In this document: one piece after another, positions 1 through 64,000 of the stretch
How positions within the stretch are numbered: position 1 is the stretch's first letter
How the letters are laid out: every line of letters begins with the position of its first letter
Assembly (NCBI RefSeq): GCF_017569925.1
Contig: NZ_CP050854.1
Span: 3,038,001-3,102,000 of the forward strand
From: Brenneria izadpanahii
Lineage (GTDB): Bacteria; Pseudomonadota; Gammaproteobacteria; Enterobacterales; Enterobacteriaceae
Direction: 5' to 3'
Length of the DNA stretch: 64,000 bases
Notes under the pieces: model-generated
What the model was told of the DNA's origin: nothing
Seen by the model: only the letters and a program-made list of their open reading frames with translations
Database searches by the model: none
Program-made: the position numbers and the translations under genes

Positions 1-101
1 GCGCACATGTAACTTACAGCATGACGAGTATATAACCGCGGCGTAAAAGCGCCAGCATGATTACGTGAAGATACGCCTCATCCGCAGACCGACCGCAGAG
101 C

Positions 102-135
102 AAAAAAAAAGCAACAGCGCAGGCCGTTGCTTTTT
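102..135 (-). terminator. Rho-independent terminator of opgGH
   Basis: GCAAC and GTTGC arms (111-115 and 126-130, extended by GC/GC pairs) lie between an A-run and a T-run, so the hairpin can end transcription from either side. It sits about 20 bases past the opgH stop codon. Confidence 0.85.
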
Positions 136-156
136 CCATTAACGGGGAAAAGAATC

Positions 157-2715
157 TTATCCCTTAATATACGGCGCTGGTAATTTCCGATAATACTCGG
201 ACCACGCGGCGTACTGTTCCGGCTTCTGCCATACGTGATAGTGAAGACGAGATATCGTCACGGGATCGCTCAGCAGCGCCAGACGCTGATTATTGTTAAC
301 CTCTTCCGGTCCTCGGCTCAGCGCATCACTGACGCTCTGCCGGCGGACATCCTCAATCGCCTGGCTGAAACGATGACGGGCCGTCGCCATCGCGCTGGCA
401 AGGGCGTTAATCGAAGGATCGAACACCGCCTGCATAAAGCCATTTTCCAGCTTATGTTGACGATTCAGCTGCCAGTAGGCATCGGTCGCCACCAGCTCGC
501 GCGGCGGGTCATACTCTTCCGGGATCAATAACAGCTTGGCTCGTTTACATTTCAGCCCCAACGAAGCACGGCTGGAATAAACAGAGACAAACGGCGACAG
601 GATCAATGAGAATACAATCGGCGCAAGCCACCACAGGAAACGCAGATCCAACCACGCCATGCCGATCGCCCAAACCAGACCCAGCACTAACTGGGAGCCA
701 TGGCGAACAAAGGCTTCCCCCCAGGGGGTCGCATCATCGTCACGCTGAGGCGAATTCCACTGTACTGACCAGCCCAAAAATGCGCTGACGACAAAGACCG
801 TATGAAACAGCATTCTGACCGGCGCTAACAGAACAGAGAACACCATCTCCATCAGCAGCGAAATGACCAGCCGGAAAGCGCCGCCATAAGCCTTCGCGCC
901 CTTGGCGCAAACCAGGATCACGCTTAACAACTTCGGCAAAAACAGCAATACCAACGTTGTGGAGAATAAGGCGATCGCCAACTCCGGCCGCCATTGCGGC
1001 CATACGGGGAAGAGCTGTCTGGGTTGCAGAAAATACTGGGGCTCCATCAGGGTATGCACAACCTGCAAAGCCGTTGATAGCGCCAGGAACATGAACCACA
1101 GCGGCGCGGACAGATAAGACATCACGCCGGTAAGGAATACGGCGCGGTGAACCGGATGCATCCCCTTAACCAGAAACAGCCGGAAGTTCATGAGGTTGCC
1201 ATGACACCAGCGGCGATCGCGCTTCAGCTCGTCCAGCAGATTAGGCGGTAATTCCTCATAGCTGCCCGGCAGATCGTAGGCAATCCAGACGCCCCACCCC
1301 GCCCGGCGCATCAATGCGGCTTCCACGAAGTCATGCGAAAGAATTGCGCCGGCAAATGAACCTTCGCCCGGCAACGGCGCCAGAGCGCAATGCTCAATAA
1401 ACGGCTTCACCCTGATGATGGCATTGTGTCCCCAGTAATGAGATTCGCCTAACTGCCAGAAGTGCAAACCGGCGGTAAACAGCGGGCCATAAACACGGGT
1501 GGCGAACTGCTGGCAACGCGCATACAGCGTATCCATGCCTGAAGCTTTCGGCGAGGACTGGATAATCCCTGCATTAGGGTTCGCATCCATCAGCCTGACA
1601 AGCGATGTAAGACATTCGCCGCTCATAACGCTGTCGGCATCTAGAATGACCATATAACTGTATTGGCTGCCCCAGCGACGGCAAAAGTCGTCAATGTTGC
1701 CGCTTTTCCGTTTCACGCGGCGGCGGCGACGGCGGTAAAAAATGCGCCCGGCTCCGCCTACATCACGACAAAGATCTATCCAGGCCTTTTGCTCGGCGAC
1801 ACAGGTATCCGGATCGTTGCTGTCGCTTAGCACATAAATATCAAAGTGGTCGAGCGCTCCGGTCGCTTCCACGGATTCATACGTGGCGCGCAAACCGGCA
1901 AAAACACGCTCTACATCTTCGTTACAGATAGGCATGATAAGCGCAGTGCGATGATCGGGATTGAGCGGCTCATCGCCAACCGTCGTCGAAGAAATACTGT
2001 ACTTATCCCGTCCGATCAGCAACTGGAGGAACCCCATCAGCGCCGTCCAGAAGCCTGCCGAAACCCAGCAGAACAACACCGCAAACAAAACAAGAATGCC
2101 GCTCTGCAACACATAAGGCAGCAGTTGCAGGAATGACTGCATCAACGGCTGATCGGCCATTTCAAACGGATCGACCAGCGCCCATCCTTGATACGGCAGG
2201 ATGGTTTTCATATACCACGTTGCGACAGCTGTCTGAAAAAGCGTCAGGATCAGCAGAATATAGCGGCGCATTGTCCCGACCATACGCCATCTGTTTTCAG
2301 CAATGGTTTCTTCTGGGCTGGCGTCATGATAATGGTGACGTGGCGGCGCCGTCCGCCCCAGCAAACTTTCCCACCAGCGAACCAGCGGGTTGGTCCGCCA
2401 GACATCAGGAAACATAGAAGAACGCGTGATCTTAGGCATAGCCTGCAATGCCGTCCGTCCTTCGGTATCTTTACCCAACAACTTATCGTTATTCAGATCA
2501 TCAGACCAGGCCATCTCCAAACGGGACTGAACCGAATTCAGCGTTACATCGTCTTCCGACTGGCTCTTGACCTGGTTGCCATCAGACAATACCTGATGCA
2601 ATGCAGACTGATCGATAGGCTCTGATTTTGGTAGCTTTTCACGCAGCGCCCTTGCCTGCTCCGCAGACAAGGGCAATTTCTCGATATAATCGAGAGGAGA
2701 AGTTGACTTATTCAT
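157..2715 (-). CDS. opgH: Glucans biosynthesis glucosyltransferase H
   Basis: Inner-membrane glucosyltransferase that polymerises the beta-glucan backbone of osmoregulated periplasmic glucans from UDP-glucose. At 852 residues it matches the family length (E. coli OpgH about 847). The N-terminal cytoplasmic tail is followed by membrane segments around residues 150-225. The GT2 catalytic domain then shows an [10 protein letters not shown] stretch (DxD-type nucleotide-sugar site), a [16 protein letters not shown] stretch and a [11 protein letters not shown] block; the [14 protein letters not shown] motif appears as [10 protein letters not shown]. Further membrane helices follow in the C-terminal half. 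The start ATG overlaps the last 8 bases of opgG, so translation is probably coupled. Assignment rests on recognition of the whole protein plus its opgG neighbour. Confidence 0.97.
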
Positions 2716-4276
2716 TGGCAGGTAGCTGATAGCTCCAGGTTTCAGTCAATGTTGTTTCACCATTAACCAACGCAGCCCGCATTTCTGTCGGCTGCTTGTT
2801 ATCTTTCACACGCAAACGCAGCGTCAAACGCCAGCCATGAGTTACCGGGTTATAGCGGACGCTATTTTCAACAACCTCGCCATTATCACCAACGCTTACC
2901 TGAGACGTAACCGGCGTCGCTTCATCCATCTCTTTTAACGTCGGGCCGACAAAGTCCACCAAAAAAGCAATTGTGCCGTCAGGTTGACGGATCAGATTAG
3001 ACTGTTTGACATCGCCAGTGGAGCGGCGGGTCTGCTGGACATAGGCGATATCCGGCGAATGCAACTGATCCTCATTGCTGGTAAAGCGCAGACGATACTT
3101 CATATCCAGAGGTTTACCGGCTTCAGGTAAAACGTCCGGCGTCCAGAAAGCGACGATGTTATCGTTGGTTTCATCGGCTGTCGGAATCTCAACCAGTTCA
3201 ACCTTGCCTTTACCCCAGTCGCCTTTCGGTTCGATCCAGCCGCTTGGACGCAGATCATAGCGGTCATCAAGATCTTCATAAGAGGAGAAATTGCGGCCAC
3301 GCTGTAATAAACCGAACCCTTTCGGATTTTCTACCGCATAGGTACTGACGGACAGATGCCGAGGATTATTCAACGGACGCCAAATCCATTCGCCATTGCC
3401 GGCATGAATCGACAGGCCATTGGAATCATGTAACGCCGGACGATAATTCATCGTTGGAGACGGCTGATTAGGCCCAAACAGATACATGCTGGTTAACGGC
3501 GCAACCCCCAGCTTACCGACTTTATCCCGCAAGTAGACTTTAGCCTGAACATCAACGACGCTATCGCTTCCCGGATAAATAACAAAGCGATAGGCCCCGG
3601 CCGCGCGCGGCGAATCCAGCAAGGCGTAAATCACCAGATGCTTATCAGCCGGTTTAGGACGTTCAATCCAGAATTCGCGAAAGCGCGGGAACTCTTCGCC
3701 GGAAGGCAGCGCGGTATCAATAGCCAGCCCGCGCGCAGACAAGCCATAAATCTGCCCTTTACCCACCACGCGGAAATAACTGGCGCCCAGCATGCTGACG
3801 ATTTCATCATTCTTATCCGCTTTATTAATTGGATAGAGAATCTTAAAACCGGCAAAACCGAGGTTCTTCACCGTTTCGGGGTCATGGTTGACTGAACCAA
3901 AATTGAAGTAATCTGCTGAATATTTAATCTCATCTACCGTCGTAGCAGTGACTTCATTAATTTTTACCGGCGTGTCGAAATACATGCCCTGATGGTAAAA
4001 TTGCAGTTTGAATGGCGTCTGCAACGTGTTCCAGTACGATTTTTCCTGATTGAATTGAATTTGCTGATAATCAGCAAATTTCATATCACGAAATTGAGCT
4101 GGAAGATTACTTTTCGGCGCGTCGAAGCCTTTAGCCGCCAACGCCTCCGCTTGTTGAGCAACGTCGTCAATAGAAAATGCCCATACCGGTGCTGCACTTA
4201 AAGACAGCACGGTTATCGCTGAAAGCCAGCAAAGGCCAACGGCCCGCTGTTTAGACCCAAGTTTATTAACCAGCAC
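2708..4276 (-). CDS. opgG: Glucans biosynthesis protein G (periplasmic)
   Basis: Periplasmic protein required for osmoregulated glucan synthesis, thought to help release or branch the beta-glucan chain made by OpgH. It has 522 residues with an N-terminal signal peptide: a hydrophobic core around residues 14-30 ending ...APVWA before mature FSIDDVAQ. The rest matches the OpgG/OpgD family throughout (for example [22 protein letters not shown] and a C-terminal Ig-like part). The chosen start is GTG at 4276, preceded by a strong AGGGGGAG ribosome-binding site. It is the first gene of the opgGH operon and overlaps opgH by 8 bases. Confidence 0.96.
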
Positions 4277-4847
4277 AACTCCCCCTGTTCGTGTGCTTCA
4301 ATCAATTAAAATCCATATTAATGGATAAGTTAGCTTTCCGACAACTTGATAAAGATATGATTCATCATAATAGGTCAGCGTTTAGGCAACCTGAACGCTA
4401 ATAGATGATAGTCCGGATAAAAAATGGAAAACAGATAACATGTTACTTCCCGCTTACTTTCCGTGCTAAAAACCTTTCGACCATGCTTACATCAAATCAG
4501 TCGCGCATTTACATAAAAATACATAAAAAGCCGCTTGCTCCACTTTGCCTTAACAGCGTCGGCAACAATCTTGCCTCCCGTAACCATTAAAGCGTCATTT
4601 ATCCAGATGCATGAGAAGATAAAATCCCGATGCGTATTTAACAACTTTCACCGTTACTATATCGGATACCCCTACGCCCTGGCTTCAGGAATATTCCGTT
4701 TACCAGGCTGAGTCATCTTCAGGCGATAGCGGTCATATCCATCCCCATCGCGCGATCAATCCGCCACAAAACATTTATGTAACAAAATCAAAATAAATAA
4801 GGTACAGTGTCCGCCACTGAATCCGACAACGCTTTAACGCCATATTT
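4277..4847. other. Intergenic region upstream of opgG and the DUF2946 gene
   Basis: About 570 bases between divergent genes. It must contain the opgGH promoter on the minus strand and the promoter of the DUF2946 gene on the plus strand. It is AT-rich near 4300-4380 and 4780-4805. I see no convincing coding sequence, RNA gene or repeat. The opgC gene that flanks opgG in E. coli is not present here. Confidence 0.6.
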
Positions 4848-5264
4848 ATGCTTTTGCCTCCGCGACGGCAGCGAAGTTTCCCGGCCTGGTTCGGTATCTT
4901 CGCTATATTAGCCATTTCCATTGCGCCAGTGATTTCACAAACGCTGGTCCACCGCAATCATGGCACCGCCCAAGCGCTGAGCGCATCTGCAACGGAACAT
5001 CACCATGCCGTGCATGGCGTGTCCGGCGCGCATAATAGCAGCCAGACACGCCATTCTTCACCGCCGAATCCCGCCTCCATGGCCGATCACAACGCCTGCG
5101 GCTATTGCGCCCTTTTTTCTTATACTCCCGCGCTGCCAGAAATACACGAGATCATCGTGGCGCTAACACGTTATTTCTCTCATGCCCGCGTTATCCTATG
5201 CCTATCCTGCGTTATCCCGTTCGAGAAGTTCTCTTCCCCGGCTCCACGCGCGCCACCTTACTGA
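4848..5264 (+). CDS. DUF2946-like membrane/periplasmic protein
   Basis: 138-residue protein with an N-terminal hydrophobic segment (residues 12-30), a histidine-rich middle (HHHAVHG, then ASMADHNACGYCALF) and a weaker hydrophobic C-terminal part. The HxxCxYC-type cluster and size resemble DUF2946 proteins, which often sit beside PepSY or TonB-dependent metal-uptake genes. The biochemical role is unknown; binding of copper, iron or haem by the His/Cys cluster is inference. The PepSY gene starts 110 bases downstream and is probably co-transcribed. No strong ribosome-binding site is visible, so the start is moderately certain. Confidence 0.7.
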   Translation: MLLPPRRQRSFPAWFGIFAILAISIAPVISQTLVHRNHGTAQALSASATEHHHAVHGVSGAHNSSQTRHSSPPNPASMADHNACGYCALFSYTPALPEIHEIIVALTRYFSHARVILCLSCVIPFEKFSSPAPRAPPY

Positions 5265-5374
5265 ATATACGCCGATAAGCCTACGGGCATTTCCAAAACA
5301 AACCTGGCTGCAATATTCTTTTCGGATATCGCTTTTGGCTTGGTTATTTTTGCCAACCGACTTCAGAAGGTTTT

Positions 5375-6859
5375 ATGCCGCATTCTAAAAATCAGGCATC
5401 GCCAGTCTCTACGCCTAAGGGAGCGTTACCTCCCGCGCACAGCGGGTCATCAAATACCATATCGCCACGCGCCGCGATGCTTGCGTTATTGATTCGTCTT
5501 CATTTTTATATCGGTATTTTCGTTGGGCCGTTCATCTTCATTGCCGCGCTTACGGGCACGCTATATGTGCTGACGCCGCAAATTGAAAACCGACTTTATG
5601 CGCATCAGCTTTTTACCGAAAGTTATGGCGTTCCCCGGTCGCTGGAGGAACAAATTACCGCCGCCCAAGCCGCGCTCGGACATCACCATGAGGCCAGACT
5701 ATCCGCCATTCGTCCTGCGCCCGCTCAAGGTGAGACCACCAGAGTGATGTTTGCCCACCAAGGGCTGGGACCATCGGAAAACAGAGCTATTTTTATTGAC
5801 CCGATCTCACTGGAAATTCGTGGCGATGAAACGGTTTATGGCACCAGCGGCGTCCTACCGTTTCGTACCTGGATCGATTATCTGCATCGGGGATTATTGC
5901 TTGGCGATATTGGACGCAACTACAGTGAACTAGCCGCATCCTGGTTATGGGTAGCGGCGTTGGGGGGATTCCTCATATGGGGCGCGACCCGTCGTTCAAC
6001 CTCGGTCAACAAACGCCGACACAATAAAATGAACCCAACTCCGGCAGCGCAAAAACGGCGATTACGCCACTGGCATACAACCATGGGGCTATGCCTGATG
6101 GTTGGTATGCTGTTCTTTTCCGCGACCGGGCTAACCTGGTCGCAGTGGGCCGGTAAAAATATCTCCGTGGCGCGCAACCACTTAGGCTGGCAAACGCCCG
6201 CGGTAAATACGCAGTTGATCAATACGCCGATGTCCGCCCACGAACATATGCACGCTGACGAACATGCGGAACATCGCGCCTCGATGCCGCTCCCGCATCC
6301 GCAGGGACAGGAAAACGCGCCGGAAATGTTTGACCGGGTATTAGCCGCGGCCAGAAAAGCGGGCATTGATGCGCAGAAGATCGAAATAAAACCGGCCGGT
6401 AAAGCTAATCAGGCGTGGACTGTCGCTGAAATTGATCGCGCATGGCCGACACAGGTTGATGCCGTTGCGGTTAATCCCGCAACGCTTGAGATCGTCGATA
6501 GAACGGATTTTTCCACTTTCCCGCTGGCGGCCAAACTGACCCGCTGGGGCGTTGATGCACATATGGGCGTTCTGTTTGGTTTACCCAACCAGCTAGTATT
6601 AGCCGCTTTCGGCCTCGGGCTCTGCGCAATCATTATCTGGGGATACCGGATGTGGTGGATTCGACGGCCGAAGCCTCAGAGGGGCAACAGTCCCGTTAAC
6701 ACGCTGACCCAGGCACTATTACAAATCCGCCCTTTCCCCAGGCTGATATTGATCGTCGTTACCGCCCTGCTGGCCGTCTGTTTACCGGTTATGGGCGTAA
6801 GCCTGGCGTTATTTATATTGATTGATGTGATTCGCTGGCGTCTGAATCGAACGAGCTAA
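5375..6859 (+). CDS. PepSY-associated transmembrane protein (iron-uptake-type)
   Basis: 494-residue inner-membrane protein of the PepSY-associated TM family. It has a first helix near residues 38-66 (IRLHFYIGIFVGPFIFIAAL), a periplasmic PepSY segment, a helix near 190-205, another near 233-255, a long periplasmic loop with a His-rich stretch (HEHMHADEHAEH, about 290-301) and a second PepSY region, and C-terminal helices. Family members are commonly linked to siderophore or metal uptake and may act as ferric reductases or redox partners. It follows the DUF2946 gene with an AGAAGG ribosome-binding site. Substrate not determined. Confidence 0.85.
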   Translation: MPHSKNQASPVSTPKGALPPAHSGSSNTISPRAAMLALLIRLHFYIGIFVGPFIFIAALTGTLYVLTPQIENRLYAHQLFTESYGVPRSLEEQITAAQAALGHHHEARLSAIRPAPAQGETTRVMFAHQGLGPSENRAIFIDPISLEIRGDETVYGTSGVLPFRTWIDYLHRGLLLGDIGRNYSELAASWLWVAALGGFLIWGATRRSTSVNKRRHNKMNPTPAAQKRRLRHWHTTMGLCLMVGMLFFSATGLTWSQWAGKNISVARNHLGWQTPAVNTQLINTPMSAHEHMHADEHAEHRASMPLPHPQGQENAPEMFDRVLAAARKAGIDAQKIEIKPAGKANQAWTVAEIDRAWPTQVDAVAVNPATLEIVDRTDFSTFPLAAKLTRWGVDAHMGVLFGLPNQLVLAAFGLGLCAIIIWGYRMWWIRRPKPQRGNSPVNTLTQALLQIRPFPRLILIVVTALLAVCLPVMGVSLALFILIDVIRWRLNRTS

Positions 6860-6892
6860 CGGCTATTTTCTGAGCACGTCATCATATCCAGC

Positions 6893-6928
6893 AAAAAAAA
6901 CCGCCATTGAGAGGGAATCTGTGGCGGT
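6893..6928 (-). terminator. Hairpin with A-run, minus-strand terminator
   Basis: ACCGCCA (6900-6906) pairs with TGGCGGT across a 15-base loop; the A-run at 6893-6900 becomes a T-run on the minus strand. It lies between the PepSY gene and a convergent small gene and probably ends the minus-strand transcript. Confidence 0.65.
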
Positions 6929-7139
6929 CATGAGAATTATGAGATGCGCTGTCGCGTTTTCTACGTTCGCTGCGACAGAATTTTTGCCGATAATAATCCA
7001 TTAGATTTAAATTAATGGTTAATTAAAATCCTGGTATTTAACTTCGCCGATTAAATAAATACTAAACAGTAAATCATGCTGTTAAATCCTAAAGCGAAAA
7101 AAGGCATAATTTCTTATTCTCTTTGCCGCTTTTATATAT

Positions 7140-7403
7140 TTACACCAAGATTCTGTATGTTTCTTTCCAGTGAGATTCGCATTCCATACGGGCGTTAGGG
7201 ATATAATGTGATTTCATATGCCACTGTGGATTATCAATAACCCAGGTGGCTATCGCCGTATCATTCAGCAAAACGGTTTTTTGAACATATATAACAGCGA
7301 AATACCCACCTTGATGGTCACTCTTGTAGATCTCGTACCGATGACGTCCGGCGTCATCATCTTGTACAAAAACCATGGTTTCTTTAAGAGTTCCCATTAA
7401 CAT
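7140..7403 (-). CDS. Small hypothetical protein
   Basis: Unrecognised 87-residue protein beginning MLMGTLKETMVFVQDD. The start at 7403 is chosen over an upstream in-frame ATG (7433) because GGAGG lies 7 bases before it. It has no signal peptide or membrane segment and carries several aromatic residues (YFAVIYVQK, WVIDNPQWH). It sits alone in an AT-rich variable zone. No function proposed. Confidence 0.6.
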   Translation of the reverse strand: MLMGTLKETMVFVQDDDAGRHRYEIYKSDHQGGYFAVIYVQKTVLLNDTAIATWVIDNPQWHMKSHYIPNARMECESHWKETYRILV

Positions 7404-7567
7404 AATTGCCTCCACAAATGATATGAATAGCATTTATCGGCAAAAAACGGGGGAACCTTACTGAATTGCATCACAAATTTTAACTTTAGTTACCGGCGGG
7501 CAGCATTGCTATATCACAACGAACGGCAACATAGGCGTTATGATATAGCATGCTTGATAAGCGGATA

Positions 7568-7846
7568 TTACTTTTTCTTTGAAGAACTTTTGGCCTTGTC
7601 TTTAAGTAATGCTCTGATTTTCTTAATTTCTTTTGGCGTTAACTGCGTTTCTTCGTCTTCTTTCGTGTCTTGATTGTCTACCGCTTCCACTGAGGATGAG
7701 TACGAATTTTCACCTTCATCAAAGCTTCGCAGCAACCTTGCACTCACCTCAGCACTGATCGAAACTCCATTCTCCAGTGCTGCAGCTTTAATCTTTTCCT
7801 TCAGATCCGACGGGACCTTCAGTGATAGGCTAGATATCTCACTCAT
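7568..7846 (-). CDS. Arc/CopG-like ribbon-helix-helix protein
   Basis: 92-residue protein whose first 45 residues (SLSLKVPSDLKEKIKAAA, NGVSISAEVSARLL) fit the ribbon-helix-helix fold used by Arc, CopG and many antitoxins. The tail is acidic then lysine/serine-rich (KAKSSSKKK). An AAAGG ribosome-binding site precedes the ATG. No toxin gene sits beside it, so it may be an orphan transcription regulator or a phage-derived remnant. Confidence 0.65.
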   Translation of the reverse strand: MSEISSLSLKVPSDLKEKIKAAALENGVSISAEVSARLLRSFDEGENSYSSSVEAVDNQDTKEDEETQLTPKEIKKIRALLKDKAKSSSKKK

Positions 7847-8018
7847 TTTATTACCTTTCTCGTGGGATAAAACAACAAGCTATGATAGTCTTTAAACAAT
7901 GTCCATACTGACATAAAAATTTAATATTTCTGTCATAACTTGATGTGTTATTAATTTACTAATTATTTTTCACTCAAAATATTAGCATGCTTATTTACCC
8001 TCGAAAGGAATACAACAA

Positions 8019-8309
8019 CTATCCCTTCCGCTGTCTCCATTCAGCAATCATTTTCGCCGAAATTTCGTTTTTATAGCAAATTGGCGCATATCCGCCGGCG
8101 CGACTCCATGCGCTGCGTTTACCGCACTGACTCCCGTTACGGGCGACATTATAAGGACAAGGACAGCGGCCCGGATAAGAAGAAATTGATTCTTGAATAA
8201 TCAGTTCTTTGACCTGCTCATCAGAAATCTTATGTGGCTGCGCCATAGTATGGATTGACGCAAAAAGCATAATCATAGCCAAGGCCCCAGACCCAAGCAC
8301 CCTGTTCAT
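8019..8309 (-). CDS. Secreted cysteine-rich hypothetical protein
   Basis: 96-residue protein with a signal peptide (MNRVLGSGALAMIMLFASIHTMAQ). The mature part holds conserved-looking cysteines in CPCPYN, QCGKRSAWSR and YAPICYKN, suggesting two disulfides in the periplasm. I recall similar short 'CPCPYN' proteins in Proteobacteria, without known function. It stands alone and no operon partner is seen. Confidence 0.65.
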   Translation of the reverse strand: MNRVLGSGALAMIMLFASIHTMAQPHKISDEQVKELIIQESISSYPGRCPCPYNVARNGSQCGKRSAWSRAGGYAPICYKNEISAKMIAEWRQRKG

Positions 8310-8543
8310 AAAAGATATCCCTGTGAAATCAGAAGACCATTTCTATTTCACTGTAGTACAAAACAAGGCCGTTAGCCGGAGATGATGTAGATAAGGCCTT
8401 GTCCCAATGCGTCAAAATCAGCTGGCCAAGGCTGGCGGGAAAGTAAGTGAAAGAAGCGATTATGGAATCAATGGGTTAAAAAATTGATCATAAAATATTA
8501 ACGGCATAGAATGCGGACGCATCTGGAATAAAAGGAAACAAAC

Positions 8544-8729
8544 GTGCCACACCAGACCCTGTGGGAATCAATTAAGCTCATCTACTTCATCGGCTTCGCT
8601 ATTTCACTATTCGTCACATTCCTGCTAAGCAGAGACAACTCCCTGATTATTAGGATCCTGACATCGTTGTTAATAGGACTTACCTGGCCGTTAAGTTTCC
8701 CTGTCGTTTTACTTTTTTCTATTTTTTAG
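8544..8729 (+). CDS. ortT: OrtT/GhoT-family membrane toxin
   Basis: 61-residue protein with two hydrophobic helices (residues 11-28 and 36-59) linked by LSRDNSL, ending TWPLSFPVVLLFSIF. This matches E. coli OrtT, an orphan membrane toxin related to GhoT that damages the proton-motive force. Start is GTG with AAAGGA 8 bases upstream. No GhoS-like antitoxin gene is next to it, consistent with OrtT being an orphan. Symbol assigned by resemblance of length and C-terminal motif. Confidence 0.75.
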   Translation: MPHQTLWESIKLIYFIGFAISLFVTFLLSRDNSLIIRILTSLLIGLTWPLSFPVVLLFSIF

Positions 8730-8809
8730 CGAACCCAATCCATGCCGAAGAGTACTTGCGCTTGAAATCAACCCGGCTATGATAGCTATATTTACGCAAT
8801 ATCCCGCCT

Positions 8810-9322
8810 ATGAATAAAATCCTGATTAGCGCCTGTCTATCTGGCTTCCCCGTACGTTATAACGGTTCCGCTAAAAAATCGGTCGAGGCGTATCTTGCGC
8901 AGTGGCGAAAGCAATCACGCCTGGTAACGTTTTGTCCTGAATTGGCCGCCGGATTCACCACGCCCCGACCTTCCGCGGAAATTATTCCCACACGGGACGG
9001 AAACGCGGTAATCGCACAAGGCGCCAGAGTTATGGAGGCAAGCGGCGAGGATGTTACTGAGCGCTATATTCTAGGTGCCTGGCTAACCTTGCAAATGGCG
9101 GAACAACATAGCTGCCGCTTTGCGTTACTGACGGAAGGAAGCCCATCTTGCGGCAGCAACGTGATATACAGCGGTAAGTTTGACGGTACGCAAACGTCAG
9201 GAAATGGCGTGACGGCCGAACTGCTGAAGGCGCATGGCATAGAAGTGTTTTCAGATAAGAATATCGACCAGTTGATTGCGCGCGTTGAATACGCCGATCG
9301 TTACGAAAATCACGCTGGCTGA
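8810..9322 (+). CDS. DUF523 family protein
   Basis: 170-residue protein starting MNKILISACLSGFPVRYNG, the typical opening of DUF523 proteins. It also has the family CPELAAGFTTPRPSAEI and TEGSPSCGSNVIY blocks with conserved cysteines (CLSG, CPE, SCGS). Some DUF523 proteins are fused to DUF1722 or linked to photolyase-type genes. The function is unknown; the cysteines could bind a metal or cluster. A terminator follows at 9359-9380. Confidence 0.85.
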   Translation: MNKILISACLSGFPVRYNGSAKKSVEAYLAQWRKQSRLVTFCPELAAGFTTPRPSAEIIPTRDGNAVIAQGARVMEASGEDVTERYILGAWLTLQMAEQHSCRFALLTEGSPSCGSNVIYSGKFDGTQTSGNGVTAELLKAHGIEVFSDKNIDQLIARVEYADRYENHAG

Positions 9323-9358
9323 CGCCGACTAGTTCAGGAAGGCCATCGCGCCGCAAGC

Positions 9359-9380
9359 GCCGCCTGTCGGCGGCTTTTAT
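9359..9380 (+). terminator. Terminator of the DUF523 gene
   Basis: GCCGCC-tgtc-GGCGGC stem followed by TTTT, 37 bases after the stop codon. Confidence 0.75.
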
Positions 9381-9479
9381 CTTCACTTTCATCAAAACAA
9401 TTGCCGGATTTATTCTTGAATCGTACAAAATCCCCCCAATACTAAGAAAGAAAAGGTTCACTATTCTCCGGAGGTAATC

Positions 9480-9746
9480 ATGGCTAGTGGCTGGTCAAAT
9501 GATGGGGCCGTTCAAGATCAAATTGATGCTACCGTGGATGACGCCATCGCGCATGCTCGTCGTCAGTTAAATAACGGGGAAAGCGCACATTACTGTGATG
9601 AGTGCGGCGTCCAGATTCCGGAGGCCCGTCGTAAGGCCTTACCCGGGGTACGATATTGCATCGAATGCCAAGAGCAGTTTGACAAGAAGAATATCCTAAA
9701 CAGCGGCTATAACCGACGTGGCAGCAAAGATAGTCAATTAAGGTAA
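9480..9746 (+). CDS. ybiI: DksA/TraR C4-type zinc-finger protein (YbiI-like)
   Basis: 88-residue protein with the CDECG...CIECQ zinc finger (residues about 39-62) and the IPEARRKALPGVRYC signature of the TraR/DksA family. It lacks the coiled-coil that DksA inserts into the RNA polymerase channel, as in E. coli YbiI. A perfect GGAGGT ribosome-binding site lies 5 bases before the ATG. Role probably in transcription or stress adaptation, but not established. Confidence 0.85.
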   Translation: MASGWSNDGAVQDQIDATVDDAIAHARRQLNNGESAHYCDECGVQIPEARRKALPGVRYCIECQEQFDKKNILNSGYNRRGSKDSQLR

Positions 9747-9750
9747 GTCA

Positions 9751-9782
9751 CCGGCTTATTCTGCACGACAGACATAAGCCGG
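9751..9782. terminator. Inverted repeat between convergent ybiI-like and usp genes
   Basis: CCGGCTTAT pairs exactly with ATAAGCCGG across a 14-base loop. No long T-run follows, but the position between convergent genes suggests a shared terminator. Confidence 0.5.
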
Positions 9783-9790
9783 CAATCAAT

Positions 9791-10219
9791 CTAACGAACG
9801 ACCAATACCGATGTTTTGGCATGCCGGACAATCGCGGCGGCATTCGATCCAAGCAGGTAGGTTTTTACATCCGGCCGGCGGGAACCAACAACGATCAGAT
9901 CGGCATTGATTTCCTGCGCCAGTTGCAATACCTCATCTCGCGGCGTACCGAAGCTCACGCTGAATGACAGACGGGAAGCAGGAAGATCAATAGTTTTAAT
10001 GAGCGCTTTCAATCTGTCGTTAGCTTTAACCACGGCTTCATTCTCAAACTCTTTTATGCCGAAAGAATAAGCGGACAAAAACGCCGAGGCATCCGGCAGC
10101 GCATGAAAAAGATGCACCGTGGCATCAGATACTTTTGCCAGCTTTACCACATGGATTAGTGCGTTTTTGGTTAATTCATCTTCTTCAATATCAACAGGCA
10201 CTAAAATAGTTTTATACAT
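9791..10219 (-). CDS. Universal stress protein, UspA/UspF family
   Basis: 142-residue cytoplasmic protein with the UspA fold: N-terminal YKTILVPVDIEEDE, middle LFHALPDA, and C-terminal ADLIVVGSRRPDVKTYLLGSNAAAIVRHAKTSVLVVR with the G-2x-G-9x-G(S/T)-like ATP-binding signature. It is closest in layout to UspF/UspG. Start at 10219 has AGAGG 6 bases upstream; a longer reading frame to 10309 exists but lacks such a site. The role is stress survival through an unknown mechanism. Confidence 0.85.
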   Translation of the reverse strand: MYKTILVPVDIEEDELTKNALIHVVKLAKVSDATVHLFHALPDASAFLSAYSFGIKEFENEAVVKANDRLKALIKTIDLPASRLSFSVSFGTPRDEVLQLAQEINADLIVVGSRRPDVKTYLLGSNAAAIVRHAKTSVLVVR

Positions 10220-10556
10220 GACAGCCTCTTTCTTTGTGAACCGTTCATAGAAAAAGACTAGCTCGCCTTGCCATTCAGTACCATGATCTCGTTCACTTTT
10301 ATTCGGCAAACGTTATTTCCGTTAATATATTGCATCAATCCGCCGGCCATTCCACCAGCATTTCCCATGAGGTCTTCACAGATTTTCGCCAGAAAAATCT
10401 GACCAATCTATCCGAAATCCGAACGCTTCAGCCGACTCATTCCATCAGACATAAGCAACGCGATGAATTCCAATATATTTTGATAATAGGTTTGTAAATT
10501 CTGTACATTATCAATATGGTTTTACATTTCAAACAAGGCGGAATGGCACGGAAAGT

Positions 10557-11168
10557 ATGGTACTGACCATTTTAACCATATCAGGAGCAATTCTCCTGGG
10601 CGCGATGAGCCCAGGACAAAGCTTTATTTTAGTGGCCAGAACCGCAGTGGCCTCTTCACGTAAAGCCGCAATGGGTTCAGCACTCGGCATGGGAGTAGGA
10701 TGCCTGATTTTCGCCGCTATCGCGTTACTGGGCTTCCATTCAATTTTGACATTGGTTCCATGGCTGCACACAGCTTTAAAAACGGCTGGCGGCCTTTATC
10801 TGATATGGCTGGCAATAAAGATGTTTAGTAGGGCCGGGACGCCATTGACCGTTGATACGTCACCCACCGCAGAAATGAGTTTCGGAAAAGCGTTTATTAC
10901 CGGATTGCTTACTCAGTTGAGTAACCCGAATACCGCAATAGTTTTCGGCAGCATTTTTGCCGCAATATTGAGCCATAAAATACCCATATTCGTATACATG
11001 GTATTACCTATCATCGCATTTCTGATTGACTTGCTGTGGTATGGGTTTGTTGCCTATGTACTTTCAGCCGACAAACCACGCCATGTTTACCTAAGCTATA
11101 AAGCATCACTGGATCGAATGAGCGGATGTGTAATGGCCATTCTCGGTTTTCGTCTTATCATCCGCTAA
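10557..11168 (+). CDS. LysE/RhtB-family amino-acid exporter
   Basis: 203-residue inner-membrane protein with about six hydrophobic helices and the LysE-family opening AILLGAMSPGQSFILVAR, then GALGMGVG-like and LTQLSNPNTAIVFGSIF blocks. Family members export amino acids such as lysine, threonine or homoserine lactones; the substrate is not deducible. A second LysE-family gene follows 59 bases downstream in the same direction, so the pair may form an operon. Confidence 0.85.
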   Translation: MVLTILTISGAILLGAMSPGQSFILVARTAVASSRKAAMGSALGMGVGCLIFAAIALLGFHSILTLVPWLHTALKTAGGLYLIWLAIKMFSRAGTPLTVDTSPTAEMSFGKAFITGLLTQLSNPNTAIVFGSIFAAILSHKIPIFVYMVLPIIAFLIDLLWYGFVAYVLSADKPRHVYLSYKASLDRMSGCVMAILGFRLIIR

Positions 11169-11227
11169 TACAAGGAAATATATTTATATGATCTGTTTAT
11201 CCGCCAATGCGCAAATGGGGAGCACCT

Positions 11228-11860
11228 ATGTCTGATACTACTAACTATATTGCTTTTTCTCTCATCTGTTTAGGTATGGTGCTTGCCCCTGGCCCAAACA
11301 TGATCTACCTGGTTTCCCGTTCCATCTGCCAAGGCCGGATTGCCGGACTGATTTCACTGGGCGGCGTTGCCCTGGGCTTCATCTTTTATATGCTTTGCGC
11401 GGCTTTCGGTCTTACCGCTCTGGTGATAGCCGTCCCCTACGCCTATGACGCTATTCGTTTTGCCGGCGTAATTTATCTGTTATGGCTGGCTTGGCAGGCG
11501 ATTCGTCCCGGCGGCCATGCCGTTTTCCAATTACGGGATTTGCCTAAAGATAGCCCGCGCAAATTGTTTCTCATGGGACTATTCACCAACCTACTGAACC
11601 CGAAAGCCGCGGTACTCTATCTCTCGCTATTACCGCAGTTTATCGATCCGGCTAAAGGCAGCGTTTTTGCGCAGTCTGTTACGCTGGGTTTTACCCAGAT
11701 CTCCATCAGCGTATTCGTTAATGCGTTAATCGCTATTGCCGCGGGTTCTATCGCGAATTTTCTTATGAGACATCCGAAATGGGGAGTATTTCAACGCTGG
11801 ATGATGGGGACAATACTGGCATCGCTGGCAGTAAAAATGGCAACTGAAGCTCGGCGTTGA
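11228..11860 (+). CDS. LysE/RhtB-family amino-acid exporter
   Basis: 210-residue membrane protein with the signature LGMVLAPGPNMIYLVSRSICQGR near the N-terminus and GLFTNLLNPKAAVLYLSLLPQF mid-protein, both typical of the RhtB/LysE family. Start at 11228 is preferred over an in-frame ATG at 11207 because GGGGAG lies 6-7 bases before it. It differs in sequence from the preceding family member, so this is not a recent tandem duplication. Confidence 0.88.
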   Translation: MSDTTNYIAFSLICLGMVLAPGPNMIYLVSRSICQGRIAGLISLGGVALGFIFYMLCAAFGLTALVIAVPYAYDAIRFAGVIYLLWLAWQAIRPGGHAVFQLRDLPKDSPRKLFLMGLFTNLLNPKAAVLYLSLLPQFIDPAKGSVFAQSVTLGFTQISISVFVNALIAIAAGSIANFLMRHPKWGVFQRWMMGTILASLAVKMATEARR

Positions 11861-12086
11861 GCCCGGCGGCTGTTTAGGGGCTGGCTGATGGTTTTCAAAG
11901 CCAGCAAGCACTACACGTGTTTATTATATATGTTGGCCGGCTCGCCGCGCGCAGGCCAACATCTGGCGTCAATCCTGAGCCGGCAGGAAACCGCCACGCC
12001 CTCTATATTTGGCTGCGGGATGGGCGAAGCGGTTACTTTACAGTCAATAGTCGGCTCAATGACTTATTGCCCTATACCTCTATATT

Positions 12087-13031
12087 TTAGCTATTTGCTA
12101 CCGGGGCTAAGGAATTTATCTCTTCCCACGACAGAGACAAAAAATTATTTTTTTGTAATTCGGTGATACCGTATAAACGGTCCCGAATCAGCCCAAGATT
12201 ATTTTCAGCATGGAATAAGTAGACAGCGATGAGATAGTCATAGATGAACTTTCCGAAACCGGTATCACCAAAGTACAACTGATAGGCATCCTGAATTTCT
12301 TTTTTAAACAAGTTCCATTCTTCATCATTTATCATATTACACGTAAGCCCCCAGCGAACCAGCATGGCCGCGCGTTGCAGATTAAATGCGACAAAAGGTA
12401 TTGTAGTATTATGATGTTTTTCAAGTTGGGTCAGTGTTACTGCTGAAAATTTATCCAAAATGGAAATGGCATCACTAAATATTGATTTGACATCCGGTCT
12501 ATTTTCTTCTGGTAGAGAACTCAACAAACCTCTGACAAAATTAATAAGTTTTGTTTTCGTATCTATATCATAACTTAACACAAGATAATCATAAGCAGAA
12601 TTGCATATAATTCCTAATTCGTTGGTTTTTTTATTGACAGTATAAGCTTCTCGGCTATTTATATAAGATCTGGCATGCTCTACACGATTGTTTCGCATAT
12701 CACCCACATCCATTAGACAAGATAGTTTCACCACTAATGCATCCGACTCATCCATAAGAGGATAACGAACATCATTATTAATTCCATTAGAAATTTTCGG
12801 CATGCCATCTTTAAAGTTATAATTCGTCAAAATACCAAAGAATAATTGAAGAATCACCACCACAAAGAAAAAACCAAAAAACCAAAAAAAGTAAGTGTGA
12901 AATCTAGACAAATCTATGCCAAAAAAATGTTCAACACCACGAAGCGAGTAATGGACCGCTGCCAACATAATAGCCAGCACTGCTGTCACCAGCAAAAAAT
13001 TTCTTATAATTGGCTTATAAATAACAAACAT
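12087..13031 (-). CDS. Membrane protein with DUF1266-like C-terminal domain
   Basis: 314-residue protein with two N-terminal membrane helices (about residues 10-30 and 46-68). The long soluble part ends with FNLQRAAMLVRWGLTCNMINDEEWNLFKKEIQDAY-type sequence, which resembles DUF1266 (residues about 220-290); only the pattern 'R...LVRWG...I..EEW' is used for this call. Such proteins often occur near polymorphic toxin or variable loci, role unknown. The low GC content and neighbouring gene debris suggest an acquired segment. Confidence 0.6.
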   Translation of the reverse strand: MFVIYKPIIRNFLLVTAVLAIMLAAVHYSLRGVEHFFGIDLSRFHTYFFWFFGFFFVVVILQLFFGILTNYNFKDGMPKISNGINNDVRYPLMDESDALVVKLSCLMDVGDMRNNRVEHARSYINSREAYTVNKKTNELGIICNSAYDYLVLSYDIDTKTKLINFVRGLLSSLPEENRPDVKSIFSDAISILDKFSAVTLTQLEKHHNTTIPFVAFNLQRAAMLVRWGLTCNMINDEEWNLFKKEIQDAYQLYFGDTGFGKFIYDYLIAVYLFHAENNLGLIRDRLYGITELQKNNFLSLSWEEINSLAPVANS

Positions 13032-13790
13032 AAATTTCCCTTATAAATATATTTTTCATTACAATAATTAAATAGAGAAGCAGTGAAAATTGCTCATAGA
13101 GAATTCATCGTCGCTCCATTTCGCCCAGAGCCACAGCTGCATGGGGATAATCCTGAAGGCGATCGTTTTTTTGTTGGCGCTCGGCCCAAACCCGAACATC
13201 CTAATAACTGACTCACACACTATGCGCATTACGCCATTAGGGAAGCATACTCCGGAGGTGCTCAATAACGTCTTTATTCGTGTTACGTTCATGACCGCGC
13301 TTGCCTTCCCTCGCCTCCTCTTGTTGTCCCCTAAACTATCTCAATGTATTTACTACTAATTTTCACATGTTGCAACATCTAAGGATTATTTTTAAAGATA
13401 CGGTAAGAAGGGGATAAAAATGAATAACCAGAGGCAGAAATTATGATAACAAGAGACTAAGCCTCGTCAGGAGATCATCTTCCAGCGTTTCATCCCGCCT
13501 GTTGGTAATGGATTTCGTTAAAGAGAAATTTATCTAGGCGAAGAAGAAGAAAATCTGTAGCTCCAGATGCTGGACACGATAAACGTATTGCAGAAAACGA
13601 TAAGTTCGATGAGGTGCTGGACGTCTATGTCTATGTTTCACGCATTGAGTATGAAAAACGCACAAAAAACAGGTCTTCCATCTAAAGCAGCCTAAGCATT
13701 TTTACCCCTTAAATAATAAAACCTGTCTAGAACTGTAGAATTAATTCTGATAAAATCTTAACCAGCATTCTTATAACATAACGCTAAGCA
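13032..13790. other. Gene debris between two unknown genes
   Basis: 760 bases without an intact gene. Around 13300-13395 is a decayed protein fragment also found at 14722-14841. Around 13490-13690 short frame pieces such as APDAGHDKRIAENDKFDEV can be read between stop codons, suggesting another broken gene that I cannot identify. Confidence 0.5.
13300..13395 (+). pseudogene. Decayed copy of the fragment at 14722-14841
   Basis: Read through stops, this gives SQCIYY*FSHVATSKDYF, which matches 12 of 18 positions of SQWVYYRFQHVATAKDQF encoded at 14770-14823. Nucleotide similarity continues for about 90 bases around it. Two internal stops mark it as dead. The parent protein is not recognised. Confidence 0.55.
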
Positions 13791-14177
13791 TTGGAGGCTA
13801 AACTGTATATATATACCATTATTATATTAACAGCTATGTTATATGCTGTTTTTATAATATATAGAAAAAACAAACAGAAAAGAGAAAGAAACAGACTCGT
13901 TGAGCCTTTGGTGTTGTTTTTTGAAGAAAGGCACAGAGAACTTGAGACTGGGAAACTTAACTTAACGGAAAAGGTTCAATTCAGTGTGATTAAAAACGTC
14001 ATCAAGTGTTTAGATCAGAATGAAAAAGAAGAGTTCCGTAAGCATTTAAAGTCATATAGGGAAATTAAAGAACGTTTAATCGATAAAAAATATCACGAAA
14101 ACGAAAAGACGTTATTACTTAAACGAGCAAAAAATCATATTGAAGACATACTAAAAGCTATACATATTCAACCATAA
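13791..14177 (+). CDS. Small membrane-anchored hypothetical protein
   Basis: Up to 128 residues: an N-terminal membrane helix (LYIYTIIILTAMLYAVFIIY) followed by a strongly charged, probably helical tail rich in K, E and R. The start is uncertain. TTG at 13791 opens the frame but has no ribosome-binding site; GGAGG at 13793 would favour a start near 13803 (CTG), and the first ATG is 13833. AT-rich. It could be an immunity-type protein given its surroundings, which is inference only. Confidence 0.45.
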   Translation: MEAKLYIYTIIILTAMLYAVFIIYRKNKQKRERNRLVEPLVLFFEERHRELETGKLNLTEKVQFSVIKNVIKCLDQNEKEEFRKHLKSYREIKERLIDKKYHENEKTLLLKRAKNHIEDILKAIHIQP

Positions 14178-14300
14178 ATACGTATGGCAGATAATAATAA
14201 CAAATTCATGCTTACCGCAGCATGGGCGTGGGTATTTATGTGAAAATTCATTGAACACTCCAGCAATCTATTTTTCCTGCGGGTCTAAATATCACTCAAT

Positions 14301-14606
14301 TTATATATTATTTCTTTTATTTATTAATTCATCCCTATCCCACCCCGCAGCACACTGGTACGCTGGCTCGTTCCAATTGCCATCAATAATTTCACTTATA
14401 ACAAAACGGCCATCTTTTTCAAAAGCCGGATACCAACCGACATCTACTATATAACCAGATTTAAATGTGAGTAATAATAAATCCTCATCTAAAACCATTA
14501 ATTGTTCATCTATTGTTTTATAAAAATCAATAGATGATAACTCATCAAATATATTGGCGATATCAAGTTCAAAATCTATTCCTAAAATAGTATAGATTTT
14601 CTTCAT
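14301..14606 (-). CDS. Small acidic hypothetical protein, possible immunity protein
   Basis: 101-residue acidic protein starting MKKIYTILGIDFELD and ending with SEIIDGNWNEPAYQCAAGWDRDELI. A reading frame extends upstream to 14702, but the start at 14606 follows a GAGGAA site. Size, acidity and location in a patch of gene debris resemble immunity genes of contact-dependent or Rhs toxins. No toxin is present, so this is a guess. Confidence 0.5.
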   Translation of the reverse strand: MKKIYTILGIDFELDIANIFDELSSIDFYKTIDEQLMVLDEDLLLLTFKSGYIVDVGWYPAFEKDGRFVISEIIDGNWNEPAYQCAAGWDRDELINKRNNI

Positions 14607-14721
14607 TTCAACAGTTTCCTCGCAACATCGCCATCGATAGGATGAAAATGTACCATACCTTGCGATTCTTTCGTCACAATACACTTTGTTTCTATAAACC
14701 ATTACTTTGCTGCTTTTATGA

Positions 14722-14841
14722 CTTCTATTGTTTTTTCATCCGCGTCCCTTCGTGTCGTTCGCTGAAATCTCTCAATGGGTTTACTACCGATTCCAACACG
14801 TAGCAACGGCTAAAGATCAATTTTTGAAGATACGAAGATGA
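14722..14841 (+). pseudogene. C-terminal fragment of an unknown protein
   Basis: An open stretch after a TGA reads LFFHPRPFVSFAEISQWVYY followed by RFQHVATAKDQFLKIRR and a stop. It has no start codon and begins abruptly, so it looks like the tail of a truncated gene. A more decayed copy lies at 13300-13395, the two bracketing about 1.4 kb. Confidence 0.5.
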
Positions 14842-14897
14842 AGGGGGGAAAATAAGCAATCAGGGAAAAAAGATGAAAAAACAGAGGGGCCAGAAAC

Positions 14898-14926
14898 AAA
14901 AAAAGCCCCTTTCTACGGAGCTTTTA
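14898..14926 (-). terminator. Terminator downstream of tRNA-Ser(TGA)
   Basis: On the minus strand AAAAGCTCC pairs imperfectly with GGGGCTTTT and a run of seven Ts follows, about 65 bases past the tRNA 3' end. Confidence 0.65.
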
Positions 14927-14990
14927 TGCTGCAGTTTATGCAGAATAAAACCAACGAACCACCTTCAATTCATTGATTTTATTGAATGAG

Positions 14991-15078
14991 TGGCGGAGGA
15001 GTAGAGATTCGAACTCTAGAACGCTTTCGCGTCGCCGGTTTTCAAGACCGGTGCCTTCAACCACTCGGCCACTCCTCC
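14991..15078 (-). tRNA. serT: tRNA-Ser(TGA)
   Basis: 88-base class II tRNA read from the minus strand: GGAGGAG acceptor arm, D-arm GGCCGAGTGGTTGAAGGC, anticodon loop CTTGAAA with anticodon TGA, a long variable arm GCGACGCGAAAGCG, T-arm TTCTAGAGTTCGAATCT and encoded CCA. It decodes UCA and other UCN codons. Position beside yccA matches serT of E. coli. Confidence 0.97.
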
Positions 15079-15303
15079 GCAATGACGCGCACTATAAACA
15101 GAGAGCCGGGGCTTGTAAAGCATCATTGTGCTCAATTGCCTGAAAAATAGTCTTTTATGGCTCGAATGGGCGCAAAATCGCCATAATGCTCATAAATATA
15201 TCAACTTACAGCGTAAAGAAGGGTAAAACGCCTTTAATAACGTTTGGTAACTATTTACTCTTGGGTGTTGAATAATGGCCCCCTGAAAGAGAGAGTCGCT
15301 AAT

Positions 15304-15963
15304 ATGGATCGTAGTATTGTTTCATCAACCCGCGAAAGCTCGTTGCTTAGCACCCATAAGGTATTGCGCAATACCTATTTCCTGCTATCGCTGACATTAG
15401 GCTTTTCCGCCGTCACGGCAACGGCCAGCATGGCGCTTAATCTGCCTGCGCCCGGCTTGATATTAATGCTGGTCGGTTTTTATGGTCTGATGTTTTTGAC
15501 TCACAAGCTGGCAAATAGCCCGGCAGGCATTCTGGCCGCCTTTGCGCTGACGGGGTTCATGGGATACACGCTGGGCCCGCTATTGAGCATGCTGATATCA
15601 GCCGGTTCCGGCGACATTATTATGCTTGCGTTGGGTGGTACGGCGCTGGTGTTCTTCTGTTGTTCAGCTTATGTACTGACAACCCGTAAGGATATGTCTT
15701 TCCTGTCCGGCATGTTGATGGCCGGCTTTGTGGTACTGGTGGTCGCCGTGATCGCCAACCTGTTCCTGCATATTCCGGCGCTGCATTTAGCCATCAGCGC
15801 GCTGTTTATTCTATTTTCCGCCGGCGCGATCCTCTGGGAAACCAGCAACATCATTCATGGCGGTGAAACCAACTATATTCGGGCGACAGTCAGCCTCTAC
15901 GTCTCGATTTATAACGTTTTCGTCAGCCTGTTAAGCATTCTGGGCATTATGCGTAACGATTAA
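15304..15963 (+). CDS. yccA: BAX inhibitor-1-like membrane protein YccA
   Basis: 219-residue protein with seven predicted helices, the same length as E. coli YccA, an inner-membrane substrate and modulator of the FtsH protease. It is very similar along the full length, with identical or near-identical blocks [20 protein letters not shown] and [20 protein letters not shown]. Start at 15304 ([13 protein letters not shown]) matches the family N-terminus; the frame opens earlier at 15244 but that part has no homologue. A strong terminator follows. Confidence 0.97.
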
Positions 15964-15982
15964 TCATCACCAATGACGGATG

Positions 15983-16010
15983 AAAGCCCCGCTCTGCGGG
16001 GCTTTTGTTT
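15983..16010 (+). terminator. Terminator of yccA
   Basis: AAAGCCCCGC-tct-GCGGGGCTTTTGTTT, a nearly perfect GC-rich stem with T-run starting 20 bases after the stop codon. Confidence 0.9.
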
Positions 16011-16070
16011 ATTCTTAGCAAAAGAATTTTTTGTTAAACTGACGCGGTGTCACATTACGCCTGAGGAAAT

Positions 16071-16400
16071 ATGTTGGAGTTTGAAGGCCGAACCATTGAA
16101 ACGGATGCTCAGGGATACCTGATGAACAGCGCTGATTGGAACGAAGCTCTAGCTTCGGTATTAGCAGAGCAGGAAGGTATTTCGCTTACTGACGCACATT
16201 GGGAGGTCGTCCGGTTTGTCCGGGCATTTTATCTGGAGTTCAATACATCGCCGGCCATTCGCATGTTGGTTAAAGCGATGGCGCAAAAATATGGTGAAGA
16301 AAAAGGCAATAGCCGCTATCTATATCGATTATTCCCCAAAGGCCCGGCGAAACAGGCAACCAAAATTGCAGGCTTGCCCAAACCAGTCAAATGCATATAG
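16071..16400 (+). CDS. tusE: Sulfurtransferase TusE
   Basis: 109-residue DsrC-family protein. It is the last sulfur carrier of the Tus relay, passing persulfide from TusBCD to MnmA for 2-thiouridine at tRNA position 34. It begins [16 protein letters not shown] and ends GLPKPVKCI, with the penultimate cysteine that carries the sulfur. A GAGGAA ribosome-binding site precedes the ATG. It is convergent with acyP, as in E. coli relatives. Confidence 0.96.
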
Positions 16401-16409
16401 GCGTTGACG

Positions 16410-16688
16410 TTAATAGCGAATGTTAAAACCTTTATAATCAGCTTTGCCATGTGGCTCAGTGAGGACCTTTTCCACCCTGGCGCTGCGTGGCCCCCCTTGT
16501 TTCAGCCATTCGACCAGTTGTTCAACAGCCTGATGCTCGCCGCAGGCGATAACCTCAACGCTGCCATCGTCACTGTTGCGTACATATCCGTTAAGGCCTA
16601 GCTGCATAGCCCGGTGCTGCGTACTATAGCGAAAACCGACCCCCTGAACCATGCCATAAACGTAGGCGGCTATGGATACTGTTGACAT
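16410..16688 (-). CDS. acyP: Acylphosphatase
   Basis: 92-residue acylphosphatase that hydrolyses acyl-phosphate bonds. It shows the family signature [14 protein letters not shown] (catalytic arginine) and [19 protein letters not shown] (catalytic asparagine in RNSDDG). Location between tusE and hspQ matches yccX of E. coli, except that rlmI, usually between acyP and hspQ, is absent. Confidence 0.96.
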
Positions 16689-16849
16689 CTCCCCTCTCCT
16701 ATTTTCTTTTAATCATTGTTGGGCTTCGTCTATGTGAAGCAACCACCTATGAACCCGGCGGTATCAGCCCAAAAATGACTCATACTAATATCATAGTATT
16801 CAACCAAAGAATTCTGTGCAAAAAATAAGCTTGCGAACTGTTCGCACTA

Positions 16850-16878
16850 CTTGAAAAAGCTGAAAGCGCCCCCCATTT
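16850..16878 (+). promoter_or_regulatory. Sigma-32 (heat-shock) promoter of hspQ
   Basis: CTTGAAA at 16850-16856 and CCCCATTT at 16871-16878 with a 14-base spacer match the sigma-32 consensus almost perfectly. They lie 32 bases before the hspQ start codon. Confidence 0.85.
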
Positions 16879-16909
16879 AGAGAGTGTTGTAGATTTCTCA
16901 GGAGATTAT

Positions 16910-17218
16910 ATGATCATCTGTAAATTTGGAATCGGGCAGCAGATTCGTCATAAACTACTGGGGTATCCGGGTGTCGTTATTGATATCGACCCCGAATATT
17001 CATTAGAAGCACCTAAGTGGGAAGAATTAAACGCTCACGATACGCTGCGAACGGCTCCCTGGTATCATGTCGTAATGGAAGATGATGAAGGGCAGCCTAT
17101 TCATACTTATCTGGCGGAAGCCCAATTAATAAAAGAAGAACCATACCAGGACGAACATCCTTCATTAGAAGAACTGGCAAAAGTTATTCAACGCCGGGCA
17201 CCGCAGTTACTCCATTGA
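16910..17218 (+). CDS. hspQ: Heat shock protein HspQ
   Basis: 102-residue protein with the HspQ/YccV fold ([27 protein letters not shown], then [25 protein letters not shown]). HspQ is a heat-inducible specificity factor for Lon protease and binds hemimethylated DNA in some assays. Controlled by the sigma-32 promoter just upstream, with an AGGAG ribosome-binding site. It converges on yccU with a shared hairpin between them. Confidence 0.95.
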
Positions 17219-17244
17219 TGCATGCCTTATGACCGATCAGTCAA

Positions 17245-17277
17245 CATTTACCGGTTATGGCGTTAAACCGGTAAATG
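17245..17277. terminator. Perfect inverted repeat between hspQ and yccU
   Basis: CATTTACCGGTT pairs perfectly with AACCGGTAAATG over 12 base pairs around a 9-base loop, midway between the two convergent genes. A bidirectional terminator is likely although T-runs are weak. Confidence 0.6.
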
Positions 17278-17288
17278 CGATCGGCGCT

Positions 17289-17705
17289 TTATTTTTCTAA
17301 CCCCAGACGTGGGATTTCAATTTTAGGACAGCGATCCATAACAACCCGCAATCCCGCAGCGCGAGCCAAACTCGCAGCCTGTTCATTGACCACGCCGAGT
17401 TGTAGCCACAATACCTTAGCGCCAATGTCGATTGCCTCTTGAGCGATCCCATACGCGGCTTCCGGTTGACGGAATACATCGACCATATCCACGCGTTGCG
17501 GAATTTCAGCCAGACTGGCATAGACCTTTTGTCCCTGTAAAACCTGCCCGGCCAACTTGGGGCTAACGGGTATAACTTCATAGCCCTGTTCAAGCAGATA
17601 AGCCATTACGCCATAGCTTGGCCGCGTCGTTTTTTCGCTAGCCCCCACAAGTGCAATGGTTTTTACCGTTTTAAGTACGAATTCAATATCACTGTCTTTT
17701 ATCAT
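17289..17705 (-). CDS. yccU: CoA-binding protein YccU
   Basis: 138-residue Rossmann-fold protein of the CoA-binding (succinyl-CoA synthetase-like) family. It has the N-terminal TIALVGASEKTTRPSYGVMAYL, middle EIPQRVDMVDVFR and C-terminal MDRCPKIEIPRL. The family binds CoA but has no established enzymatic role. Start has AAGGTA upstream. Order hspQ-yccU-yccT matches E. coli. Confidence 0.92.
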   Translation of the reverse strand: MIKDSDIEFVLKTVKTIALVGASEKTTRPSYGVMAYLLEQGYEVIPVSPKLAGQVLQGQKVYASLAEIPQRVDMVDVFRQPEAAYGIAQEAIDIGAKVLWLQLGVVNEQAASLARAAGLRVVMDRCPKIEIPRLGLEK

Positions 17706-17932
17706 GCTCAGTACCTTTTACGTTATGCTTTACAAAGTATCGTACATTTTTCAACAAAGGGATGGATATCATATTGATTTAAAAAATTTTTATACCGTGT
17801 AATCAAGCATTAAAGGGGAAACCTTCCATTACATTCATCATATGAAATAACGCCGATTTACAAATTGAAATTTTTGACACATTCCGATAATTGCTCAACA
17901 ATACTCGGATCAATTGACTTTTGGGGATGTTA

Positions 17933-18604
17933 ATGAAATCAGGCTTTGCCATTGTGTGCCTTTTCATTGCGGGTATGAGCATGCCGGCCATCGCAACCAC
18001 GCTGAAGTTGGATCAGAACATCGAGCTTATCGTGGTGGACGGGCAGAAGGTATCAGGTTCGCTTCTGAAGGGCGCGGACAGCCTTGAGCTTGACAACGGG
18101 CAACATCAAATTCTTTTTAAAGTAGTGAAAACCGCCGGCGCGGCAGCCAACCCTAAGATAACCTACACCTCCCCTGCATTGATTGCGATATTCGATGCCC
18201 AAAAACTGGCGTCGGTTTCGTTTAAATTGCCGCCACTGGAAACAAAACAGGAACGTAAAAAGTTCGACCAGCAGCCCAATTACCAGTTGATAGACGGAAA
18301 TCATCAAATCATTCCCACCCGTATCGATATATTGAACGTTACCGATGATGAACTGGCGCATCATATCGAAAAAAAGATATCCGAGTATAACTCGGCAAAT
18401 CATAATGCGTCCGTTGCTCGCTTTGCTGCGGCCAAACCTTCCGTGAAAACCGACCGGCCGGAAGAGTGGCCGGTGACGGACGCGCTTGACGACCCGACCC
18501 CCTCCAGCACGTTATTTTCAATCATGCAGTATTGGTTTCAAATGGCAGATAAAGAAACCCAACAGCTATTTCTTCACTGGATGCATGGGAAAGATACCCA
18601 CTAA
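17933..18604 (+). CDS. yccT: DUF2057 family protein YccT
   Basis: 223-residue secreted protein with signal peptide (MKSGFAIVCLFIAGMSMPAIA) and the DUF2057 core TLKLDQNIELIVVDGQKV...LDNGQHQILFKV. YccT has been linked to control of curli in E. coli and Salmonella; its mechanism is unclear. Start at 17933 is chosen because GGGGAT lies 6 bases upstream and it gives a clean signal peptide; TTG 17921 and ATG 17927 are alternatives. Confidence 0.9.
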   Translation: MKSGFAIVCLFIAGMSMPAIATTLKLDQNIELIVVDGQKVSGSLLKGADSLELDNGQHQILFKVVKTAGAAANPKITYTSPALIAIFDAQKLASVSFKLPPLETKQERKKFDQQPNYQLIDGNHQIIPTRIDILNVTDDELAHHIEKKISEYNSANHNASVARFAAAKPSVKTDRPEEWPVTDALDDPTPSSTLFSIMQYWFQMADKETQQLFLHWMHGKDTH

Positions 18605-18756
18605 GTCGCTAACGTGGTGATTTTAAGCGCAATAACATCAGATTTTTGGTGAATGCTCTCATTTTCTCTTTTTATTACTTTTCACTGAAACAGGGGTTCA
18701 GTACTCTGTTTTTTTACCACACCGATAGCTATACCATACCGATGAAGGACGTAACC

Positions 18757-19215
18757 ATGGAGTACACCACCCGCACTATCGCCGCACATAAACATATCGC
18801 CCTGGTCGCGCACGATCACTGCAAGCAATCGCTTTTGAATTGGGTCGGAACCAATAAAGAGGTACTTGCCGAACATAAGCTTTATGCCACAGGGACAACG
18901 GGTAATTTGATCCAGTTGAATACCGGCCTTCCTGTCAAAAGCATGCTGAGCGGGCCGATGGGCGGCGATCAACAGGTTGGTGCTTTGATCTCCGAAGGAA
19001 AAATAGATTTGATGATCTTCTTTTGGGATCCGCTTAACGCCGTACCGCACGATCCGGATGTTAAAGCGTTGCTACGGCTGGCCACCGTCTGGAATATCCC
19101 GGTGGCGACAAACCGCTCGACGGCGGATTTCCTGATTAATTCAGAGCTGTTTAAACATCCCGTCGAAATCGCTATCCCTGATTATCAGCGTTATCTCAAG
19201 GATCGTCTGAAGTAA
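18757..19215 (+). CDS. mgsA: Methylglyoxal synthase
   Basis: 152-residue enzyme converting dihydroxyacetone phosphate to methylglyoxal plus phosphate, a bypass of lower glycolysis. It matches E. coli MgsA over the full length: [39 protein letters not shown] and [20 protein letters not shown], which contain the catalytic aspartate and phosphate-binding residues. The frame opens earlier at 18646, but the family start is MEYTTRT at 18757, preceded by AAGGA. Confidence 0.96.
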
Positions 19216-19237
19216 CCGCACTCGCATATTCTGTCAT

Positions 19238-19269
19238 AAACAGGCGGACGCCGCATCGTCAGCCTGTTT
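19238..19269. terminator. Inverted repeat between convergent mgsA and helD
   Basis: AAACAGGC pairs with GCCTGTTT across a 16-base loop; it is placed between convergent genes and probably serves both. Confidence 0.45.
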
Positions 19270-19282
19270 ACCACTTTTCTTA

Positions 19283-21337
19283 TCAAGGTTTACGCTGCGA
19301 TGGCACACCCAGCTTACGTAACTGTTCGATAAAGACCGAAGGATTTTTACTATCCTGCAATAACCACACCCGATGCTTGGCTCTGGTCAATGCGACATAC
19401 AGTAAGCGGCGCTCCTCCGCATCAGGAAAATCTTCAGGCTCAGGTAAAAGCACCTGTTCAAGAACGGATTCACGCGCGGGCGCCGGGAACCCATCTTTCC
19501 CGTCATGCATGCCGACAATAATCACATATTCTGCCTGTTGACCTTTGCTGGCATGAACCGTCATAAAGTCGATATGCAGATTCGGCCATTTTGTCGCGGC
19601 CTTTTGCAACACCGCCGGGCGCAGATGATGATAGCGGGACAGAACCAGAATGCGTTCGTCTGGCTTAACGAAACCGCTTAATTTATCCAACAAAGGCTCC
19701 AGTTGCTCCTGAGGAAGGATCGTTATTGCTTTTTTATCCCCTTTATTCAGACTATTAAGCGGTTTTTTTAGTTGATGGGGATTCTGTTGAATGAACTGAT
19801 TGGCAACTTCGCCGATGCGTTCATTAAACCGATAAGTCGTATCCAGCGCACACTGTTCGCTCACGCCAAAATTTTGTTCAAAAGCCGTTGTCAGCGATAA
19901 CTCAGCCCCGCTGAAGCGATAAATGGCCTGCCAGTCATCACCTACCGCGAATAAGCATGTCCTGCTGTTTTGCCTGCGCAAAGCGGACAACAGAGCCGCG
20001 CGCTGGGGCGAAATGTCCTGAAACTCATCCACCAGGATGTGCTTCCACGGGCTGATAAAACGCCCCTTATCCAACAGATTCACCGCCTGATGGATCAGGC
20101 CGGAAAAATCTACGGCATTCTCATCTTTCAATGCTTTCTTCCAGGCTTTCAATAGCGGCGCCATCAGCCGGATTCGCTGCTGAAATAACGGACGAATATC
20201 TTCCGGCGCTTGTTCCACCATTTCATTCTGGCTGCCTCCATGCATGCGCATCAGACCGATCCAACGCTCCAGGCGTCCCGCCAAACGATCGGCCAAAGCC
20301 TGATCGCGCCAGAAATCGCCTTCGGGAAGAGTCCACCCTAGTTCGTCCGTCAGCCATTGACGCCAACCTTTAGCCTGCGTTTTCTTCTCCGAGCATTGCT
20401 GTCGCCAATTTACTATCAGTAACTCTCGGCGCTTTTTCCCATCGCTTTCCAACTGGCTGATCTGCGGCGCTTTGCGACTGCATTGCTCAATAATGTGCAA
20501 CGCCAGAGCATGAAAGGTTTTCGCCTGAATATCTTTCGTGTGCAACCGGACTTGAATACGTTCATTCATTTCTTCCGCCGCCTTACGCCCAAACGCCAAC
20601 AGCAGAATTTGCTCCGGAACCGCGTCTCCACGATGCATTAACCAAGCGGCGCGAGCCACCAATACCGACGTTTTACCGCTGCCAGCCCCGGCCAGCACCA
20701 ATACCGCATCCTCGCCATTGATTACCGCTTTACATTGCGCGACATTCAACGGCGACGTTTCTACCGACTGAAAGAAATCCTGCTGCGCCACCAGCGTGCG
20801 CTCCATCCATTTCTGATTGCATTCCGTACGCCGTATGGCGCCGCGATCGAGCCACTGCTGACAAAGCTGATAGTTATCCCGGCAAATCTCAAATGCATCG
20901 AGCCGGGCGATAGGCAGCGGAAGGGACGCCAGCGTATCGCAAATATTCTCCTGCAATTGCGCCAACGCCTTGCGGTCAAACCAGTCATCCTGCTGTTCCA
21001 GCATGTGGATTTCGTCCGCTTGTTTTTGCAGCACATCAGCGCTCACCAGGCTCATTTCCTCGCTCCATGATTGCCAGGACTTGAGTAAGTAACGGTAAAA
21101 CGCTTGTGTTTCCTGCCACTCGGTGCCGTGTAGCCGCACAACTTTATCAGCCGGGAGTTCAAACTCCAGCTCTCCCCATACCAGCCCCCTTTTACAATGA
21201 ATATTCAAAAGCTGGTTGAACGGGATAATGTATTCATGTTTATCGCCACTCACTTCGACGCCCGCGTTAAGCAGCCTCACCCGGTTATATGGGTGCTGCG
21301 CCAAATGCTTACCTAAAGATGTTGATTTAAGCTCCAT
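19283..21337 (-). CDS. helD: DNA helicase IV
   Basis: 684-residue UvrD/Rep-type superfamily 1A helicase (E. coli HelD 684). After an N-terminal region of about 190 residues come Walker A GAGSGKTSVLVARAAWL (about 217-233), LLLAFGRKAAEEM, Walker B ILVDEFQDISP, AVGDDWQAIYRFSGAE, and C-terminal FMTVHASKGQQAEYVII and RRLLYVALTRAKHRVWL. It unwinds DNA 3' to 5' and is implicated in recombination. The gene is intact and flanked by mgsA and yccF as in E. coli. Confidence 0.97.
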   Translation of the reverse strand: MELKSTSLGKHLAQHPYNRVRLLNAGVEVSGDKHEYIIPFNQLLNIHCKRGLVWGELEFELPADKVVRLHGTEWQETQAFYRYLLKSWQSWSEEMSLVSADVLQKQADEIHMLEQQDDWFDRKALAQLQENICDTLASLPLPIARLDAFEICRDNYQLCQQWLDRGAIRRTECNQKWMERTLVAQQDFFQSVETSPLNVAQCKAVINGEDAVLVLAGAGSGKTSVLVARAAWLMHRGDAVPEQILLLAFGRKAAEEMNERIQVRLHTKDIQAKTFHALALHIIEQCSRKAPQISQLESDGKKRRELLIVNWRQQCSEKKTQAKGWRQWLTDELGWTLPEGDFWRDQALADRLAGRLERWIGLMRMHGGSQNEMVEQAPEDIRPLFQQRIRLMAPLLKAWKKALKDENAVDFSGLIHQAVNLLDKGRFISPWKHILVDEFQDISPQRAALLSALRRQNSRTCLFAVGDDWQAIYRFSGAELSLTTAFEQNFGVSEQCALDTTYRFNERIGEVANQFIQQNPHQLKKPLNSLNKGDKKAITILPQEQLEPLLDKLSGFVKPDERILVLSRYHHLRPAVLQKAATKWPNLHIDFMTVHASKGQQAEYVIIVGMHDGKDGFPAPARESVLEQVLLPEPEDFPDAEERRLLYVALTRAKHRVWLLQDSKNPSVFIEQLRKLGVPSQRKP

Positions 21338-21506
21338 TATATTTGCGCCATGAATATTGTGAGATTTCGATCGCCTATCCTCGTAGTTTACCTGTTATCC
21401 GCATTTACGCTCTAGCCTTAAAAACAGGTTAGGATATCTCGATAGTTAATGTAATAATTCTTTTATCATCATAGAGTTTGCTTGTTCTGGAAACACTGGA
21501 GAATTT

Positions 21507-21953
21507 ATGCGCGTCGTATTGAATATCCTTAATTTCGTGCTGGGAGGTTTTTTCACCACGTTATCCTGGCTCCTTGCTACGGTGGTAAGCGTACTGCTGA
21601 TATTCACACTGCCGCTGACCCGCTCATGTTGGGAAATCACCAAATTGTCTTTTCTGCCTTATGGCAACGAAGCCATTCATGTTGATGAGCTACGCCCGGG
21701 TGGCAAAAATGCCATATTAAACGCCGGCGGCGCCGTGCTGAACATATTCTGGTTTATTTTCTTCGGCTGGTGGCTGTGCCTGTCGCACATTATCACCGGC
21801 ATTGCGCAATGCATCACTATCATTGGTATTCCCGTAGGCATCGCCAATTTTAAAATCGCGGCCATTGCGCTGTGGCCGGTCGGTCGCCGCGTGGTATCGG
21901 TTGAGATGGCGCAGGCCGCCAGAGAAGAAAACGCCCGCCGACGCTTCCGTTAA
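21507..21953 (+). CDS. yccF: Inner membrane protein YccF
   Basis: 148-residue membrane protein with two YccF domains (GGFFTTLSWLLATVVSVLLIF and GWWLCLSHIITGIAQCITII), a family of unknown function. Divergent from helD and followed 20 bases later by yccS, so probably co-transcribed with it. Confidence 0.94.
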   Translation: MRVVLNILNFVLGGFFTTLSWLLATVVSVLLIFTLPLTRSCWEITKLSFLPYGNEAIHVDELRPGGKNAILNAGGAVLNIFWFIFFGWWLCLSHIITGIAQCITIIGIPVGIANFKIAAIALWPVGRRVVSVEMAQAAREENARRRFR

Positions 21954-21973
21954 CAGAGCCAGAGGATATATCG

Positions 21974-24112
21974 TTGTTCGCGTTCACCCCCAGGATCCGC
22001 CGCTATATTTATAACAGCAGTTGGCTGTATAACATCCGCATATTTATCGCGCTTGCCGGTGCGGCAGCCGTTCCCTGGTGGCTGGGGCAGCCGACAGCGA
22101 CAATTCCGCTTACGCTGGGCGTGGTCGCCGCCGCATTAACCGATCTTGACGATCGGCTAGCCGGACGATTGCGTAACCTGTTTATCACGCTGTTCTGTTT
22201 TCTCATTGCATCGGTTTCGATAGAACTGCTATTCCCCTATCCCTGGTTGTTTGGCATCGGGCTGGCGCTATCTACCTGGGGCTTCATCTTGCTCGGCGCG
22301 TTGGGACAACGCTATGCCACTATCGCCTTTGGCGCGCTGCTGATTGCGGTATACACCATGCTGGGGATCTCGCTTTATGATACCTGGTATCAACAACCCG
22401 TCATGTTGCTGATCGGCGCATTATGGTACAACCTGCTCACGCTCTTCGGGCATCTGATCTTTCCAATCCGACCGCTACAGGACAACCTGGCGCAATGTTA
22501 TCAGCAGCTTGCCCGCTATCTTGACGCCAAAGCCAATCTATTCGATCCGGATCTCGAAGAGGAATCGGATCAGCCGTTGATTGAGGTCACCATGGTCAAC
22601 AGCCAGGTGGTGGCCACCCTGAATCAGGCTAAATCGTCATTGCTGACCCGTCTGCGAGGCGATCGAGGTCAAAGAAGCACGCGCCGTACGCTGCATTACT
22701 ACTTTGTTGCGCAGGACATTCATGAGCGAGCCAGTTCCTCCCATGTGAATTATTCGCAGCTACGTGAAAAATTCCGCTACAGCGATGTGCTGTTTCGTTT
22801 TCAACGGCTGCTTTCAATGCAGGCTCGCTCCTGCCAACAGCTAGCGCAATCCATTTTATTTCATCAGAAATATCAGCATGATAGCCGTATCGAGCATGCT
22901 TTCGTTCATCTTGAGTCGGCAATAACGCGCATTGCCGAAAGCAACAGCGCCGATTCTTCGCAAATCAAAGCATTGCAATACTTACTGAATAATCTGCGGG
23001 CGATCGATGCGCAATTATCAACCATTGAATCAGAGCAGACCATCGAGCAGGAAAACAATCCGGAAAATACCTTAGCCGATGACAAAATTACCGGCTGGAG
23101 CGATATTCGTTTGCGGATTAGTCGTCATCTGACGCCTCAATCGGCGCTGTTCCGCCATGCCGTCCGGATGTCGGTATTACTTTGCTGCGGTTACGCCTTC
23201 ATTCAGCTTACAGGCATGCGGCATGGATATTGGATACTGCTAACCAGCCTGTTCGTCTGCCAACCCAACTATAACGCAACCCGACGTCGTCTGGCCCTGC
23301 GGGTCATAGGCACACTGACGGGGATTTTGCTGGGACTGCCCATTTTATATTTTGTGCCTTCCATTGAAGGACAATTGACGCTCATAGTGATTAGCGGCGT
23401 GTTGTTTTTCGCTTTTCGCCACGTGCAATATGCGCACGCCACCATGTTCATCACGCTGCTGGTGCTGTTGTGTTTCAATCTGCTGGGCGAGGGTTTTGAG
23501 GTCGCCGCGCCGCGCGTAATCGATACCTTACTCGGATGCGCCATCGCCTGGATAGCGGTCAGTTTTATCTGGCCGGACTGGCGTTTCCGCGGTCTACCGG
23601 CCGTTATCAATAAAACATTAAACGCCAATTGCCGCTACCTGAATGCAATTATGGATCAATACCATCAGGGCAAAGATAATAGCCTGACTTACCGTATCGC
23701 CCGACGCGATGCCCACAATTGCGATGCGGAATTAGCGTCGGTGGTTTCCAATATGTCGTCGGAACCGCACGCCATTCGAGATAAAATGGATAGCGCCTTC
23801 CGCCTGATGTGTCTCAATCACACCTTGCTCAGCTACATTTCCACACTGGGCGCTCATCGCGAAAAGATTTCATCGCCTGATATCCTGCAATTACTGGATG
23901 ACGCGGTCCACTACGTTGAAGATGCGCTGCATCGCAATGAGGAAAAAGAAGAACTGAAAGTAAGTCAGGGATTGAACGCGATAACCAGCCGCATCCACTC
24001 CCTGTCAGCAGAGCCGGATAGCAAAGAACTATTGGTTCTTCAGCAGATCGGCTTGCTCATTGAACTATTGCCCGAACTTACTCAATTAAAAAACGACATG
24101 ATTAAACTATAA
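21974..24112 (+). CDS. yccS: FUSC-family inner membrane protein YccS
   Basis: 712-residue protein of the FUSC/aromatic-acid-exporter type. It has an N-terminal bundle of about six helices (residues 15-160), a cytoplasmic helical region, a second bundle (about 395-530) containing RHGYWILLTSLFVCQPNYNATRRRL, and a C-terminal soluble part with AYRIARRDAHN-like sequence. It closely follows E. coli YccS. Start is TTG at 21974 with AGAGGA upstream. Transport substrate is unknown. Confidence 0.94.
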   Translation: MFAFTPRIRRYIYNSSWLYNIRIFIALAGAAAVPWWLGQPTATIPLTLGVVAAALTDLDDRLAGRLRNLFITLFCFLIASVSIELLFPYPWLFGIGLALSTWGFILLGALGQRYATIAFGALLIAVYTMLGISLYDTWYQQPVMLLIGALWYNLLTLFGHLIFPIRPLQDNLAQCYQQLARYLDAKANLFDPDLEEESDQPLIEVTMVNSQVVATLNQAKSSLLTRLRGDRGQRSTRRTLHYYFVAQDIHERASSSHVNYSQLREKFRYSDVLFRFQRLLSMQARSCQQLAQSILFHQKYQHDSRIEHAFVHLESAITRIAESNSADSSQIKALQYLLNNLRAIDAQLSTIESEQTIEQENNPENTLADDKITGWSDIRLRISRHLTPQSALFRHAVRMSVLLCCGYAFIQLTGMRHGYWILLTSLFVCQPNYNATRRRLALRVIGTLTGILLGLPILYFVPSIEGQLTLIVISGVLFFAFRHVQYAHATMFITLLVLLCFNLLGEGFEVAAPRVIDTLLGCAIAWIAVSFIWPDWRFRGLPAVINKTLNANCRYLNAIMDQYHQGKDNSLTYRIARRDAHNCDAELASVVSNMSSEPHAIRDKMDSAFRLMCLNHTLLSYISTLGAHREKISSPDILQLLDDAVHYVEDALHRNEEKEELKVSQGLNAITSRIHSLSAEPDSKELLVLQQIGLLIELLPELTQLKNDMIKL

Positions 24113-24142
24113 AAAATAACCGGTCGGCGGAGAGGATTCGCA

Positions 24143-24769
24143 TCAATGCTTGTGTCTTTTGAAAGAAGACACAACGTTGCTCTCATACCATTCCAACAGC
24201 TCATTACGAATACCATGCGGCAACGCCGCCTGATGCATGCCGCATATGGCGCCGGCCAGAGCCAGTAATATATTAACGCTCAGATTCGCACTGATCGTCC
24301 GTAATTTCAGATAACAGCCTTTGGCGCCATGCTGCTGTAATTCGTCAATATTCTTTATGCCTACCTTCCATAGTAAACGCTCCAGATCGTGATTGAGATT
24401 CGGTAAATCCTTTAAACGCACACACATGTTCTTCGCCGTTTTATCCTGCTGCGCCCCTGACAAAGACATACTGGCAAGGCGCAATAGTTGCGTATGGTTT
24501 CCCCATAGAGACGCATCGACAAGATAATAATTCAACGGAACCGGTACGCCCCGCTTGGTATAAATAAGATTGGGCATGTTGCGGCTACGAAAGTGAGGTT
24601 CATCTTTTTTGCTGGCGCGCAGATAGAGTTCGCCGCCCGATACCAGACCAAAAATAATTTTATTTGCCGCGATGCTGTAACCACCAAATTGGGAACGGGA
24701 TGTTATATCCCCTAAAGATGCAAAACAAAGCTTAGACTGCAAAATCCTTTTTTCGCATAAATGTTTCAT
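24143..24769 (-). CDS. sxy: Competence regulator Sxy/TfoX
   Basis: 208-residue regulator that helps CRP activate CRP-S promoters of DNA-uptake genes. It has an N-terminal TfoX domain (FGGYSIAANKIIFGLVSGGELYLRA) and a C-terminal helix-hairpin domain (LKDLPNLNHDLERLLWKVGI, VDELQQHG-like). Position between yccS and sulA is the E. coli order. It converges on yccS with a 30-base gap. Confidence 0.93.
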   Translation of the reverse strand: MKHLCEKRILQSKLCFASLGDITSRSQFGGYSIAANKIIFGLVSGGELYLRASKKDEPHFRSRNMPNLIYTKRGVPVPLNYYLVDASLWGNHTQLLRLASMSLSGAQQDKTAKNMCVRLKDLPNLNHDLERLLWKVGIKNIDELQQHGAKGCYLKLRTISANLSVNILLALAGAICGMHQAALPHGIRNELLEWYESNVVSSFKRHKH

Positions 24770-24951
24770 TACTGTGATCCTTAGTATTGAAATAATCTAT
24801 CCCTGCTACTTGGAATATTCATAACAGGAGCAAGTAATTAATCACAGGGTAAAAGCGTCTTCAAACATAAAATGAGCTTGCTGCGCATTGTATGCCGAAT
24901 ATGCGAAGCGCTTTGAAAAAATCAGGTTGATTTTCATCCGCGCCAAGTATA

Positions 24952-24967
24952 CTGTATATACATACAG
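24952..24967 (+). promoter_or_regulatory. LexA box of sulA
   Basis: CTGTATATACATACAG is a perfect CTGT-N8-ACAG SOS operator, 22 bases before the sulA start codon, so LexA binding would block the promoter. Confidence 0.95.
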
Positions 24968-24988
24968 CAAACTATGGGGAACCTCATT

Positions 24989-25495
24989 ATGCGCACTCAA
25001 CCACGCCGTTCTTACAACGCTCAACCGTCGCCGTTTTCCGGTAACCAATTAGCTACAACGTCTTCAGCGTCCTGTGGTGGAGTTATCAGCGAAATCGTTT
25101 ATAACGCCGATCAACCCATAGTTGCGCATTTACTGCTTCCGCTTTTACAACAGCTGGGAGCACAATCACGCTGGTTGCTTTGGCTGTCCCCTCAGCAGAA
25201 ACTCAGCCGTCCATGGCTACAGCAGTCCGGACTGCCGCTCGATAAAAGCGTTCAGTTGAATCACATCAATCCCCTATTCACGGTTGACGCCATGGAAAAA
25301 GCATTGCTGACAGGAAATTATAGTGCGGTATTATGCTGGTTACCGGAAGATTTGACTGAAGAAGAAAAGGTAAGATTACGCCGTGCGGCCCAATCGGGAA
25401 ACACCTATGGCTTTATTATGAGACCAGAAAATACGAATCATGGCGCACATAGACTGTTTTCTAGCCTAAAAATTCACACAACATTGTATCATTAA
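24989..25495 (+). CDS. sulA: SOS cell-division inhibitor SulA
   Basis: 168-residue inhibitor that binds FtsZ and stops septation during the SOS response; it is degraded by Lon. Family features are [44 protein letters not shown] and the C-terminal IHTTLYH, where the final residues act as the Lon signal. Start at 24989 follows GGGGAACC. The LexA box upstream shows SOS control. Order sxy-sulA-ompA is conserved. Confidence 0.96.
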
Positions 25496-25712
25496 GTAAA
25501 TTCAGAATTTTCTCACCCGATTTGCGGAATAGCCAGAATATTTCCCGGTAGTGCTAGCTTTATCAAGCTCTTCGGATGTGTTTTTTTACAGTAGAAAACC
25601 CGTGATATCTGTCAAAACCATCTACTATTTGTTAGTAAGTATGTATGAATCGTTAATTTATCAATGATACGAATCACATCATACTTGTAACTTTCTCATC
25701 ACGTTGTAGACT

Positions 25713-25741
25713 TTGACTCGCTGGAGTTGCTCTTTTATAAC
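25713..25741 (+). promoter_or_regulatory. Sigma-70 promoter of ompA
   Basis: TTGACT (25713-25718) and TATAAC (25736-25741) are separated by 17 bases. Transcription would start near 25748, giving a leader of about 110 bases. The rest of the 364-base gap after sulA shows no gene. Confidence 0.75.
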
Positions 25742-25859
25742 GCCAATATATTTGGCAGTGAGTAATAAATAAGGGCAAAGTCTCCTGTTAAAGGATTTTA
25801 ACCAAAGGTCTATTAACCTTCCGCGTTAATTGCCGATTTGGATGATAATGAGGCGTAAA

Positions 25860-26936
25860 ATGAAAAAAACAGCTATCGCAGTTGCAGTGGCACTGGCTGG
25901 CTTCGCTACCGTAGCCCAAGCCGCACCTAAAGATGACACCTGGTATGTCGGTGGCAAACTGGGTGTTTCCCAATTTCATGACACTGGTTTCTACGGAAAC
26001 GGTTATGAAGGTATCAACAACAACCCAATCAAAAGCAAATTAGGCGCTGGTGCATTCCTGGGCTACCAAGCTAACCCTTATTTGGGTTTTGAACTGGGTT
26101 ACGACTGGTTGGGCCGTATCAAATACGCCGGCTCAGCAACGTCAAACACTGACAGCGCCAGCTTCAAGGCTCAAGGCGTTCAACTGGCGGCTAAACTTAG
26201 CTACCCGGTACTGCCTGACCTGGACGTTTACACCCGTTTAGGCGGCATGATCTGGCGTGCGGATAGCAATGCTGGCGGTACTCGCAACCTGGACAACGAT
26301 GACACCGGCGTTTCCCCGCTGGCTGCGGTCGGTGTTGAATACGCGTTCAACAAAAACTGGGCTACTCGCGTAGACTACCAGTGGGTTAGCAATATCGGTG
26401 ACGCATCTACCGTTGGCGCACGTCCTGATAACATGCTGATGAGCGTTGGCTTGTCTTACCGCTTCGGTCAGGACGATTACGTTGCTCCGGCTCCGGCTCC
26501 GGCGCCAGCTCCGGCTCCAGTAGTTGAAACCAAACGTTTCACTCTGAAGTCTGACGTACTGTTCAACTTCAACAAATCCACTCTGAAAGCAGAAGGCCAG
26601 CAATCACTGGATCAACTGTACTCTCAGCTGAGCTCTCTCGACCCGAAAGACGGTTCAGTCGTGGTTCTGGGCTTCACCGACCGTTTAGGTTCCGAACAGT
26701 ACAACCAGGCGCTGTCTGAAAAACGTGCTCAGACTGTTGTTGATTACCTGGTTTCCAAGGGTATCCCTTCAGACAAGATCTCTGCTCGCGGTCAAGGTAA
26801 ATCCAACCCTGTTACCGGTTCTACCTGTGACAACGTAAGACCTCGCGCTGCATTGATCGACTGCCTGGCTCCCGATCGTCGCGTAGAGATCGAAGTTAGA
26901 GGCATCAAAGACGTGGTAACTCAGCCTCAGGCTTAA
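25860..26936 (+). CDS. ompA: Outer membrane protein A
   Basis: 358-residue major porin-like protein. It has a signal peptide [21 protein letters not shown], an eight-stranded beta-barrel (residues about 22-200), a proline-alanine hinge of repeated PAPA units (about 208-222), and a C-terminal OmpA peptidoglycan-binding domain ([29 protein letters not shown]). It ties the outer membrane to the cell wall. The frame extends upstream, but ATG 25860 with GAGGCG upstream starts the signal peptide. Codon use is highly biased, as expected for an abundant protein. Confidence 0.98.
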
Positions 26937-26947
26937 GTTTTATCCAC

Positions 26948-26980
26948 AAAAAAACCTCGTTTCGGCGAGGTTTTTCTTTT
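26948..26980 (+). terminator. Terminator of ompA
   Basis: AAAAACCTCG-tttcgg-CGAGGTTTTTCTTTT hairpin beginning 12 bases after the stop codon. Confidence 0.92.
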
Positions 26981-27017
26981 TCTACTCATCGTGTTAACTG
27001 CAAATTCAGCCGATACC

Positions 27018-27476
27018 TTAACTGCTTCCCTTGTTCAAAATCGCCTTAAGATCCTGCTTAAGCAATGACATCTGGCTGGCGTATTTTTCTTTATATTCCG
27101 CATCTTCAATCAACTGCACAATGGTGTCCGACAACGTACTGCCGCGCCGCTGCGCTAATGCGGCCAGACGCTGCCAGACCAGAAACTCCAGATCGATAGA
27201 TTTTTTACGGGTATGCTGATGCTCCGCGTTAAAATGGCGTTTACGCCGAGCCCGAATGGTTTGTTTCATGCGATTTTCCAGCGCGGGGTTCATGTATTGG
27301 TCAATCCATTCCAAGACCTTTACCGGCTGGTTTTCCATTTGCAGTAGCGCATTCACCGCTTCTTCCGCCTCGCTTAGCTCTAAGAAACGAGTGATAGCCT
27401 CGCCTTCACGGTGTTTTTTCACCAGATATTTCCATTTCCATCCGCACTCAAGATTTTCTAACTGTTGATATTTCAT
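27018..27476 (-). CDS. matP: Macrodomain Ter protein MatP
   Basis: 152-residue DNA-binding protein that organises the replication-terminus macrodomain by binding matS sites and interacting with the division apparatus. It has an N-terminal helical domain ([26 protein letters not shown]), a central ribbon-helix-helix ([29 protein letters not shown]) and a C-terminal coiled coil. Flanked by ompA and lonH as in E. coli. I saw no obvious matS palindrome in the window. Confidence 0.96.
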
Positions 27477-27685
27477 ACTAATTTCTTCAGTGACCGTGTA
27501 ACGTTGATATTAGCATAACAGTTTTTCCCTGATTTTCACCGTTCGCTGGTTATTTTTAAGACTATTTTTACACAAAACAAGCTAATTAGGAGAAGACCTT
27601 TTTTTATCATATGACTCTCCTCATGTGCAGCCAGCATTATTCTTGTATAATCACGCTTTTCCTTTAGACGACTACATTTGATACT

Positions 27686-29413
27686 TTGACCAGTAACCGA
27701 CTTGCATGGCAGCACCTACTGCCCGACTATACGCCTTATCAAACCTTATTCGCCCAGGCCGCACAACTTACCCCCGCTGAATTCGCTGATATTCAGCCGC
27801 GTTTGGCCGACAGTTTGACGTTGTTTTGCCATCCGCGTTCACCCTCGCGTTTTATGCTGCTGAAGGCGTTGGAGGATAGCGAATACATGGCGCTGATAGA
27901 ACGTGCCGTGAATGCCATAAGGCCTAAAACCGACGGCGTGTTCGGCAGTAAATATATTGTTGAAGGTTCCGCTGTGCGGGTTCAGCCAGCAACACAATCC
28001 ACCGACAATTTCGCATCGCAGAGCGCCTGTGGCTATCAGGAGTGGATTGAACCTGAACAATTATTTGGCTGCGTGCGTTATTTTCAGCAGCAAGTGACCC
28101 TCACGCCTGGATTAATCCATAAAGTGAATGGCGGTACCTTGATTCTTACCGCCAGAGCATTACTGGCTCAACCATTACTGTGGTTACGTCTAAAGCAAAT
28201 TATTACCGAAGGAGTATATCGTTGGATCTCTCCCGATGAGCGAACCCCGCTCCCCGTCGATATCCCGCCAATGCCGCTGGATGTGCGCTTAATCATACTG
28301 GGAGACCGGGAAAGTTTAGGGGATATTCATGATATCGAGCCTGAATTAAGCGATCGTTCGGTTTATGGCGAATTCGAAGCGCAGTTACAGCTTATTGAAG
28401 TCAAAGACATGGAGCGTTGGTGCACATACATCAACTCACTGTGCCTGGGAAATCATTTACCAAAGCTGTCCGCCGATGCTTGGCCTGAGTTTTTCAATCA
28501 GGCGGTACGTTACAGCGGAGATCAGGGCTTCCTGCCATTATGTCCGCTATGGCTGGGCCAACAGCTTAAATATGCCGCGCTATATGCACAAAGACAGGAA
28601 ATCACCGCCCAGACGCTTATCGACGCCGCCGCAGCTCGTCTCTGGAGGGATGGCTATCTGCGCGAACGCATGCAGGATGAAATTGAACAGGGCCAGATAC
28701 TGATCGAAACCGATGGTTATGTTATTGGACAGGTCAATGGGCTCTCAGTGCTAGATTATCCTGGCTACCCTATGATGTTTGGGGAACCAACGCGCATCAG
28801 CTGCGTCGTTCACCCTGGCGATGGCGAATTCACCGACGTCGAACGCAAAGCGGAACTTGGCGGAAATCTGCATGCCAAAGGTATGATGATCATGCAGGCA
28901 TTTCTGATATCGGAGCTGGAGCTTGATCAACAGCTTCCGTTTTCCGCTTCTATCGTTTTTGAACAATCTTACGGTGAAGTGGACGGCGACAGCGCCTCAC
29001 TGGCCGAGCTGTGCGCCTTAATCAGCGCCCTCGCCTTGCAGCCGATCAATCAGCAAATTGCCGTAACGGGTTCTGTCGATCAATTCGGCCACGTTCAGCC
29101 CATCGGTGGGGTAAATGAGAAGATTGAGGGCTTCTTTGAGGTATGCCGGCGCCGCGGTCTAACCGGTCAACAAGGGGTGGTTCTGCCGGCGGCAAATCTT
29201 CGCCACTTGTGTCTGCATGAAGACGTTATTGCTGCTGTCCGTAAGGAGCGGTTCCATCTGTTCCCGGTGGAAACAGCGCCGGAAGCAATATCATTACTGA
29301 CAAATTTGGCATACGACGATGCTCATCAGCCTAATTTGTTGACGGCAATCCGTGAACGTATCGGACAATTAAATCCGCAGGAGCGGCGACGCTTTCCCTG
29401 GTTTTTCCGTTAG
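27686..29413 (+). CDS. ycbZ: Lon-like protease LonH/YcbZ
   Basis: 575-residue protein of the LonB/LonC-like family. It has an N-terminal P-loop-derived region without an obvious intact Walker A motif, a middle ILIETDGYVIGQVNGLSV block, and a C-terminal S16 protease domain. EVDGDSASLAELCALISAL holds the catalytic serine (GDSAS) and GGVNEKIEGFFEVCRRRGL the catalytic lysine. Start is TTG at 27686. Downstream fabA and upstream matP are conserved neighbours. The physiological substrate is unknown. Confidence 0.93.
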   Translation: MTSNRLAWQHLLPDYTPYQTLFAQAAQLTPAEFADIQPRLADSLTLFCHPRSPSRFMLLKALEDSEYMALIERAVNAIRPKTDGVFGSKYIVEGSAVRVQPATQSTDNFASQSACGYQEWIEPEQLFGCVRYFQQQVTLTPGLIHKVNGGTLILTARALLAQPLLWLRLKQIITEGVYRWISPDERTPLPVDIPPMPLDVRLIILGDRESLGDIHDIEPELSDRSVYGEFEAQLQLIEVKDMERWCTYINSLCLGNHLPKLSADAWPEFFNQAVRYSGDQGFLPLCPLWLGQQLKYAALYAQRQEITAQTLIDAAAARLWRDGYLRERMQDEIEQGQILIETDGYVIGQVNGLSVLDYPGYPMMFGEPTRISCVVHPGDGEFTDVERKAELGGNLHAKGMMIMQAFLISELELDQQLPFSASIVFEQSYGEVDGDSASLAELCALISALALQPINQQIAVTGSVDQFGHVQPIGGVNEKIEGFFEVCRRRGLTGQQGVVLPAANLRHLCLHEDVIAAVRKERFHLFPVETAPEAISLLTNLAYDDAHQPNLLTAIRERIGQLNPQERRRFPWFFR

Positions 29414-29416
29414 ACA

Positions 29417-29433
29417 AACTGGTTTAACCAGAT
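29417..29433 (+). promoter_or_regulatory. FadR-type operator upstream of fabA
   Basis: AACTGGTTTAACCAGAT is a palindrome fitting the FadR pattern CTGGT-N3-ACCAG. It lies 71 bases before fabA, where FadR activates transcription in E. coli. Confidence 0.65.
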
Positions 29434-29448
29434 GTAACAGACTTGCTC

Positions 29449-29466
29449 AGCGTACATCTGTACGCT
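29449..29466 (+). promoter_or_regulatory. FabR-type operator upstream of fabA
   Basis: AGCGTACATCTGTACGCT is a perfect 18-base palindrome of the AGCGTACA-N2-TGTnCGCT type bound by FabR, which represses fabA and fabB when unsaturated acyl thioesters are plentiful. Confidence 0.8.
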
Positions 29467-29504
29467 AACCTGCGTGCTTCACTAAAACAAGGCTTACAGA
29501 GAAC

Positions 29505-30023
29505 ATGGTAGATAAACGCGAATCCTATACAAAAGAAGACCTTCTTGCCTCCAGCCGTGGTGAACTATTTGGCCCTCAGGGACCACAGTTGCCGGCGCCC
29601 AATATGCTTATGATGGACCGGGTCGTAAAAATGACTGAAGACGGCGGCAGTCATGGAAAAGGCTATGTGGAAGCGGAACTGGATATCAACCCTGAGCTGT
29701 GGTTCTTTGGTTGTCATTTTATCGGCGATCCAGTGATGCCCGGCTGCCTTGGTCTGGATGCCATGTGGCAATTGGTCGGCTTCTATCTGGGCTGGCTGGG
29801 CGGTGAAGGAAAAGGCCGCGCGCTGGGCGTAGGCGAAGTTAAGTTCACCGGACAAGTATTGCCTACTGCGAAGAAGGTCACCTATCGCATTCACTTCAAA
29901 CGAGTCATTAATCGTCGTTTGGTTATGGGGATCGCAGACGGTGAAGTATTGGTGGACGGGCACTTAATCTATACTGCCGATGAGCTGAAGGTCGGCTTAT
30001 TTAAAGATACAAGCTCCTTCTAA
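29505..30023 (+). CDS. fabA: 3-hydroxydecanoyl-ACP dehydratase/isomerase
   Basis: 172-residue bifunctional enzyme that dehydrates 3-hydroxydecanoyl-ACP and isomerises trans-2- to cis-3-decenoyl-ACP, starting unsaturated fatty acid synthesis. It has the same length as E. coli FabA. Catalytic His is in [28 protein letters not shown] sequence and catalytic Asp in [11 protein letters not shown]. FadR- and FabR-type operators lie upstream, so it is tuned to membrane fluidity. A hairpin follows the gene. Confidence 0.98.
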
Positions 30024-30032
30024 ACTTCACCG

Positions 30033-30062
30033 GTGGGCGAAAACCAGATGGCTTTCGCCCAC
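30033..30062. terminator. Hairpin after fabA
   Basis: GTGGGCGAAA pairs with TTTCGCCCAC across a 10-base loop, 10 bases after the fabA stop and before the convergent yebE-like gene. Confidence 0.6.
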
Positions 30063-30109
30063 GGTAACCACGATTCATCCTCCCTCCGGCACAAAGAACC
30101 GCGCTCCGC

Positions 30110-30763
30110 TTACTTTTGGTTATTCATCTCATTTGCGATCGACTGACGAACATCCTGGGGGATTTTTAGTGATGTCGCCAACGCGTCCAGATAACTTTTC
30201 TCCATGAAATGGTCGACATCAATTACCGCGCAACTGAGAAAATAAACCTCCAGCGCTTCCTCTTCATTCTTAACATCTCTGGCTAACAGTTCTGGATCTA
30301 ATGGCTGCTCAATGGCGTCCTGTACCCAATGCTGAGCTTCATGACCCAATTGCAACTGTTGGATATTTTCATCAATCCTCTGCTTTTCTGAGGCATCAAT
30401 ATGGCCATCGCTTTTAGCTGCAAATACCAATGCCTGGATTAGACGCCGGGCGCGAACATTATCGGAAGATGACTGCACGCCAAACTGCGGATCGTCCTGG
30501 TGCGTATCCCGTACGCGTTTCTTGTACTGATTCCACAAAACAACGCCGGCAGCGGCGCTGCCGCCGATAATCAACGCGTTCTTGCCCAATGACCCCATGA
30601 TTTTTCTAGCGGATTTATTCGACAACAATACGCCGGCAAGGCCGCCTAGCGCGGCTGGCTTTAACATATCGCCCAGATTACCGTTGCTGCCGCCTTGATG
30701 ATTACCCTGCCTGGGGCTGCCAGAATTCAATAAACCCTGAATCTGTTGTATCCAATTATTCAT
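30110..30763 (-). CDS. yebE: DUF533/TerB-like inner membrane protein (YebE)
   Basis: 217-residue protein with a glycine-rich N-terminal part, a membrane segment (NALIIGGSAAAGVVLWNQY, about residues 62-80) and a C-terminal TerB-like helical domain (LIQALVFAAKSDGHIDASEKQRI). It resembles E. coli YebE (about 219 residues), a cell-envelope stress regulon member in some enterics. The exact role is unknown. Confidence 0.88.
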   Translation of the reverse strand: MNNWIQQIQGLLNSGSPRQGNHQGGSNGNLGDMLKPAALGGLAGVLLSNKSARKIMGSLGKNALIIGGSAAAGVVLWNQYKKRVRDTHQDDPQFGVQSSSDNVRARRLIQALVFAAKSDGHIDASEKQRIDENIQQLQLGHEAQHWVQDAIEQPLDPELLARDVKNEEEALEVYFLSCAVIDVDHFMEKSYLDALATSLKIPQDVRQSIANEMNNQK

Positions 30764-31013
30764 TTATCACCTCAAGGAAATAGCGTTATAGGTATTTACG
30801 ATCCATCCTTATAGTAGAACCTGAGAGGCGTTTTTTTGTCAGGTTATGTATATCAATGAAAAGTCTGGAAGCGTTTTTCATCCCGTTCTATGGGCTATGC
30901 CGCATTCTTTGACGTGACGATTTGCGCTTTATTTTTGAAACGGTATACTGAAATCAGTAAATTGAAATGCAGTTTTAAAAAATGTATTTGCTCGTCACAA
31001 AAAAGGAACGGAC

Positions 31014-31652
31014 ATGAAAATTGCTCTGATTAACGAAAACAGCCAGGCGGCTAAAAACGAACTGATAGCTGCAACCCTGACCAAAGTTGTTGAGCCGATG
31101 GGCCACACCGTTTTTAACTACGGCCAATATTCCGCTGACGATAGCGCACCGCTGACTTATGTACAGAATGGTATTCTGGCGGCCATTCTGCTGAACTCCG
31201 GCGCGGCTGATTACGTCGTTACCGGCTGTGGCACGGGCTCCGGCGCGATGCTGGCCTGTAACTCTTTCCCCGGCGTGATCTGCGGTCTGGTGGTTGATCC
31301 TTCCGATGGCTATCTGTTCGCACAGATCAACGACGGTAATGCGATCTCCCTGCCGTTCGCCAAAGGCTTTGGCTGGGGAGCTGAGCTGAATCTGCAATAT
31401 ATATTCGAAAAACTGCTCGAATGCGAAGGCGGTCAGGGTTACCCGCGCGAACGCGTTGTTTCCGAACAGCGTAACAAGAAGATTCTGGATGCGGTTAAAA
31501 CGGTTGCCTACAAAGATCTGATCACCATCCTGAAGGGTATCGATCAGGAACTGCTGAAAGGCGCCATCAGCGGCCCTAAATTCCAGGAGTACTTCTTCGC
31601 CAACAGCAAAGATGAAGCGTTGAGCAGTTATATTAAAGGTTTGCTGGCCTAA
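31014..31652 (+). CDS. RpiB/LacA/LacB-family sugar-phosphate isomerase
   Basis: 212-residue protein whose first 140 residues follow the RpiB/LacAB fold (MKIALINENSQAAKN, GILAAILLNSGAADYVVTGCGTGSGAMLACNSFPGVICGL). The GCGTGSG loop is the phosphate-binding signature. The C-terminal 70-residue extension is longer than classical RpiB (about 150). Likely aldose-ketose isomerisation of a phosphorylated sugar; the substrate is uncertain. It is a single-gene unit with an AAGGAAC ribosome-binding site and a strong terminator. Confidence 0.82.
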   Translation: MKIALINENSQAAKNELIAATLTKVVEPMGHTVFNYGQYSADDSAPLTYVQNGILAAILLNSGAADYVVTGCGTGSGAMLACNSFPGVICGLVVDPSDGYLFAQINDGNAISLPFAKGFGWGAELNLQYIFEKLLECEGGQGYPRERVVSEQRNKKILDAVKTVAYKDLITILKGIDQELLKGAISGPKFQEYFFANSKDEALSSYIKGLLA

Positions 31653-31670
31653 AAAATGATATTAAAACAT

Positions 31671-31705
31671 GCCGCAGGTCGTTTTACGATCTGCGGCTTT
31701 TTTAT
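31671..31705 (+). terminator. Terminator of the RpiB-like gene
   Basis: GCCGCAG pairs with CTGCGGC, extended by an inner GATC-like pairing, and is followed by TTTTTT. Confidence 0.92.
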
Positions 31706-31879
31706 GCTCATCGCATGGGTTTCACACGGCAGACGGCGTAATTATCCCTTATCGCAGACCATGTTACCCCATTAGCGTTTAATGCTTGACCAGATGCGCC
31801 GAAACCATCAAATACTGCTTGACCGTCGTAAGGCGACTGCCTATAGTAGCGCCCCGTTGTCACTTACGCGGCAACCCCC

Positions 31880-31969
31880 GGTGAGGTGTCCGAGAGGCTG
31901 AAGGAGCACGCCTGGAAAGTGTGTATACGTGAAAACGTATCGAGGGTTCGAATCCCTCCCTCACCGCCA
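31880..31969 (+). tRNA. tRNA-Ser(GGA)
   Basis: 90-base class II tRNA: GGTGAGG acceptor arm, anticodon loop with GGA (CTGGAAA), long variable arm around GTATACGTGAAAACGTAT, T-arm GAGGGTTCGAATCCCTC and encoded CCA. It decodes UCC/UCU. Confidence 0.97.
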
Positions 31970-31972
31970 TAT

Positions 31973-32015
31973 AAAAGAAAACGCCCTTGACGCAAGTCAG
32001 GGGCGTTTTCTTTTA
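31973..32015 (+). terminator. Terminator of tRNA-Ser(GGA)
   Basis: GAAAACGCCC-TTGAC-gcaa-GTCA-GGGGCGTTTTC stem followed by TTTT directly after the tRNA. Confidence 0.92.
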
Positions 32016-32110
32016 TGCGTGATGGACGGTTGAGAAGCCTCGCCAGGGTTCGACAAAACGGCAGGATAGCCGTTTTGGACCGCCAACGGCGGCCCGCAAA
32101 TCAATAAATG

Positions 32111-33120
32111 TTACGACTTATCGCCGGTTAAACGGCGCTGCAACTGGTCACGTAAATTCGGCGGTGTGCCTTTTATGGTCAAGGTATCGGTGGACGGATC
32201 CCAAAAAATACGCTCGCCCAGCAACAGCGCATCGAAATTCAAACTGATCCCCCGCCGCTGCCGGCGAATTTGGTCAATTGCCGTAACGTACTGCGATCGG
32301 CAGGAAAACTCTCTTCCAGCTCATATCCTTGTTCCGCTGAGAACTGCTGGAATGTTTTCTCACCCAGCGGCGGCAACTCTTGAGACAGCGCGGCCAATTC
32401 GATTTCCTCGCCCGATTGCAATTGCTCGTTGCAATAGCTGTAAACCTGTTGACGGTAACTCTGACGCTCACTTTTATCCAACTGCGCATCATCACAATAC
32501 TCATCAACGGCTTTCAGCAGACCGCGGTTTTGCGCTTTGGTATCCAGCCCTTCAGAAGCCGCCAGGAAATCCATAAAGAAATCAGAAACCTTACGCCCTA
32601 CCCGCCCTTTCAGAAAGGTCAGGTAGCGGGTTGATTCAGGATTAGTTTCCCATTCGGTCAAATCAATACGAGCGACGATATCCGCATGATTGATGTCCAG
32701 ATAATGCGTGCTGCTGATATCGAGTTGCTCATTAACCCGCATACTGCTACAGCTATTGAGAACCGCAACCAGCAAATACTCAACGGCCAGATAACGGTAC
32801 TGGCAAAATAAAACTATGCCGCCTTCGGCAAAGGGATATTTGGCCAATTCATCACGCAAACGTCCGGTGGCCGCGCGCGTGAACTCCAGAAAGCCCTCAT
32901 CGCCTTTACGGCAGGCTCTGAGCGCATCCGCCAGTTCACTTTGCTCATTAAACAGACCATAAGCTTTACTCTTGGCGCTATAGATACGATGCAATTCGGC
33001 CATCATTTCTTCCACTGTCGCATTGGTCGACAGCAAAGAATCACGCAACACCATTTCCAGCGTTTGCTCGTCGCGTTTAATTAACTGATGCAGGGCAATC
33101 TGGTCGATATCCAGACTCAT
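32111..33120 (-). pseudogene. yejK: Nucleoid-associated protein YejK with a one-base frameshift
   Basis: YejK (NdpA) is a nucleoid-associated protein of about 335 residues. The frame starting at 33120 ([13 protein letters not shown], after AAGGAG) reads as YejK up to [10 protein letters not shown] and then meets a TGA. The missing C-terminal part ([14 protein letters not shown], then [17 protein letters not shown]) is encoded in another frame down to a TAA at 32111-32113. The shift coincides with a run of five C at 32249-32253 (G on the coding strand), where one extra G would restore the frame. This could be a true mutation, phase variation, or a sequencing error in a homopolymer. Confidence 0.85.
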
Positions 33121-33297
33121 GATAAACTCTCCTTTTGGCAAGGAACGTATTCAAACACCGAACCGATATACCTGCAACCCAAAAGCCGCGCTTCACTGCG
33201 TGTAAACACACAACCAGTCTAAAATGATAAAAGTGCGGAAAAGGCCGAGCCTATACGGTAAGATATGTGACTTTAACAGCTTGAGATACGCTATTTT

Positions 33298-33528
33298 ATG
33301 CCACAATCATCCCGTTACAGTGACGAACACGTTGAACTACTGCTGTCCGATCTGGTCAACGTCCTGGAAAAGCATCATGCGCCAACCGATCTTGCTTTAA
33401 TGGTTCTGGGCAATATGGTGACTAACCTGATTAATACCAGCGTCGCCCCTGCTCAACGTCAGGTTCTGGCGCATTCTTTTGCCGAAGCATTGCAGGCTTC
33501 AATTAAAAAAGCAGATAAAGCTCACTAA
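33298..33528 (+). CDS. yejL: DUF1414 family protein YejL
   Basis: 76-residue protein (E. coli YejL 75) starting [20 protein letters not shown], the conserved opening of the family. Function unknown; it lies between yejK and yejM and is separated from yejM by 14 bases, so probably co-transcribed. Confidence 0.95.
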
Positions 33529-33542
33529 TTTTTGACCAACTT

Positions 33543-35294
33543 ATGGTAACCAACAGTCAGCGCTACCGTGAAAAAGTTTCCCAGATGATTAGCTGGGGAC
33601 ACTGGTTCGCATTGTTTAACATTTTGCTCAGTTTGGGGCTGGGTAGCCGCTATCTGTTTGTCGTCGACTGGCCTTCCTCGCTGTTCGGCAGAATTTATGC
33701 GTTGGTCAGTTGGCTCGGGCATTTCAGCTTTATCGGATTTGCCGTTTATCTACTGATCATTTTCCCGCTGACCTTTATTGTCATGTCTCAGCGATTGCTG
33801 CGTTTTCTTTCCGCAGCGCTGGCGACCGCCGGGCTAACGTTGCTGCTGGTCGATATTGAAGTTTTCACGCGTTTTCACCTTCACCTCAACACCACCGTCT
33901 GGGAGTTAGTCGTCAACCCGGATCAAAGTGAACTTGCCCGCGATTGGCAGCTTATGTTTATCGGCATCCCGCTTATCTTTATGGTGGAAATGCTGTTCGG
34001 CACCTGGTGTTGGCAGAAGCTGCGAAGCCTTAACCGCCGCAGTTTCGGCAAACCTTTAGCCGGCGTTTTCATTTCGGCTTTTTTCGCCTCGCATCTGATG
34101 TACATCTGGGCCGACGCGAACTTCTACCGACCGATTACCATGCAGCGGGCCAATCTTCCCTTGTCTTACCCCATGACCGCGCGCCGCTTTCTGGAAAAAC
34201 ATGGTCTACTTGACGCGCAAGAATATCAGCGCCGCCTGGCGCAGCAGGGAAATCCTGAAGCGATGACGGTGGAATACCCGCTGAACGACATTACATTCCG
34301 CGACAGCGGCAGCGGGTATAATCTGCTGGTCATCGTAATTGATGACGTCCCGTTCGATAGCATCCCAACCGGTATGCCGAACCTGACGCGTTTTGCCGAT
34401 CAAAATATCCGCTTTAGCGATCACTATGATTCAGGCACGCAGCCCAATTCCGGGTTGTTTAATCTTTTCTATGGGATCTCAACAACGTACATGGATGGTA
34501 TTTTGAGCGCCCGTAAACCTTCCGCGCTGATAACGGCGCTAAGCCAGCAAGGCTATCAATTCGGGCTGTTCTCCACCAATGGTTTTGATGCTCCGCTTTA
34601 TCGACAGGCGTTATTGTCTGACATTTCGCTCCCGGCGCCTCAGGAACAGAGCGACGAAGCGATTACCTCGCAATGGCGACAATGGGTGGATAACGATAGC
34701 AACACCGCGCCCTGGTTCTCTTATATTGAGCTGAACAGCGCGTTATCAAATGAGAAAAGCGGAAAACTCTCCACCCAGCGCGACAATCCGGATCTCCAGA
34801 ATATCGATCGCCAGGTGAGCCGGATTATCAATACGCTGCAAGAGAAAAATATACTGGATAAAACCGTGGTCGTTGTTACGACCATGCAAAAAAGCCTGCC
34901 CACCAGCGATCAGGCGGAGGTATTCCGCCGTTCGCTATGGCAAACGCCGCTTATTATTCACTGGCCGGATACGCCGGCGCAGACGATTAATAAGATGACG
35001 GATAATAAAGACGTCATGACCACGCTGATGCAGCGTTTACTGCACGTTAATAATACGGCGGACGATTATTCTCAGGGCGAGGATCTGTTTTCCGCCCAGC
35101 GGCGTAACAACTGGTTGGCAAATGGCAATGGCGGCGATTTGATGATTACCACGCCAGAGAACATCATTATTTTGGAAAATAATGGAAATTATCGTGCCTA
35201 CGATCGGAACGGTCGTCGATTAAGCAGTGAAAAACCTCAGCTTGCCCTGCTTTTACAAGTGCTAACGAATGAAAGACGCTTTATTGCCAACTAA
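33543..35294 (+). CDS. yejM: Inner membrane sulfatase-like protein PbgA/YejM
   Basis: 583-residue protein (E. coli 586). It has five N-terminal membrane helices (residues about 20-190), a basic linker, and a periplasmic sulfatase/alkaline-phosphatase-fold domain (LVIVIDDVPFDSIPTGMPNLTRFADQNIRFSDHYDSG). PbgA/YejM senses periplasmic lipopolysaccharide and regulates LpxC proteolysis through LapB. The metal-site residues of true sulfatases are not all obvious, in line with a sensory role. proL follows as in E. coli. Confidence 0.95.
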   Translation: MVTNSQRYREKVSQMISWGHWFALFNILLSLGLGSRYLFVVDWPSSLFGRIYALVSWLGHFSFIGFAVYLLIIFPLTFIVMSQRLLRFLSAALATAGLTLLLVDIEVFTRFHLHLNTTVWELVVNPDQSELARDWQLMFIGIPLIFMVEMLFGTWCWQKLRSLNRRSFGKPLAGVFISAFFASHLMYIWADANFYRPITMQRANLPLSYPMTARRFLEKHGLLDAQEYQRRLAQQGNPEAMTVEYPLNDITFRDSGSGYNLLVIVIDDVPFDSIPTGMPNLTRFADQNIRFSDHYDSGTQPNSGLFNLFYGISTTYMDGILSARKPSALITALSQQGYQFGLFSTNGFDAPLYRQALLSDISLPAPQEQSDEAITSQWRQWVDNDSNTAPWFSYIELNSALSNEKSGKLSTQRDNPDLQNIDRQVSRIINTLQEKNILDKTVVVVTTMQKSLPTSDQAEVFRRSLWQTPLIIHWPDTPAQTINKMTDNKDVMTTLMQRLLHVNNTADDYSQGEDLFSAQRRNNWLANGNGGDLMITTPENIIILENNGNYRAYDRNGRRLSSEKPQLALLLQVLTNERRFIAN

Positions 35295-35372
35295 CTGCCT
35301 AAATCTAAAGCAGTCGTTCAGTTTAGCTATTGCAATCAGGACAATAAAAGGTAGTATAAGCGCCCATAGCAT

Positions 35373-35449
35373 CGGCACGTAGCGCAGCCTGGTAGCGCAC
35401 CGTCATGGGGTGTCGGGGGTCGGAGGTTCAAATCCTCTCGTGCCGACCA
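35373..35449 (+). tRNA. proL: tRNA-Pro(GGG)
   Basis: 77-base tRNA: CGGCACG acceptor, D-arm GCGCAGCCTGGTAGCGC, anticodon GGG in CATGGGGTG, T-arm GGAGGTTCAAATCCTC and encoded CCA. Position downstream of yejM matches proL of E. coli. The island starts beside its 3' end, so it is the likely integration site. Confidence 0.96.
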
Positions 35450-35462
35450 AATTCCCCAAGAA

Positions 35463-35490
35463 AACCAACCTTTTACGGTTGGTTTTTTTT
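35463..35490 (+). terminator. Terminator of proL
   Basis: AACCAACC-ttttac-GGTTGG followed by eight Ts, 14 bases after the tRNA. Confidence 0.92.
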
Positions 35491-35615
35491 CGTCTGGATT
35501 TCACCGGGGGAATTATGGGGGAATAACCCCGTCATAAAATCAGGGATGGGAAAATGAAAATAATCAATTATCACGGAACGACGAAACGACGATCTGCGTA
35601 CTCGACGATGACGAC

Positions 35616-36920
35616 ATGCTAACGGCATGCCCTGCAGGGCCGTATATCGGCACACCGACAATTCCCGTTTTGTTCAACGGTAAATCGGGTGCGGCTAAAG
35701 GTTATGCAACCAGCGGAACGGCGCAAAGCTGGCGCGAAAACGTAGCGACACTGGCACAAGGTAATCCCTCCATGATGTTAGGGATCGCCTGCACCTTTGC
35801 CGCGCCGCTCATCGGGCTGGTGAGCGTAGACGGATTCGGCGTTCATCTGTTTGGCGGTTCATCTGCGGGCAAAACCACCACCGGCAATATCGCCTCTTCC
35901 GTCTATGGCGATCCTAACGCGCTTAAACTGACGTGGTATTCCACCGCGCTGGGGCTGGTGAACGAAGCCGCCGCCCACAATGACGGTTTTATGCCGTTGG
36001 ATGAAATCGGGCAAGGCAGCAATCGCAAAGCTGTGGCCGATGCAGCCTACGCGCTATTTAACGGTGTTGGCAAAATTCAGGGAGCCAGAGAAGGCGGCAA
36101 CCGAGAGCTAAAACGCTGGCGGGCAATGGCGTTCAGTACCGGCGAGATCGATCTGGAAAGCTATATCCGCGCTGACGGTGGGCGAGTGAATGCAGGTCAA
36201 TTGGTTCGCTTGCTGAATGTCCCGATCACCAAGGCAACGGTATTTCATGGCTATCAGGATGGAAAAGCCCATGCCGACGCGATCCGGGATGCCAGCAACG
36301 CCCATTATGGTGCGGTTGGTCGAGCGTGGATCGCCCACCTTGCCAGCAAGAAAGAAAACGCGCTGGCAACCTACCGCGAAACAGAGCGGCGCTGGTTGAC
36401 ACTGTTACCCGCTGACGCCAGCGAACAAGTACGGCGTGTAGCATCACGTTTTGCGGTACTGGAAGCCGCTTTATTACTTTCTGCCTCTTTTACCGGCTGG
36501 ACGGCACAGGAATGCCACGATGCGTTACAACACAGCTTCTATGCCTGGGTAAATGAATTTGGCATGGGCAACCGTGAAGCCAAAGTCTGGGTAGAACAGG
36601 CCGACGCCTTTTTGCACCAGTTTGGCTACAGCCGTTATTTACCGCACCCCAACCCTGATCCACGCGATTTACCCATCAAGGATCTGGCAGGCTATCGGGT
36701 GAAAAAACCAGGAGCCGATACGCTGGTGTTTCACACCTTCCCCGCCGTATTCAATAACGAGATTGCCGCTGGTGCCAATGCCGCTGCGTTTGCGCAGGTG
36801 TTAGCCGATGCTGGAATGCTGGATAAACCCGCCAAAGGCATCACACGTAAATCATTACGCATTGACGGCAAACAGCCGCGTTTTGTGGTGCTCATGACGC
36901 TCGACGATGAAAAAGAGTAG
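35616..36920 (+). pseudogene. C-terminal remnant of a DUF927 replication ATPase
   Basis: The 434-residue frame carries the DUF927 core: SWRENVATLAQGNPSMMLG, Walker A HLFGGSSAGKTTTGNIA (about residues 75-91), Walker B-like FMPLDEIGQGSNRKA, then a helical C-terminal part. Full-length relatives have a further N-terminal primase or DUF927 half; here the open frame can be traced only to a stop near 35537 and lacks a proper start. DUF927 proteins are superfamily 3-like helicases of P4-like satellites and integrative elements. Only about 170 bases separate this remnant from proL, so the integrase and N-terminal half have been lost. Confidence 0.75.
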
Positions 36921-36941
36921 GTCGCGCGTAAGGTAAAATAA

Positions 36942-37190
36942 GGTCGGTTCAGTCGGTTCATTATTTTAATACATTGATTTATGGGTATTTTTATTTGAAT
37001 AGTGAATCGACCATGAACCGACTTTAGCCATTTTGAACCGACCTAGCCAAGCGTCCTTTTTCTGGCTGGCTTGGTGAACCGACTTTCACACCGCGTGAAC
37101 CTACCCATAGGTCGGTTCAATTTTGAAAATAATTACCCTATCTATCAATCAGTTGACTCCGCGAACCGACTGAACCTACCGAACCGACTC
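36942..37190. repeat. Iteron array GAACCGAC / GTCGGTTC
   Basis: About ten copies of the 8-mer GAACCGAC, its reverse complement GTCGGTTC, or one-base variants (GAACCTAC, GAATCGAC) occur in 250 bases, in both orientations. The clearest are at 36943-36950, 36952-36959, 37015-37022, 37035-37042, 37076-37083, 37111-37118, 37163-37170 and 37181-37188. The intervening DNA is AT-rich. Directly downstream of a replication ATPase this is the layout of a satellite replication origin. Confidence 0.7.
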
Positions 37191-37547
37191 ACTTTTGCTT
37201 ATCTAAAAGAATTTTGCACACACAAAAATCATAACCGGGTAACGCACTGCGCAGTGAGAAAGTGCGCAAAACGAAACTGAACGGCTACGGTAAAATTCGC
37301 AATTGGTATGGCACAATGGCAATCTCTGCGAACCACGCTGTAAGCCGCACCACGCCTGATTTTATTCAATTTGAAATCAATTTCATGACGGGCGCGCATG
37401 TATCGAAATGTTATGGTTTTTTGCGCAGTCGGCGCAGCGGGAGAAGGTATGGGGAGTTTGCTTGAAATGGTAAATTGGGAATAGTGTTGATCGGTGGTCG
37501 AGTAAAACAATACAGAGACTGGCTCAGCTCGACAGTCTGCTATGTGC

Positions 37548-38767
37548 TGTGAGTTCAACTGGTCGATGCAACGCTATCTTAATCAAGGGGGACGTTGCCA
37601 TGAAACGAAGAACTCGGATTAACTACACGCCAGAACAGAAAGCGATTATCTGGGACAGATATAAGCAAGGTGATTCCTTGCATGATATCGCCAGAATGTT
37701 CGACAGATACCATTCTTCTATCATGCCCACTATCTACCAGACTGGTGGATACCGTCCTCCTGTCCGAAAGCGGCACCGGTTAGCCCTTTCGCTTGATGAA
37801 CGAGAGGAGATATCCAGAGGGCTGGTAGCAAAACGTAGCATCAGGGACATCGCTGACAAATTATCAAGAGCCCCCTCAACGATTAGCTGCGAGATCAAGA
37901 GGCATGGAGGTGCAAAACAATACCGTGCAGCAAAAGCGGATACTGCTGCGTGGGAAAGTGCTCTGAGACCAAAACATTGCAAGCTAATTGAAAGCCCCAC
38001 ATTGTGTAAAATCATTGCAGAGAAGATGCATCAGGACTGGTCGCCGGAACAAATCGCCGGTTGGCTGAAACGCTGTTATCCGGATAATCAGGAAATGCAT
38101 GTGTCACACGAAACGATTTATAAAACGCTTTTTATACAAACCCGGGGAGCATTAAAAAAAGAACTGCAGCAATGCCTCAGAAGCGGAAGATCAGTGCGTA
38201 GATCCAGAACGTCATCGCTTAAAGGGAAAGGATTAGGGTCAATCCCGGATGCGATACCTATCAGCGAAAGGCCACCTGAAGCCGCAGACAGAGCCATACC
38301 GGGTCACTGGGAAGGTGACCTGATCCAGGGCTCGAAAAACTCCTATATCGTCACCCTCGTAGAACGCCATTCCCGCTTTGTTATGCTGGCCAAAATCAGG
38401 GACAACAAGACCATAACTGTTATATCTGCACTCATCAAACAAGCCCGAGAATTACCTGTTGAGCTTTATAAAACATTAACATGGGATCGTGGGGCTGAAA
38501 TGACCAGCCACACCCGATTTACTGTAGCGACAGACATTCAGATTTATTTCTGTGATCCTCAATCTCCTTGGCAACGTGGCTCAAATGAAAATACGAACAG
38601 ATTGCTCAGACAATATTTTCCAAAAGGAACTGACTTATCGGTTCACGGCCAGCAAAGACTTAACAGTGTTGCCAGACAGCTCAACGAAAGGCCGAGAAAA
38701 ACGCTAGACTATGAATCACCCGCAGAGCGGTTCAATAAGTGTGTTGCATCCATCGGTTGAACTCACA
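37548..38767 (+). mobile_element. IS30-family insertion sequence, complete
   Basis: 1220-base element with imperfect 25-base terminal inverted repeats: TGTGAGTTCAAC...GATGCAAC at 37548-37572, and the complementary GTTGCATC...GTTGAACTCACA at 38743-38767, differing at four central positions. Both ends are flanked by the dinucleotide GC, fitting the 2-base target duplication of IS30. It contains one intact transposase gene and sits between the iteron array and the GIY-YIG gene. Confidence 0.92.
37600..38760 (+). CDS. IS30-family transposase
   Basis: 386-residue DDE transposase. It has an N-terminal helix-turn-helix (LSLDEREEISRGLVAKRSIRDIADKLSRAPSTIS-type; residues about 65-100) and a catalytic core with IPGHWEGDLIQGSKNSYIVTLVER (first D), LTWDRGAEM (second D) and PWQRGSNENTNRLLRQYFPKG (E). 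ATG 37600 follows AAGGGGGAC; the open frame begins earlier inside the left repeat. The gene looks intact, so the element may be active. Confidence 0.95.
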   Translation: MKRRTRINYTPEQKAIIWDRYKQGDSLHDIARMFDRYHSSIMPTIYQTGGYRPPVRKRHRLALSLDEREEISRGLVAKRSIRDIADKLSRAPSTISCEIKRHGGAKQYRAAKADTAAWESALRPKHCKLIESPTLCKIIAEKMHQDWSPEQIAGWLKRCYPDNQEMHVSHETIYKTLFIQTRGALKKELQQCLRSGRSVRRSRTSSLKGKGLGSIPDAIPISERPPEAADRAIPGHWEGDLIQGSKNSYIVTLVERHSRFVMLAKIRDNKTITVISALIKQARELPVELYKTLTWDRGAEMTSHTRFTVATDIQIYFCDPQSPWQRGSNENTNRLLRQYFPKGTDLSVHGQQRLNSVARQLNERPRKTLDYESPAERFNKCVASIG

Positions 38768-38894
38768 GCCAACAGCGGACGTTGCTAACATGGAGCCATA
38801 CAAATTTACGGACAATAAATCATAGGAATGCAAGCATGTGACATAAAGTCATGGTAAAGAGTCAATAACTCAACTTCCATACTAAGGAGCGATA

Positions 38895-39728
38895 TTGAAG
38901 CTTTTTGATTATCTAAGGATGGTGTTTCCGGATCTGACCCCGGAAACCACCAAAGTCCACCTTGCGCAAATGAATGACTACAAAGAGGATCCGCTCGTTA
39001 AATTTAGAGAAGGGACTTTTGACGATTGGCAGTGCTGGCAGAAACGGCTGGAATTTAGTCGCAGGTATGTCGTTTCACTGCTCAGGCTCCCGGGGACAGA
39101 AACTTGGCTATTTACGGGCGTATTTCAGCAAAAGGGGCACACGGGAAAGCAAATCTATCCTAACCGTGAGGAGCTATATTATCAGTACGACCTTCAGAAA
39201 ATCCTTGAGACTGAAGAATACGCGGGGCGGATGTAGATCAACTTTAAAAATACGGCCCGCAACTTTATTCGCCGTGGTGAAAATATTCAGAACGAATTGA
39301 TTGTTAGCGCTATCTCTCCGGTACGGCTGACGTTCGGCGAATTTCCAGGTTACCGCAACGTCGTGCTGGATAGAAACAGTATTGGGGCAATCCTCAGACT
39401 TAATCTACAATCCTGGCGCACAGCACTATCCGTGGTTAAAGGCATCTATGTATTAACCGATCGAGATGGAGGAAAACTCTACGTTGGGAAAGCTGATGGA
39501 AGTGAGGGGATTTGGGGACGATGGGAATATTATTTTGGTTCCGGGCATGGCGGCAATGTAGGACTAAAGGAAGCTTTCGGAACTGGCGATGAAAATCGGC
39601 TACAGAATATCTCTTTCGCGATCCTTGAAGTCATAGATCCGAATGCCGAAAACGATGAAATTGACCGCCGCGAAACACACTGGAAACAAATCCTACTGTC
39701 ACGGGAGTTTGGTCATAACCGGAACTAA
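38895..39728 (+). pseudogene. GIY-YIG nuclease-family gene interrupted by an in-frame amber codon
   Basis: Two frames, 38895-39236 and a downstream part ending at 39728, are in the same phase and separated only by TAG at 39234-39236. Read through, they give one protein of about 277 residues. The N-terminal domain contains RYVVSLLRLPGTETWLFTGVF. The C-terminal GIY-YIG domain shows KGIYVLTDRDGGKLYVGKADG, GIWGRWEYYFGSGHGGN and a final ETHWKQILLSREFGHNRN typical of a known accessory GIY-YIG family. Start is TTG with a strong AAGGAG site 7 bases upstream. Likely a recent nonsense mutation, or the ends may be made separately. Confidence 0.8.
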
Positions 39729-39869
39729 GGAGTCTGCGAAAGAGCTCATTTGGAACCTGTACACCATGCTATGCCTATGCCTTTTCTCAGAAGCGGCCGT
39801 CCAGACGGTCGCCGTTCTTTTAGCCGTCCGCTCATAGCTAAACTGTCTAAGATATCTCGGGGCAGCTAC

Positions 39870-39882
39870 GTGCCAGGAGCGG
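39870..39882 (+). repeat. Left copy of 13-base direct repeat flanking the helicase gene
   Basis: GTGCCAGGAGCGG is repeated exactly at 43662-43674. This copy lies 75 bases before the helicase start codon. Confidence 0.6.
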
Positions 39883-39957
39883 AAGTTAACAGTTTTAGAA
39901 ATCAAGCTAATTAGCATAAAATCTCTCAACTGATGGGATATGGAGCAGCAGAAATAA

Positions 39958-42900
39958 ATGACGACAAGGCAGTATGCGCAAAAATCAATCTTCGATCTGG
40001 AAGTAATCTTCGAGCGGTCGCGCAACAACGCTAGTGAACTTGAACGGCTGTTGAACGAGCTGACCTTTCGCAACACTGCCAAGGCGCGGACGCTGACGAC
40101 TAAAATCGAGCAAGCCCTAACCGCACTTAGCGGTCGCAGCGTGGTCTCCATGTCGGGTTCCAGTCCATCAGCGCGTCATCCTGGTTCGGCGTCCACGCAA
40201 TCTTCCCAAGTTGTGCCCCGCGATGCGCCCGCAACGGTAGTGCAACTGCGACCGAAGGCTACTCTAGACCCTGTCATGCGACAGCAATTCGGCAACGACC
40301 AGATCGACCCAGGTCCGCTCCCGTCTTTCTCTCCGTCAGGTAAGGCGAATGATGCGCGCGCGATACTGGCAGCATGGACAGCCCTCGAAGCACTGTCGCC
40401 TCAAGGCTATAAGCGCCCAGAAGATATGGCAACCGGCGACCGCTCCAGGGTTGCCCTATTAGAGCGAGGCGTTCCATGGGGACCAAATGCCCGCAGTAAG
40501 CCCAACCATAGGCTTTATTTCGAAGTCGTCCTCGGCGCCATCGCTCTCGACAAGGCGACGGACGAACTGGTCAAGGTCTTTGGCGAGGACGAGGAGCGTT
40601 CACGCCCGGACGGCAAAAAAGCGGCCATCGGCTCGATCCTGATCGACAAGGAAGGCTATGTGCTTGAGGACAACGGCGTCGCCGTTTCCAGTTTTGCCTG
40701 GGCGCTCAAGCCGGCACTCGATCTGAAGCTCGGGAGCTTAGGGGCTTGGCCGAAAGTAGAGCTGCGCATTATCGAGCGTCTGGATCGGATGGTTCGCCGC
40801 CACAACGAGGATGGAGAACCCATACCGATCGATCTGGATGCCGTTCTTAACGCTCATAGATGGCTTGTGTCGCAGTTTGGTGTGCCCGAGCATTTGGTTG
40901 AACCACCCACATTCGTACTCAAGGTGTTTCATCATTTCAAGGCCAAGGCGCCTCCTGAGCCTTCGTTGCTGAATTCCTTCTATCTTGAAGATCTCGGCGA
41001 AGCAGCGGAATTGATCGAGGCGGGCAAAGCCGGAACCGGTTTGCGGCGCTACATGGGAATTGGCAGGCCTGACCAGAAAATCGACGTGCTGTCGCCCGTT
41101 TCCGCAGTCGAGCCGTTCGTCGCACCGTCGCTCATGCCGCAGGCTCGTTGGCCTTCGCAAGGCGGCCATCCATTGGTGTTGCTTCAACAGGCCGCCGTGA
41201 ATGCAGCGCGTGCTGAGCTGATTGATGCTCCGGGTATCATCGGCGTCAATGGGCCGCCGGGAACCGGAAAGACCACTCTTCTCCGGGATATCGTCGTTGG
41301 TTGCATTCTTGATCGGGCCACTGCGATGTCCGGCTTCAACAAACCGCAGGATGCCTTTTCCACAACAGGCGAGAAGCTGGCATTCGGCTCCAATGCCTTC
41401 CTGCACTTCTACAGGTTACATGAATCCTTGAAGGGTCATGAGATCGTCGTAGCGTCCTCCAATAACAAAGCGGTCGAAAACGTCAGCAAAGAGCTTCCCC
41501 TCAAGGAAGCCAATGGTCGCCATGAACAGATCGCCTACTTCCGGTCCATCAGCGACCTGATCGCGAACCCCAAACGCGCCGGCTATTTCGAAGCCGAGGG
41601 CGACACCCTCTCCGATCCTATCGAAACCTGGGGATTGATCGCCGCCGCGCTCGGCAAGAGCAGCAACCGAGGCGCGTTCCAGCAGGGTTTCTGGTGGAAT
41701 GAGGACGGCGGTTTTCTTACCTACCTGAAAGCAGCTCGCGGCATGAACGTCATGCGTGAGATCAAGGACGAACGAACTGGCGCAATCATTGATCGCGTGA
41801 TGCCCAGCGTGGTCGTCAATGAGCGGCCCAGCACCAACGAAGCGGACGCTGCTGCGGCTTGGCGGAAAGCGCGAACCGCATTCCTTAAACTCAAGGAGAC
41901 GGTGGACGCCGAAATCACCAGCATCGAAGGGATGCGCCGGAATATCCGGGCGCTTAAGGGGGCGACCACCGAACTTCAAAGGCTGAAACAGCTTCGTCCG
42001 AACCTGGATGAAGTCGTCGAACAGGCACGCCAGATTGATGAATCCTGCCATCGGGAGCAGGAGAAGGCAAAGTCACAGGTCGAGCGGGACAAGACCTTGC
42101 TCGATAGCCATCTTGCTGGCCGTCCGGGTTTCTTCTCCCGCTTGTTCGGGACTGCGGCCTGGAAATCGTGGAGATCGACACTGCAGAAGCTCTCGGCAAC
42201 CTTGCAGCAATCAGCCCTACGGGCGCAGGTTGCGGACGGCGCCCTGGAGCTTGCAAGGACTGAGTGGAGCAATGCTCAGTCCCAGTTACAGCAACTCGAC
42301 CATGAAATTTCCAGCAGATGGCAGGCAGTCTCGGAATTGAAGGCGACCGCGGCGCAGGCACGAAACCGCATGGGCGACAGAGTCGTTGACGAGCTATTCT
42401 TCGAGCGCGAGCACGAGGCTATCCACCTGACGGCGCCATGGCTTCCCGATGAGGTTCATCGCCTGCGTGAGGATCTGTTCGCCGCCGCCTTGGCGGTGCA
42501 TAAAGCGTTCATCGATGCTTCGGCCAGCCGCTTGCAACACAATCTTGGGCTATTGATGTCGGGCATGGTGGCTGGCGCCTTCCAGTCTCCCGCTCACCGT
42601 GGACTTCTCCCCGATCTTTGGTCGAGCCTTTTCATGGTGGTGCCGACTGTGTCCACGACGTTCGCCTCTGTCCGGACGATGTTCGGGGATCTGCCACCAG
42701 AGAGTATTGGCTGGCTTCTGGTCGATGAAGCGGGCCAGGCCGTTCCTCAGGCGGCAGTTGGAGCGATCATGCGGGCAAAGCGCTCCATCGTGGTGGGTGA
42801 CCCGTTGCAGATCCCACCTGTGGTTTCGCTTCCCGAGAAGCTGAACGCCGAAATCTGCAAGTTCTTCGACATTGACCAGATCGAATGGTCTGCCCCCGCT

Positions 42901-43581
42901 GCATCTACGCAGACCCTTGCGGATCAGGCATCGCGCTTCAAATCCACCTTCGTCACGGACGTAGGTGATCGAGAGGTCGGGCTGCCACTCCTCGTTCACA
43001 GGCGCTGCCAGAACCCAATGTTCGATGTCTCTAACTCCATCGCCTATGCCGGGCAGATGGTCCATGCTGTCGGGCCTAAAAGGCCTGGGCCTATCGGCTC
43101 GGCGTTGGGGCGATCTCGCTGGATCGACGTCAATGGCGATGCCGAGACGAAGTGGTGCCCCGACGAGGGCGACGCGGTTGTACGAATGCTCAAAGAGCTG
43201 GCTGTATCGGGCATTACAAATCCGGACGTCTTTATCATCACACCATTCAAGATCGTAGAGCAGAAAATGCGTCGGCGTCTCGACAGTGAGACAGATCTGC
43301 TGCGGGCGTTCGGCGTAAAGCTGGATGAATGGAGCCGTGATCGTGTAGGCACGATCCACACGTTCCAGGGCCGAGAGGCGGACACGGTCATCCTGCTGCT
43401 GGGGGCGCCGAAAGCGAGTCAGCAAAGGGCACGTCAGTGGGCGGCGAGCCCGCCAAACATTATCAATGTGGCCGTCTCACGCGCCAAGCAAAACCTCTAT
43501 GTGGTCGGCTCGGCTGCTGCATGGGCGGGGGCGGGAACTAGTCTGCAGGTCCTGCAGCGGCAATTGGCGCAATCAGCCTGA
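39958..43581 (+). CDS. Large superfamily 1B (Upf1/Dna2-like) helicase
   Basis: 1207-residue protein. The N-terminal 400 residues are unassigned, with a low-complexity stretch near 62-90. Walker A is NGPPGTGKTTLLRDIV (about 431-446). An insertion of nearly 480 residues with coiled-coil character (about 640-850) precedes motif II LVDEAGQAVPQ (about 921-931) and IVVGDPLQIPPVV. The C-terminal RecA domain has TIHTFQGREADTVILLL and INVAVSRAKQNLYVVG. These are AAA_11/AAA_12 helicase motifs acting on RNA or DNA. GC is clearly higher than in neighbouring genes. No nuclease domain is seen in the same chain. Island location suggests a defence role, which is inference. Confidence 0.85.
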   Translation: MTTRQYAQKSIFDLEVIFERSRNNASELERLLNELTFRNTAKARTLTTKIEQALTALSGRSVVSMSGSSPSARHPGSASTQSSQVVPRDAPATVVQLRPKATLDPVMRQQFGNDQIDPGPLPSFSPSGKANDARAILAAWTALEALSPQGYKRPEDMATGDRSRVALLERGVPWGPNARSKPNHRLYFEVVLGAIALDKATDELVKVFGEDEERSRPDGKKAAIGSILIDKEGYVLEDNGVAVSSFAWALKPALDLKLGSLGAWPKVELRIIERLDRMVRRHNEDGEPIPIDLDAVLNAHRWLVSQFGVPEHLVEPPTFVLKVFHHFKAKAPPEPSLLNSFYLEDLGEAAELIEAGKAGTGLRRYMGIGRPDQKIDVLSPVSAVEPFVAPSLMPQARWPSQGGHPLVLLQQAAVNAARAELIDAPGIIGVNGPPGTGKTTLLRDIVVGCILDRATAMSGFNKPQDAFSTTGEKLAFGSNAFLHFYRLHESLKGHEIVVASSNNKAVENVSKELPLKEANGRHEQIAYFRSISDLIANPKRAGYFEAEGDTLSDPIETWGLIAAALGKSSNRGAFQQGFWWNEDGGFLTYLKAARGMNVMREIKDERTGAIIDRVMPSVVVNERPSTNEADAAAAWRKARTAFLKLKETVDAEITSIEGMRRNIRALKGATTELQRLKQLRPNLDEVVEQARQIDESCHREQEKAKSQVERDKTLLDSHLAGRPGFFSRLFGTAAWKSWRSTLQKLSATLQQSALRAQVADGALELARTEWSNAQSQLQQLDHEISSRWQAVSELKATAAQARNRMGDRVVDELFFEREHEAIHLTAPWLPDEVHRLREDLFAAALAVHKAFIDASASRLQHNLGLLMSGMVAGAFQSPAHRGLLPDLWSSLFMVVPTVSTTFASVRTMFGDLPPESIGWLLVDEAGQAVPQAAVGAIMRAKRSIVVGDPLQIPPVVSLPEKLNAEICKFFDIDQIEWSAPAASTQTLADQASRFKSTFVTDVGDREVGLPLLVHRRCQNPMFDVSNSIAYAGQMVHAVGPKRPGPIGSALGRSRWIDVNGDAETKWCPDEGDAVVRMLKELAVSGITNPDVFIITPFKIVEQKMRRRLDSETDLLRAFGVKLDEWSRDRVGTIHTFQGREADTVILLLGAPKASQQRARQWAASPPNIINVAVSRAKQNLYVVGSAAAWAGAGTSLQVLQRQLAQSA

Positions 43582-43943
43582 CAATCTCCGAGGCGGCACT
43601 CATTGTTGAGGGCACATCGCAACTAATCTTCAACTTACCTCAGTAACGGGCCGACCGCTATGTGCCAGGAGCGGGACATCACGGACATTAAACCGCGTTA
43701 GGCCTGAAATTTCAAAGCATATGGTTCATTTAGGGGATACTGACATCAGCATCGGAGAGGCGAGTTTATTCCCCCTGTGGTAATAATAAAGTGAAAAGCA
43801 AAGCTGAGTGTCAGCGGCTATACACTTTGAATATTAGTTATCGAATTTAAAGACTACACAATTATTGCGCTCTATTTGTCAATTTGAATTACCAGAAAAA
43901 TTAAGGCATTAATAGCACATCTAAGCAGCCCAGAGGGAAAACT
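43582..43943. other. Gap between helicase and SIR2 genes
   Basis: 360 bases with the right copy of the 13-base repeat (43662-43674), then AT-rich DNA leading to the SIR2 gene. The gap is long enough for a separate promoter. I see no gene in it. Confidence 0.5.
43662..43674 (+). repeat. Right copy of 13-base direct repeat flanking the helicase gene
   Basis: GTGCCAGGAGCGG, identical to 39870-39882, 81 bases after the helicase stop codon. The pair brackets exactly one gene. Confidence 0.6.
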
Positions 43944-45893
43944 ATGGAGATGGATGACTGGTGGTTTGGTTGGAAGGGGTTCACGCCCGAGCTGCCCTGC
44001 CCTGGCAAGGTTGTATTGATGGTTGGTGCGGGAATTTCGATAGAGCCCCCGACGCAACTACCTGGAGGAAACGCTCTAACTGAAGCACTGCTCGACCATT
44101 TACTAGACAACGACGCGGCTTCTGAAATAAAAACGGTGTTTAGCCAATGTGAACAGTGGATGGGACGACACCTGCCGCGCTTAGAACATGTGCTTGATAA
44201 AGCGTTTGAACCTTCAACCATTGAAGGCGTTGAGCGTAGCGGTTCCGCGCGGGAACTGTTGCGTATATTTTCAAACCGTCCTCCGAATGCGAATCACCAT
44301 CTGATTGCCGATTACCTGCTTGAGCACCATGGCTGGTGTATTACCACTAATTTTGATGATTGTATCGAACAGGCTAGTCACTATCAGATACCTGTGCATG
44401 TAATCGATCCTGATACCAAAGCCTTTGACATCCTGCATCGAGAATACGGCGAAGACTGGGGTATTATCAAGGTACACGGCACCATAGAGCATGGCTGCTC
44501 TGGGCTAGGCGCAACGCTTGCAGACCTAGAACACGGACTGCCGGAGGTGATCAAAACGTTGCTCGAACAGGTAACCGTTCAGGCAGATTTAATGGTGGTA
44601 GCAGGCTACAGCGGTACCGACCATTTTGACATTAATCATTGGATCCGTGAGCGCTGGAATGGAGATCGTTCGACCCGTTTGGTATGGATTGGTCACAGCT
44701 TGAAAGTGGAGGAAGAGTTCTGGCAACCCGACGATCAGGAAAATCGCGAACCGAGAGTCTATTGGCAAGGAGCCTTTTGCGGTATGAAGATTCAATACGG
44801 GCCAACGGCAGAACTATTGACCACCTTACTTGGAATTCCTAGTAGAACTTTAGCCCACACGGGAGAGGGTAATGATTGGTGGCGAACTGCGCTAGCTGAA
44901 TATTACATCCCGACGGAGAAAGAAAAGTACCTTACCGGTACACGCCTGGCCAGCTCTATGGGTCTTGGCCAACTAGCCGAGGAGCAACTCCGCTATTTGA
45001 AGCGCCGTTTGGAGAACGACAATTTGTTAGTGCCTTTTGAAGCTGAGATTTACTACTCCCGGGGTTTTATTGCCGGGGCGCTATTGGTACAAAACTATCT
45101 AAAATCCCCTCACGAAAAAGCCAGAAAAGTGAACCGTACAGGCCTAATTCGCGCTAAAGATAAACCGGCAAAAGCGCTTTTATTTTATCTTGCGCGGTGG
45201 TTAAGGAGCCCACTCCAACTCTCACTTGATGAGCAAATCGACGCGTTTGGCTGTCTACTCGATATCGCTGAACGGAGGCAAAAATGGCGACTCTGGCAAA
45301 GTAAACCTTTGCGACGTCTCAACGAAAAGATATGCATCGTTTTCCGTCGGTATTTCATGAAGCTTGAGAATACTAAGCTGCCTCTGTATCTGTATGGAAG
45401 GATACAAATGCAGTCCATTCGCATGGGCACTTTGTTTTACGACGAAGAGGTTTTCCCCTTTGGAGAAGTCTGGAATTTACTATACCGCGAGAGCAGTCCG
45501 CCGAGTTTTTATACCCCGTACGGTCCGGCAATCCCTGGTTTTTATCTTACTGAACGCAGCACTGCCCGTGAAGAAGATCGCATAGCAGACTTGGTGCTGG
45601 CCAATATTAATTACGTCAATATCCTGCTTTCCGCTCTGCGGCGTCGCTGGCCTAAAGGCAGCAAAAGTGTATTCAAGGAAAGGCAGTTGAGGGAGGGGTA
45701 TTTGGATTCGGGAGACTATGTTGTTACATATATCGTGCGACTATTAGATGAAAGCTTCCAGATCGTCAGCGCCCTGAATGCACCGCATTTGCAGATCCAT
45801 ATAGCCAGAGCATGGATTAGGGCGGACAGCATTTTAGGCGGTATTGAATATTGGAAACAGCAGCGGCTTTATCTTGGTACTCCCCATCGCTGA
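43944..45893 (+). CDS. Stand-alone SIR2-domain protein (putative NAD+-depleting defence effector)
   Basis: 649-residue protein. The N-terminal SIR2 fold (about 20-280) shows the NAD-binding VVLMVGAGISIEPP (GAG at 28-30), TTNFDDCIEQ (about 134-143), catalytic-type histidine in IIKVHGTIEHG (H near 178) and GYSGTDHFD (about 221-229). No zinc-binding cysteine module of deacetylase sirtuins is evident. The C-terminal 350 residues are largely helical and basic. Such SIR2 proteins act as NADases in anti-phage systems (Thoeris ThsA, DSR-type, pAgo-linked), but this one has no recognised partner beside it. AGAGGG precedes the ATG. Confidence 0.82.
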   Translation: MEMDDWWFGWKGFTPELPCPGKVVLMVGAGISIEPPTQLPGGNALTEALLDHLLDNDAASEIKTVFSQCEQWMGRHLPRLEHVLDKAFEPSTIEGVERSGSARELLRIFSNRPPNANHHLIADYLLEHHGWCITTNFDDCIEQASHYQIPVHVIDPDTKAFDILHREYGEDWGIIKVHGTIEHGCSGLGATLADLEHGLPEVIKTLLEQVTVQADLMVVAGYSGTDHFDINHWIRERWNGDRSTRLVWIGHSLKVEEEFWQPDDQENREPRVYWQGAFCGMKIQYGPTAELLTTLLGIPSRTLAHTGEGNDWWRTALAEYYIPTEKEKYLTGTRLASSMGLGQLAEEQLRYLKRRLENDNLLVPFEAEIYYSRGFIAGALLVQNYLKSPHEKARKVNRTGLIRAKDKPAKALLFYLARWLRSPLQLSLDEQIDAFGCLLDIAERRQKWRLWQSKPLRRLNEKICIVFRRYFMKLENTKLPLYLYGRIQMQSIRMGTLFYDEEVFPFGEVWNLLYRESSPPSFYTPYGPAIPGFYLTERSTAREEDRIADLVLANINYVNILLSALRRRWPKGSKSVFKERQLREGYLDSGDYVVTYIVRLLDESFQIVSALNAPHLQIHIARAWIRADSILGGIEYWKQQRLYLGTPHR

Positions 45894-46182
45894 AGAGCAC
45901 TTAGGTGTAAGTGGACATTCTACCCGGTTTTCCCACTATGTCTTTTACTTTGCCATTATCATTGATTTTACGGCAAAGCAGGCTGATGTGACCTGCCGCC
46001 ATTGCCCAAGCATTCGATGTAAGTATGCACTCTGAATTCCGCTCCTCGCTCTTAACAGACGCCAGCGGCTAATCCATACCTGCATAGAGAACAACATCCC
46101 AAATACCATTTAGTAGCCGCTTGCCTCTCTTGCTCGCGATAACTACAATGTATACAAAACACACAATGTAGTGAGGTGGCGT
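45894..46182. other. Gap between SIR2 and toxin-antitoxin genes
   Basis: About 290 bases. It holds an inverted partial match to the cassette repeat (CCGCTCCT, 46039-46046) and, at its right end, the operator of the toxin-antitoxin genes. No gene is apparent. Confidence 0.45.
46145..46170 (+). promoter_or_regulatory. Tandem operator repeats of the toxin-antitoxin operon
   Basis: ACAATGTA occurs at 46145-46152 and again at 46163-46170, 18 bases apart, with TATACA between. Two direct copies just before the antitoxin gene fit autoregulation by a ribbon-helix-helix repressor. Confidence 0.6.
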
Positions 46183-46428
46183 ATGGGTGTCATGTCCGTT
46201 CGATTAAATGATGAAACAACCGCGCAGCTTGATGCGCTGGCTAAAGCCACAGGACGTACTCGCTCTTTTCTGGCCGGACAAGCCATTGAAGACTATCTTG
46301 CGCGAGAAGCTTGGCAGATTGCAGAGATCGAGCAAGCCATAAAAGAAGCCGATGCGGATGATTTTGTCTCATCAGATGAGATGAACAATCTGTTTAAAAA
46401 GTTAGGTACGGCAAGACATGGAAATTAA
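46183..46428 (+). CDS. Ribbon-helix-helix antitoxin
   Basis: 81-residue protein (MGVMSVRLNDETTAQLDALAK start) with a CopG/RelB-type ribbon-helix-helix (SVRLNDETTAQLDALAKATG, TRSFLAGQAIEDYL) and an acidic tail that would cover the toxin. The frame also allows GTG 46171 and ATG 46192; ATG 46183 is favoured by GAGGTG 4 bases upstream. Its end overlaps the toxin start by 11 bases, a usual translational coupling. Confidence 0.88.
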   Translation: MGVMSVRLNDETTAQLDALAKATGRTRSFLAGQAIEDYLAREAWQIAEIEQAIKEADADDFVSSDEMNNLFKKLGTARHGN

Positions 46429-46702
46429 ATGGCTGCGTAAAGCCGCAGCCAATTTGGAAGCCGAGTACCGCTATATCGCGCAAGATGATCCACAAGCTGC
46501 CAGCCAGTTCGTAAATGAAGTCCAACGGTTAACGGAATTACTACCGCAACAGCCAGCAATCGGAAAACCTGGCCGTGTGCTGGGAACGCGTGAACTGGTG
46601 TTAACTCACTATCCCTACATCATCCCCTACCGCGTGAAAGATAATATGATCCAGATTCTACGCGTCTTTCATACGCACAGACGTTTACCATCAAAATGGT
46701 GA
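46418..46702 (+). CDS. RelE/ParE-family toxin
   Basis: 94-residue protein matching the ParE/RelE fold: EIKWLRKAAANLEAEYRYIAQDDPQAASQFV, then IGKPGRVLGTRELVLTHYPYIIPYRV and ILRVFHTHRRLPSKW. ParE members poison gyrase, RelE members cut mRNA; from sequence alone the target is unresolved. It overlaps its antitoxin gene. The module may stabilise the island. Confidence 0.9.
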   Translation: MEIKWLRKAAANLEAEYRYIAQDDPQAASQFVNEVQRLTELLPQQPAIGKPGRVLGTRELVLTHYPYIIPYRVKDNMIQILRVFHTHRRLPSKW

Positions 46703-46705
46703 CTC

Positions 46706-47005
46706 ATGAAAAAAATAAAATCAGCATGGCTCATTACGTGGGAATGGTTTGGTGAACATGCGAAAGTCGATAATGAAAAAAGAATTGTTTCCATTGTAAA
46801 TTACAGAAAGTCACATAAATATATTTATGATTTAGTTGGTAATTTATACACCAGTCATACCGCCTCAGTATCAGAAAAACTTACATTTGCTGCGAATAGT
46901 AAGAAAACAATCTATCCCCCATATTACTTTGCTAAAAATGGCATCACCTATGCCGATATCATCCATTGCGGTGATAATCCTTTCTTATATGCTCGTCGAG
47001 ATTAA
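46706..47005 (+). CDS. Conserved hypothetical protein of islands
   Basis: 99-residue basic protein starting MKKIKSAWLITWEWFGEHAK and ending IHCGDNPFLYARRD, 3 bases after the toxin gene. I recall similar short proteins in enterobacterial islands, with no known function. No membrane segment or motif. Close spacing suggests it belongs to the toxin-antitoxin transcript. Confidence 0.65.
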   Translation: MKKIKSAWLITWEWFGEHAKVDNEKRIVSIVNYRKSHKYIYDLVGNLYTSHTASVSEKLTFAANSKKTIYPPYYFAKNGITYADIIHCGDNPFLYARRD

Positions 47006-47207
47006 AAATCTTATGATTGATGAAAAATCACCTGATAACGCCTTGATTTGGGAAGAGTTTCCCATCCCAGATTAATACTAATTGCTGCCACCTATGACAG
47101 CCTTCAATCAACACGCATGCTATTAGATGCTCTTTGATATTAACATTTCTGAATTATTACGATCGATTATAACTTAATGCTCAACGCCAATTGACACTCA
47201 CGAATTC

Positions 47208-47568
47208 ATGAAAGACGATAAAAAACATAGCCAACAATCAAGATCGTCCGGCTGGGGCGGGAAACGTGTCGGTGCTGGCGCGCCAGTCGGTAACACCAAT
47301 GCGGTGAAACATGGAGAACACAGCCGAAGGGCATTCTTTCCTTTGGTGGGTGAATAATGGGCGATTCTCGCCACTGCAATTGCTACGAGTAAGAAATCTG
47401 CTCCCGGCTGAACGTGTCGGCGAGTTGATGCACAGATCTCTTTCTTTGGGTACAGACGAGTGGCGCAAGTTTATGTTGCTAGATGGGATTCTATGGCAAC
47501 ACACCCGAAAAATGATGGTGTTGGAGCGTCGTAAAGCAAAGTTAAATTCAGAGCACAGCCATCGCTAA
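47208..47568 (+). pseudogene. Terminase-small-subunit-like gene with a frameshift
   Basis: The first frame (47208-47357, 49 residues) carries GWGGKRVGAGAPVGNTNAVKHG, a basic motif found in terminase small-subunit-like phage and satellite proteins, and stops at a TAA after FFPLVGE. The next frame (+1) continues directly as NNGRFSPLQLLRVRNLLPAE to 47568. A single-base change near 47352 would join them into about 120 residues. Probably a decayed satellite gene near the right side of the island. Confidence 0.6.
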
Positions 47569-47730
47569 AAATCAGCACATCAAACGATACTCGACTAATA
47601 CGCACAGACTATGTTCGCTTTAGTTATATGAACAAAAATAAATTCATAACGAAAACAGCAAAAACATCAAGTTACGATATAAATTCAACTTCTCTCGTGC
47701 GTTAGTACCGGTTATTAACAGCCCCCACAG

Positions 47731-47764
47731 AAAACCGCATTCTCTCTGAGTTTGCGGTTTTTTT
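47731..47764 (+). terminator. Terminator near the right side of the island
   Basis: AAAACCGCA pairs with TGCGGTTTT across a 13-base loop and runs into seven Ts. It lies between the terminase-like remnant and the convergent cupin gene. Confidence 0.75.
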
Positions 47765-47791
47765 GTTGCTACTTGCCTGTTGGTATGAAAT

Positions 47792-48121
47792 TTAGTCGAC
47801 GACAAAAAGCCGGGCACCGATTTCGGTGTGGGAACGGTGCGCCTCTGCATTGTCCGCGACCTGATAACTCATACCCGGCGTAAGCGTGAACGTGCGGCCA
47901 TCATCCAGTTCAGTATGCAACTCCCCCTCCAGGCAAAAGAGAATATGACCTTTAGAGCACCAATGATCCGCCATATACCCGGGAGTGTACTCAACAATTC
48001 TGGCCCGAATGTTATCGAAGTTCTGAGTGCGCCAATAAGCGACTCCCGTATCACCTTTATGTTCCTCGGGTGGAATTTTAGACCAGTCTGTCGTACCAAA
48101 AGGAATGTTTGCAATATTCAT
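47792..48121 (-). CDS. DHCW-motif cupin-fold protein
   Basis: 109-residue single-domain cupin with YMADHWCSKGHILFCLEGEL, the DHCW family signature, and GRTFTLTPGMSYQVADNAEAHRS forming the second cupin motif with metal-ligand histidines. Function unknown; it may bind a metal or small ligand. It is probably back in host chromosome, as it shows no island features. Confidence 0.85.
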   Translation of the reverse strand: MNIANIPFGTTDWSKIPPEEHKGDTGVAYWRTQNFDNIRARIVEYTPGYMADHWCSKGHILFCLEGELHTELDDGRTFTLTPGMSYQVADNAEAHRSHTEIGARLFVVD

Positions 48122-48611
48122 ACGCTACTCTCCGCTTTTTTCAATATTAACAACCGTAACATACTGTTGTATCTATGAATACTTTATCGTACGAACACCG
48201 TTGGTTTGCCTAATGCTTCGCAGGATGCAATGAGAAAAACATGCGTGCGACCCGCGTTGACACAATTTTCATAAGGATAAAATAGCTCTATCGTCAGGAT
48301 GAATATTTTCATCACTGGCGGTTAAATCTATGCTGGAGCATCAATCCGGCTGCTGCTACTCTGTTGAGCAAATCTTGAATTTTTCGAAAAATTAATGGCG
48401 TGCGCCCGGCAAAATCATCCGTATTGGGGCAGAAACGGATGGCAATGCAAATCATGGTTCGATCATCAGGTCATCGCACGCCGTACTGCGCTAAATTTAG
48501 GTCGCCCATTGGCAACCTGCTTTCTATATAGATTACCCATTGCATCAATGACGCCATTTTCCGGATGGCCGAGTCGTTACGTTGCCATTATGAAATATCA
48601 GCGGGGAAACT
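48122..48611. other. Upstream region of the MATE exporter gene
   Basis: 490 bases with no convincing gene. TTGACA (48257-48262) and TAAAAT (48278-48283) are 15 bases apart and could be a weak sigma-70 promoter, leaving a leader of over 300 bases before the exporter. A short frame at 48395-48622 has no recognised homologue and no ribosome-binding site. Confidence 0.4.
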
Positions 48612-50045
48612 TTGGGATATAACCACGACCGTTTCATTAAAAAGTTAAAAGACACAGACTGGTATAAGAAACGATATTCAAACCGTGTTCTATTTTGGCG
48701 AGAGATTTCACCGCTTGCTTTTCCCATCTTTATTGAGGGTCTGTGCGTCGTCCTGATGGGGGTCTTCAGTACCTTTCTGGTGAGTTGGCTGGGCAAAGAA
48801 GCGATGGCGGCGGTTGGTCTGGCCGATAGTTTTAACATGCTGATTATCGCGTTTTTTACCGCCGTTGCGCTGGGTACCGCCGTCGTCGTGGCATTCAGCC
48901 TGGGCCAGCGCAATAGAAAACAGGCCAGGGCCGCTTCCCGCCAGTCGATATCCCTGCTGGTTTTGGTTTCGTTTCTGCTGGTGATATTGGTCGAATTCGC
49001 CGGTTCCGAAATTATTGATCTGATTGCCGGTCAGGCGGACGACAACGTCAAAAGCCTGGCGTTGACCTTCCTGAAGTGGACGGTATGGGGATATCCCGCG
49101 CTGGCGGTCGCCCTGGTCGGATGCGGCGCGCTACGCGGCGCCGGGAATAGCAGACTGCCGATGGTCATTAATATCGGGATGAATATTCTCAATATTGTCA
49201 TCAGCAGCCTATTGATTTACGGATTTTCTTCTTGGGATGGCTTCGGCTTTATCGGCGCAGGCATCGGGATCACCGTTTCCCGCTATATCGGCGCGCTATT
49301 CGTGGTTCTGACGCTGATGCACGGCTTTAAGGGCGCGCTGCGAATCCCCTTTAAATCCTACTTCGCCCCATTCACCTCCGCTATTTTGTATGAGGTTCTC
49401 AGCATCGGTATTCCCGCCAGCGTTGAATCGGTCATGTTTAACGTCGGCAAGCTGATCACGCAACGTTTTGTCGCCGGGATGGGAACCGAAGTCATAGCCG
49501 GGAACTTCATCGCCTTTTCCATTGTGGCCTTGATTAACCTGCCCGGTAACTCTCTGGCCTCGGCCTCCACCATCATTGTCGGTACGCGGTTAGGCAAAGG
49601 GCAAATTATGCAGTCTATCCGGCAACTGAATTATATTTTCTGGCTGTCAAATATCGGCCTGTGCCTGCTGGCTATTCTTTCCATCCCAAGCGCAAAATTT
49701 ATGGCGTCGTTTTATACCGATGAACCGGAAGTGATAGAGGTGGCTAAACACCTTATTTGGCTCAACGCCCTGTTTACCCCCTTCTGGGCCGCCTCATGGG
49801 TCTTGCCCGCCGGGTTAAAAGGAGCGAAAGACGCCAGCTATACGATGTGGATTGCGGTGGCCGGCATGTGGGGATGCCGGATTATCGCCGGGTATATTCT
49901 GGGCGTTATGCTCGGATTCGGCGTTATCGGCGTATGGATGGGGATGTTTCTGGACTGGATCGTCCGCGGTTTCTTTTACTATCGCCGCATGACGAGCGGG
50001 CGCTGGCTGTGGCGCTATGCCCCGCAGGAAACGCTGGTTAAATAA
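48612..50045 (+). CDS. MATE-family efflux transporter (EmmdR/YeeO-like)
   Basis: 477-residue inner-membrane exporter with about 12 helices in two pseudo-repeats, each beginning with the MATE pattern (WREISPLAFPIFIEGLCVV and LYEVLSIGIPASVESVMFNVG). The overall sequence resembles the EmmdR/YeeO branch, which exports cationic drugs or flavins using a cation gradient. Start is TTG at 48612 with GGGGAAA upstream; no ATG is available in frame. Substrate unknown. Confidence 0.87.
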   Translation: MGYNHDRFIKKLKDTDWYKKRYSNRVLFWREISPLAFPIFIEGLCVVLMGVFSTFLVSWLGKEAMAAVGLADSFNMLIIAFFTAVALGTAVVVAFSLGQRNRKQARAASRQSISLLVLVSFLLVILVEFAGSEIIDLIAGQADDNVKSLALTFLKWTVWGYPALAVALVGCGALRGAGNSRLPMVINIGMNILNIVISSLLIYGFSSWDGFGFIGAGIGITVSRYIGALFVVLTLMHGFKGALRIPFKSYFAPFTSAILYEVLSIGIPASVESVMFNVGKLITQRFVAGMGTEVIAGNFIAFSIVALINLPGNSLASASTIIVGTRLGKGQIMQSIRQLNYIFWLSNIGLCLLAILSIPSAKFMASFYTDEPEVIEVAKHLIWLNALFTPFWAASWVLPAGLKGAKDASYTMWIAVAGMWGCRIIAGYILGVMLGFGVIGVWMGMFLDWIVRGFFYYRRMTSGRWLWRYAPQETLVK

Positions 50046-50255
50046 GCGGGATTCCGCGTCCTTGTTTGTCAGCTTTTATCACCGTTTTCGGTGGGCCGGA
50101 TTCCAACCGTTGGACGCGCTACAGGTAAAGTTTGCGGACGGTTTGAGAGCAACGGCGCTAACCATCGCCGAAAACACGCGCCGGTTAAGGAATGAGAACA
50201 GGAACGGCGATACGGACGTTAATCCCCATCGCCGTCGCCGCATTTCCGGCGATAA

Positions 50256-50993
50256 TTAATGTTGGCGCAGATCGCGGAGAAAGCGCCGCACCCTGGGATG
50301 CTCAGGCGCGGTGAAAAATTTCTCCGGCGGGGATTTTTCAAGAATAACGCCCTGATCCATAAACCAGATGGTATCCGCCACCTCTCGGGCGAAATTCATT
50401 TCATGGGTCACGCACATCATGGTCATCCCCTCCTGCGCCAGATTACGCATCACGCTGAGCACTTCGCCCACCATTTCCGGATCCAGCGCGCTGGTCGGTT
50501 CATCAAACAACATCACCGGCGGCTTCATGGCCAGCGCCCGGGCAATCGCCACCCTCTGCTGCTGCCCGCCGGATAGCTGCGCCGGATAAGCATTAGCCTT
50601 ATGCGACAGGCCGACGCGCTCAAGCAATTCTCCCGCGTATTGTTTCGCTTCCGAGCGCTTGATGCCCAGCACTTTGATCGGCGATAACATGATGTTATCC
50701 AACACCGAAATATGCGGGAACAGATTGAAATTCTGAAACACGAAACCGATACGCGTGCGCAACTGGTTCAAGCGGGCGCTGCTGCCGTGGATATCCATGC
50801 CGTCAAACAGAATCTGTCCGTCATTGATGGGCTCCAGGCGGTTAACGGTACGGATCAGCGTCGATTTTCCCGAACCGGACGGGCCGCAGACCACCACCAC
50901 CTCGCCGCTTTTGATCTCGGCATTCAGATCGGTCAGAGCCTGATAATCGCCATACCATTTGTTGACTTTGTTGAACAAAATTATCGGTCTCAT
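50256..50993 (-). CDS. Polar amino-acid ABC transporter ATP-binding protein
   Basis: 245-residue ATPase of the GlnQ/GltL type: Walker [20 protein letters not shown]-loop [11 protein letters not shown], signature [16 protein letters not shown], Walker [16 protein letters not shown] and H-loop VTHEMNF. It energises the two permeases encoded just before it; its ATG overlaps the preceding stop by 4 bases. Operon order is BCCP-like gene, dehydrogenase, permease, permease, ATPase. No periplasmic binding protein gene is present in this operon. Confidence 0.95.
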
Positions 50994-51760
50994 CCTCGCA
51001 CTCCTTCTTGTGACTGTGCTTCGGTTAACAGCACGGCGTTTTCTCTTTCCGGATCTACGCGTCCTTCATTGCGGCGTTTGCGCGCAATGCGTTCCTCCAG
51101 ATAGTTCGCCAGCTTCGTCAAACTGAAACAGATGACGTAGTAACCCAATGCAACGATGGCAAACACTTCAAACGGTTTTGTCAGCAGTTGGTTATTGACC
51201 TGATTCGCCGCGAAAGTCAGTTCCGGCACGTTAATCACATAGCCAAGCGTACTATCCTTGATGATCGATACCAGTTGGCTAACCAGACTTGGCAGCGTGT
51301 TATACAGCGCCTGCGGTAAAATCACCGTGCAATAGGCCCGGATGTAGCCCATTCCCAACGCACGGGCGGCTTCATATTGCCCGCCGGGCAGCGCCTGAAT
51401 ACCGCCGCGCACGATCTCCGCGATGTAGGCGCTTTCGTAAATCACCAACGTGCACAACATGGTCGTGAAGCCGTTGATGTTATGGCCGATTAGCAACGGT
51501 ACGCAGAAATAGGTCCAGAACACCACCATCAGTAAAGGAATGCCGCGCAGCAGGTAAACCCAGCAGGCCGCGGGCCAACTCAGCCAGCGAAATGGCGAAA
51601 TCCTCGCCATCCCCAGCAATACGCCGACCGGGAATGCCAGCGCCACCGCCAACAGCGACAAGACCAGGGTGCAGATCACCCCGCCCAGCGGGCCGTTGGG
51701 AAACTGTCCGACCAGAAACAGCATCCAGTTATCATGCAAGATAGTCATGACATCAAACAT
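50990..51760 (-). CDS. Polar amino-acid ABC transporter permease
   Basis: 256-residue permease of the HisMQ/GlnP family with about five helices and the EAA loop [23 protein letters not shown] (about 140-162) that contacts the ATPase. Start at 51760 is preferred, with GAGG 7 bases upstream, over 51775. It follows the other permease by 4 bases and forms a heterodimer with it. Its C-terminal tail is long and charged. Confidence 0.92.
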
Positions 51761-51764
51761 AGGA

Positions 51765-52463
51765 TTACCTCGCATACACCCGTTGGAAACGCTGCGCCAG
51801 CAACGCGCCCGCCCCCATCAGCAACAGAGAAAAAAGCAGATAGGCAACCGAAGCGATTAAGTAGGATTCGAAGGTGCGGAAGGTATAGTTTTCAATTTCG
51901 CGGGTAACATAGGTCAATTCCGCAACGCCGATCACCATTGCCAGACTGGTGTTTTTAAACAGCAGCACCGTATGGTTGATCAGCGAAGGCAGCGCATTGC
52001 GAACGCCCTGCGGCAGAATGACCGAGCGCATGGCGCGGATATAACTCATGCCCAGCGCGCGCGCGGCCTCATTTTGTCCGTCGGGGATCGCCCTCAGGCC
52101 GCTGCGGATATCCTCGGAAAAATAGGCGGACTGGCAAAAACCCAGCGCCATCATGGCAAACAGAAACTCGGCGTTATAATCGTTCAACCAGATCTGCAAA
52201 GATTCGGGAAGCAGCGTCGGAATAGCGAAATACCAGATCATCAATTGCACCAGCGTCGGCACGTTACGATGATAGGAGACAAACGCCGCCACCAGCAGTA
52301 CCGCATAACGACGCTGGGTTAGTCGGATGGCGACCAGCGCCAGCGCCAGAATCATTGCCAGCATCCAGGAGCCGACGGCCAGTTTAAGGGTGAGCACCAT
52401 GCCATCGACAATCATCTGCGCATAGCGTTCGGAAAAAACGGTGCCAAAATCGAGTGTCATCAT
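51765..52463 (-). CDS. Polar amino-acid ABC transporter permease
   Basis: 232-residue HisMQ-family permease with about five helices and the EAA motif [39 protein letters not shown] is also family-typical. It pairs with the downstream permease and ATPase. Substrate would be set by a binding protein that is not encoded here. Confidence 0.92.
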   Translation of the reverse strand: MMTLDFGTVFSERYAQMIVDGMVLTLKLAVGSWMLAMILALALVAIRLTQRRYAVLLVAAFVSYHRNVPTLVQLMIWYFAIPTLLPESLQIWLNDYNAEFLFAMMALGFCQSAYFSEDIRSGLRAIPDGQNEAARALGMSYIRAMRSVILPQGVRNALPSLINHTVLLFKNTSLAMVIGVAELTYVTREIENYTFRTFESYLIASVAYLLFSLLLMGAGALLAQRFQRVYAR

Positions 52464-52496
52464 TAACGTCTCCCCGTATTTCGTCCGGCGTGTTTA

Positions 52497-53246
52497 CTAT
52501 GCATGCCCGCCCGGCCGCATGGTGGACAGACCGCCCGGCACCTGTAGCGTCGGCGTAATTTCAATATGGCCGAAGTTCACCGCCACCGGCGCCGCCAGCA
52601 CAAAAGCCACCGTGTCGGCGATATCTTTCGCCTGCGGCAGTTCAAAACCATCGATAAACTGCCGGCGTCCTTCCTCTTTATCCCCCATTACATTGCCGAA
52701 AATATCCGTCGCCACCCTGCCGGGGCAGATTTCGGTGATGCGCACCCGCTTGCCGTAACAATCCACCCGCAGTTGACGCGAAAGCGCATGTACGCCGGCT
52801 TTGGTGGCGTGGTAGATCGAGTTGCCGCCGAAGTTATAAATCGCCGCGATTGACGTAATGTTGATGACATGGCCGCAGTCACGCGCGACCATGCCGGGCA
52901 CCAGCAGACGGCACAGGTGCAGCACCGCGCGCAAATTGACATCCACCTGAGTATCGATGGCTTCCTCATCGGCGTTAAGGATCGAGCCGGGGCGGGAAAC
53001 GCCGGCGTTGTTCACCAGAATATCCACCTCGATTTCGGCGCACAGGCGGGTCAAGGCTTCCAGATCGCTGACGTCGATCGCATGCGGAATACACCCCGTG
53101 CGGGCGGCCAGTTCTGCCAATTGCTCTTGACGGCGCGCCACGGCATGAACGGTGATGCCTTCCTGACAAAGACGCTCGACGATCGCCTCCCCCATTCCGG
53201 CGGAAGCCCCGGTGACCAGTGCGGTTTTATAATCTGAAAATGGCAT
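52497..53246 (-). CDS. Short-chain dehydrogenase/reductase
   Basis: 249-residue classical SDR: NAD(P) site TGASAGMGEAIVERL, NNAGV, catalytic S (NITSIAAIYNF), Y and K (YHATKAG), and ICPGRVATDIFG. It resembles YdfG-like serine/3-hydroxy acid dehydrogenases. Start at 53246 (MPFSDYK) follows GGAGAGG; the upstream extension in frame looks non-coding. Being first of the transporter operon, it probably oxidises or reduces a hydroxy or keto group of the imported compound. Confidence 0.92.
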   Translation of the reverse strand: MPFSDYKTALVTGASAGMGEAIVERLCQEGITVHAVARRQEQLAELAARTGCIPHAIDVSDLEALTRLCAEIEVDILVNNAGVSRPGSILNADEEAIDTQVDVNLRAVLHLCRLLVPGMVARDCGHVINITSIAAIYNFGGNSIYHATKAGVHALSRQLRVDCYGKRVRITEICPGRVATDIFGNVMGDKEEGRRQFIDGFELPQAKDIADTVAFVLAAPVAVNFGHIEITPTLQVPGGLSTMRPGGHA

Positions 53247-53368
53247 CTTGCCTCTCCTGTAACGGTTCCGGCGGTGATGATTCGCGCCGGAAATCATGTG
53301 TAATGTGACTGTATCCACTAAATCCCGGCAGGCATAAGACATAAACCATGTGAGGTGATAAGGGGGTC

Positions 53369-53803
53369 TTATAACGCTGGCCGGATGGCCATAATTTCGC
53401 TGTCGTATTCAACGCTATCGCCGTGTTCCACCGCCAAAGACGCCACCACGCCCGACGCCGGGCTGAGCAGCGGCAAATAAACCAGCCCCACTTTAATCAG
53501 CGCCAGCAGCGCGTCTTTCGCCACCGTTTCACCCACCGCGGTAAAGGGTTTTCCATTCGAGGGATGGTGCAGCAGCACATGCCCCGGCATCATCGAGCAG
53601 GCGCGCCGCAGGGCCGTCTCCGGTACGGCGCAGTCAGCAGGCGCGCCGACAGGCATAACCGGCTGAGCGACCGGCTGGCGCGGCGCATAGGCCAATCGGA
53701 CCTTGTAATGACAATTACGGATTTCGATACCGGACAGGCCGGATTGATGCATTTTGCGCGCAATCTGACGCAACTCATTAATATTAAAAGAATTATATTT
53801 CAT
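53369..53803 (-). CDS. Biotin carboxyl carrier-like protein lacking the biotinylation lysine
   Basis: 144-residue protein shaped like AccB. The N-terminal helix NINELRQIARKMHQSGLSGIEI matches the BCCP opening, an Ala/Pro linker follows, and the C-terminal biotinyl domain contains HPSNGKPFTAVGETVAKDALLALI. In normal carriers EAMKM surrounds the modified lysine; here the aligned segment is KVGLVYL, so the lysine is replaced by leucine. It may be a structural partner in the 5-oxoprolinase-type or carboxylase assembly, or a decayed gene. Start at 53803 fits family length. Confidence 0.78.
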   Translation of the reverse strand: MKYNSFNINELRQIARKMHQSGLSGIEIRNCHYKVRLAYAPRQPVAQPVMPVGAPADCAVPETALRRACSMMPGHVLLHHPSNGKPFTAVGETVAKDALLALIKVGLVYLPLLSPASGVVASLAVEHGDSVEYDSEIMAIRPAL

Positions 53804-53923
53804 GATATTTCCGCTACCCTCTGACGATATGGCAATGCCGCCCGCGCACGATAACCACACTGTAACGCGCGGTTATCGCTATCGGGTAAGAGGGTTTCGC
53901 TGTACGTAGATAAGCGGCGCTTA

Positions 53924-54847
53924 TCACCCCACCAGCGTCAACGGACGGTTATCCACGGTACGGTTCGCCATCAGCGACAGCAGAATGGTTTTCACCGCTT
54001 CGGCAGGCTGCGACAGCGGCAAATGGTCGGAAGTACAGAAGGAGAGCGGCGCCTGAATATCCGGGTTGACGATTTTCGCCATCCAGACATTGGCGGATTT
54101 CACCATGCTCCGCGCGGCTGATTCCGGCAGGACGGTGCATCCCATCCCCGCCGTCACCGCGCCGCTGAGCGTGGTGAGCGATTCGATTTCACACTTCACC
54201 CGATACGCCAGATTTTGCTGCACAAAGGCCTCATCCAGCAGCTTGCGCATAATGTTGTAGATACGCGGCAAGAACAGGTCATAACCTACCACCTCGGCCA
54301 GCGGGATCGTCTTGCGCGCCGCGCCCAGGCTCATCGGACAGATAAAATAGAGTTCTTCCTTCATCAACGGCAGGAAACGCAAACCGTGAACTTCACGGTT
54401 GCCGTAAATCACCGCCATATCCATACGGCCGCTCATAATCAGTTCGCTGAGCGTGGTGCCGAAGTTTTCATTGAAATAGATCAGGATCCCAGGATATTGA
54501 CGATGAACCTCTTCCATCAGCGGGATCGCCAGTTGCTGTGCGGCCGTTCCCGGCGCCAGCCCCACCGACACCTCTCCCGACAGCGACTGACCGGAGCCGT
54601 TAATTGCGCTTTGCGCCTGATCGCACTGACGCAAAATCACCTGGGCATGGGTGTAAAGCGTCTTGCCGGCTTCAGTCGGCGTCACGCCTCGCTTGGTGCG
54701 TATCAGCAGTTGCTGATTGACCTCGCCTTCCAGCGTCGCCAGTTGCTGACTCAGCGCCGGTTGCGCGATATGGAGGATATCGGCGGCCTGCGTCAGGCTA
54801 CCCACGTCAACAATTTTAATAAAATATTTAAGACGACGGAGATTCAT
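53924..54847 (-). CDS. LysR-family transcriptional regulator (Nac-like)
   Basis: 307-residue regulator with an N-terminal helix-turn-helix (MNLRRLKYFIKIVDVGSLTQAADILHIAQPALSQQL, residues 1-36) and a ligand-binding domain. It belongs to the Nac/Cbl-like branch. ATG 54847 follows GGAGG. It is co-oriented with the amino-acid ABC operon and ends 65 bases past... upstream of the carrier-like gene, so it likely regulates the adjacent operons. It resembles the second LysR in this cluster (61666-62565). Confidence 0.93.
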   Translation of the reverse strand: MNLRRLKYFIKIVDVGSLTQAADILHIAQPALSQQLATLEGEVNQQLLIRTKRGVTPTEAGKTLYTHAQVILRQCDQAQSAINGSGQSLSGEVSVGLAPGTAAQQLAIPLMEEVHRQYPGILIYFNENFGTTLSELIMSGRMDMAVIYGNREVHGLRFLPLMKEELYFICPMSLGAARKTIPLAEVVGYDLFLPRIYNIMRKLLDEAFVQQNLAYRVKCEIESLTTLSGAVTAGMGCTVLPESAARSMVKSANVWMAKIVNPDIQAPLSFCTSDHLPLSQPAEAVKTILLSLMANRTVDNRPLTLVG

Positions 54848-55071
54848 ACTTGCCTCCATAAAGTGATAAGCCTGACTTTAAGACAGGCAATATCTATGCC
54901 ATCAGCATCCAGCCAAGATGTTCTTATGGAACCCAAAGATTAAAAATATTTAAAAATCAAAAAAGTAGATAAAGATATGCGCTTTTTTAATAACCCGTTC
55001 CGCCATGCCGGCCTGAACCACGCCGGCGGATATTGCACAATTGTGGCACAAAGGTGAAACGTTAAAGCACA

Positions 55072-56172
55072 TCATACATCGGCGATCAGGTGGTTGCTCT
55101 CCGCCGACCAGGACAGGCAGACCGCGGAACCGATAGGATAGATTTGGTCGGCACTCTCCCCCTGCGCTTGCCGCCAGGCTATCATCTCTTCGCCGCCGCT
55201 CAGTTGCAGGGTGTAATGCAGCATATAACCGCGATACACCACCTGCGTGACCTTTGCCGCCACGCAATTATTCTCGGCGAGAGCCGCGCTCTCCGTCAGC
55301 GGCCGCAAGGTAATCGCTTCCGGGCGCACGGTCGCCACCGCCCGATCGCCGGAGACGTCGCACTGCGCCGCCTCAAGGCGCAAACCCGACGGCGTGCCCA
55401 GGAGTACGCTTCCATCCTGACGGCGTTGCTCAATGCGCGCGGGCAGAAAATTAGACGCGCCGATAAATCCCGCCACAAAGCGGTTAACCGGTTTACGATA
55501 GATCTCCGCGGCCGGCGCAATCTGCTCCAGCTTACCGCCCTGCATGACCGCAATCTGGTCGGCCATGGTCAACGCTTCGTCCTGATCGTGCGTCACCATA
55601 ATCGTGGTCAGTCCCAACCGCTGCTGAAGATTGCGGATCTCCAACTGCATACTTTCCCGCAGACTTTTATCCAGCGCCCCCAACGGTTCGTCCAACAGCA
55701 GCATATCCGGTTCGATAACCAACGCCCGCGCCAGCGAAACCCGCTGCTGCTGGCCGCCGGAAAGCTGCGACGGCAGACGATCGCCGAAAGATTTCAATTG
55801 CACCATGTCCAGCGCCCTGGCGACCTTATCCGCAAACTCCGTTTTTAACTGTCCGCGCATTTTCAGGCCGAAAGCCACATTTTCCGCCACCGTCATATGC
55901 GGGAACAGCGCGTAGTTCTGAAACAACATGCCGACATTACGCCGGTGCACCGCCGTGCCGATAATCGAACGCCCGCCGACCAGAATATCGCCGCCGGTCG
56001 GCGCAACCAGACCGGCGATCATGCGTAAACAGGTGGTTTTTCCGCAGCCGCTGGGGCCGAGCAGCGCCAGCATCTCGCCGGCATCGACCACCAGCGAAAC
56101 GTTATCCACCGCCGCCGTTTTGCCGTAATGCTTGCACAGCTTGTCCAGGCGGACTTCAAACGATCTCAACAT
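55072..56172 (-). CDS. Spermidine/putrescine-type ABC transporter ATP-binding protein
   Basis: 366-residue PotA-like ATPase: Walker A LLGPSGCGKTTCLRMIAGL, Q-loop MLFQNYALFPHMTV, signature [16 protein letters not shown], Walker B MLLLDEPLGALD, H-loop VTHDQDEA, then a C-terminal TOBE domain (about 280-360). It is the last gene of the four-gene importer transcript. Despite the family name, many such importers take up iron chelates, opines or amino-acid derivatives. Confidence 0.94.
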   Translation of the reverse strand: MLRSFEVRLDKLCKHYGKTAAVDNVSLVVDAGEMLALLGPSGCGKTTCLRMIAGLVAPTGGDILVGGRSIIGTAVHRRNVGMLFQNYALFPHMTVAENVAFGLKMRGQLKTEFADKVARALDMVQLKSFGDRLPSQLSGGQQQRVSLARALVIEPDMLLLDEPLGALDKSLRESMQLEIRNLQQRLGLTTIMVTHDQDEALTMADQIAVMQGGKLEQIAPAAEIYRKPVNRFVAGFIGASNFLPARIEQRRQDGSVLLGTPSGLRLEAAQCDVSGDRAVATVRPEAITLRPLTESAALAENNCVAAKVTQVVYRGYMLHYTLQLSGGEEMIAWRQAQGESADQIYPIGSAVCLSWSAESNHLIADV

Positions 56173-56179
56173 AATGACC

Positions 56180-57247
56180 TCAACCGCTGAACGTCTGGTT
56201 GTATTTTTCCAGCAACTCCGCGCGACGCGGGATGATATAGCTCCAGTCCGGCGTAAACAGATTCAGCTCCTGCATCCGGCTTTCCGGATAAGCCAAATAT
56301 TTCAACGTTGCGGCGTCAAATTCGATGCCGCGCACCGTCGGCGCGCTCAGCGTCGCCTCCGCCAGCATTTTCTGCACCGAAGGTTCCAATAGCCGATTGA
56401 TCCACGCCAGTCCCAGTTCGCGCTGCGGCGCGCCTTTGACCAACGCCAAACCGTTGATGCCGGTAAACGCGCCCTCCTGCGGATAAGTCATATCCAACGG
56501 CACGCCTTTTTTGGTGTGCGGATAAATCGCCTTGGAATATTCAATGCCGCCAATCATCGCCTGCCCCTGCGCCACCATCATCACCTGCGCTTCGCTATCG
56601 TAAACCGTCATCACATTCGGCTTCAGCTGCGCCAGCTTTTCCCATCCCTGATCGATCAGATACTGCGCCTCATGCAGCGGCTTACCGGTCGCCAGCGCCG
56701 CCGCGACGATCAACATCAGGATGCTTTGGGTATTTTTCGGCGTATTCAGAATGATCTGGCGAGCATACTTCGGATCGAAAATTTCGGCATAGCTTTTAAT
56801 CGGCTGCATCATGCCGGTGTTGATAAACAATCCGGCCATTGATACGGAAAACCCTACGCCGTGGCTGTCGTCAAGCACATAGCGATCGAACACATTTTTC
56901 AGGTTGGGGATCTCATCGGCCGATAACGGTTCGATCAGCCCTTCGGCTTTCGCCTGCGGAACGCCGATATCGTCCATCGACATCACGCTATACACCGGTT
57001 TGTTTTTGGTGGCCCGCAGCGCGGCGATATTCGCCAGCGTCGGCCCCTCGGTGGTTAACACCCGGCATTGATAGTCGCGTTCGAAAACCGGCGCCACCTC
57101 TTTTTTGATCAGGGCGCCCTGCGCCGAGTTATACACGCCGACCTGCAATATGCGATCCGCCGCATACGCTTTGGTATTCAGGTAAGGCAACACGGCCGTT
57201 GCCGCCATCGCTTGCAGAAACGTACGTCGTTTCATCGTCTTCTCCAT
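56180..57247 (-). CDS. ABC transporter substrate-binding protein, Tat-type signal
   Basis: 355-residue PotD/SBP_bac-like periplasmic binding protein. The N-terminus MEKTMKRRTFLQAMAATAVL carries a twin-arginine motif (RRTFL) and a hydrophobic stretch ending AYA, so export as a folded protein by Tat is likely. The mature part shows the two-lobed pattern (ILQVGVYNSAQGALIKKEV, KAIYPHTKKGVPLDMTYP). It defines the substrate of the importer, which cannot be predicted. It sits 7 bases before the ATPase gene on the same strand. Confidence 0.92.
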   Translation of the reverse strand: MEKTMKRRTFLQAMAATAVLPYLNTKAYAADRILQVGVYNSAQGALIKKEVAPVFERDYQCRVLTTEGPTLANIAALRATKNKPVYSVMSMDDIGVPQAKAEGLIEPLSADEIPNLKNVFDRYVLDDSHGVGFSVSMAGLFINTGMMQPIKSYAEIFDPKYARQIILNTPKNTQSILMLIVAAALATGKPLHEAQYLIDQGWEKLAQLKPNVMTVYDSEAQVMMVAQGQAMIGGIEYSKAIYPHTKKGVPLDMTYPQEGAFTGINGLALVKGAPQRELGLAWINRLLEPSVQKMLAEATLSAPTVRGIEFDAATLKYLAYPESRMQELNLFTPDWSYIIPRRAELLEKYNQTFSG

Positions 57248-57271
57248 GCCTCTTCCGGTGGAATTGAAAGA

Positions 57272-58075
57272 CTATGCCGCCATGGCGCGGCGCAGCCCGA
57301 CCAGGCGCTCCAGCGCGACGACAACCAGTGTTGCCAGTAAAATAATCAGGGTGGACATGGTCGCTACCGATGGATCAAACACCGTGCCGATCTGGCGATA
57401 CAGCACCACCGGCACCGGGGTATTGGCCGAATCGGCCAACCACATGGAAACCGGGTAATTATCGAAAGACACCATGAAACAAAAGATCGCGCCGGACACC
57501 ACGCCGGGGGCGATTTGCGGGAACACCACATGCCGAAAGGCGGCGAGCCGGCCGGCGCCCAGCGTGCGGGCGGCCTCTTCCAGACTGGGATTCACCAGTT
57601 CCAGACTGGTCAATACCGTTCTCACTACATACGGCGACGTCACTACGGTATGCGCCAGCAGCAGATTCAGTTTGACATTGCCCCAGCCGTAGCTGGAAAA
57701 CAGCTGCAACAGCGCCAGGCCGGTAATCAGCACCGGGAAGATCAGCGGCGACAGCAACAGCCCTTTGCACAGCGAAGCGTACGGCAGCTTGCCGCGCACC
57801 AGCGCAAAGGCGGCGGGCACGCCGAGCAACAACGACAGCAGCGTCGTGCCTATCGCCAACAACGTGCTGAATAACAGGGCTTCCATGAATTCACTGTTGC
57901 CCAACACCTTGCCGTACCAATCGAGCGTAAAGCCCGTCGGCGGAAAGCTGACGAAATAGCCGTCCGAGAAGGAAATCACCACAATCAGCACGATCGGCGT
58001 CAGAATGAAAATCAACATGAAAGCGGTGATAACGTAAAGCAGAAAGCCGGAAAAACCGCGCAGACTGTTGCTCAT
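57272..58075 (-). CDS. Spermidine/putrescine-type ABC transporter permease (PotC-like)
   Basis: 267-residue permease with six helices and the EAA loop LEEAARTLGAGRLAAFRHVVFPQIAPG (about 165-190). The N-terminal helix LLYVITAFMLIFILTPIVLIV and the FTLDWYGKVL segment are PotC-type. Its ATG overlaps the end of the other permease gene, as usual in these operons. Confidence 0.93.
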   Translation of the reverse strand: MSNSLRGFSGFLLYVITAFMLIFILTPIVLIVVISFSDGYFVSFPPTGFTLDWYGKVLGNSEFMEALLFSTLLAIGTTLLSLLLGVPAAFALVRGKLPYASLCKGLLLSPLIFPVLITGLALLQLFSSYGWGNVKLNLLLAHTVVTSPYVVRTVLTSLELVNPSLEEAARTLGAGRLAAFRHVVFPQIAPGVVSGAIFCFMVSFDNYPVSMWLADSANTPVPVVLYRQIGTVFDPSVATMSTLIILLATLVVVALERLVGLRRAMAA

Positions 58076-58974
58076 TTGGACTCTCCATACAGGCGGCGCC
58101 CGCCAAGCAGTTTCATCGACAGGGTATTCACGGTAATCACGATAAAAACCAGAATGGTGGCGATAGCCGCGCCGAACGGCCAGTCATACACCGAAACGAT
58201 CTGCTGCTCGGCGAGATTGCCCAGCATCTGAGCCTGAGGACCGCCAACCAGCGCGGGGATCACATAAGAACCGGCCGCCAGCGAGAAAACCAGCGTCATG
58301 CCGGCCACCAGCCCCGGCAGGCTGAGCGGCAACGTCACACGCAGAAATACGCTCCAGGGCGGCGCGCCCAGCGTGCTGGCGGCGGATTGCAAATTGGGAT
58401 CGATCTTGCCCAGCGCCGATGCCAGCGGTAATACCATCATAGGGAAAAAGATATGCAACGAGCCGATAACCACCGCCCATTCGGTAAACATCAGCGCATT
58501 CGGGCGTTCGATAATTCCCAAATGCAACAGCACATAGTTAATTAAACCGCTGGGGCCGTTATTCAGGATCAACTGCCAGCCGTAGGCGCGCACCACCACG
58601 CTAACCGCCAGCGGCGCGATGATGATCAAGGTCAGAATGCGGGAAAACCACGCGCTGCCCCGCACCAGCACGATGGCGACCGGATAGGCCAGCACCGCCG
58701 CAATCAGAGAGGTCATCACGCTGATGCGCAACGTGGTCCACAATACTTTGCTGTATAACGCCACTTCAAAAAAATGCACATAATGGGACAACGTATAAGG
58801 CGCGCCGATTTCCCCATCAGGCGATTGGGTCATAAGGCTAAAAAACATTAGCCGGATAGCCGGGGTAAAAAAGAAAAAAAGCTGAAATACCAATAAAGGA
58901 ATAATCAATAATGAAGGCGATTGCCAGCTTATTAATTTTTTGGAGCGATTAATCGCGGCAACAATATTGGTCAT
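58072..58974 (-). CDS. Spermidine/putrescine-type ABC transporter permease (PotB-like)
   Basis: 300-residue permease with six helices (first at about residues 25-48) and the EAA motif LQSAASTLGAPPWSVFLRVTLPLSLPG. ATG 58974 with AGGAAA upstream is preferred; the open frame extends to 59046. It is the first gene of the importer operon, transcribed away from the aminotransferase gene. Confidence 0.92.
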   Translation of the reverse strand: MTNIVAAINRSKKLISWQSPSLLIIPLLVFQLFFFFTPAIRLMFFSLMTQSPDGEIGAPYTLSHYVHFFEVALYSKVLWTTLRISVMTSLIAAVLAYPVAIVLVRGSAWFSRILTLIIIAPLAVSVVVRAYGWQLILNNGPSGLINYVLLHLGIIERPNALMFTEWAVVIGSLHIFFPMMVLPLASALGKIDPNLQSAASTLGAPPWSVFLRVTLPLSLPGLVAGMTLVFSLAAGSYVIPALVGGPQAQMLGNLAEQQIVSVYDWPFGAAIATILVFIVITVNTLSMKLLGGRRLYGESK

Positions 58975-59694
58975 GGCTTTTCCTGTAAACAATTTTATTT
59001 CTATATAAAAACGAAACGCATAATCGCCATATCGGCGGATACGCAAGGAAACAGGAATGGGTACATGGGTAATACCCTTAATCTTTCAAGTTGCAGATGT
59101 GTCGGCTGCCTAAATACTCGCCCCTACCCTGGGACTCGCCCTGTTGGGGCCGCCGCAAGCGGCGTTCACATCCGCTTGCGGCAAATTTATCGCTTGCTTG
59201 CCGCGTTACAAGGCCCATCAATGAGCCGCGTCCGTAAAGGGCCAACGCCGCGCGTCGTTTAAAACGACGACCTTTTGACCTGCAACTCGAAATCTAGCGG
59301 GTATATGACGTCAATCGGTTAATACTGTATGACCAGCTATTTTTCTTTTCACCAGACAATAAAGTGACGAATGCCGCAAACAATAATACTTTTTCACTAT
59401 GCAGGGATGCGGTCTTGTTATGACGGAATATTAATAACTTTTTCCTATAGATAATAAATGACGCGCTTCCGGCTAACTACGCCGCGCCGAAAACCAATCA
59501 TGCGTATTAATGTCCGGTAAAACGCTTATCTATTGTTTTATGTTATGTAACCACAACAAAGCACTATTGGCTTAAGCGCGCCATTCCCCCGTACTCTTTT
59601 TTTGACCTCGCGTCACAACCTTTTATTTTATTCGGCCGCTCGGCCTTCCTTGCCGCGGCGGCTTATTCACTTTGACTTTTGGAATATCTGCGCC
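58975..59694. other. Divergent control region between importer and aminotransferase genes
   Basis: 720 bases between two divergent operons. It contains a MITE-like element at 59072-59304; the AT-rich part at 59305-59600 probably holds the promoters and LysR binding sites. A frame at 59602-59694 upstream of the aminotransferase start reads open but lacks family similarity. Confidence 0.55.
59072..59304. repeat. MITE-like palindromic element
   Basis: About 233 bases with imperfect inverted termini: ATACCCTTAATCTTTCAAG followed by TTGCAG on the left (59072-59096), and the complement CTGCAACTCGAAATCTAGCG plus GGTAT on the right (59280-59304). The interior is GC-rich and contains no gene. Similar 'ATACCC...TTTCAAGTTGCAG' termini are common in enterobacterial intergenic repeats. 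Confidence 0.7.
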
Positions 59695-60897
59695 ATGCCT
59701 GAAATAGCCGATCGCTTAAAAAATGTCACTGTATCCGCTTCCGTTGCAATGACCCAGAAGGCACGGGATCTTGCCGCTCAGGGCGTGCATGTTATCGGCC
59801 TGTCCACCGGCGAGCCCGACTTTCCCACGCCGGAACACGCCATTGAAGCGGCATATGCCGCCGCGCTAGCCGGCGATACGCGCTATCCGCCGACGGACGG
59901 CACCCCGGCGTTGCGGGCGGCGATCCAACGCAAATTCAAGCGCGATAACCATCTCGATTACCCGGTCGGCCAGATCCTGACCGCCTGCGGCGCCAAACAG
60001 ATTATATTCAACGCCATCATGGCGACCTGCAACCCTGGCGACGAAGTGCTGATCCCATCCCCTTCCTGGATCAGCTATGCCGATATCGTAAAATTCTCCG
60101 GCGCCACGCCGGTGCCGGTTCGCTGCACGCAGAGCAACGGTTTTAAACCGCTGCCCGCCGATCTGGAAGCCGCCATCACCCCCAAGACCAAATGGCTGCT
60201 GCTCAACTACCCCAGCAATCCAACGGGCTCCGTTTGCAGCCGGGAAGAGTTGCAGGGCATCGCCGACGTGATGCTGCGTCATCCCGATATCTGGATCATG
60301 ACCGATGATATTTACGAACACCTTATCTACGACGATGCCGTGTTCTATACGATCGCCGAAGTAGAACCGCGTCTGCTGGATCGCGTGCTAACGGTGAACG
60401 GCGTATCCAAAGCCTATTCGATGACCGGCTGGCGGCTGGGTTTCTGCGGCGGCCCCGGCGATCTGATCAACGCGATGAGCAACGTCAATACGCAAAACAG
60501 CGGCGGCATCTGCACCTTGGCGCAGGCCGCGGCGGTGGCGGTGCTTGACGGACCGCAGGCTTTGCTTAAAGAGCGCGCGGAAATCTACCGTCAACGCCGT
60601 GATTATGTACTGGAGCGGCTGCACTCCATCGACAATCTGAGCTGCCATAAGCCGCAAGGCGCGTTTTACCTGTTCGTCAATATCGCCGCCTATATCGGCA
60701 AAACCACTGAAGGCGGCCGCTACATCGGCAACGATGCGGATTTCGTCATGGCGCTGATCGAAGAGCAGCATGTCGTTACCGTACAGGGCGCCGCCTACGG
60801 CATGAGTCCGTATTTCCGCATTTCCTATGCCACCAGCATGGAAATTCTGGAGGAGGGTTGTCGCCGTCTGGCAGCTTTCTGCGCCAACATGAAATAA
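59695..60897 (+). CDS. Class I/II PLP-dependent aminotransferase
   Basis: 400-residue aminotransferase of the aspartate aminotransferase Ib type. It has MTQKARDLAAQGVHVIGLSTGEPDFPTPEH-type opening, GAKQIIFNAI, NYPSNPTGSVCS, MTDDIYEHLIYDD, the PLP lysine in VNGVSKAYSMTGWRLGF (K near 241) and a C-terminal arginine in YFRISYATS that binds the carboxylate. It transfers an amino group between an amino acid and a keto acid. The start at 59695 fits the family. The next gene starts 10 bases on. Confidence 0.93.
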   Translation: MPEIADRLKNVTVSASVAMTQKARDLAAQGVHVIGLSTGEPDFPTPEHAIEAAYAAALAGDTRYPPTDGTPALRAAIQRKFKRDNHLDYPVGQILTACGAKQIIFNAIMATCNPGDEVLIPSPSWISYADIVKFSGATPVPVRCTQSNGFKPLPADLEAAITPKTKWLLLNYPSNPTGSVCSREELQGIADVMLRHPDIWIMTDDIYEHLIYDDAVFYTIAEVEPRLLDRVLTVNGVSKAYSMTGWRLGFCGGPGDLINAMSNVNTQNSGGICTLAQAAAVAVLDGPQALLKERAEIYRQRRDYVLERLHSIDNLSCHKPQGAFYLFVNIAAYIGKTTEGGRYIGNDADFVMALIEEQHVVTVQGAAYGMSPYFRISYATSMEILEEGCRRLAAFCANMK

Positions 60898-60907
60898 GGA
60901 GGATAAG

Positions 60908-61600
60908 ATGCTGAATAGTCACCCGCGCGTGGTGATGGTGAGCGGGGCCTCGCGCGGCCTCGGCTTCCACATCGTACAGAGACTGCTGCAAGCCGGTTTT
61001 ACCGTATCGGCGGGCGTACGCAATCCTTCTGCGCTTGCCGGCGCGCAGCGGCTGCACCTCTTTCATTACGATGCGGAACAGAACGGCTCCGGCGAGGCGT
61101 GGGCGGCGCAAACGGCGGCCGATTTGGGCCGCATTGACGCCCTGGTCAACTGCGCCGGCATCAACCCGCGCGTGCGCGTATTGGATGAAGGCGAGGAGGC
61201 GCTGGACAGCATGTGGCGCATCAACGTGAAAGGCCCGCTACGTCTGAGCCGCGCCGCGCTGCCCTTTTTAATCGCGGCGGGGAACGGCAGAGTGATTAAC
61301 GTCGCCTCGCTCGCCGGACGCCGGGTAGGCAGTAACGTCGGCTATGCCATGACCAAGTTCGCCGTGGTGGCGTTAACGCACGGCATCAGACAGGAGTGCT
61401 GGGATAGCGGCGTGCGGGCGACGGCGCTCTGCCCCGGTTATATCGCCACCGACATGACGGCGGGCGAAACGGAAATCACGCGTGAAGAGATGACGCAACC
61501 GGCCGATCTCGCCGAGATGGTTGAGCTGCTGTTACGCTTGCCCAATACGCTGTCCATTGCCGAATTGCTGGTAAATTGCCGCAAAGAAGCCATGCTGTAG
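60908..61600 (+). CDS. Short-chain dehydrogenase/reductase
   Basis: 230-residue classical SDR: VSGASRGLGFHIVQRL (cofactor loop), NCAGIN, INVKGPLRLSRAAL, catalytic S in INVASLAGRRVG, Y and K in GYAMTKFAVVALTHG, CPGYIATDM. A GGAGG lies before its ATG. Co-transcribed with the aminotransferase, it probably reduces or oxidises the keto/hydroxy product. It is distinct from the SDR at 52497-53246. Confidence 0.92.
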   Translation: MLNSHPRVVMVSGASRGLGFHIVQRLLQAGFTVSAGVRNPSALAGAQRLHLFHYDAEQNGSGEAWAAQTAADLGRIDALVNCAGINPRVRVLDEGEEALDSMWRINVKGPLRLSRAALPFLIAAGNGRVINVASLAGRRVGSNVGYAMTKFAVVALTHGIRQECWDSGVRATALCPGYIATDMTAGETEITREEMTQPADLAEMVELLLRLPNTLSIAELLVNCRKEAML

Positions 61601-61665
61601 CCGTCATGCCGCTTGCTTAAGGCTCGATGCTACCCGGGGCGATCGGCACTATGCCGTCGCCGTTC

Positions 61666-62565
61666 TTACAGCGCCGACGTCAATTCCATAAGCAGATCGC
61701 GCACCGCGGTCGCCGGTTCGGACAGCGGCGAACGGTCTGAAACACACAGCGACAGCGTCTCCTCCATGGACTGCGAGGCAATGGATCGCACGATCACCGA
61801 CGGCGATTCCGACTGAATACGCTCGGCGATCGCTTTTGGCATGATGGTTACGCCCAGTCCGGCCCCCACCGCTTTCGAAATGCTTTTCACCGCCTCCAGC
61901 TCGCCGATAATATTCAGACTAACCTGCTGCTGACTGAACGCCAGTTCCACGGCGCGGCGAACAAAATTGTATGATGGCGGCAACAGCATCGGCAGCGGGC
62001 TAAGTTGTTCGAGCGTTAACGGCGCGCCGTCATCGTCCATGTCGAAATCCTCATGCGCCACCAGAAAAAACTCCTCCACCAGCTGCGGTTCATAGTGCAA
62101 TCCCTTGATGCCGCCGACGCCGTGAATCAGCGCCATTTCCAGACGGCCGTTCACAATCAGCTCGCTGTAAGGCTGCCCCACGCTTTCCACCAGATGCAGC
62201 AACACCCCCGGATGACGCTTACGCATCTCGGCAAACAGCGGCATAGCCAGCGTAGCGGCGACGCTGAACGGCGCCAGCCCCACCGATACCCGGCCGATGA
62301 GCCGTTGACCGGCCTCCTGCACCTCGATCTCCGCCTGCCGCAGCTGGCGCAGAATGGCGTTGGCATGGCTATACAACACTTTGCCCGCCTCCGTCGGCAC
62401 CACGCCCTGCTGGCTGCGAATCAGCAATTTGCGCTTGAAGTGGGTTTCCAGCGCGACAATCTGCTGGCTCAACGCCGGCTGGGCGATATATAAGGCATCC
62501 GCCGCCCGCGTGATGCTGCCCATATCCACAATAGTGATAAATGATTTAAGCCGTCGGGTATTCAT
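61666..62565 (-). CDS. LysR-family transcriptional regulator (Nac-like)
   Basis: 299-residue LysR protein: MNTRRLKSFITIVDMGSITRAADALYIAQPALSQQI forms the helix-turn-helix, followed by the co-inducer domain. It is close to the LysR at 53924-54847 in N-terminal pattern (both 'RLK.FI.IVD.GS.T.AAD.L.IAQPALSQQ'). ATG 62565 follows GAGGCGG. It lies 25 bases after pxpA on the same strand, so it may be made with the pxp genes and control the cluster. Confidence 0.93.
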   Translation of the reverse strand: MNTRRLKSFITIVDMGSITRAADALYIAQPALSQQIVALETHFKRKLLIRSQQGVVPTEAGKVLYSHANAILRQLRQAEIEVQEAGQRLIGRVSVGLAPFSVAATLAMPLFAEMRKRHPGVLLHLVESVGQPYSELIVNGRLEMALIHGVGGIKGLHYEPQLVEEFFLVAHEDFDMDDDGAPLTLEQLSPLPMLLPPSYNFVRRAVELAFSQQQVSLNIIGELEAVKSISKAVGAGLGVTIMPKAIAERIQSESPSVIVRSIASQSMEETLSLCVSDRSPLSEPATAVRDLLMELTSAL

Positions 62566-62590
62566 AACCGCCTCATGGATATCTATCGGA

Positions 62591-63361
62591 TTATTGCGCC
62601 ACAACCTCGGCGGCCGGCGCCACGATACCGCCATTGACTTCGATTTCACTTCTGACGATACGCGCCAGCTCCAGCGAGCCCGGCGTATCGCTGTGGATCA
62701 GGATCGACCTGGCCCGAACCGCGATAAGCTGGCCGTCGAAGGTAGTCACCGTTCCTTCCAGCAGGAACTGCCGCACGCGGGCGCGCACCGCCGCTTCATC
62801 GGTAATGACCGATCCGGCGATGCCGCGCGGCACCAGTTGCCCCTGGGCGTCATAGGCGCGATCGGCGAGAAACAGGGTCAGCGTTTGCAGGCCGCATTGC
62901 TGCGCGGCCCGTTCCACATGGGTATCAGGCTGCGAAAAGATAATGAGTTCGGGATCGATGCTTTTTATCGCTTCCATTACCTGTAGAGCCAGCGGCAGAT
63001 CGCCATTGATCATGTTGCCCATCGCCGCATGAAAGCTGACGTGCGCCACTTTCGTCCCTTCCGCTTTGGCGATAGCGCAAAGCGCGCCCAGTTGATATAG
63101 CACCTGCTGACGGATCTCATCCGCGCTGAACGGCAGCGCTTTACGCCCGAATCCCTGGCGGTCCGGCAACCCCGGATGCGCGCCGATGCCTACGCTGTTG
63201 GCCTTCGCCAGCCGCACCATGCGCGTCATAATGTTCGGATCGCCGGCGTGAAAGCCGCAGGCGATATTGGCGGAAGAGACAACCTGCATCAGCGCGTCGT
63301 CATCGCACAGACGATAAACGCCAAAACCTTCCCCCATGTCAGAATTCACATCGATTTTCAT
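62591..63361 (-). CDS. pxpA: 5-oxoprolinase subunit A (LamB/YcsF family)
   Basis: 256-residue LamB/YcsF protein: KIDVNSDMGEGFGVYRL, SANIACGFHAGDPNIM, VGIGAHPGLPDRQGFGRK, VSFHAAMGNM and ADRAYDAQGQLVPRG match PxpA, the ATP-dependent 5-oxoprolinase subunit that opens the lactam of pyroglutamate. The usual HGALYN and FADR segments read HAAMGNM and FLADRAY. It works with PxpB and PxpC; pxpC is just upstream and pxpB is not in the window. Related clusters act on other lactams or urea-like compounds, so substrate is not fixed. Confidence 0.9.
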   Translation of the reverse strand: MKIDVNSDMGEGFGVYRLCDDDALMQVVSSANIACGFHAGDPNIMTRMVRLAKANSVGIGAHPGLPDRQGFGRKALPFSADEIRQQVLYQLGALCAIAKAEGTKVAHVSFHAAMGNMINGDLPLALQVMEAIKSIDPELIIFSQPDTHVERAAQQCGLQTLTLFLADRAYDAQGQLVPRGIAGSVITDEAAVRARVRQFLLEGTVTTFDGQLIAVRARSILIHSDTPGSLELARIVRSEIEVNGGIVAPAAEVVAQ

Positions 63362-63387
63362 GTTCTGTTCCTTTGTTCATCACACCG

Positions 63388-64000
63388 TCATAAACCGCAG
63401 GCGACCTGCGCCAATTGAGGCGCATCGCGACGCAGCGCCGCCAGATAAACCTCCACCGCCCGCTCCACCGCGATGGCCTCCTGTACATCGCTCTCGATCA
63501 GCCGGATCGGTTTGCCCGGCTGTATCTGCGCCAGCCGCCACAGGTCATGCTCAATAACGCCGGCGATTTTCGGATAGCCGCCGGCGGTATTGGCGTCGCT
63601 AAGCTGAATGATCGGTTCTCCGGCCGGCGGCACCTGCACAATTCCGGGGATCAGGCCGTAAGAGCGCATTTCCACCACTTTTGACGGCCGCAGCGGCTCG
63701 CCCGACAAACGATAGCCGGTGCGGTTGCTTTGCATCGACACCACCCAGTGCTGCGACCAGAAACGCCGGGCATCCGCCGCAAACAACTCATACTCGCCGG
63801 CGGGAATGGCGCGTAACAGCGGGACGCCCTCGTCCGTGCGCGGAAAAAACGCCGCCAGCGCCACCTCCGGGGGCTCCACGCCCATGCCGCCGGCAGGCAA
63901 CGGCCGATGTTCGCTCCGGCCGATCGGCAACCGATCGCCGTTTTGCAGCGGCCGCCCCTGCCAACCGCCGAAACCGCCGCGCAGCGCCGTACTGCGCGAT
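63388..64000 (-). CDS. pxpC: 5-oxoprolinase subunit C / KipA-type carboxyltransferase domain, cut by the window edge
   Basis: C-terminal part (about 204 residues visible) of a biotin-dependent carboxyltransferase/KipA-type protein. TALRGGFGGWQGRPLQNGDRL, GYRLSGEPLRPSKVVEMRSYG and AGGYPKIAGVIEHDLWRLAQ are family blocks. The open frame continues past position 64000 with no start codon in view, so the apparent start at 63930 is only internal. It precedes pxpA by 26 bases in the same transcript. Confidence 0.9.
   Translation of the reverse strand, partial: SRSTALRGGFGGWQGRPLQNGDRLPIGRSEHRPLPAGGMGVEPPEVALAAFFPRTDEGVPLLRAIPAGEYELFAADARRFWSQHWVVSMQSNRTGYRLSGEPLRPSKVVEMRSYGLIPGIVQVPPAGEPIIQLSDANTAGGYPKIAGVIEHDLWRLAQIQPGKPIRLIESDVQEAIAVERAVEVYLAALRRDAPQLAQVACGL

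Follow-up and report, generated by a model that had tools for sequence, protein, structure and literature searches.

At the far end of the window (the whole 64 000-nucleotide stretch of DNA analysed here) lie genes for two ABC importers, two Nac-like LysR regulators, two short-chain dehydrogenases (SDRs), an aminotransferase and PxpA- and PxpC-type subunits, which raises the question whether they serve one pathway and, if so, for which compound. The initial annotation named these parts and suggested uptake, ATP-driven ring opening by the Pxp subunits, transamination and reduction. Profile matches recover every part (Table 1), and linkage and shared sites support that path overall; its substrate, its chemistry, its regulation in the cell and the direction of its SDR steps are what we infer. 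We favour, as a somewhat better than even prospect, a single nitrogen-starvation regulon scavenging an amino acid with a blocked alpha-nitrogen, for which a gamma-lactam, for instance a substituted 5-oxoproline, is the likeliest form. A search of one open literature library by title or abstract start found no published account of this gene set.

Beyond 64 kb (locus L005) come the remainder of pxpC, then pxpB, a family-3 solute-binding protein gene, whose product fits the amino-acid ABC importer, and a divergent EamA permease. Both pxpB and accC had been conjectured there: pxpB is present, and accC is found nowhere in the cluster, though it occurs in most non-enteric relatives. The Pot-type importer comprises four genes (55072–59046). 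For SDR1 and the aminotransferase the longest open frames begin earlier than in relatives, and the starts given (53246 and 59695) are alignment-based. The BCCP-like gene at 53369–53803 is absent from the initial gene list.

Table 1. Features of the cluster in window coordinates
Feature	Coordinates	Strand	Evidence
Amino-acid-type ABC importer ATPase	50256..50993	-	PF00005; nearest curated model GlnQ-like, 315.8 bits, below cut-off 379
Amino-acid-type ABC importer permease 1	50990..51775	-	PF00528; HEQRo_perm_3TM above cut-off
Amino-acid-type ABC importer permease 2	51765..52463	-	PF00528; HEQRo_perm_3TM above cut-off
SDR1, short-chain dehydrogenase	52497..53246	-	PF00106; Ser132, YxxxK 145-149
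Perfect Nac-type site ATAAG-N5-CTTAT, upstream of SDR1	53358..53372		Motif scan
BCCP-like protein without biotin lysine (pseudo-BCCP)	53369..53803	-	PF00364
Perfect Nac-type site ATAAG-N5-CTTAT, upstream of pseudo-BCCP gene	53910..53924		Motif scan
Nac-like LysR regulator 1	53924..54847	-	NF008410, 503.5 bits, cut-off 309
Sigma-54-like promoter TGGCAT-N5-TTGC, upstream of Nac-like regulator 1	54887..54901	-	Motif scan
Pot-type ABC importer ATPase	55072..56172	-	PF00005 and TOBE_2; TIGR01187 above cut-off
Pot-type ABC importer solute-binding protein	56180..57247	-	SBP_bac_8; solved relatives weak only
Pot-type ABC importer permease	57272..58075	-	PF00528
Pot-type ABC importer permease, start uncertain	58072..59046	-	PF00528
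Two looser ATA-N9-TAT sites, between potB and aminotransferase	59386..59448		Weak evidence
Aminotransferase class I/II, aspartate-aminotransferase-like	59695..60897	+	PF00155; 454 bits to solved aspartate aminotransferase A 6f77
SDR2	60908..61600	+	SDR models
Nac-like LysR regulator 2	61666..62565	-	NF008410, 316.9 bits
PxpA-type (LamB/YcsF) lactam hydrolase subunit	62591..63361	-	Two subfamily models matched
PxpC-type subunit (CT_A_B)	63388..64000, on to L005:2378	-	Runs over window end

Of 392 genomes sampled from the family, 24 carry SDR1, the marker by which the cluster was located elsewhere. It is accompanied by a recurring set of amino-acid ABC importer, Nac-like LysR regulator, aminotransferase and PxpABC, present also on rhizobial plasmids and on Variovorax, Paraburkholderia and Pseudomonas contigs. 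Clusters were read in genomes of rhizobia, of Rahnella and probably of Brenneria; SDR1 is 69–88% identical across three aligned clusters, and SDR1 homologues are named also from Lonsdalea, Erwinia, Pantoea, Dickeya and Klebsiella. Eight of 80 SDR1-selected loci were read (L011–L018), of which six carry the cluster (L013 partially); L017 and L018, together with L095, hold weaker SDR homologues (39–45% identical), and there the rest of the cluster is missing. Two enteric loci, L128 and L141, show no pxpB or pxpC in the stretch read, and a megablast search of E. coli genomes with the cluster gave no match. A lack of linkage in other genomes was to count against the proposal; joint occurrence was found in distant genomes, and because the cluster recurs in this way its linkage exceeds chance. 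In these locus counts, gene presence means passing an identity cut-off against chosen queries, some of which match themselves (L008, L009, L091 and L092) and under which the annotated nac of L154 and the carrier of L094 fell; related loci count separately, uncorrected for relatedness, and the markers used to pick loci are not independent (SDR1 generally, DNA similarity to the window for L007–L010, the Pot-type binding protein for L152–L155).

Response to unrelated signals was the other outcome held to speak against a single pathway. What we find are shared predicted regulator-type sites: one type stands in front of both SDR1 and the BCCP-like gene, with looser versions preceding the operon of the solute-binding protein and pxp genes. 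Perfect ATAAG-N5-CTTAT sites occur only twice in the 64 kb against 0.06 expected (expected counts are from shuffles drawn as first-order Markov samples), and one lies upstream of SDR1 in 24/24 enteric loci and 10/14 others; these site counts leave out L148, whose genome is 49% complete and whose frames are broken, and that for the pseudo-BCCP gene leaves out L139 and L144, which are without start coordinates. The looser ATA-N9-TAT pattern is common across the whole window (30 against 15.1 expected), so its occurrences between potB and the aminotransferase carry little weight. TGGCAY-N5-TTGC has a single match in 64 kb, yet 0.76 are expected by chance; 22 of the 24 enteric loci keep this sigma-54-like promoter at its position before the nac-like gene, and outside enterics it is found in only one of the six loci tested. 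Regulator 2 is 76% identical to the regulator adjoining the Pot importer in Pantoea At-9b.

On the reading we prefer, nitrogen limitation would lead, through sigma-54 transcription in enterics, to synthesis of the Nac-like regulator, which would bind ATAAG-N5-CTTAT-type sites and turn on importers and enzymes. An N-blocked, carboxylated compound would enter by the amino-acid ABC importer or, in other bacteria, by its Pot-type replacement. Its ring amide would be activated by PxpB and PxpC with ATP and then hydrolysed by PxpA; biotin carboxylase and biotin carrier would also participate in non-enteric relatives, and in enterics, whose clusters no longer have these two, the pseudo-BCCP would remain, probably attached to PxpBC as a subunit that has no catalytic role and serves assembly or forms a lid. 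The freed amino acid, probably acidic, would be converted by the aminotransferase to a 2-oxo acid, the SDRs would adjust a hydroxyl or keto group by reduction or oxidation, and a 4-hydroxy-2-oxo acid would be cleaved by an HMG/CHA-type aldolase in many relatives, a role that Eda may fill in enterics.

Among the enzymes of these later steps, the aminotransferase scores 503.9 against the aspartate transaminase model (PRK06107), below its equivalog cut-off of 617. The matching aminotransferase of enteric loci L136, L140 and L145 is only 30–31% identical and, to judge by this, may be a different one from the window's. An HMG/CHA-type aldolase is encoded in 12/17 non-enteric loci; the L009 protein (169 bits to 3noj) exceeds the NF006731 cut-off (214.7 over 179) and is below that of TIGR02798 (187.3, cut-off 304.5). 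No such aldolase is encoded in the window cluster, and the closest match that the genome offers is 29% identical; Eda is present in the genome.

The pseudo-BCCP may take part in the ring-opening step. Compared with 1bdo, the biotinyl domain of BCCP, its AlphaFold2 model (pLDDT 84.4, pTM 0.55) reaches a TMt of 0.92, a predicted biotinyl-domain fold. None of the 41 pseudo-BCCPs from clusters has the biotin lysine (AMK), nor do the 120 homologues listed out of 156, and Lys occupies the biotin site in 16/16 true BCCPs; a true AccB at 53369 is ruled out by the missing lysine. Defence-system models matched neither this protein nor PxpA. Sixteen of the 17 non-enteric loci carry accC, usually with a true BCCP. 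No biotin carboxylase was found in the window cluster, and the enteric clusters are without accC and true BCCP and keep the pseudo-BCCP; among 24 other enteric loci one (L138) has a biotin carboxylase, in a neighbouring, more distant pxp operon. According to trees that are single FastTree runs, AccB–AccC was apparently lost twice, separately, in two enteric groups that kept the carrier-like protein. The pseudo-BCCP gene of L154 adjoins accB–accC, apart from pxpBC, an arrangement that fits a tie of the protein to AccBC as well as to PxpBC. The PDB entry 9yx5 lists AccA3 alongside PxpB/PxpC-like subunits.

These observations leave a substantial, if minority, chance that the enteric ring-opening step is still biotin-dependent, drawing carboxy-biotin from housekeeping AccB–AccC with the pseudo-BCCP as adaptor. 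Housekeeping AccC scores above cut-off in 22/23 enteric cluster genomes. PxpB and PxpC hold no residue pattern splitting AccC-bearing from AccC-less clusters (one conservative column each); their sequences therefore do not reveal any change of mechanism in enterics. Bacteria like the non-enteric hosts generally have a housekeeping AccC as well, and 16 of the 17 non-enteric loci nevertheless keep the dedicated one; no biotin carboxylase is among ten proteins scanned at the housekeeping PxpABC locus of this genome. Both points argue against borrowing. Plant BADC proteins, which have no biotin motif, are reported to help BC–BCCP assembly beside real BCCP (PMC11926652), which would suit an adaptor. 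Tentatively, and with somewhat less expectation of being right, the pseudo-BCCP may be a dedicated non-biotinylated subunit of the lactam-opening enzyme, enterics having twice made a biotin-dependent carboxylase/hydrolase biotin-free with the dead carrier kept as an essential structural part; the enzyme would then serve a nitrogen-starvation pathway, matching no named one, that takes up an N-blocked amino acid from plants.

As to the substrate, the family-3 solute-binding protein keeps the carboxylate-binding Arg in 33/33 cases and in 33/33 has Asn in place of the Asp with which a relative holds the ligand ammonium. The substrate therefore probably has no free alpha-ammonium group, which would suit a lactam, and the lactam-like compound suggested at the outset is backed by this change in the binding site. 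A substrate could not be read from the Pot-type binding protein, whose matches are weak and include polyamine-, opine- and iron-type proteins, and no close relative with known substrate was found.

PxpABC is the known prokaryotic 5-oxoprolinase, opening a lactam with ATP, and the cluster could be a nitrogen-regulated operon for plain 5-oxoproline, taken up, opened to glutamate and transaminated to 2-oxoglutarate. Cluster PxpB exceeds its equivalog model (TIGR00370, 170 over 145.55; the housekeeping copy scores 284), and the Asn of the binding protein suits a lactam. We nevertheless hold this reading unlikely: it gives no role to the linked SDR or to the aldolase, and a housekeeping 5-oxoprolinase is encoded separately in this genome by a nei-linked pxpACB set (L006). 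Cluster PxpA matches its two subfamily models and falls below three 5-oxoprolinase equivalog cut-offs (235/337, 222/392 and 203/378, score/cut-off), of which the housekeeping PxpA passes two (461/378 and 375/337) and misses one (286/392); against the PxpC equivalog NF045499 the cluster copy scores 314 and the housekeeping copy 558, with a cut-off of 500. Because of this separate enzyme and these failed PxpA and PxpC models, a plain 5-oxoprolinase operon loses ground, and 5-oxoproline itself is a less likely substrate than a substituted form of it; the best single candidate is 4-hydroxy-5-oxoproline, which taken alone is still a long shot.

It is decidedly improbable that the substrate is instead N-substituted and non-cyclic (opine-like), the Pxp unit carboxylating or hydrolysing another amide. 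In its favour, many of the host genomes belong to rhizobia and agrobacteria. The octopine receptor OccJ carries Asn at the position where LAO contacts the ligand NH3+ through Asp 161 (PMC5740067), the same change as in the cluster protein. PxpA, PxpB and PxpC, however, are lactam-type subunit families, and the annotated stretches read show no gene named opine dehydrogenase or opine oxidase. Chance adjacency of two or three unrelated modules is highly improbable and already largely refuted by linkage: rare as that importer is in the family (2/392 genomes), it is linked with SDR2, the aminotransferase and pxp genes in Neorhizobium, Bradyrhizobium 62B and Terrarubrum, occurs with SDR2 in L126 and L152–L154, and stands in with SDR2 elsewhere for the amino-acid importer of the same cluster; regulator-type sites also lie inside the cluster.

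The preferred reading, a nitrogen-starvation regulon for an N-blocked amino acid, would define a nutrient pathway, so far uncharacterised and found repeatedly in bacteria associated with plants and soil, that has a shared site set and a testable ligand class. Two apparent AccB–AccC losses with the carrier-like protein kept would amount to a natural experiment in which a biotin-dependent enzyme sheds its biotin machinery. The annotations nac, PxpA, PxpB and acetyl-CoA carboxylase carrier in the records read would hide such a pathway.

The cluster resembles several known systems and differs from each. Both regulators score above the NF008410 cut-off, as canonical NAC does, and share with it the ATAAG-N5-CTTAT-type sites and, in enterics, the sigma-54-like promoter; they are nonetheless distinct, and two of ten genomes searched (G240 and G353) have a separate Nac at 566–567 bits besides the cluster copy at 489–509 bits. 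The nei-linked PxpABC has the same three subunit families, to which the cluster adds importer, aminotransferase, SDR, regulator and BCCP-like protein. Family-3 binding proteins for free alpha-amino acids have the ammonium-holding Asp that is not present in the cluster protein. Urea carboxylase and the biotin-dependent carboxylases of its CT type (including PDB 9yx5) share CT_A_B and CT_C_D with the cluster, whose proteins match these domains at 296.6 and 215.7 bits, and most non-enteric relatives also have AccC and a true BCCP, whereas the window cluster has neither AccC nor a biotinylatable BCCP and has a LamB/YcsF-type hydrolase. Plant BADC is likewise a BCCP-like protein without a biotin motif; the pseudo-BCCP, by contrast, is bacterial, tied to a lactam-type PxpABC and in enterics kept without cluster BC or BCCP. 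The conserved BCCP-like protein without its biotin lysine is new here.

Homologues of SDR1, the short-chain dehydrogenase gene that served as our marker for relatives of the cluster, were found at E <= 1e-50 in 24 of 392 family genomes (the window's own included) and 15 of 154 genera; on plasmids, 205 records matched at E <= 1e-40, 178 of them with at least 60% identity. Calling presence by identity cut-offs, and conditional on the way loci were picked, the 24 other enteric loci (L007 and L126-L148) held Nac-like regulator and PxpA genes in all 24, aminotransferase and pseudo-BCCP in 23, and PxpB, PxpC and the solute-binding protein (SBP) in 22. The 17 non-enteric loci, under the same rules, gave PxpA and PxpC in 17, PxpB, aminotransferase, pseudo-BCCP and accC in 16, accB in 15, SDR1 in 14, and aldolase, Nac-like and SBP genes in 12 each. 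Some loci are incomplete or divergent. Within the stretches read, enteric loci L128 and L141 lack pxpB and pxpC, and SBP (L128) or aminotransferase (L141); both retain SDR1, the importer ATPase and permeases, regulator, PxpA and pseudo-BCCP. The aminotransferase of enteric L136, L140 and L145 shares only 30-31% identity with that of the window and may be a different enzyme. Aminotransferase, pxpB, accB and accC were not found in L013, and three loci with weaker SDR homologues (L017, L018 and L095; 39-45%) are without the remaining cluster genes.

Features of the cluster, its surroundings and the compared loci (transcription units judged from gaps)
Feature	Location	Strand	Content
Cluster	window 50256 to beyond window end		Putative nitrogen-starvation uptake/catabolic genes
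Unit 1			Nac1, pseudo-BCCP, SDR1, permease, permease, ATPase
SDR1	window 52497-53246	-	Marker gene
Pseudo-BCCP	window 53369-53803	-	Product with biotin/lipoyl domain
Unit 2 (Pot-type importer)	window 55072-59046		potB-C-D-A
Unit 3			Aminotransferase, SDR2
Unit 4	enters window from beyond 64 kb (L005)		SBP, pxpB, pxpC, pxpA, Nac2
EmmdR/YeeO-type MATE efflux gene	window 48612-50045		Adjoins cluster; 880 bits
Pyroglutamyl-peptidase-type gene	L006:6701-7219		Between nei and pxpA; Peptidase_C15, positions 70-199 of 204
Third pxp set	L125:7598-14446		pxpA, accC, pxpB, pxpC; divergent upstream gene, downstream gene
Bradyrhizobium sp. 62B locus	L153:14267-20627		Two oppositely oriented PxpB-PxpC pairs: Pot-type importer and pxpA accompany the first; accB, accC, pseudo-BCCP the second
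Pantoea sp. At-9b plasmid locus	L008:11634-21636		Pot-type importer and Nac (each sharing 72-83% identity with those of the window); also porin, Glu/Leu/Phe/Val dehydrogenase, accC, true accB

The window's genome (5.33 Mb, one contig) carries two further pxp sets: the housekeeping locus L006, a nei-linked pxpACB with a pyroglutamyl-peptidase-type gene, and the accC-bearing L125, where a small carrier gene may be present in the short interval separating pxpA from accC. Against three 5-oxoprolinase equivalog models for PxpA, the cluster copy misses all three and the housekeeping copy one; cluster PxpC falls below its equivalog model, and the PxpB model recognizes both the cluster and housekeeping copies. 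As judged by sequence, the cluster Pxp set is distinct from the housekeeping 5-oxoprolinase.

The pseudo-BCCP has a confidently predicted biotinyl fold. All 41 cluster copies lack a lysine at the biotin site, and so does each of the 120 profile matches listed out of 156. A comparison set of 16 true BCCPs, taken from related clusters (15) and from Pantoea L008 (one), has the lysine throughout. Non-enteric clusters usually combine pseudo-BCCP, true BCCP and accC; enteric clusters have the lysine-less carrier only, the accC of L138 being part of a neighbouring, more distant pxp operon. The enteric loci fall into two distinct groups in the trees of both PxpC and PxpB: the first branches beside Pseudomonas L016, the second beside Variovorax, Paraburkholderia, Trinickia and Bradyrhizobium. 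From this split we infer that accB-accC was probably lost from enteric clusters at least twice. Among 23 other enteric cluster genomes, setting apart the poorly complete G028, five resemble the window's genome in encoding a second stand-alone biotin carboxylase; 17 have the housekeeping biotin carboxylase plus matches inside open frames of ~1200 residues, which we take to be urea carboxylase. Clusters with and without accC differ by one conservative column each in PxpB and PxpC, so sequence cannot separate an enteric enzyme that dropped biotin from one that borrows it. The listing for PDB 9yx5 places AccA3 together with PxpB- and PxpC-like subunits, which suggests that such proteins can share one biotin-carboxylase complex.

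The amino-acid and Pot-type importers probably serve a single pathway. Few genomes of the family (2 of 392) encode the Pot-type binding protein. The clusters of Neorhizobium, Bradyrhizobium 62B and Terrarubrum carry the Pot-type importer in the position of the amino-acid importer, together with SDR2, aminotransferase, PxpABC, accB, accC and pseudo-BCCP. The window has both importers; the stretch read at the sister genome's locus L126 contains the Pot-type importer, while neither the ATPase nor the SBP of the amino-acid importer was found there. For Pantoea sp. At-9b, no Pxp genes are annotated in the stretches read (L008 and L149). An EamA permease gene adjoins SBP in divergent orientation; homologues are commoner at the other enteric loci (17 of 24) than at non-enteric ones (2 of 17).

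Putative regulatory sites recur. ATAAG-N5-CTTAT occurs twice in the 64 kb (0.06 expected), both times in the cluster, before SDR1 and pseudo-BCCP. A perfect copy lies no more than 250 bases before SDR1 in 24/24 enteric and 10/14 non-enteric loci (12/14 with one mismatch, the exceptions being L094 and L154), upstream of pseudo-BCCP in 13/22 enteric loci, and upstream of the aminotransferase in 3/23 enteric and 0/13 non-enteric loci. SBP has no perfect copy, and 5 of 22 loci with at most one mismatch (0.16 expected); no locus has one upstream of PxpC or ATPase within two mismatches. The looser ATA-N9-TAT gives 29 sites before the SBP genes of 22 enteric loci, against 2.1 expected (paired in 14 loci and absent in seven), with 5 before the aminotransferase (1.1 expected) and 2 before PxpB (0.8 expected). 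Single sites prove little because this pattern is over-represented across the whole window (30 versus 15.1 expected).

In 22 of 24 enteric loci the nac-like start is preceded, at a distance of 35-60 bases, by a sigma-54-like motif with no more than two mismatches; when a single mismatch and a distance of up to 350 bases are allowed, the count is 17 of 24. Control genes of the same loci gave 0/20 (aminotransferase), 2/24 (SDR1), 0/22 (each of PxpC, PxpB and SBP), 3/23 (ATPase) and 0/24 (PxpA). The putative promoter is not a general rule, since only L016 among six non-enteric loci tested has it and the window's single occurrence (0.76 expected) is alone not significant. The curated NAC model NF008410 (cut-off 309) names cluster regulators too; genomes G240 and G353 have a separate Nac near 566 bits plus a cluster copy at 489-509 bits.

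When aligned to AncQR, 33 of 33 SBPs keep the carboxylate-binding Arg and all 33 have Asn in place of Asp. Excerpts of PMC5740067 describe Asp161 and Ser72 of LAO as binding the ligand NH3+, and Asn202 at the Asp161 position in OccJ, the receptor for octopine, a secondary amine. Given these roles, a ligand with blocked nitrogen would be expected, that is, a lactam or other N-substituted amino acid and not a free amino acid, a reading taken from aligned positions and not from a structure of the cluster SBP. The aminotransferase is similar in sequence to aspartate aminotransferase A (454 bits to 6f77), and an HMG/CHA-type aldolase is adjacent in many relatives (the L009 copy scores 169 bits to 3noj, matching one curated model and missing another). 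Together they fit a route in which ring opening would yield a 4-hydroxylated glutamate, to be transaminated and cleaved to pyruvate and a 2-oxo acid. Among the other enteric loci, 22 of 24 are without the aldolase; Eda, an enzyme with 4-hydroxy-2-oxoglutarate activity, is encoded in the window's genome. The proposed chemistry points weakly to 4-hydroxy-5-oxoproline as substrate.

Open-library searches, with subscription papers mostly outside their scope, found no paper on the gene set. Each subunit family is already known; to judge by our searches, the way the genes are combined, the sites they share and the conserved carrier without the lysine have not been described before. The nearest functional analogue of the pseudo-BCCP that we found is the plant BADC proteins, as presented in excerpts of PMC11926652.
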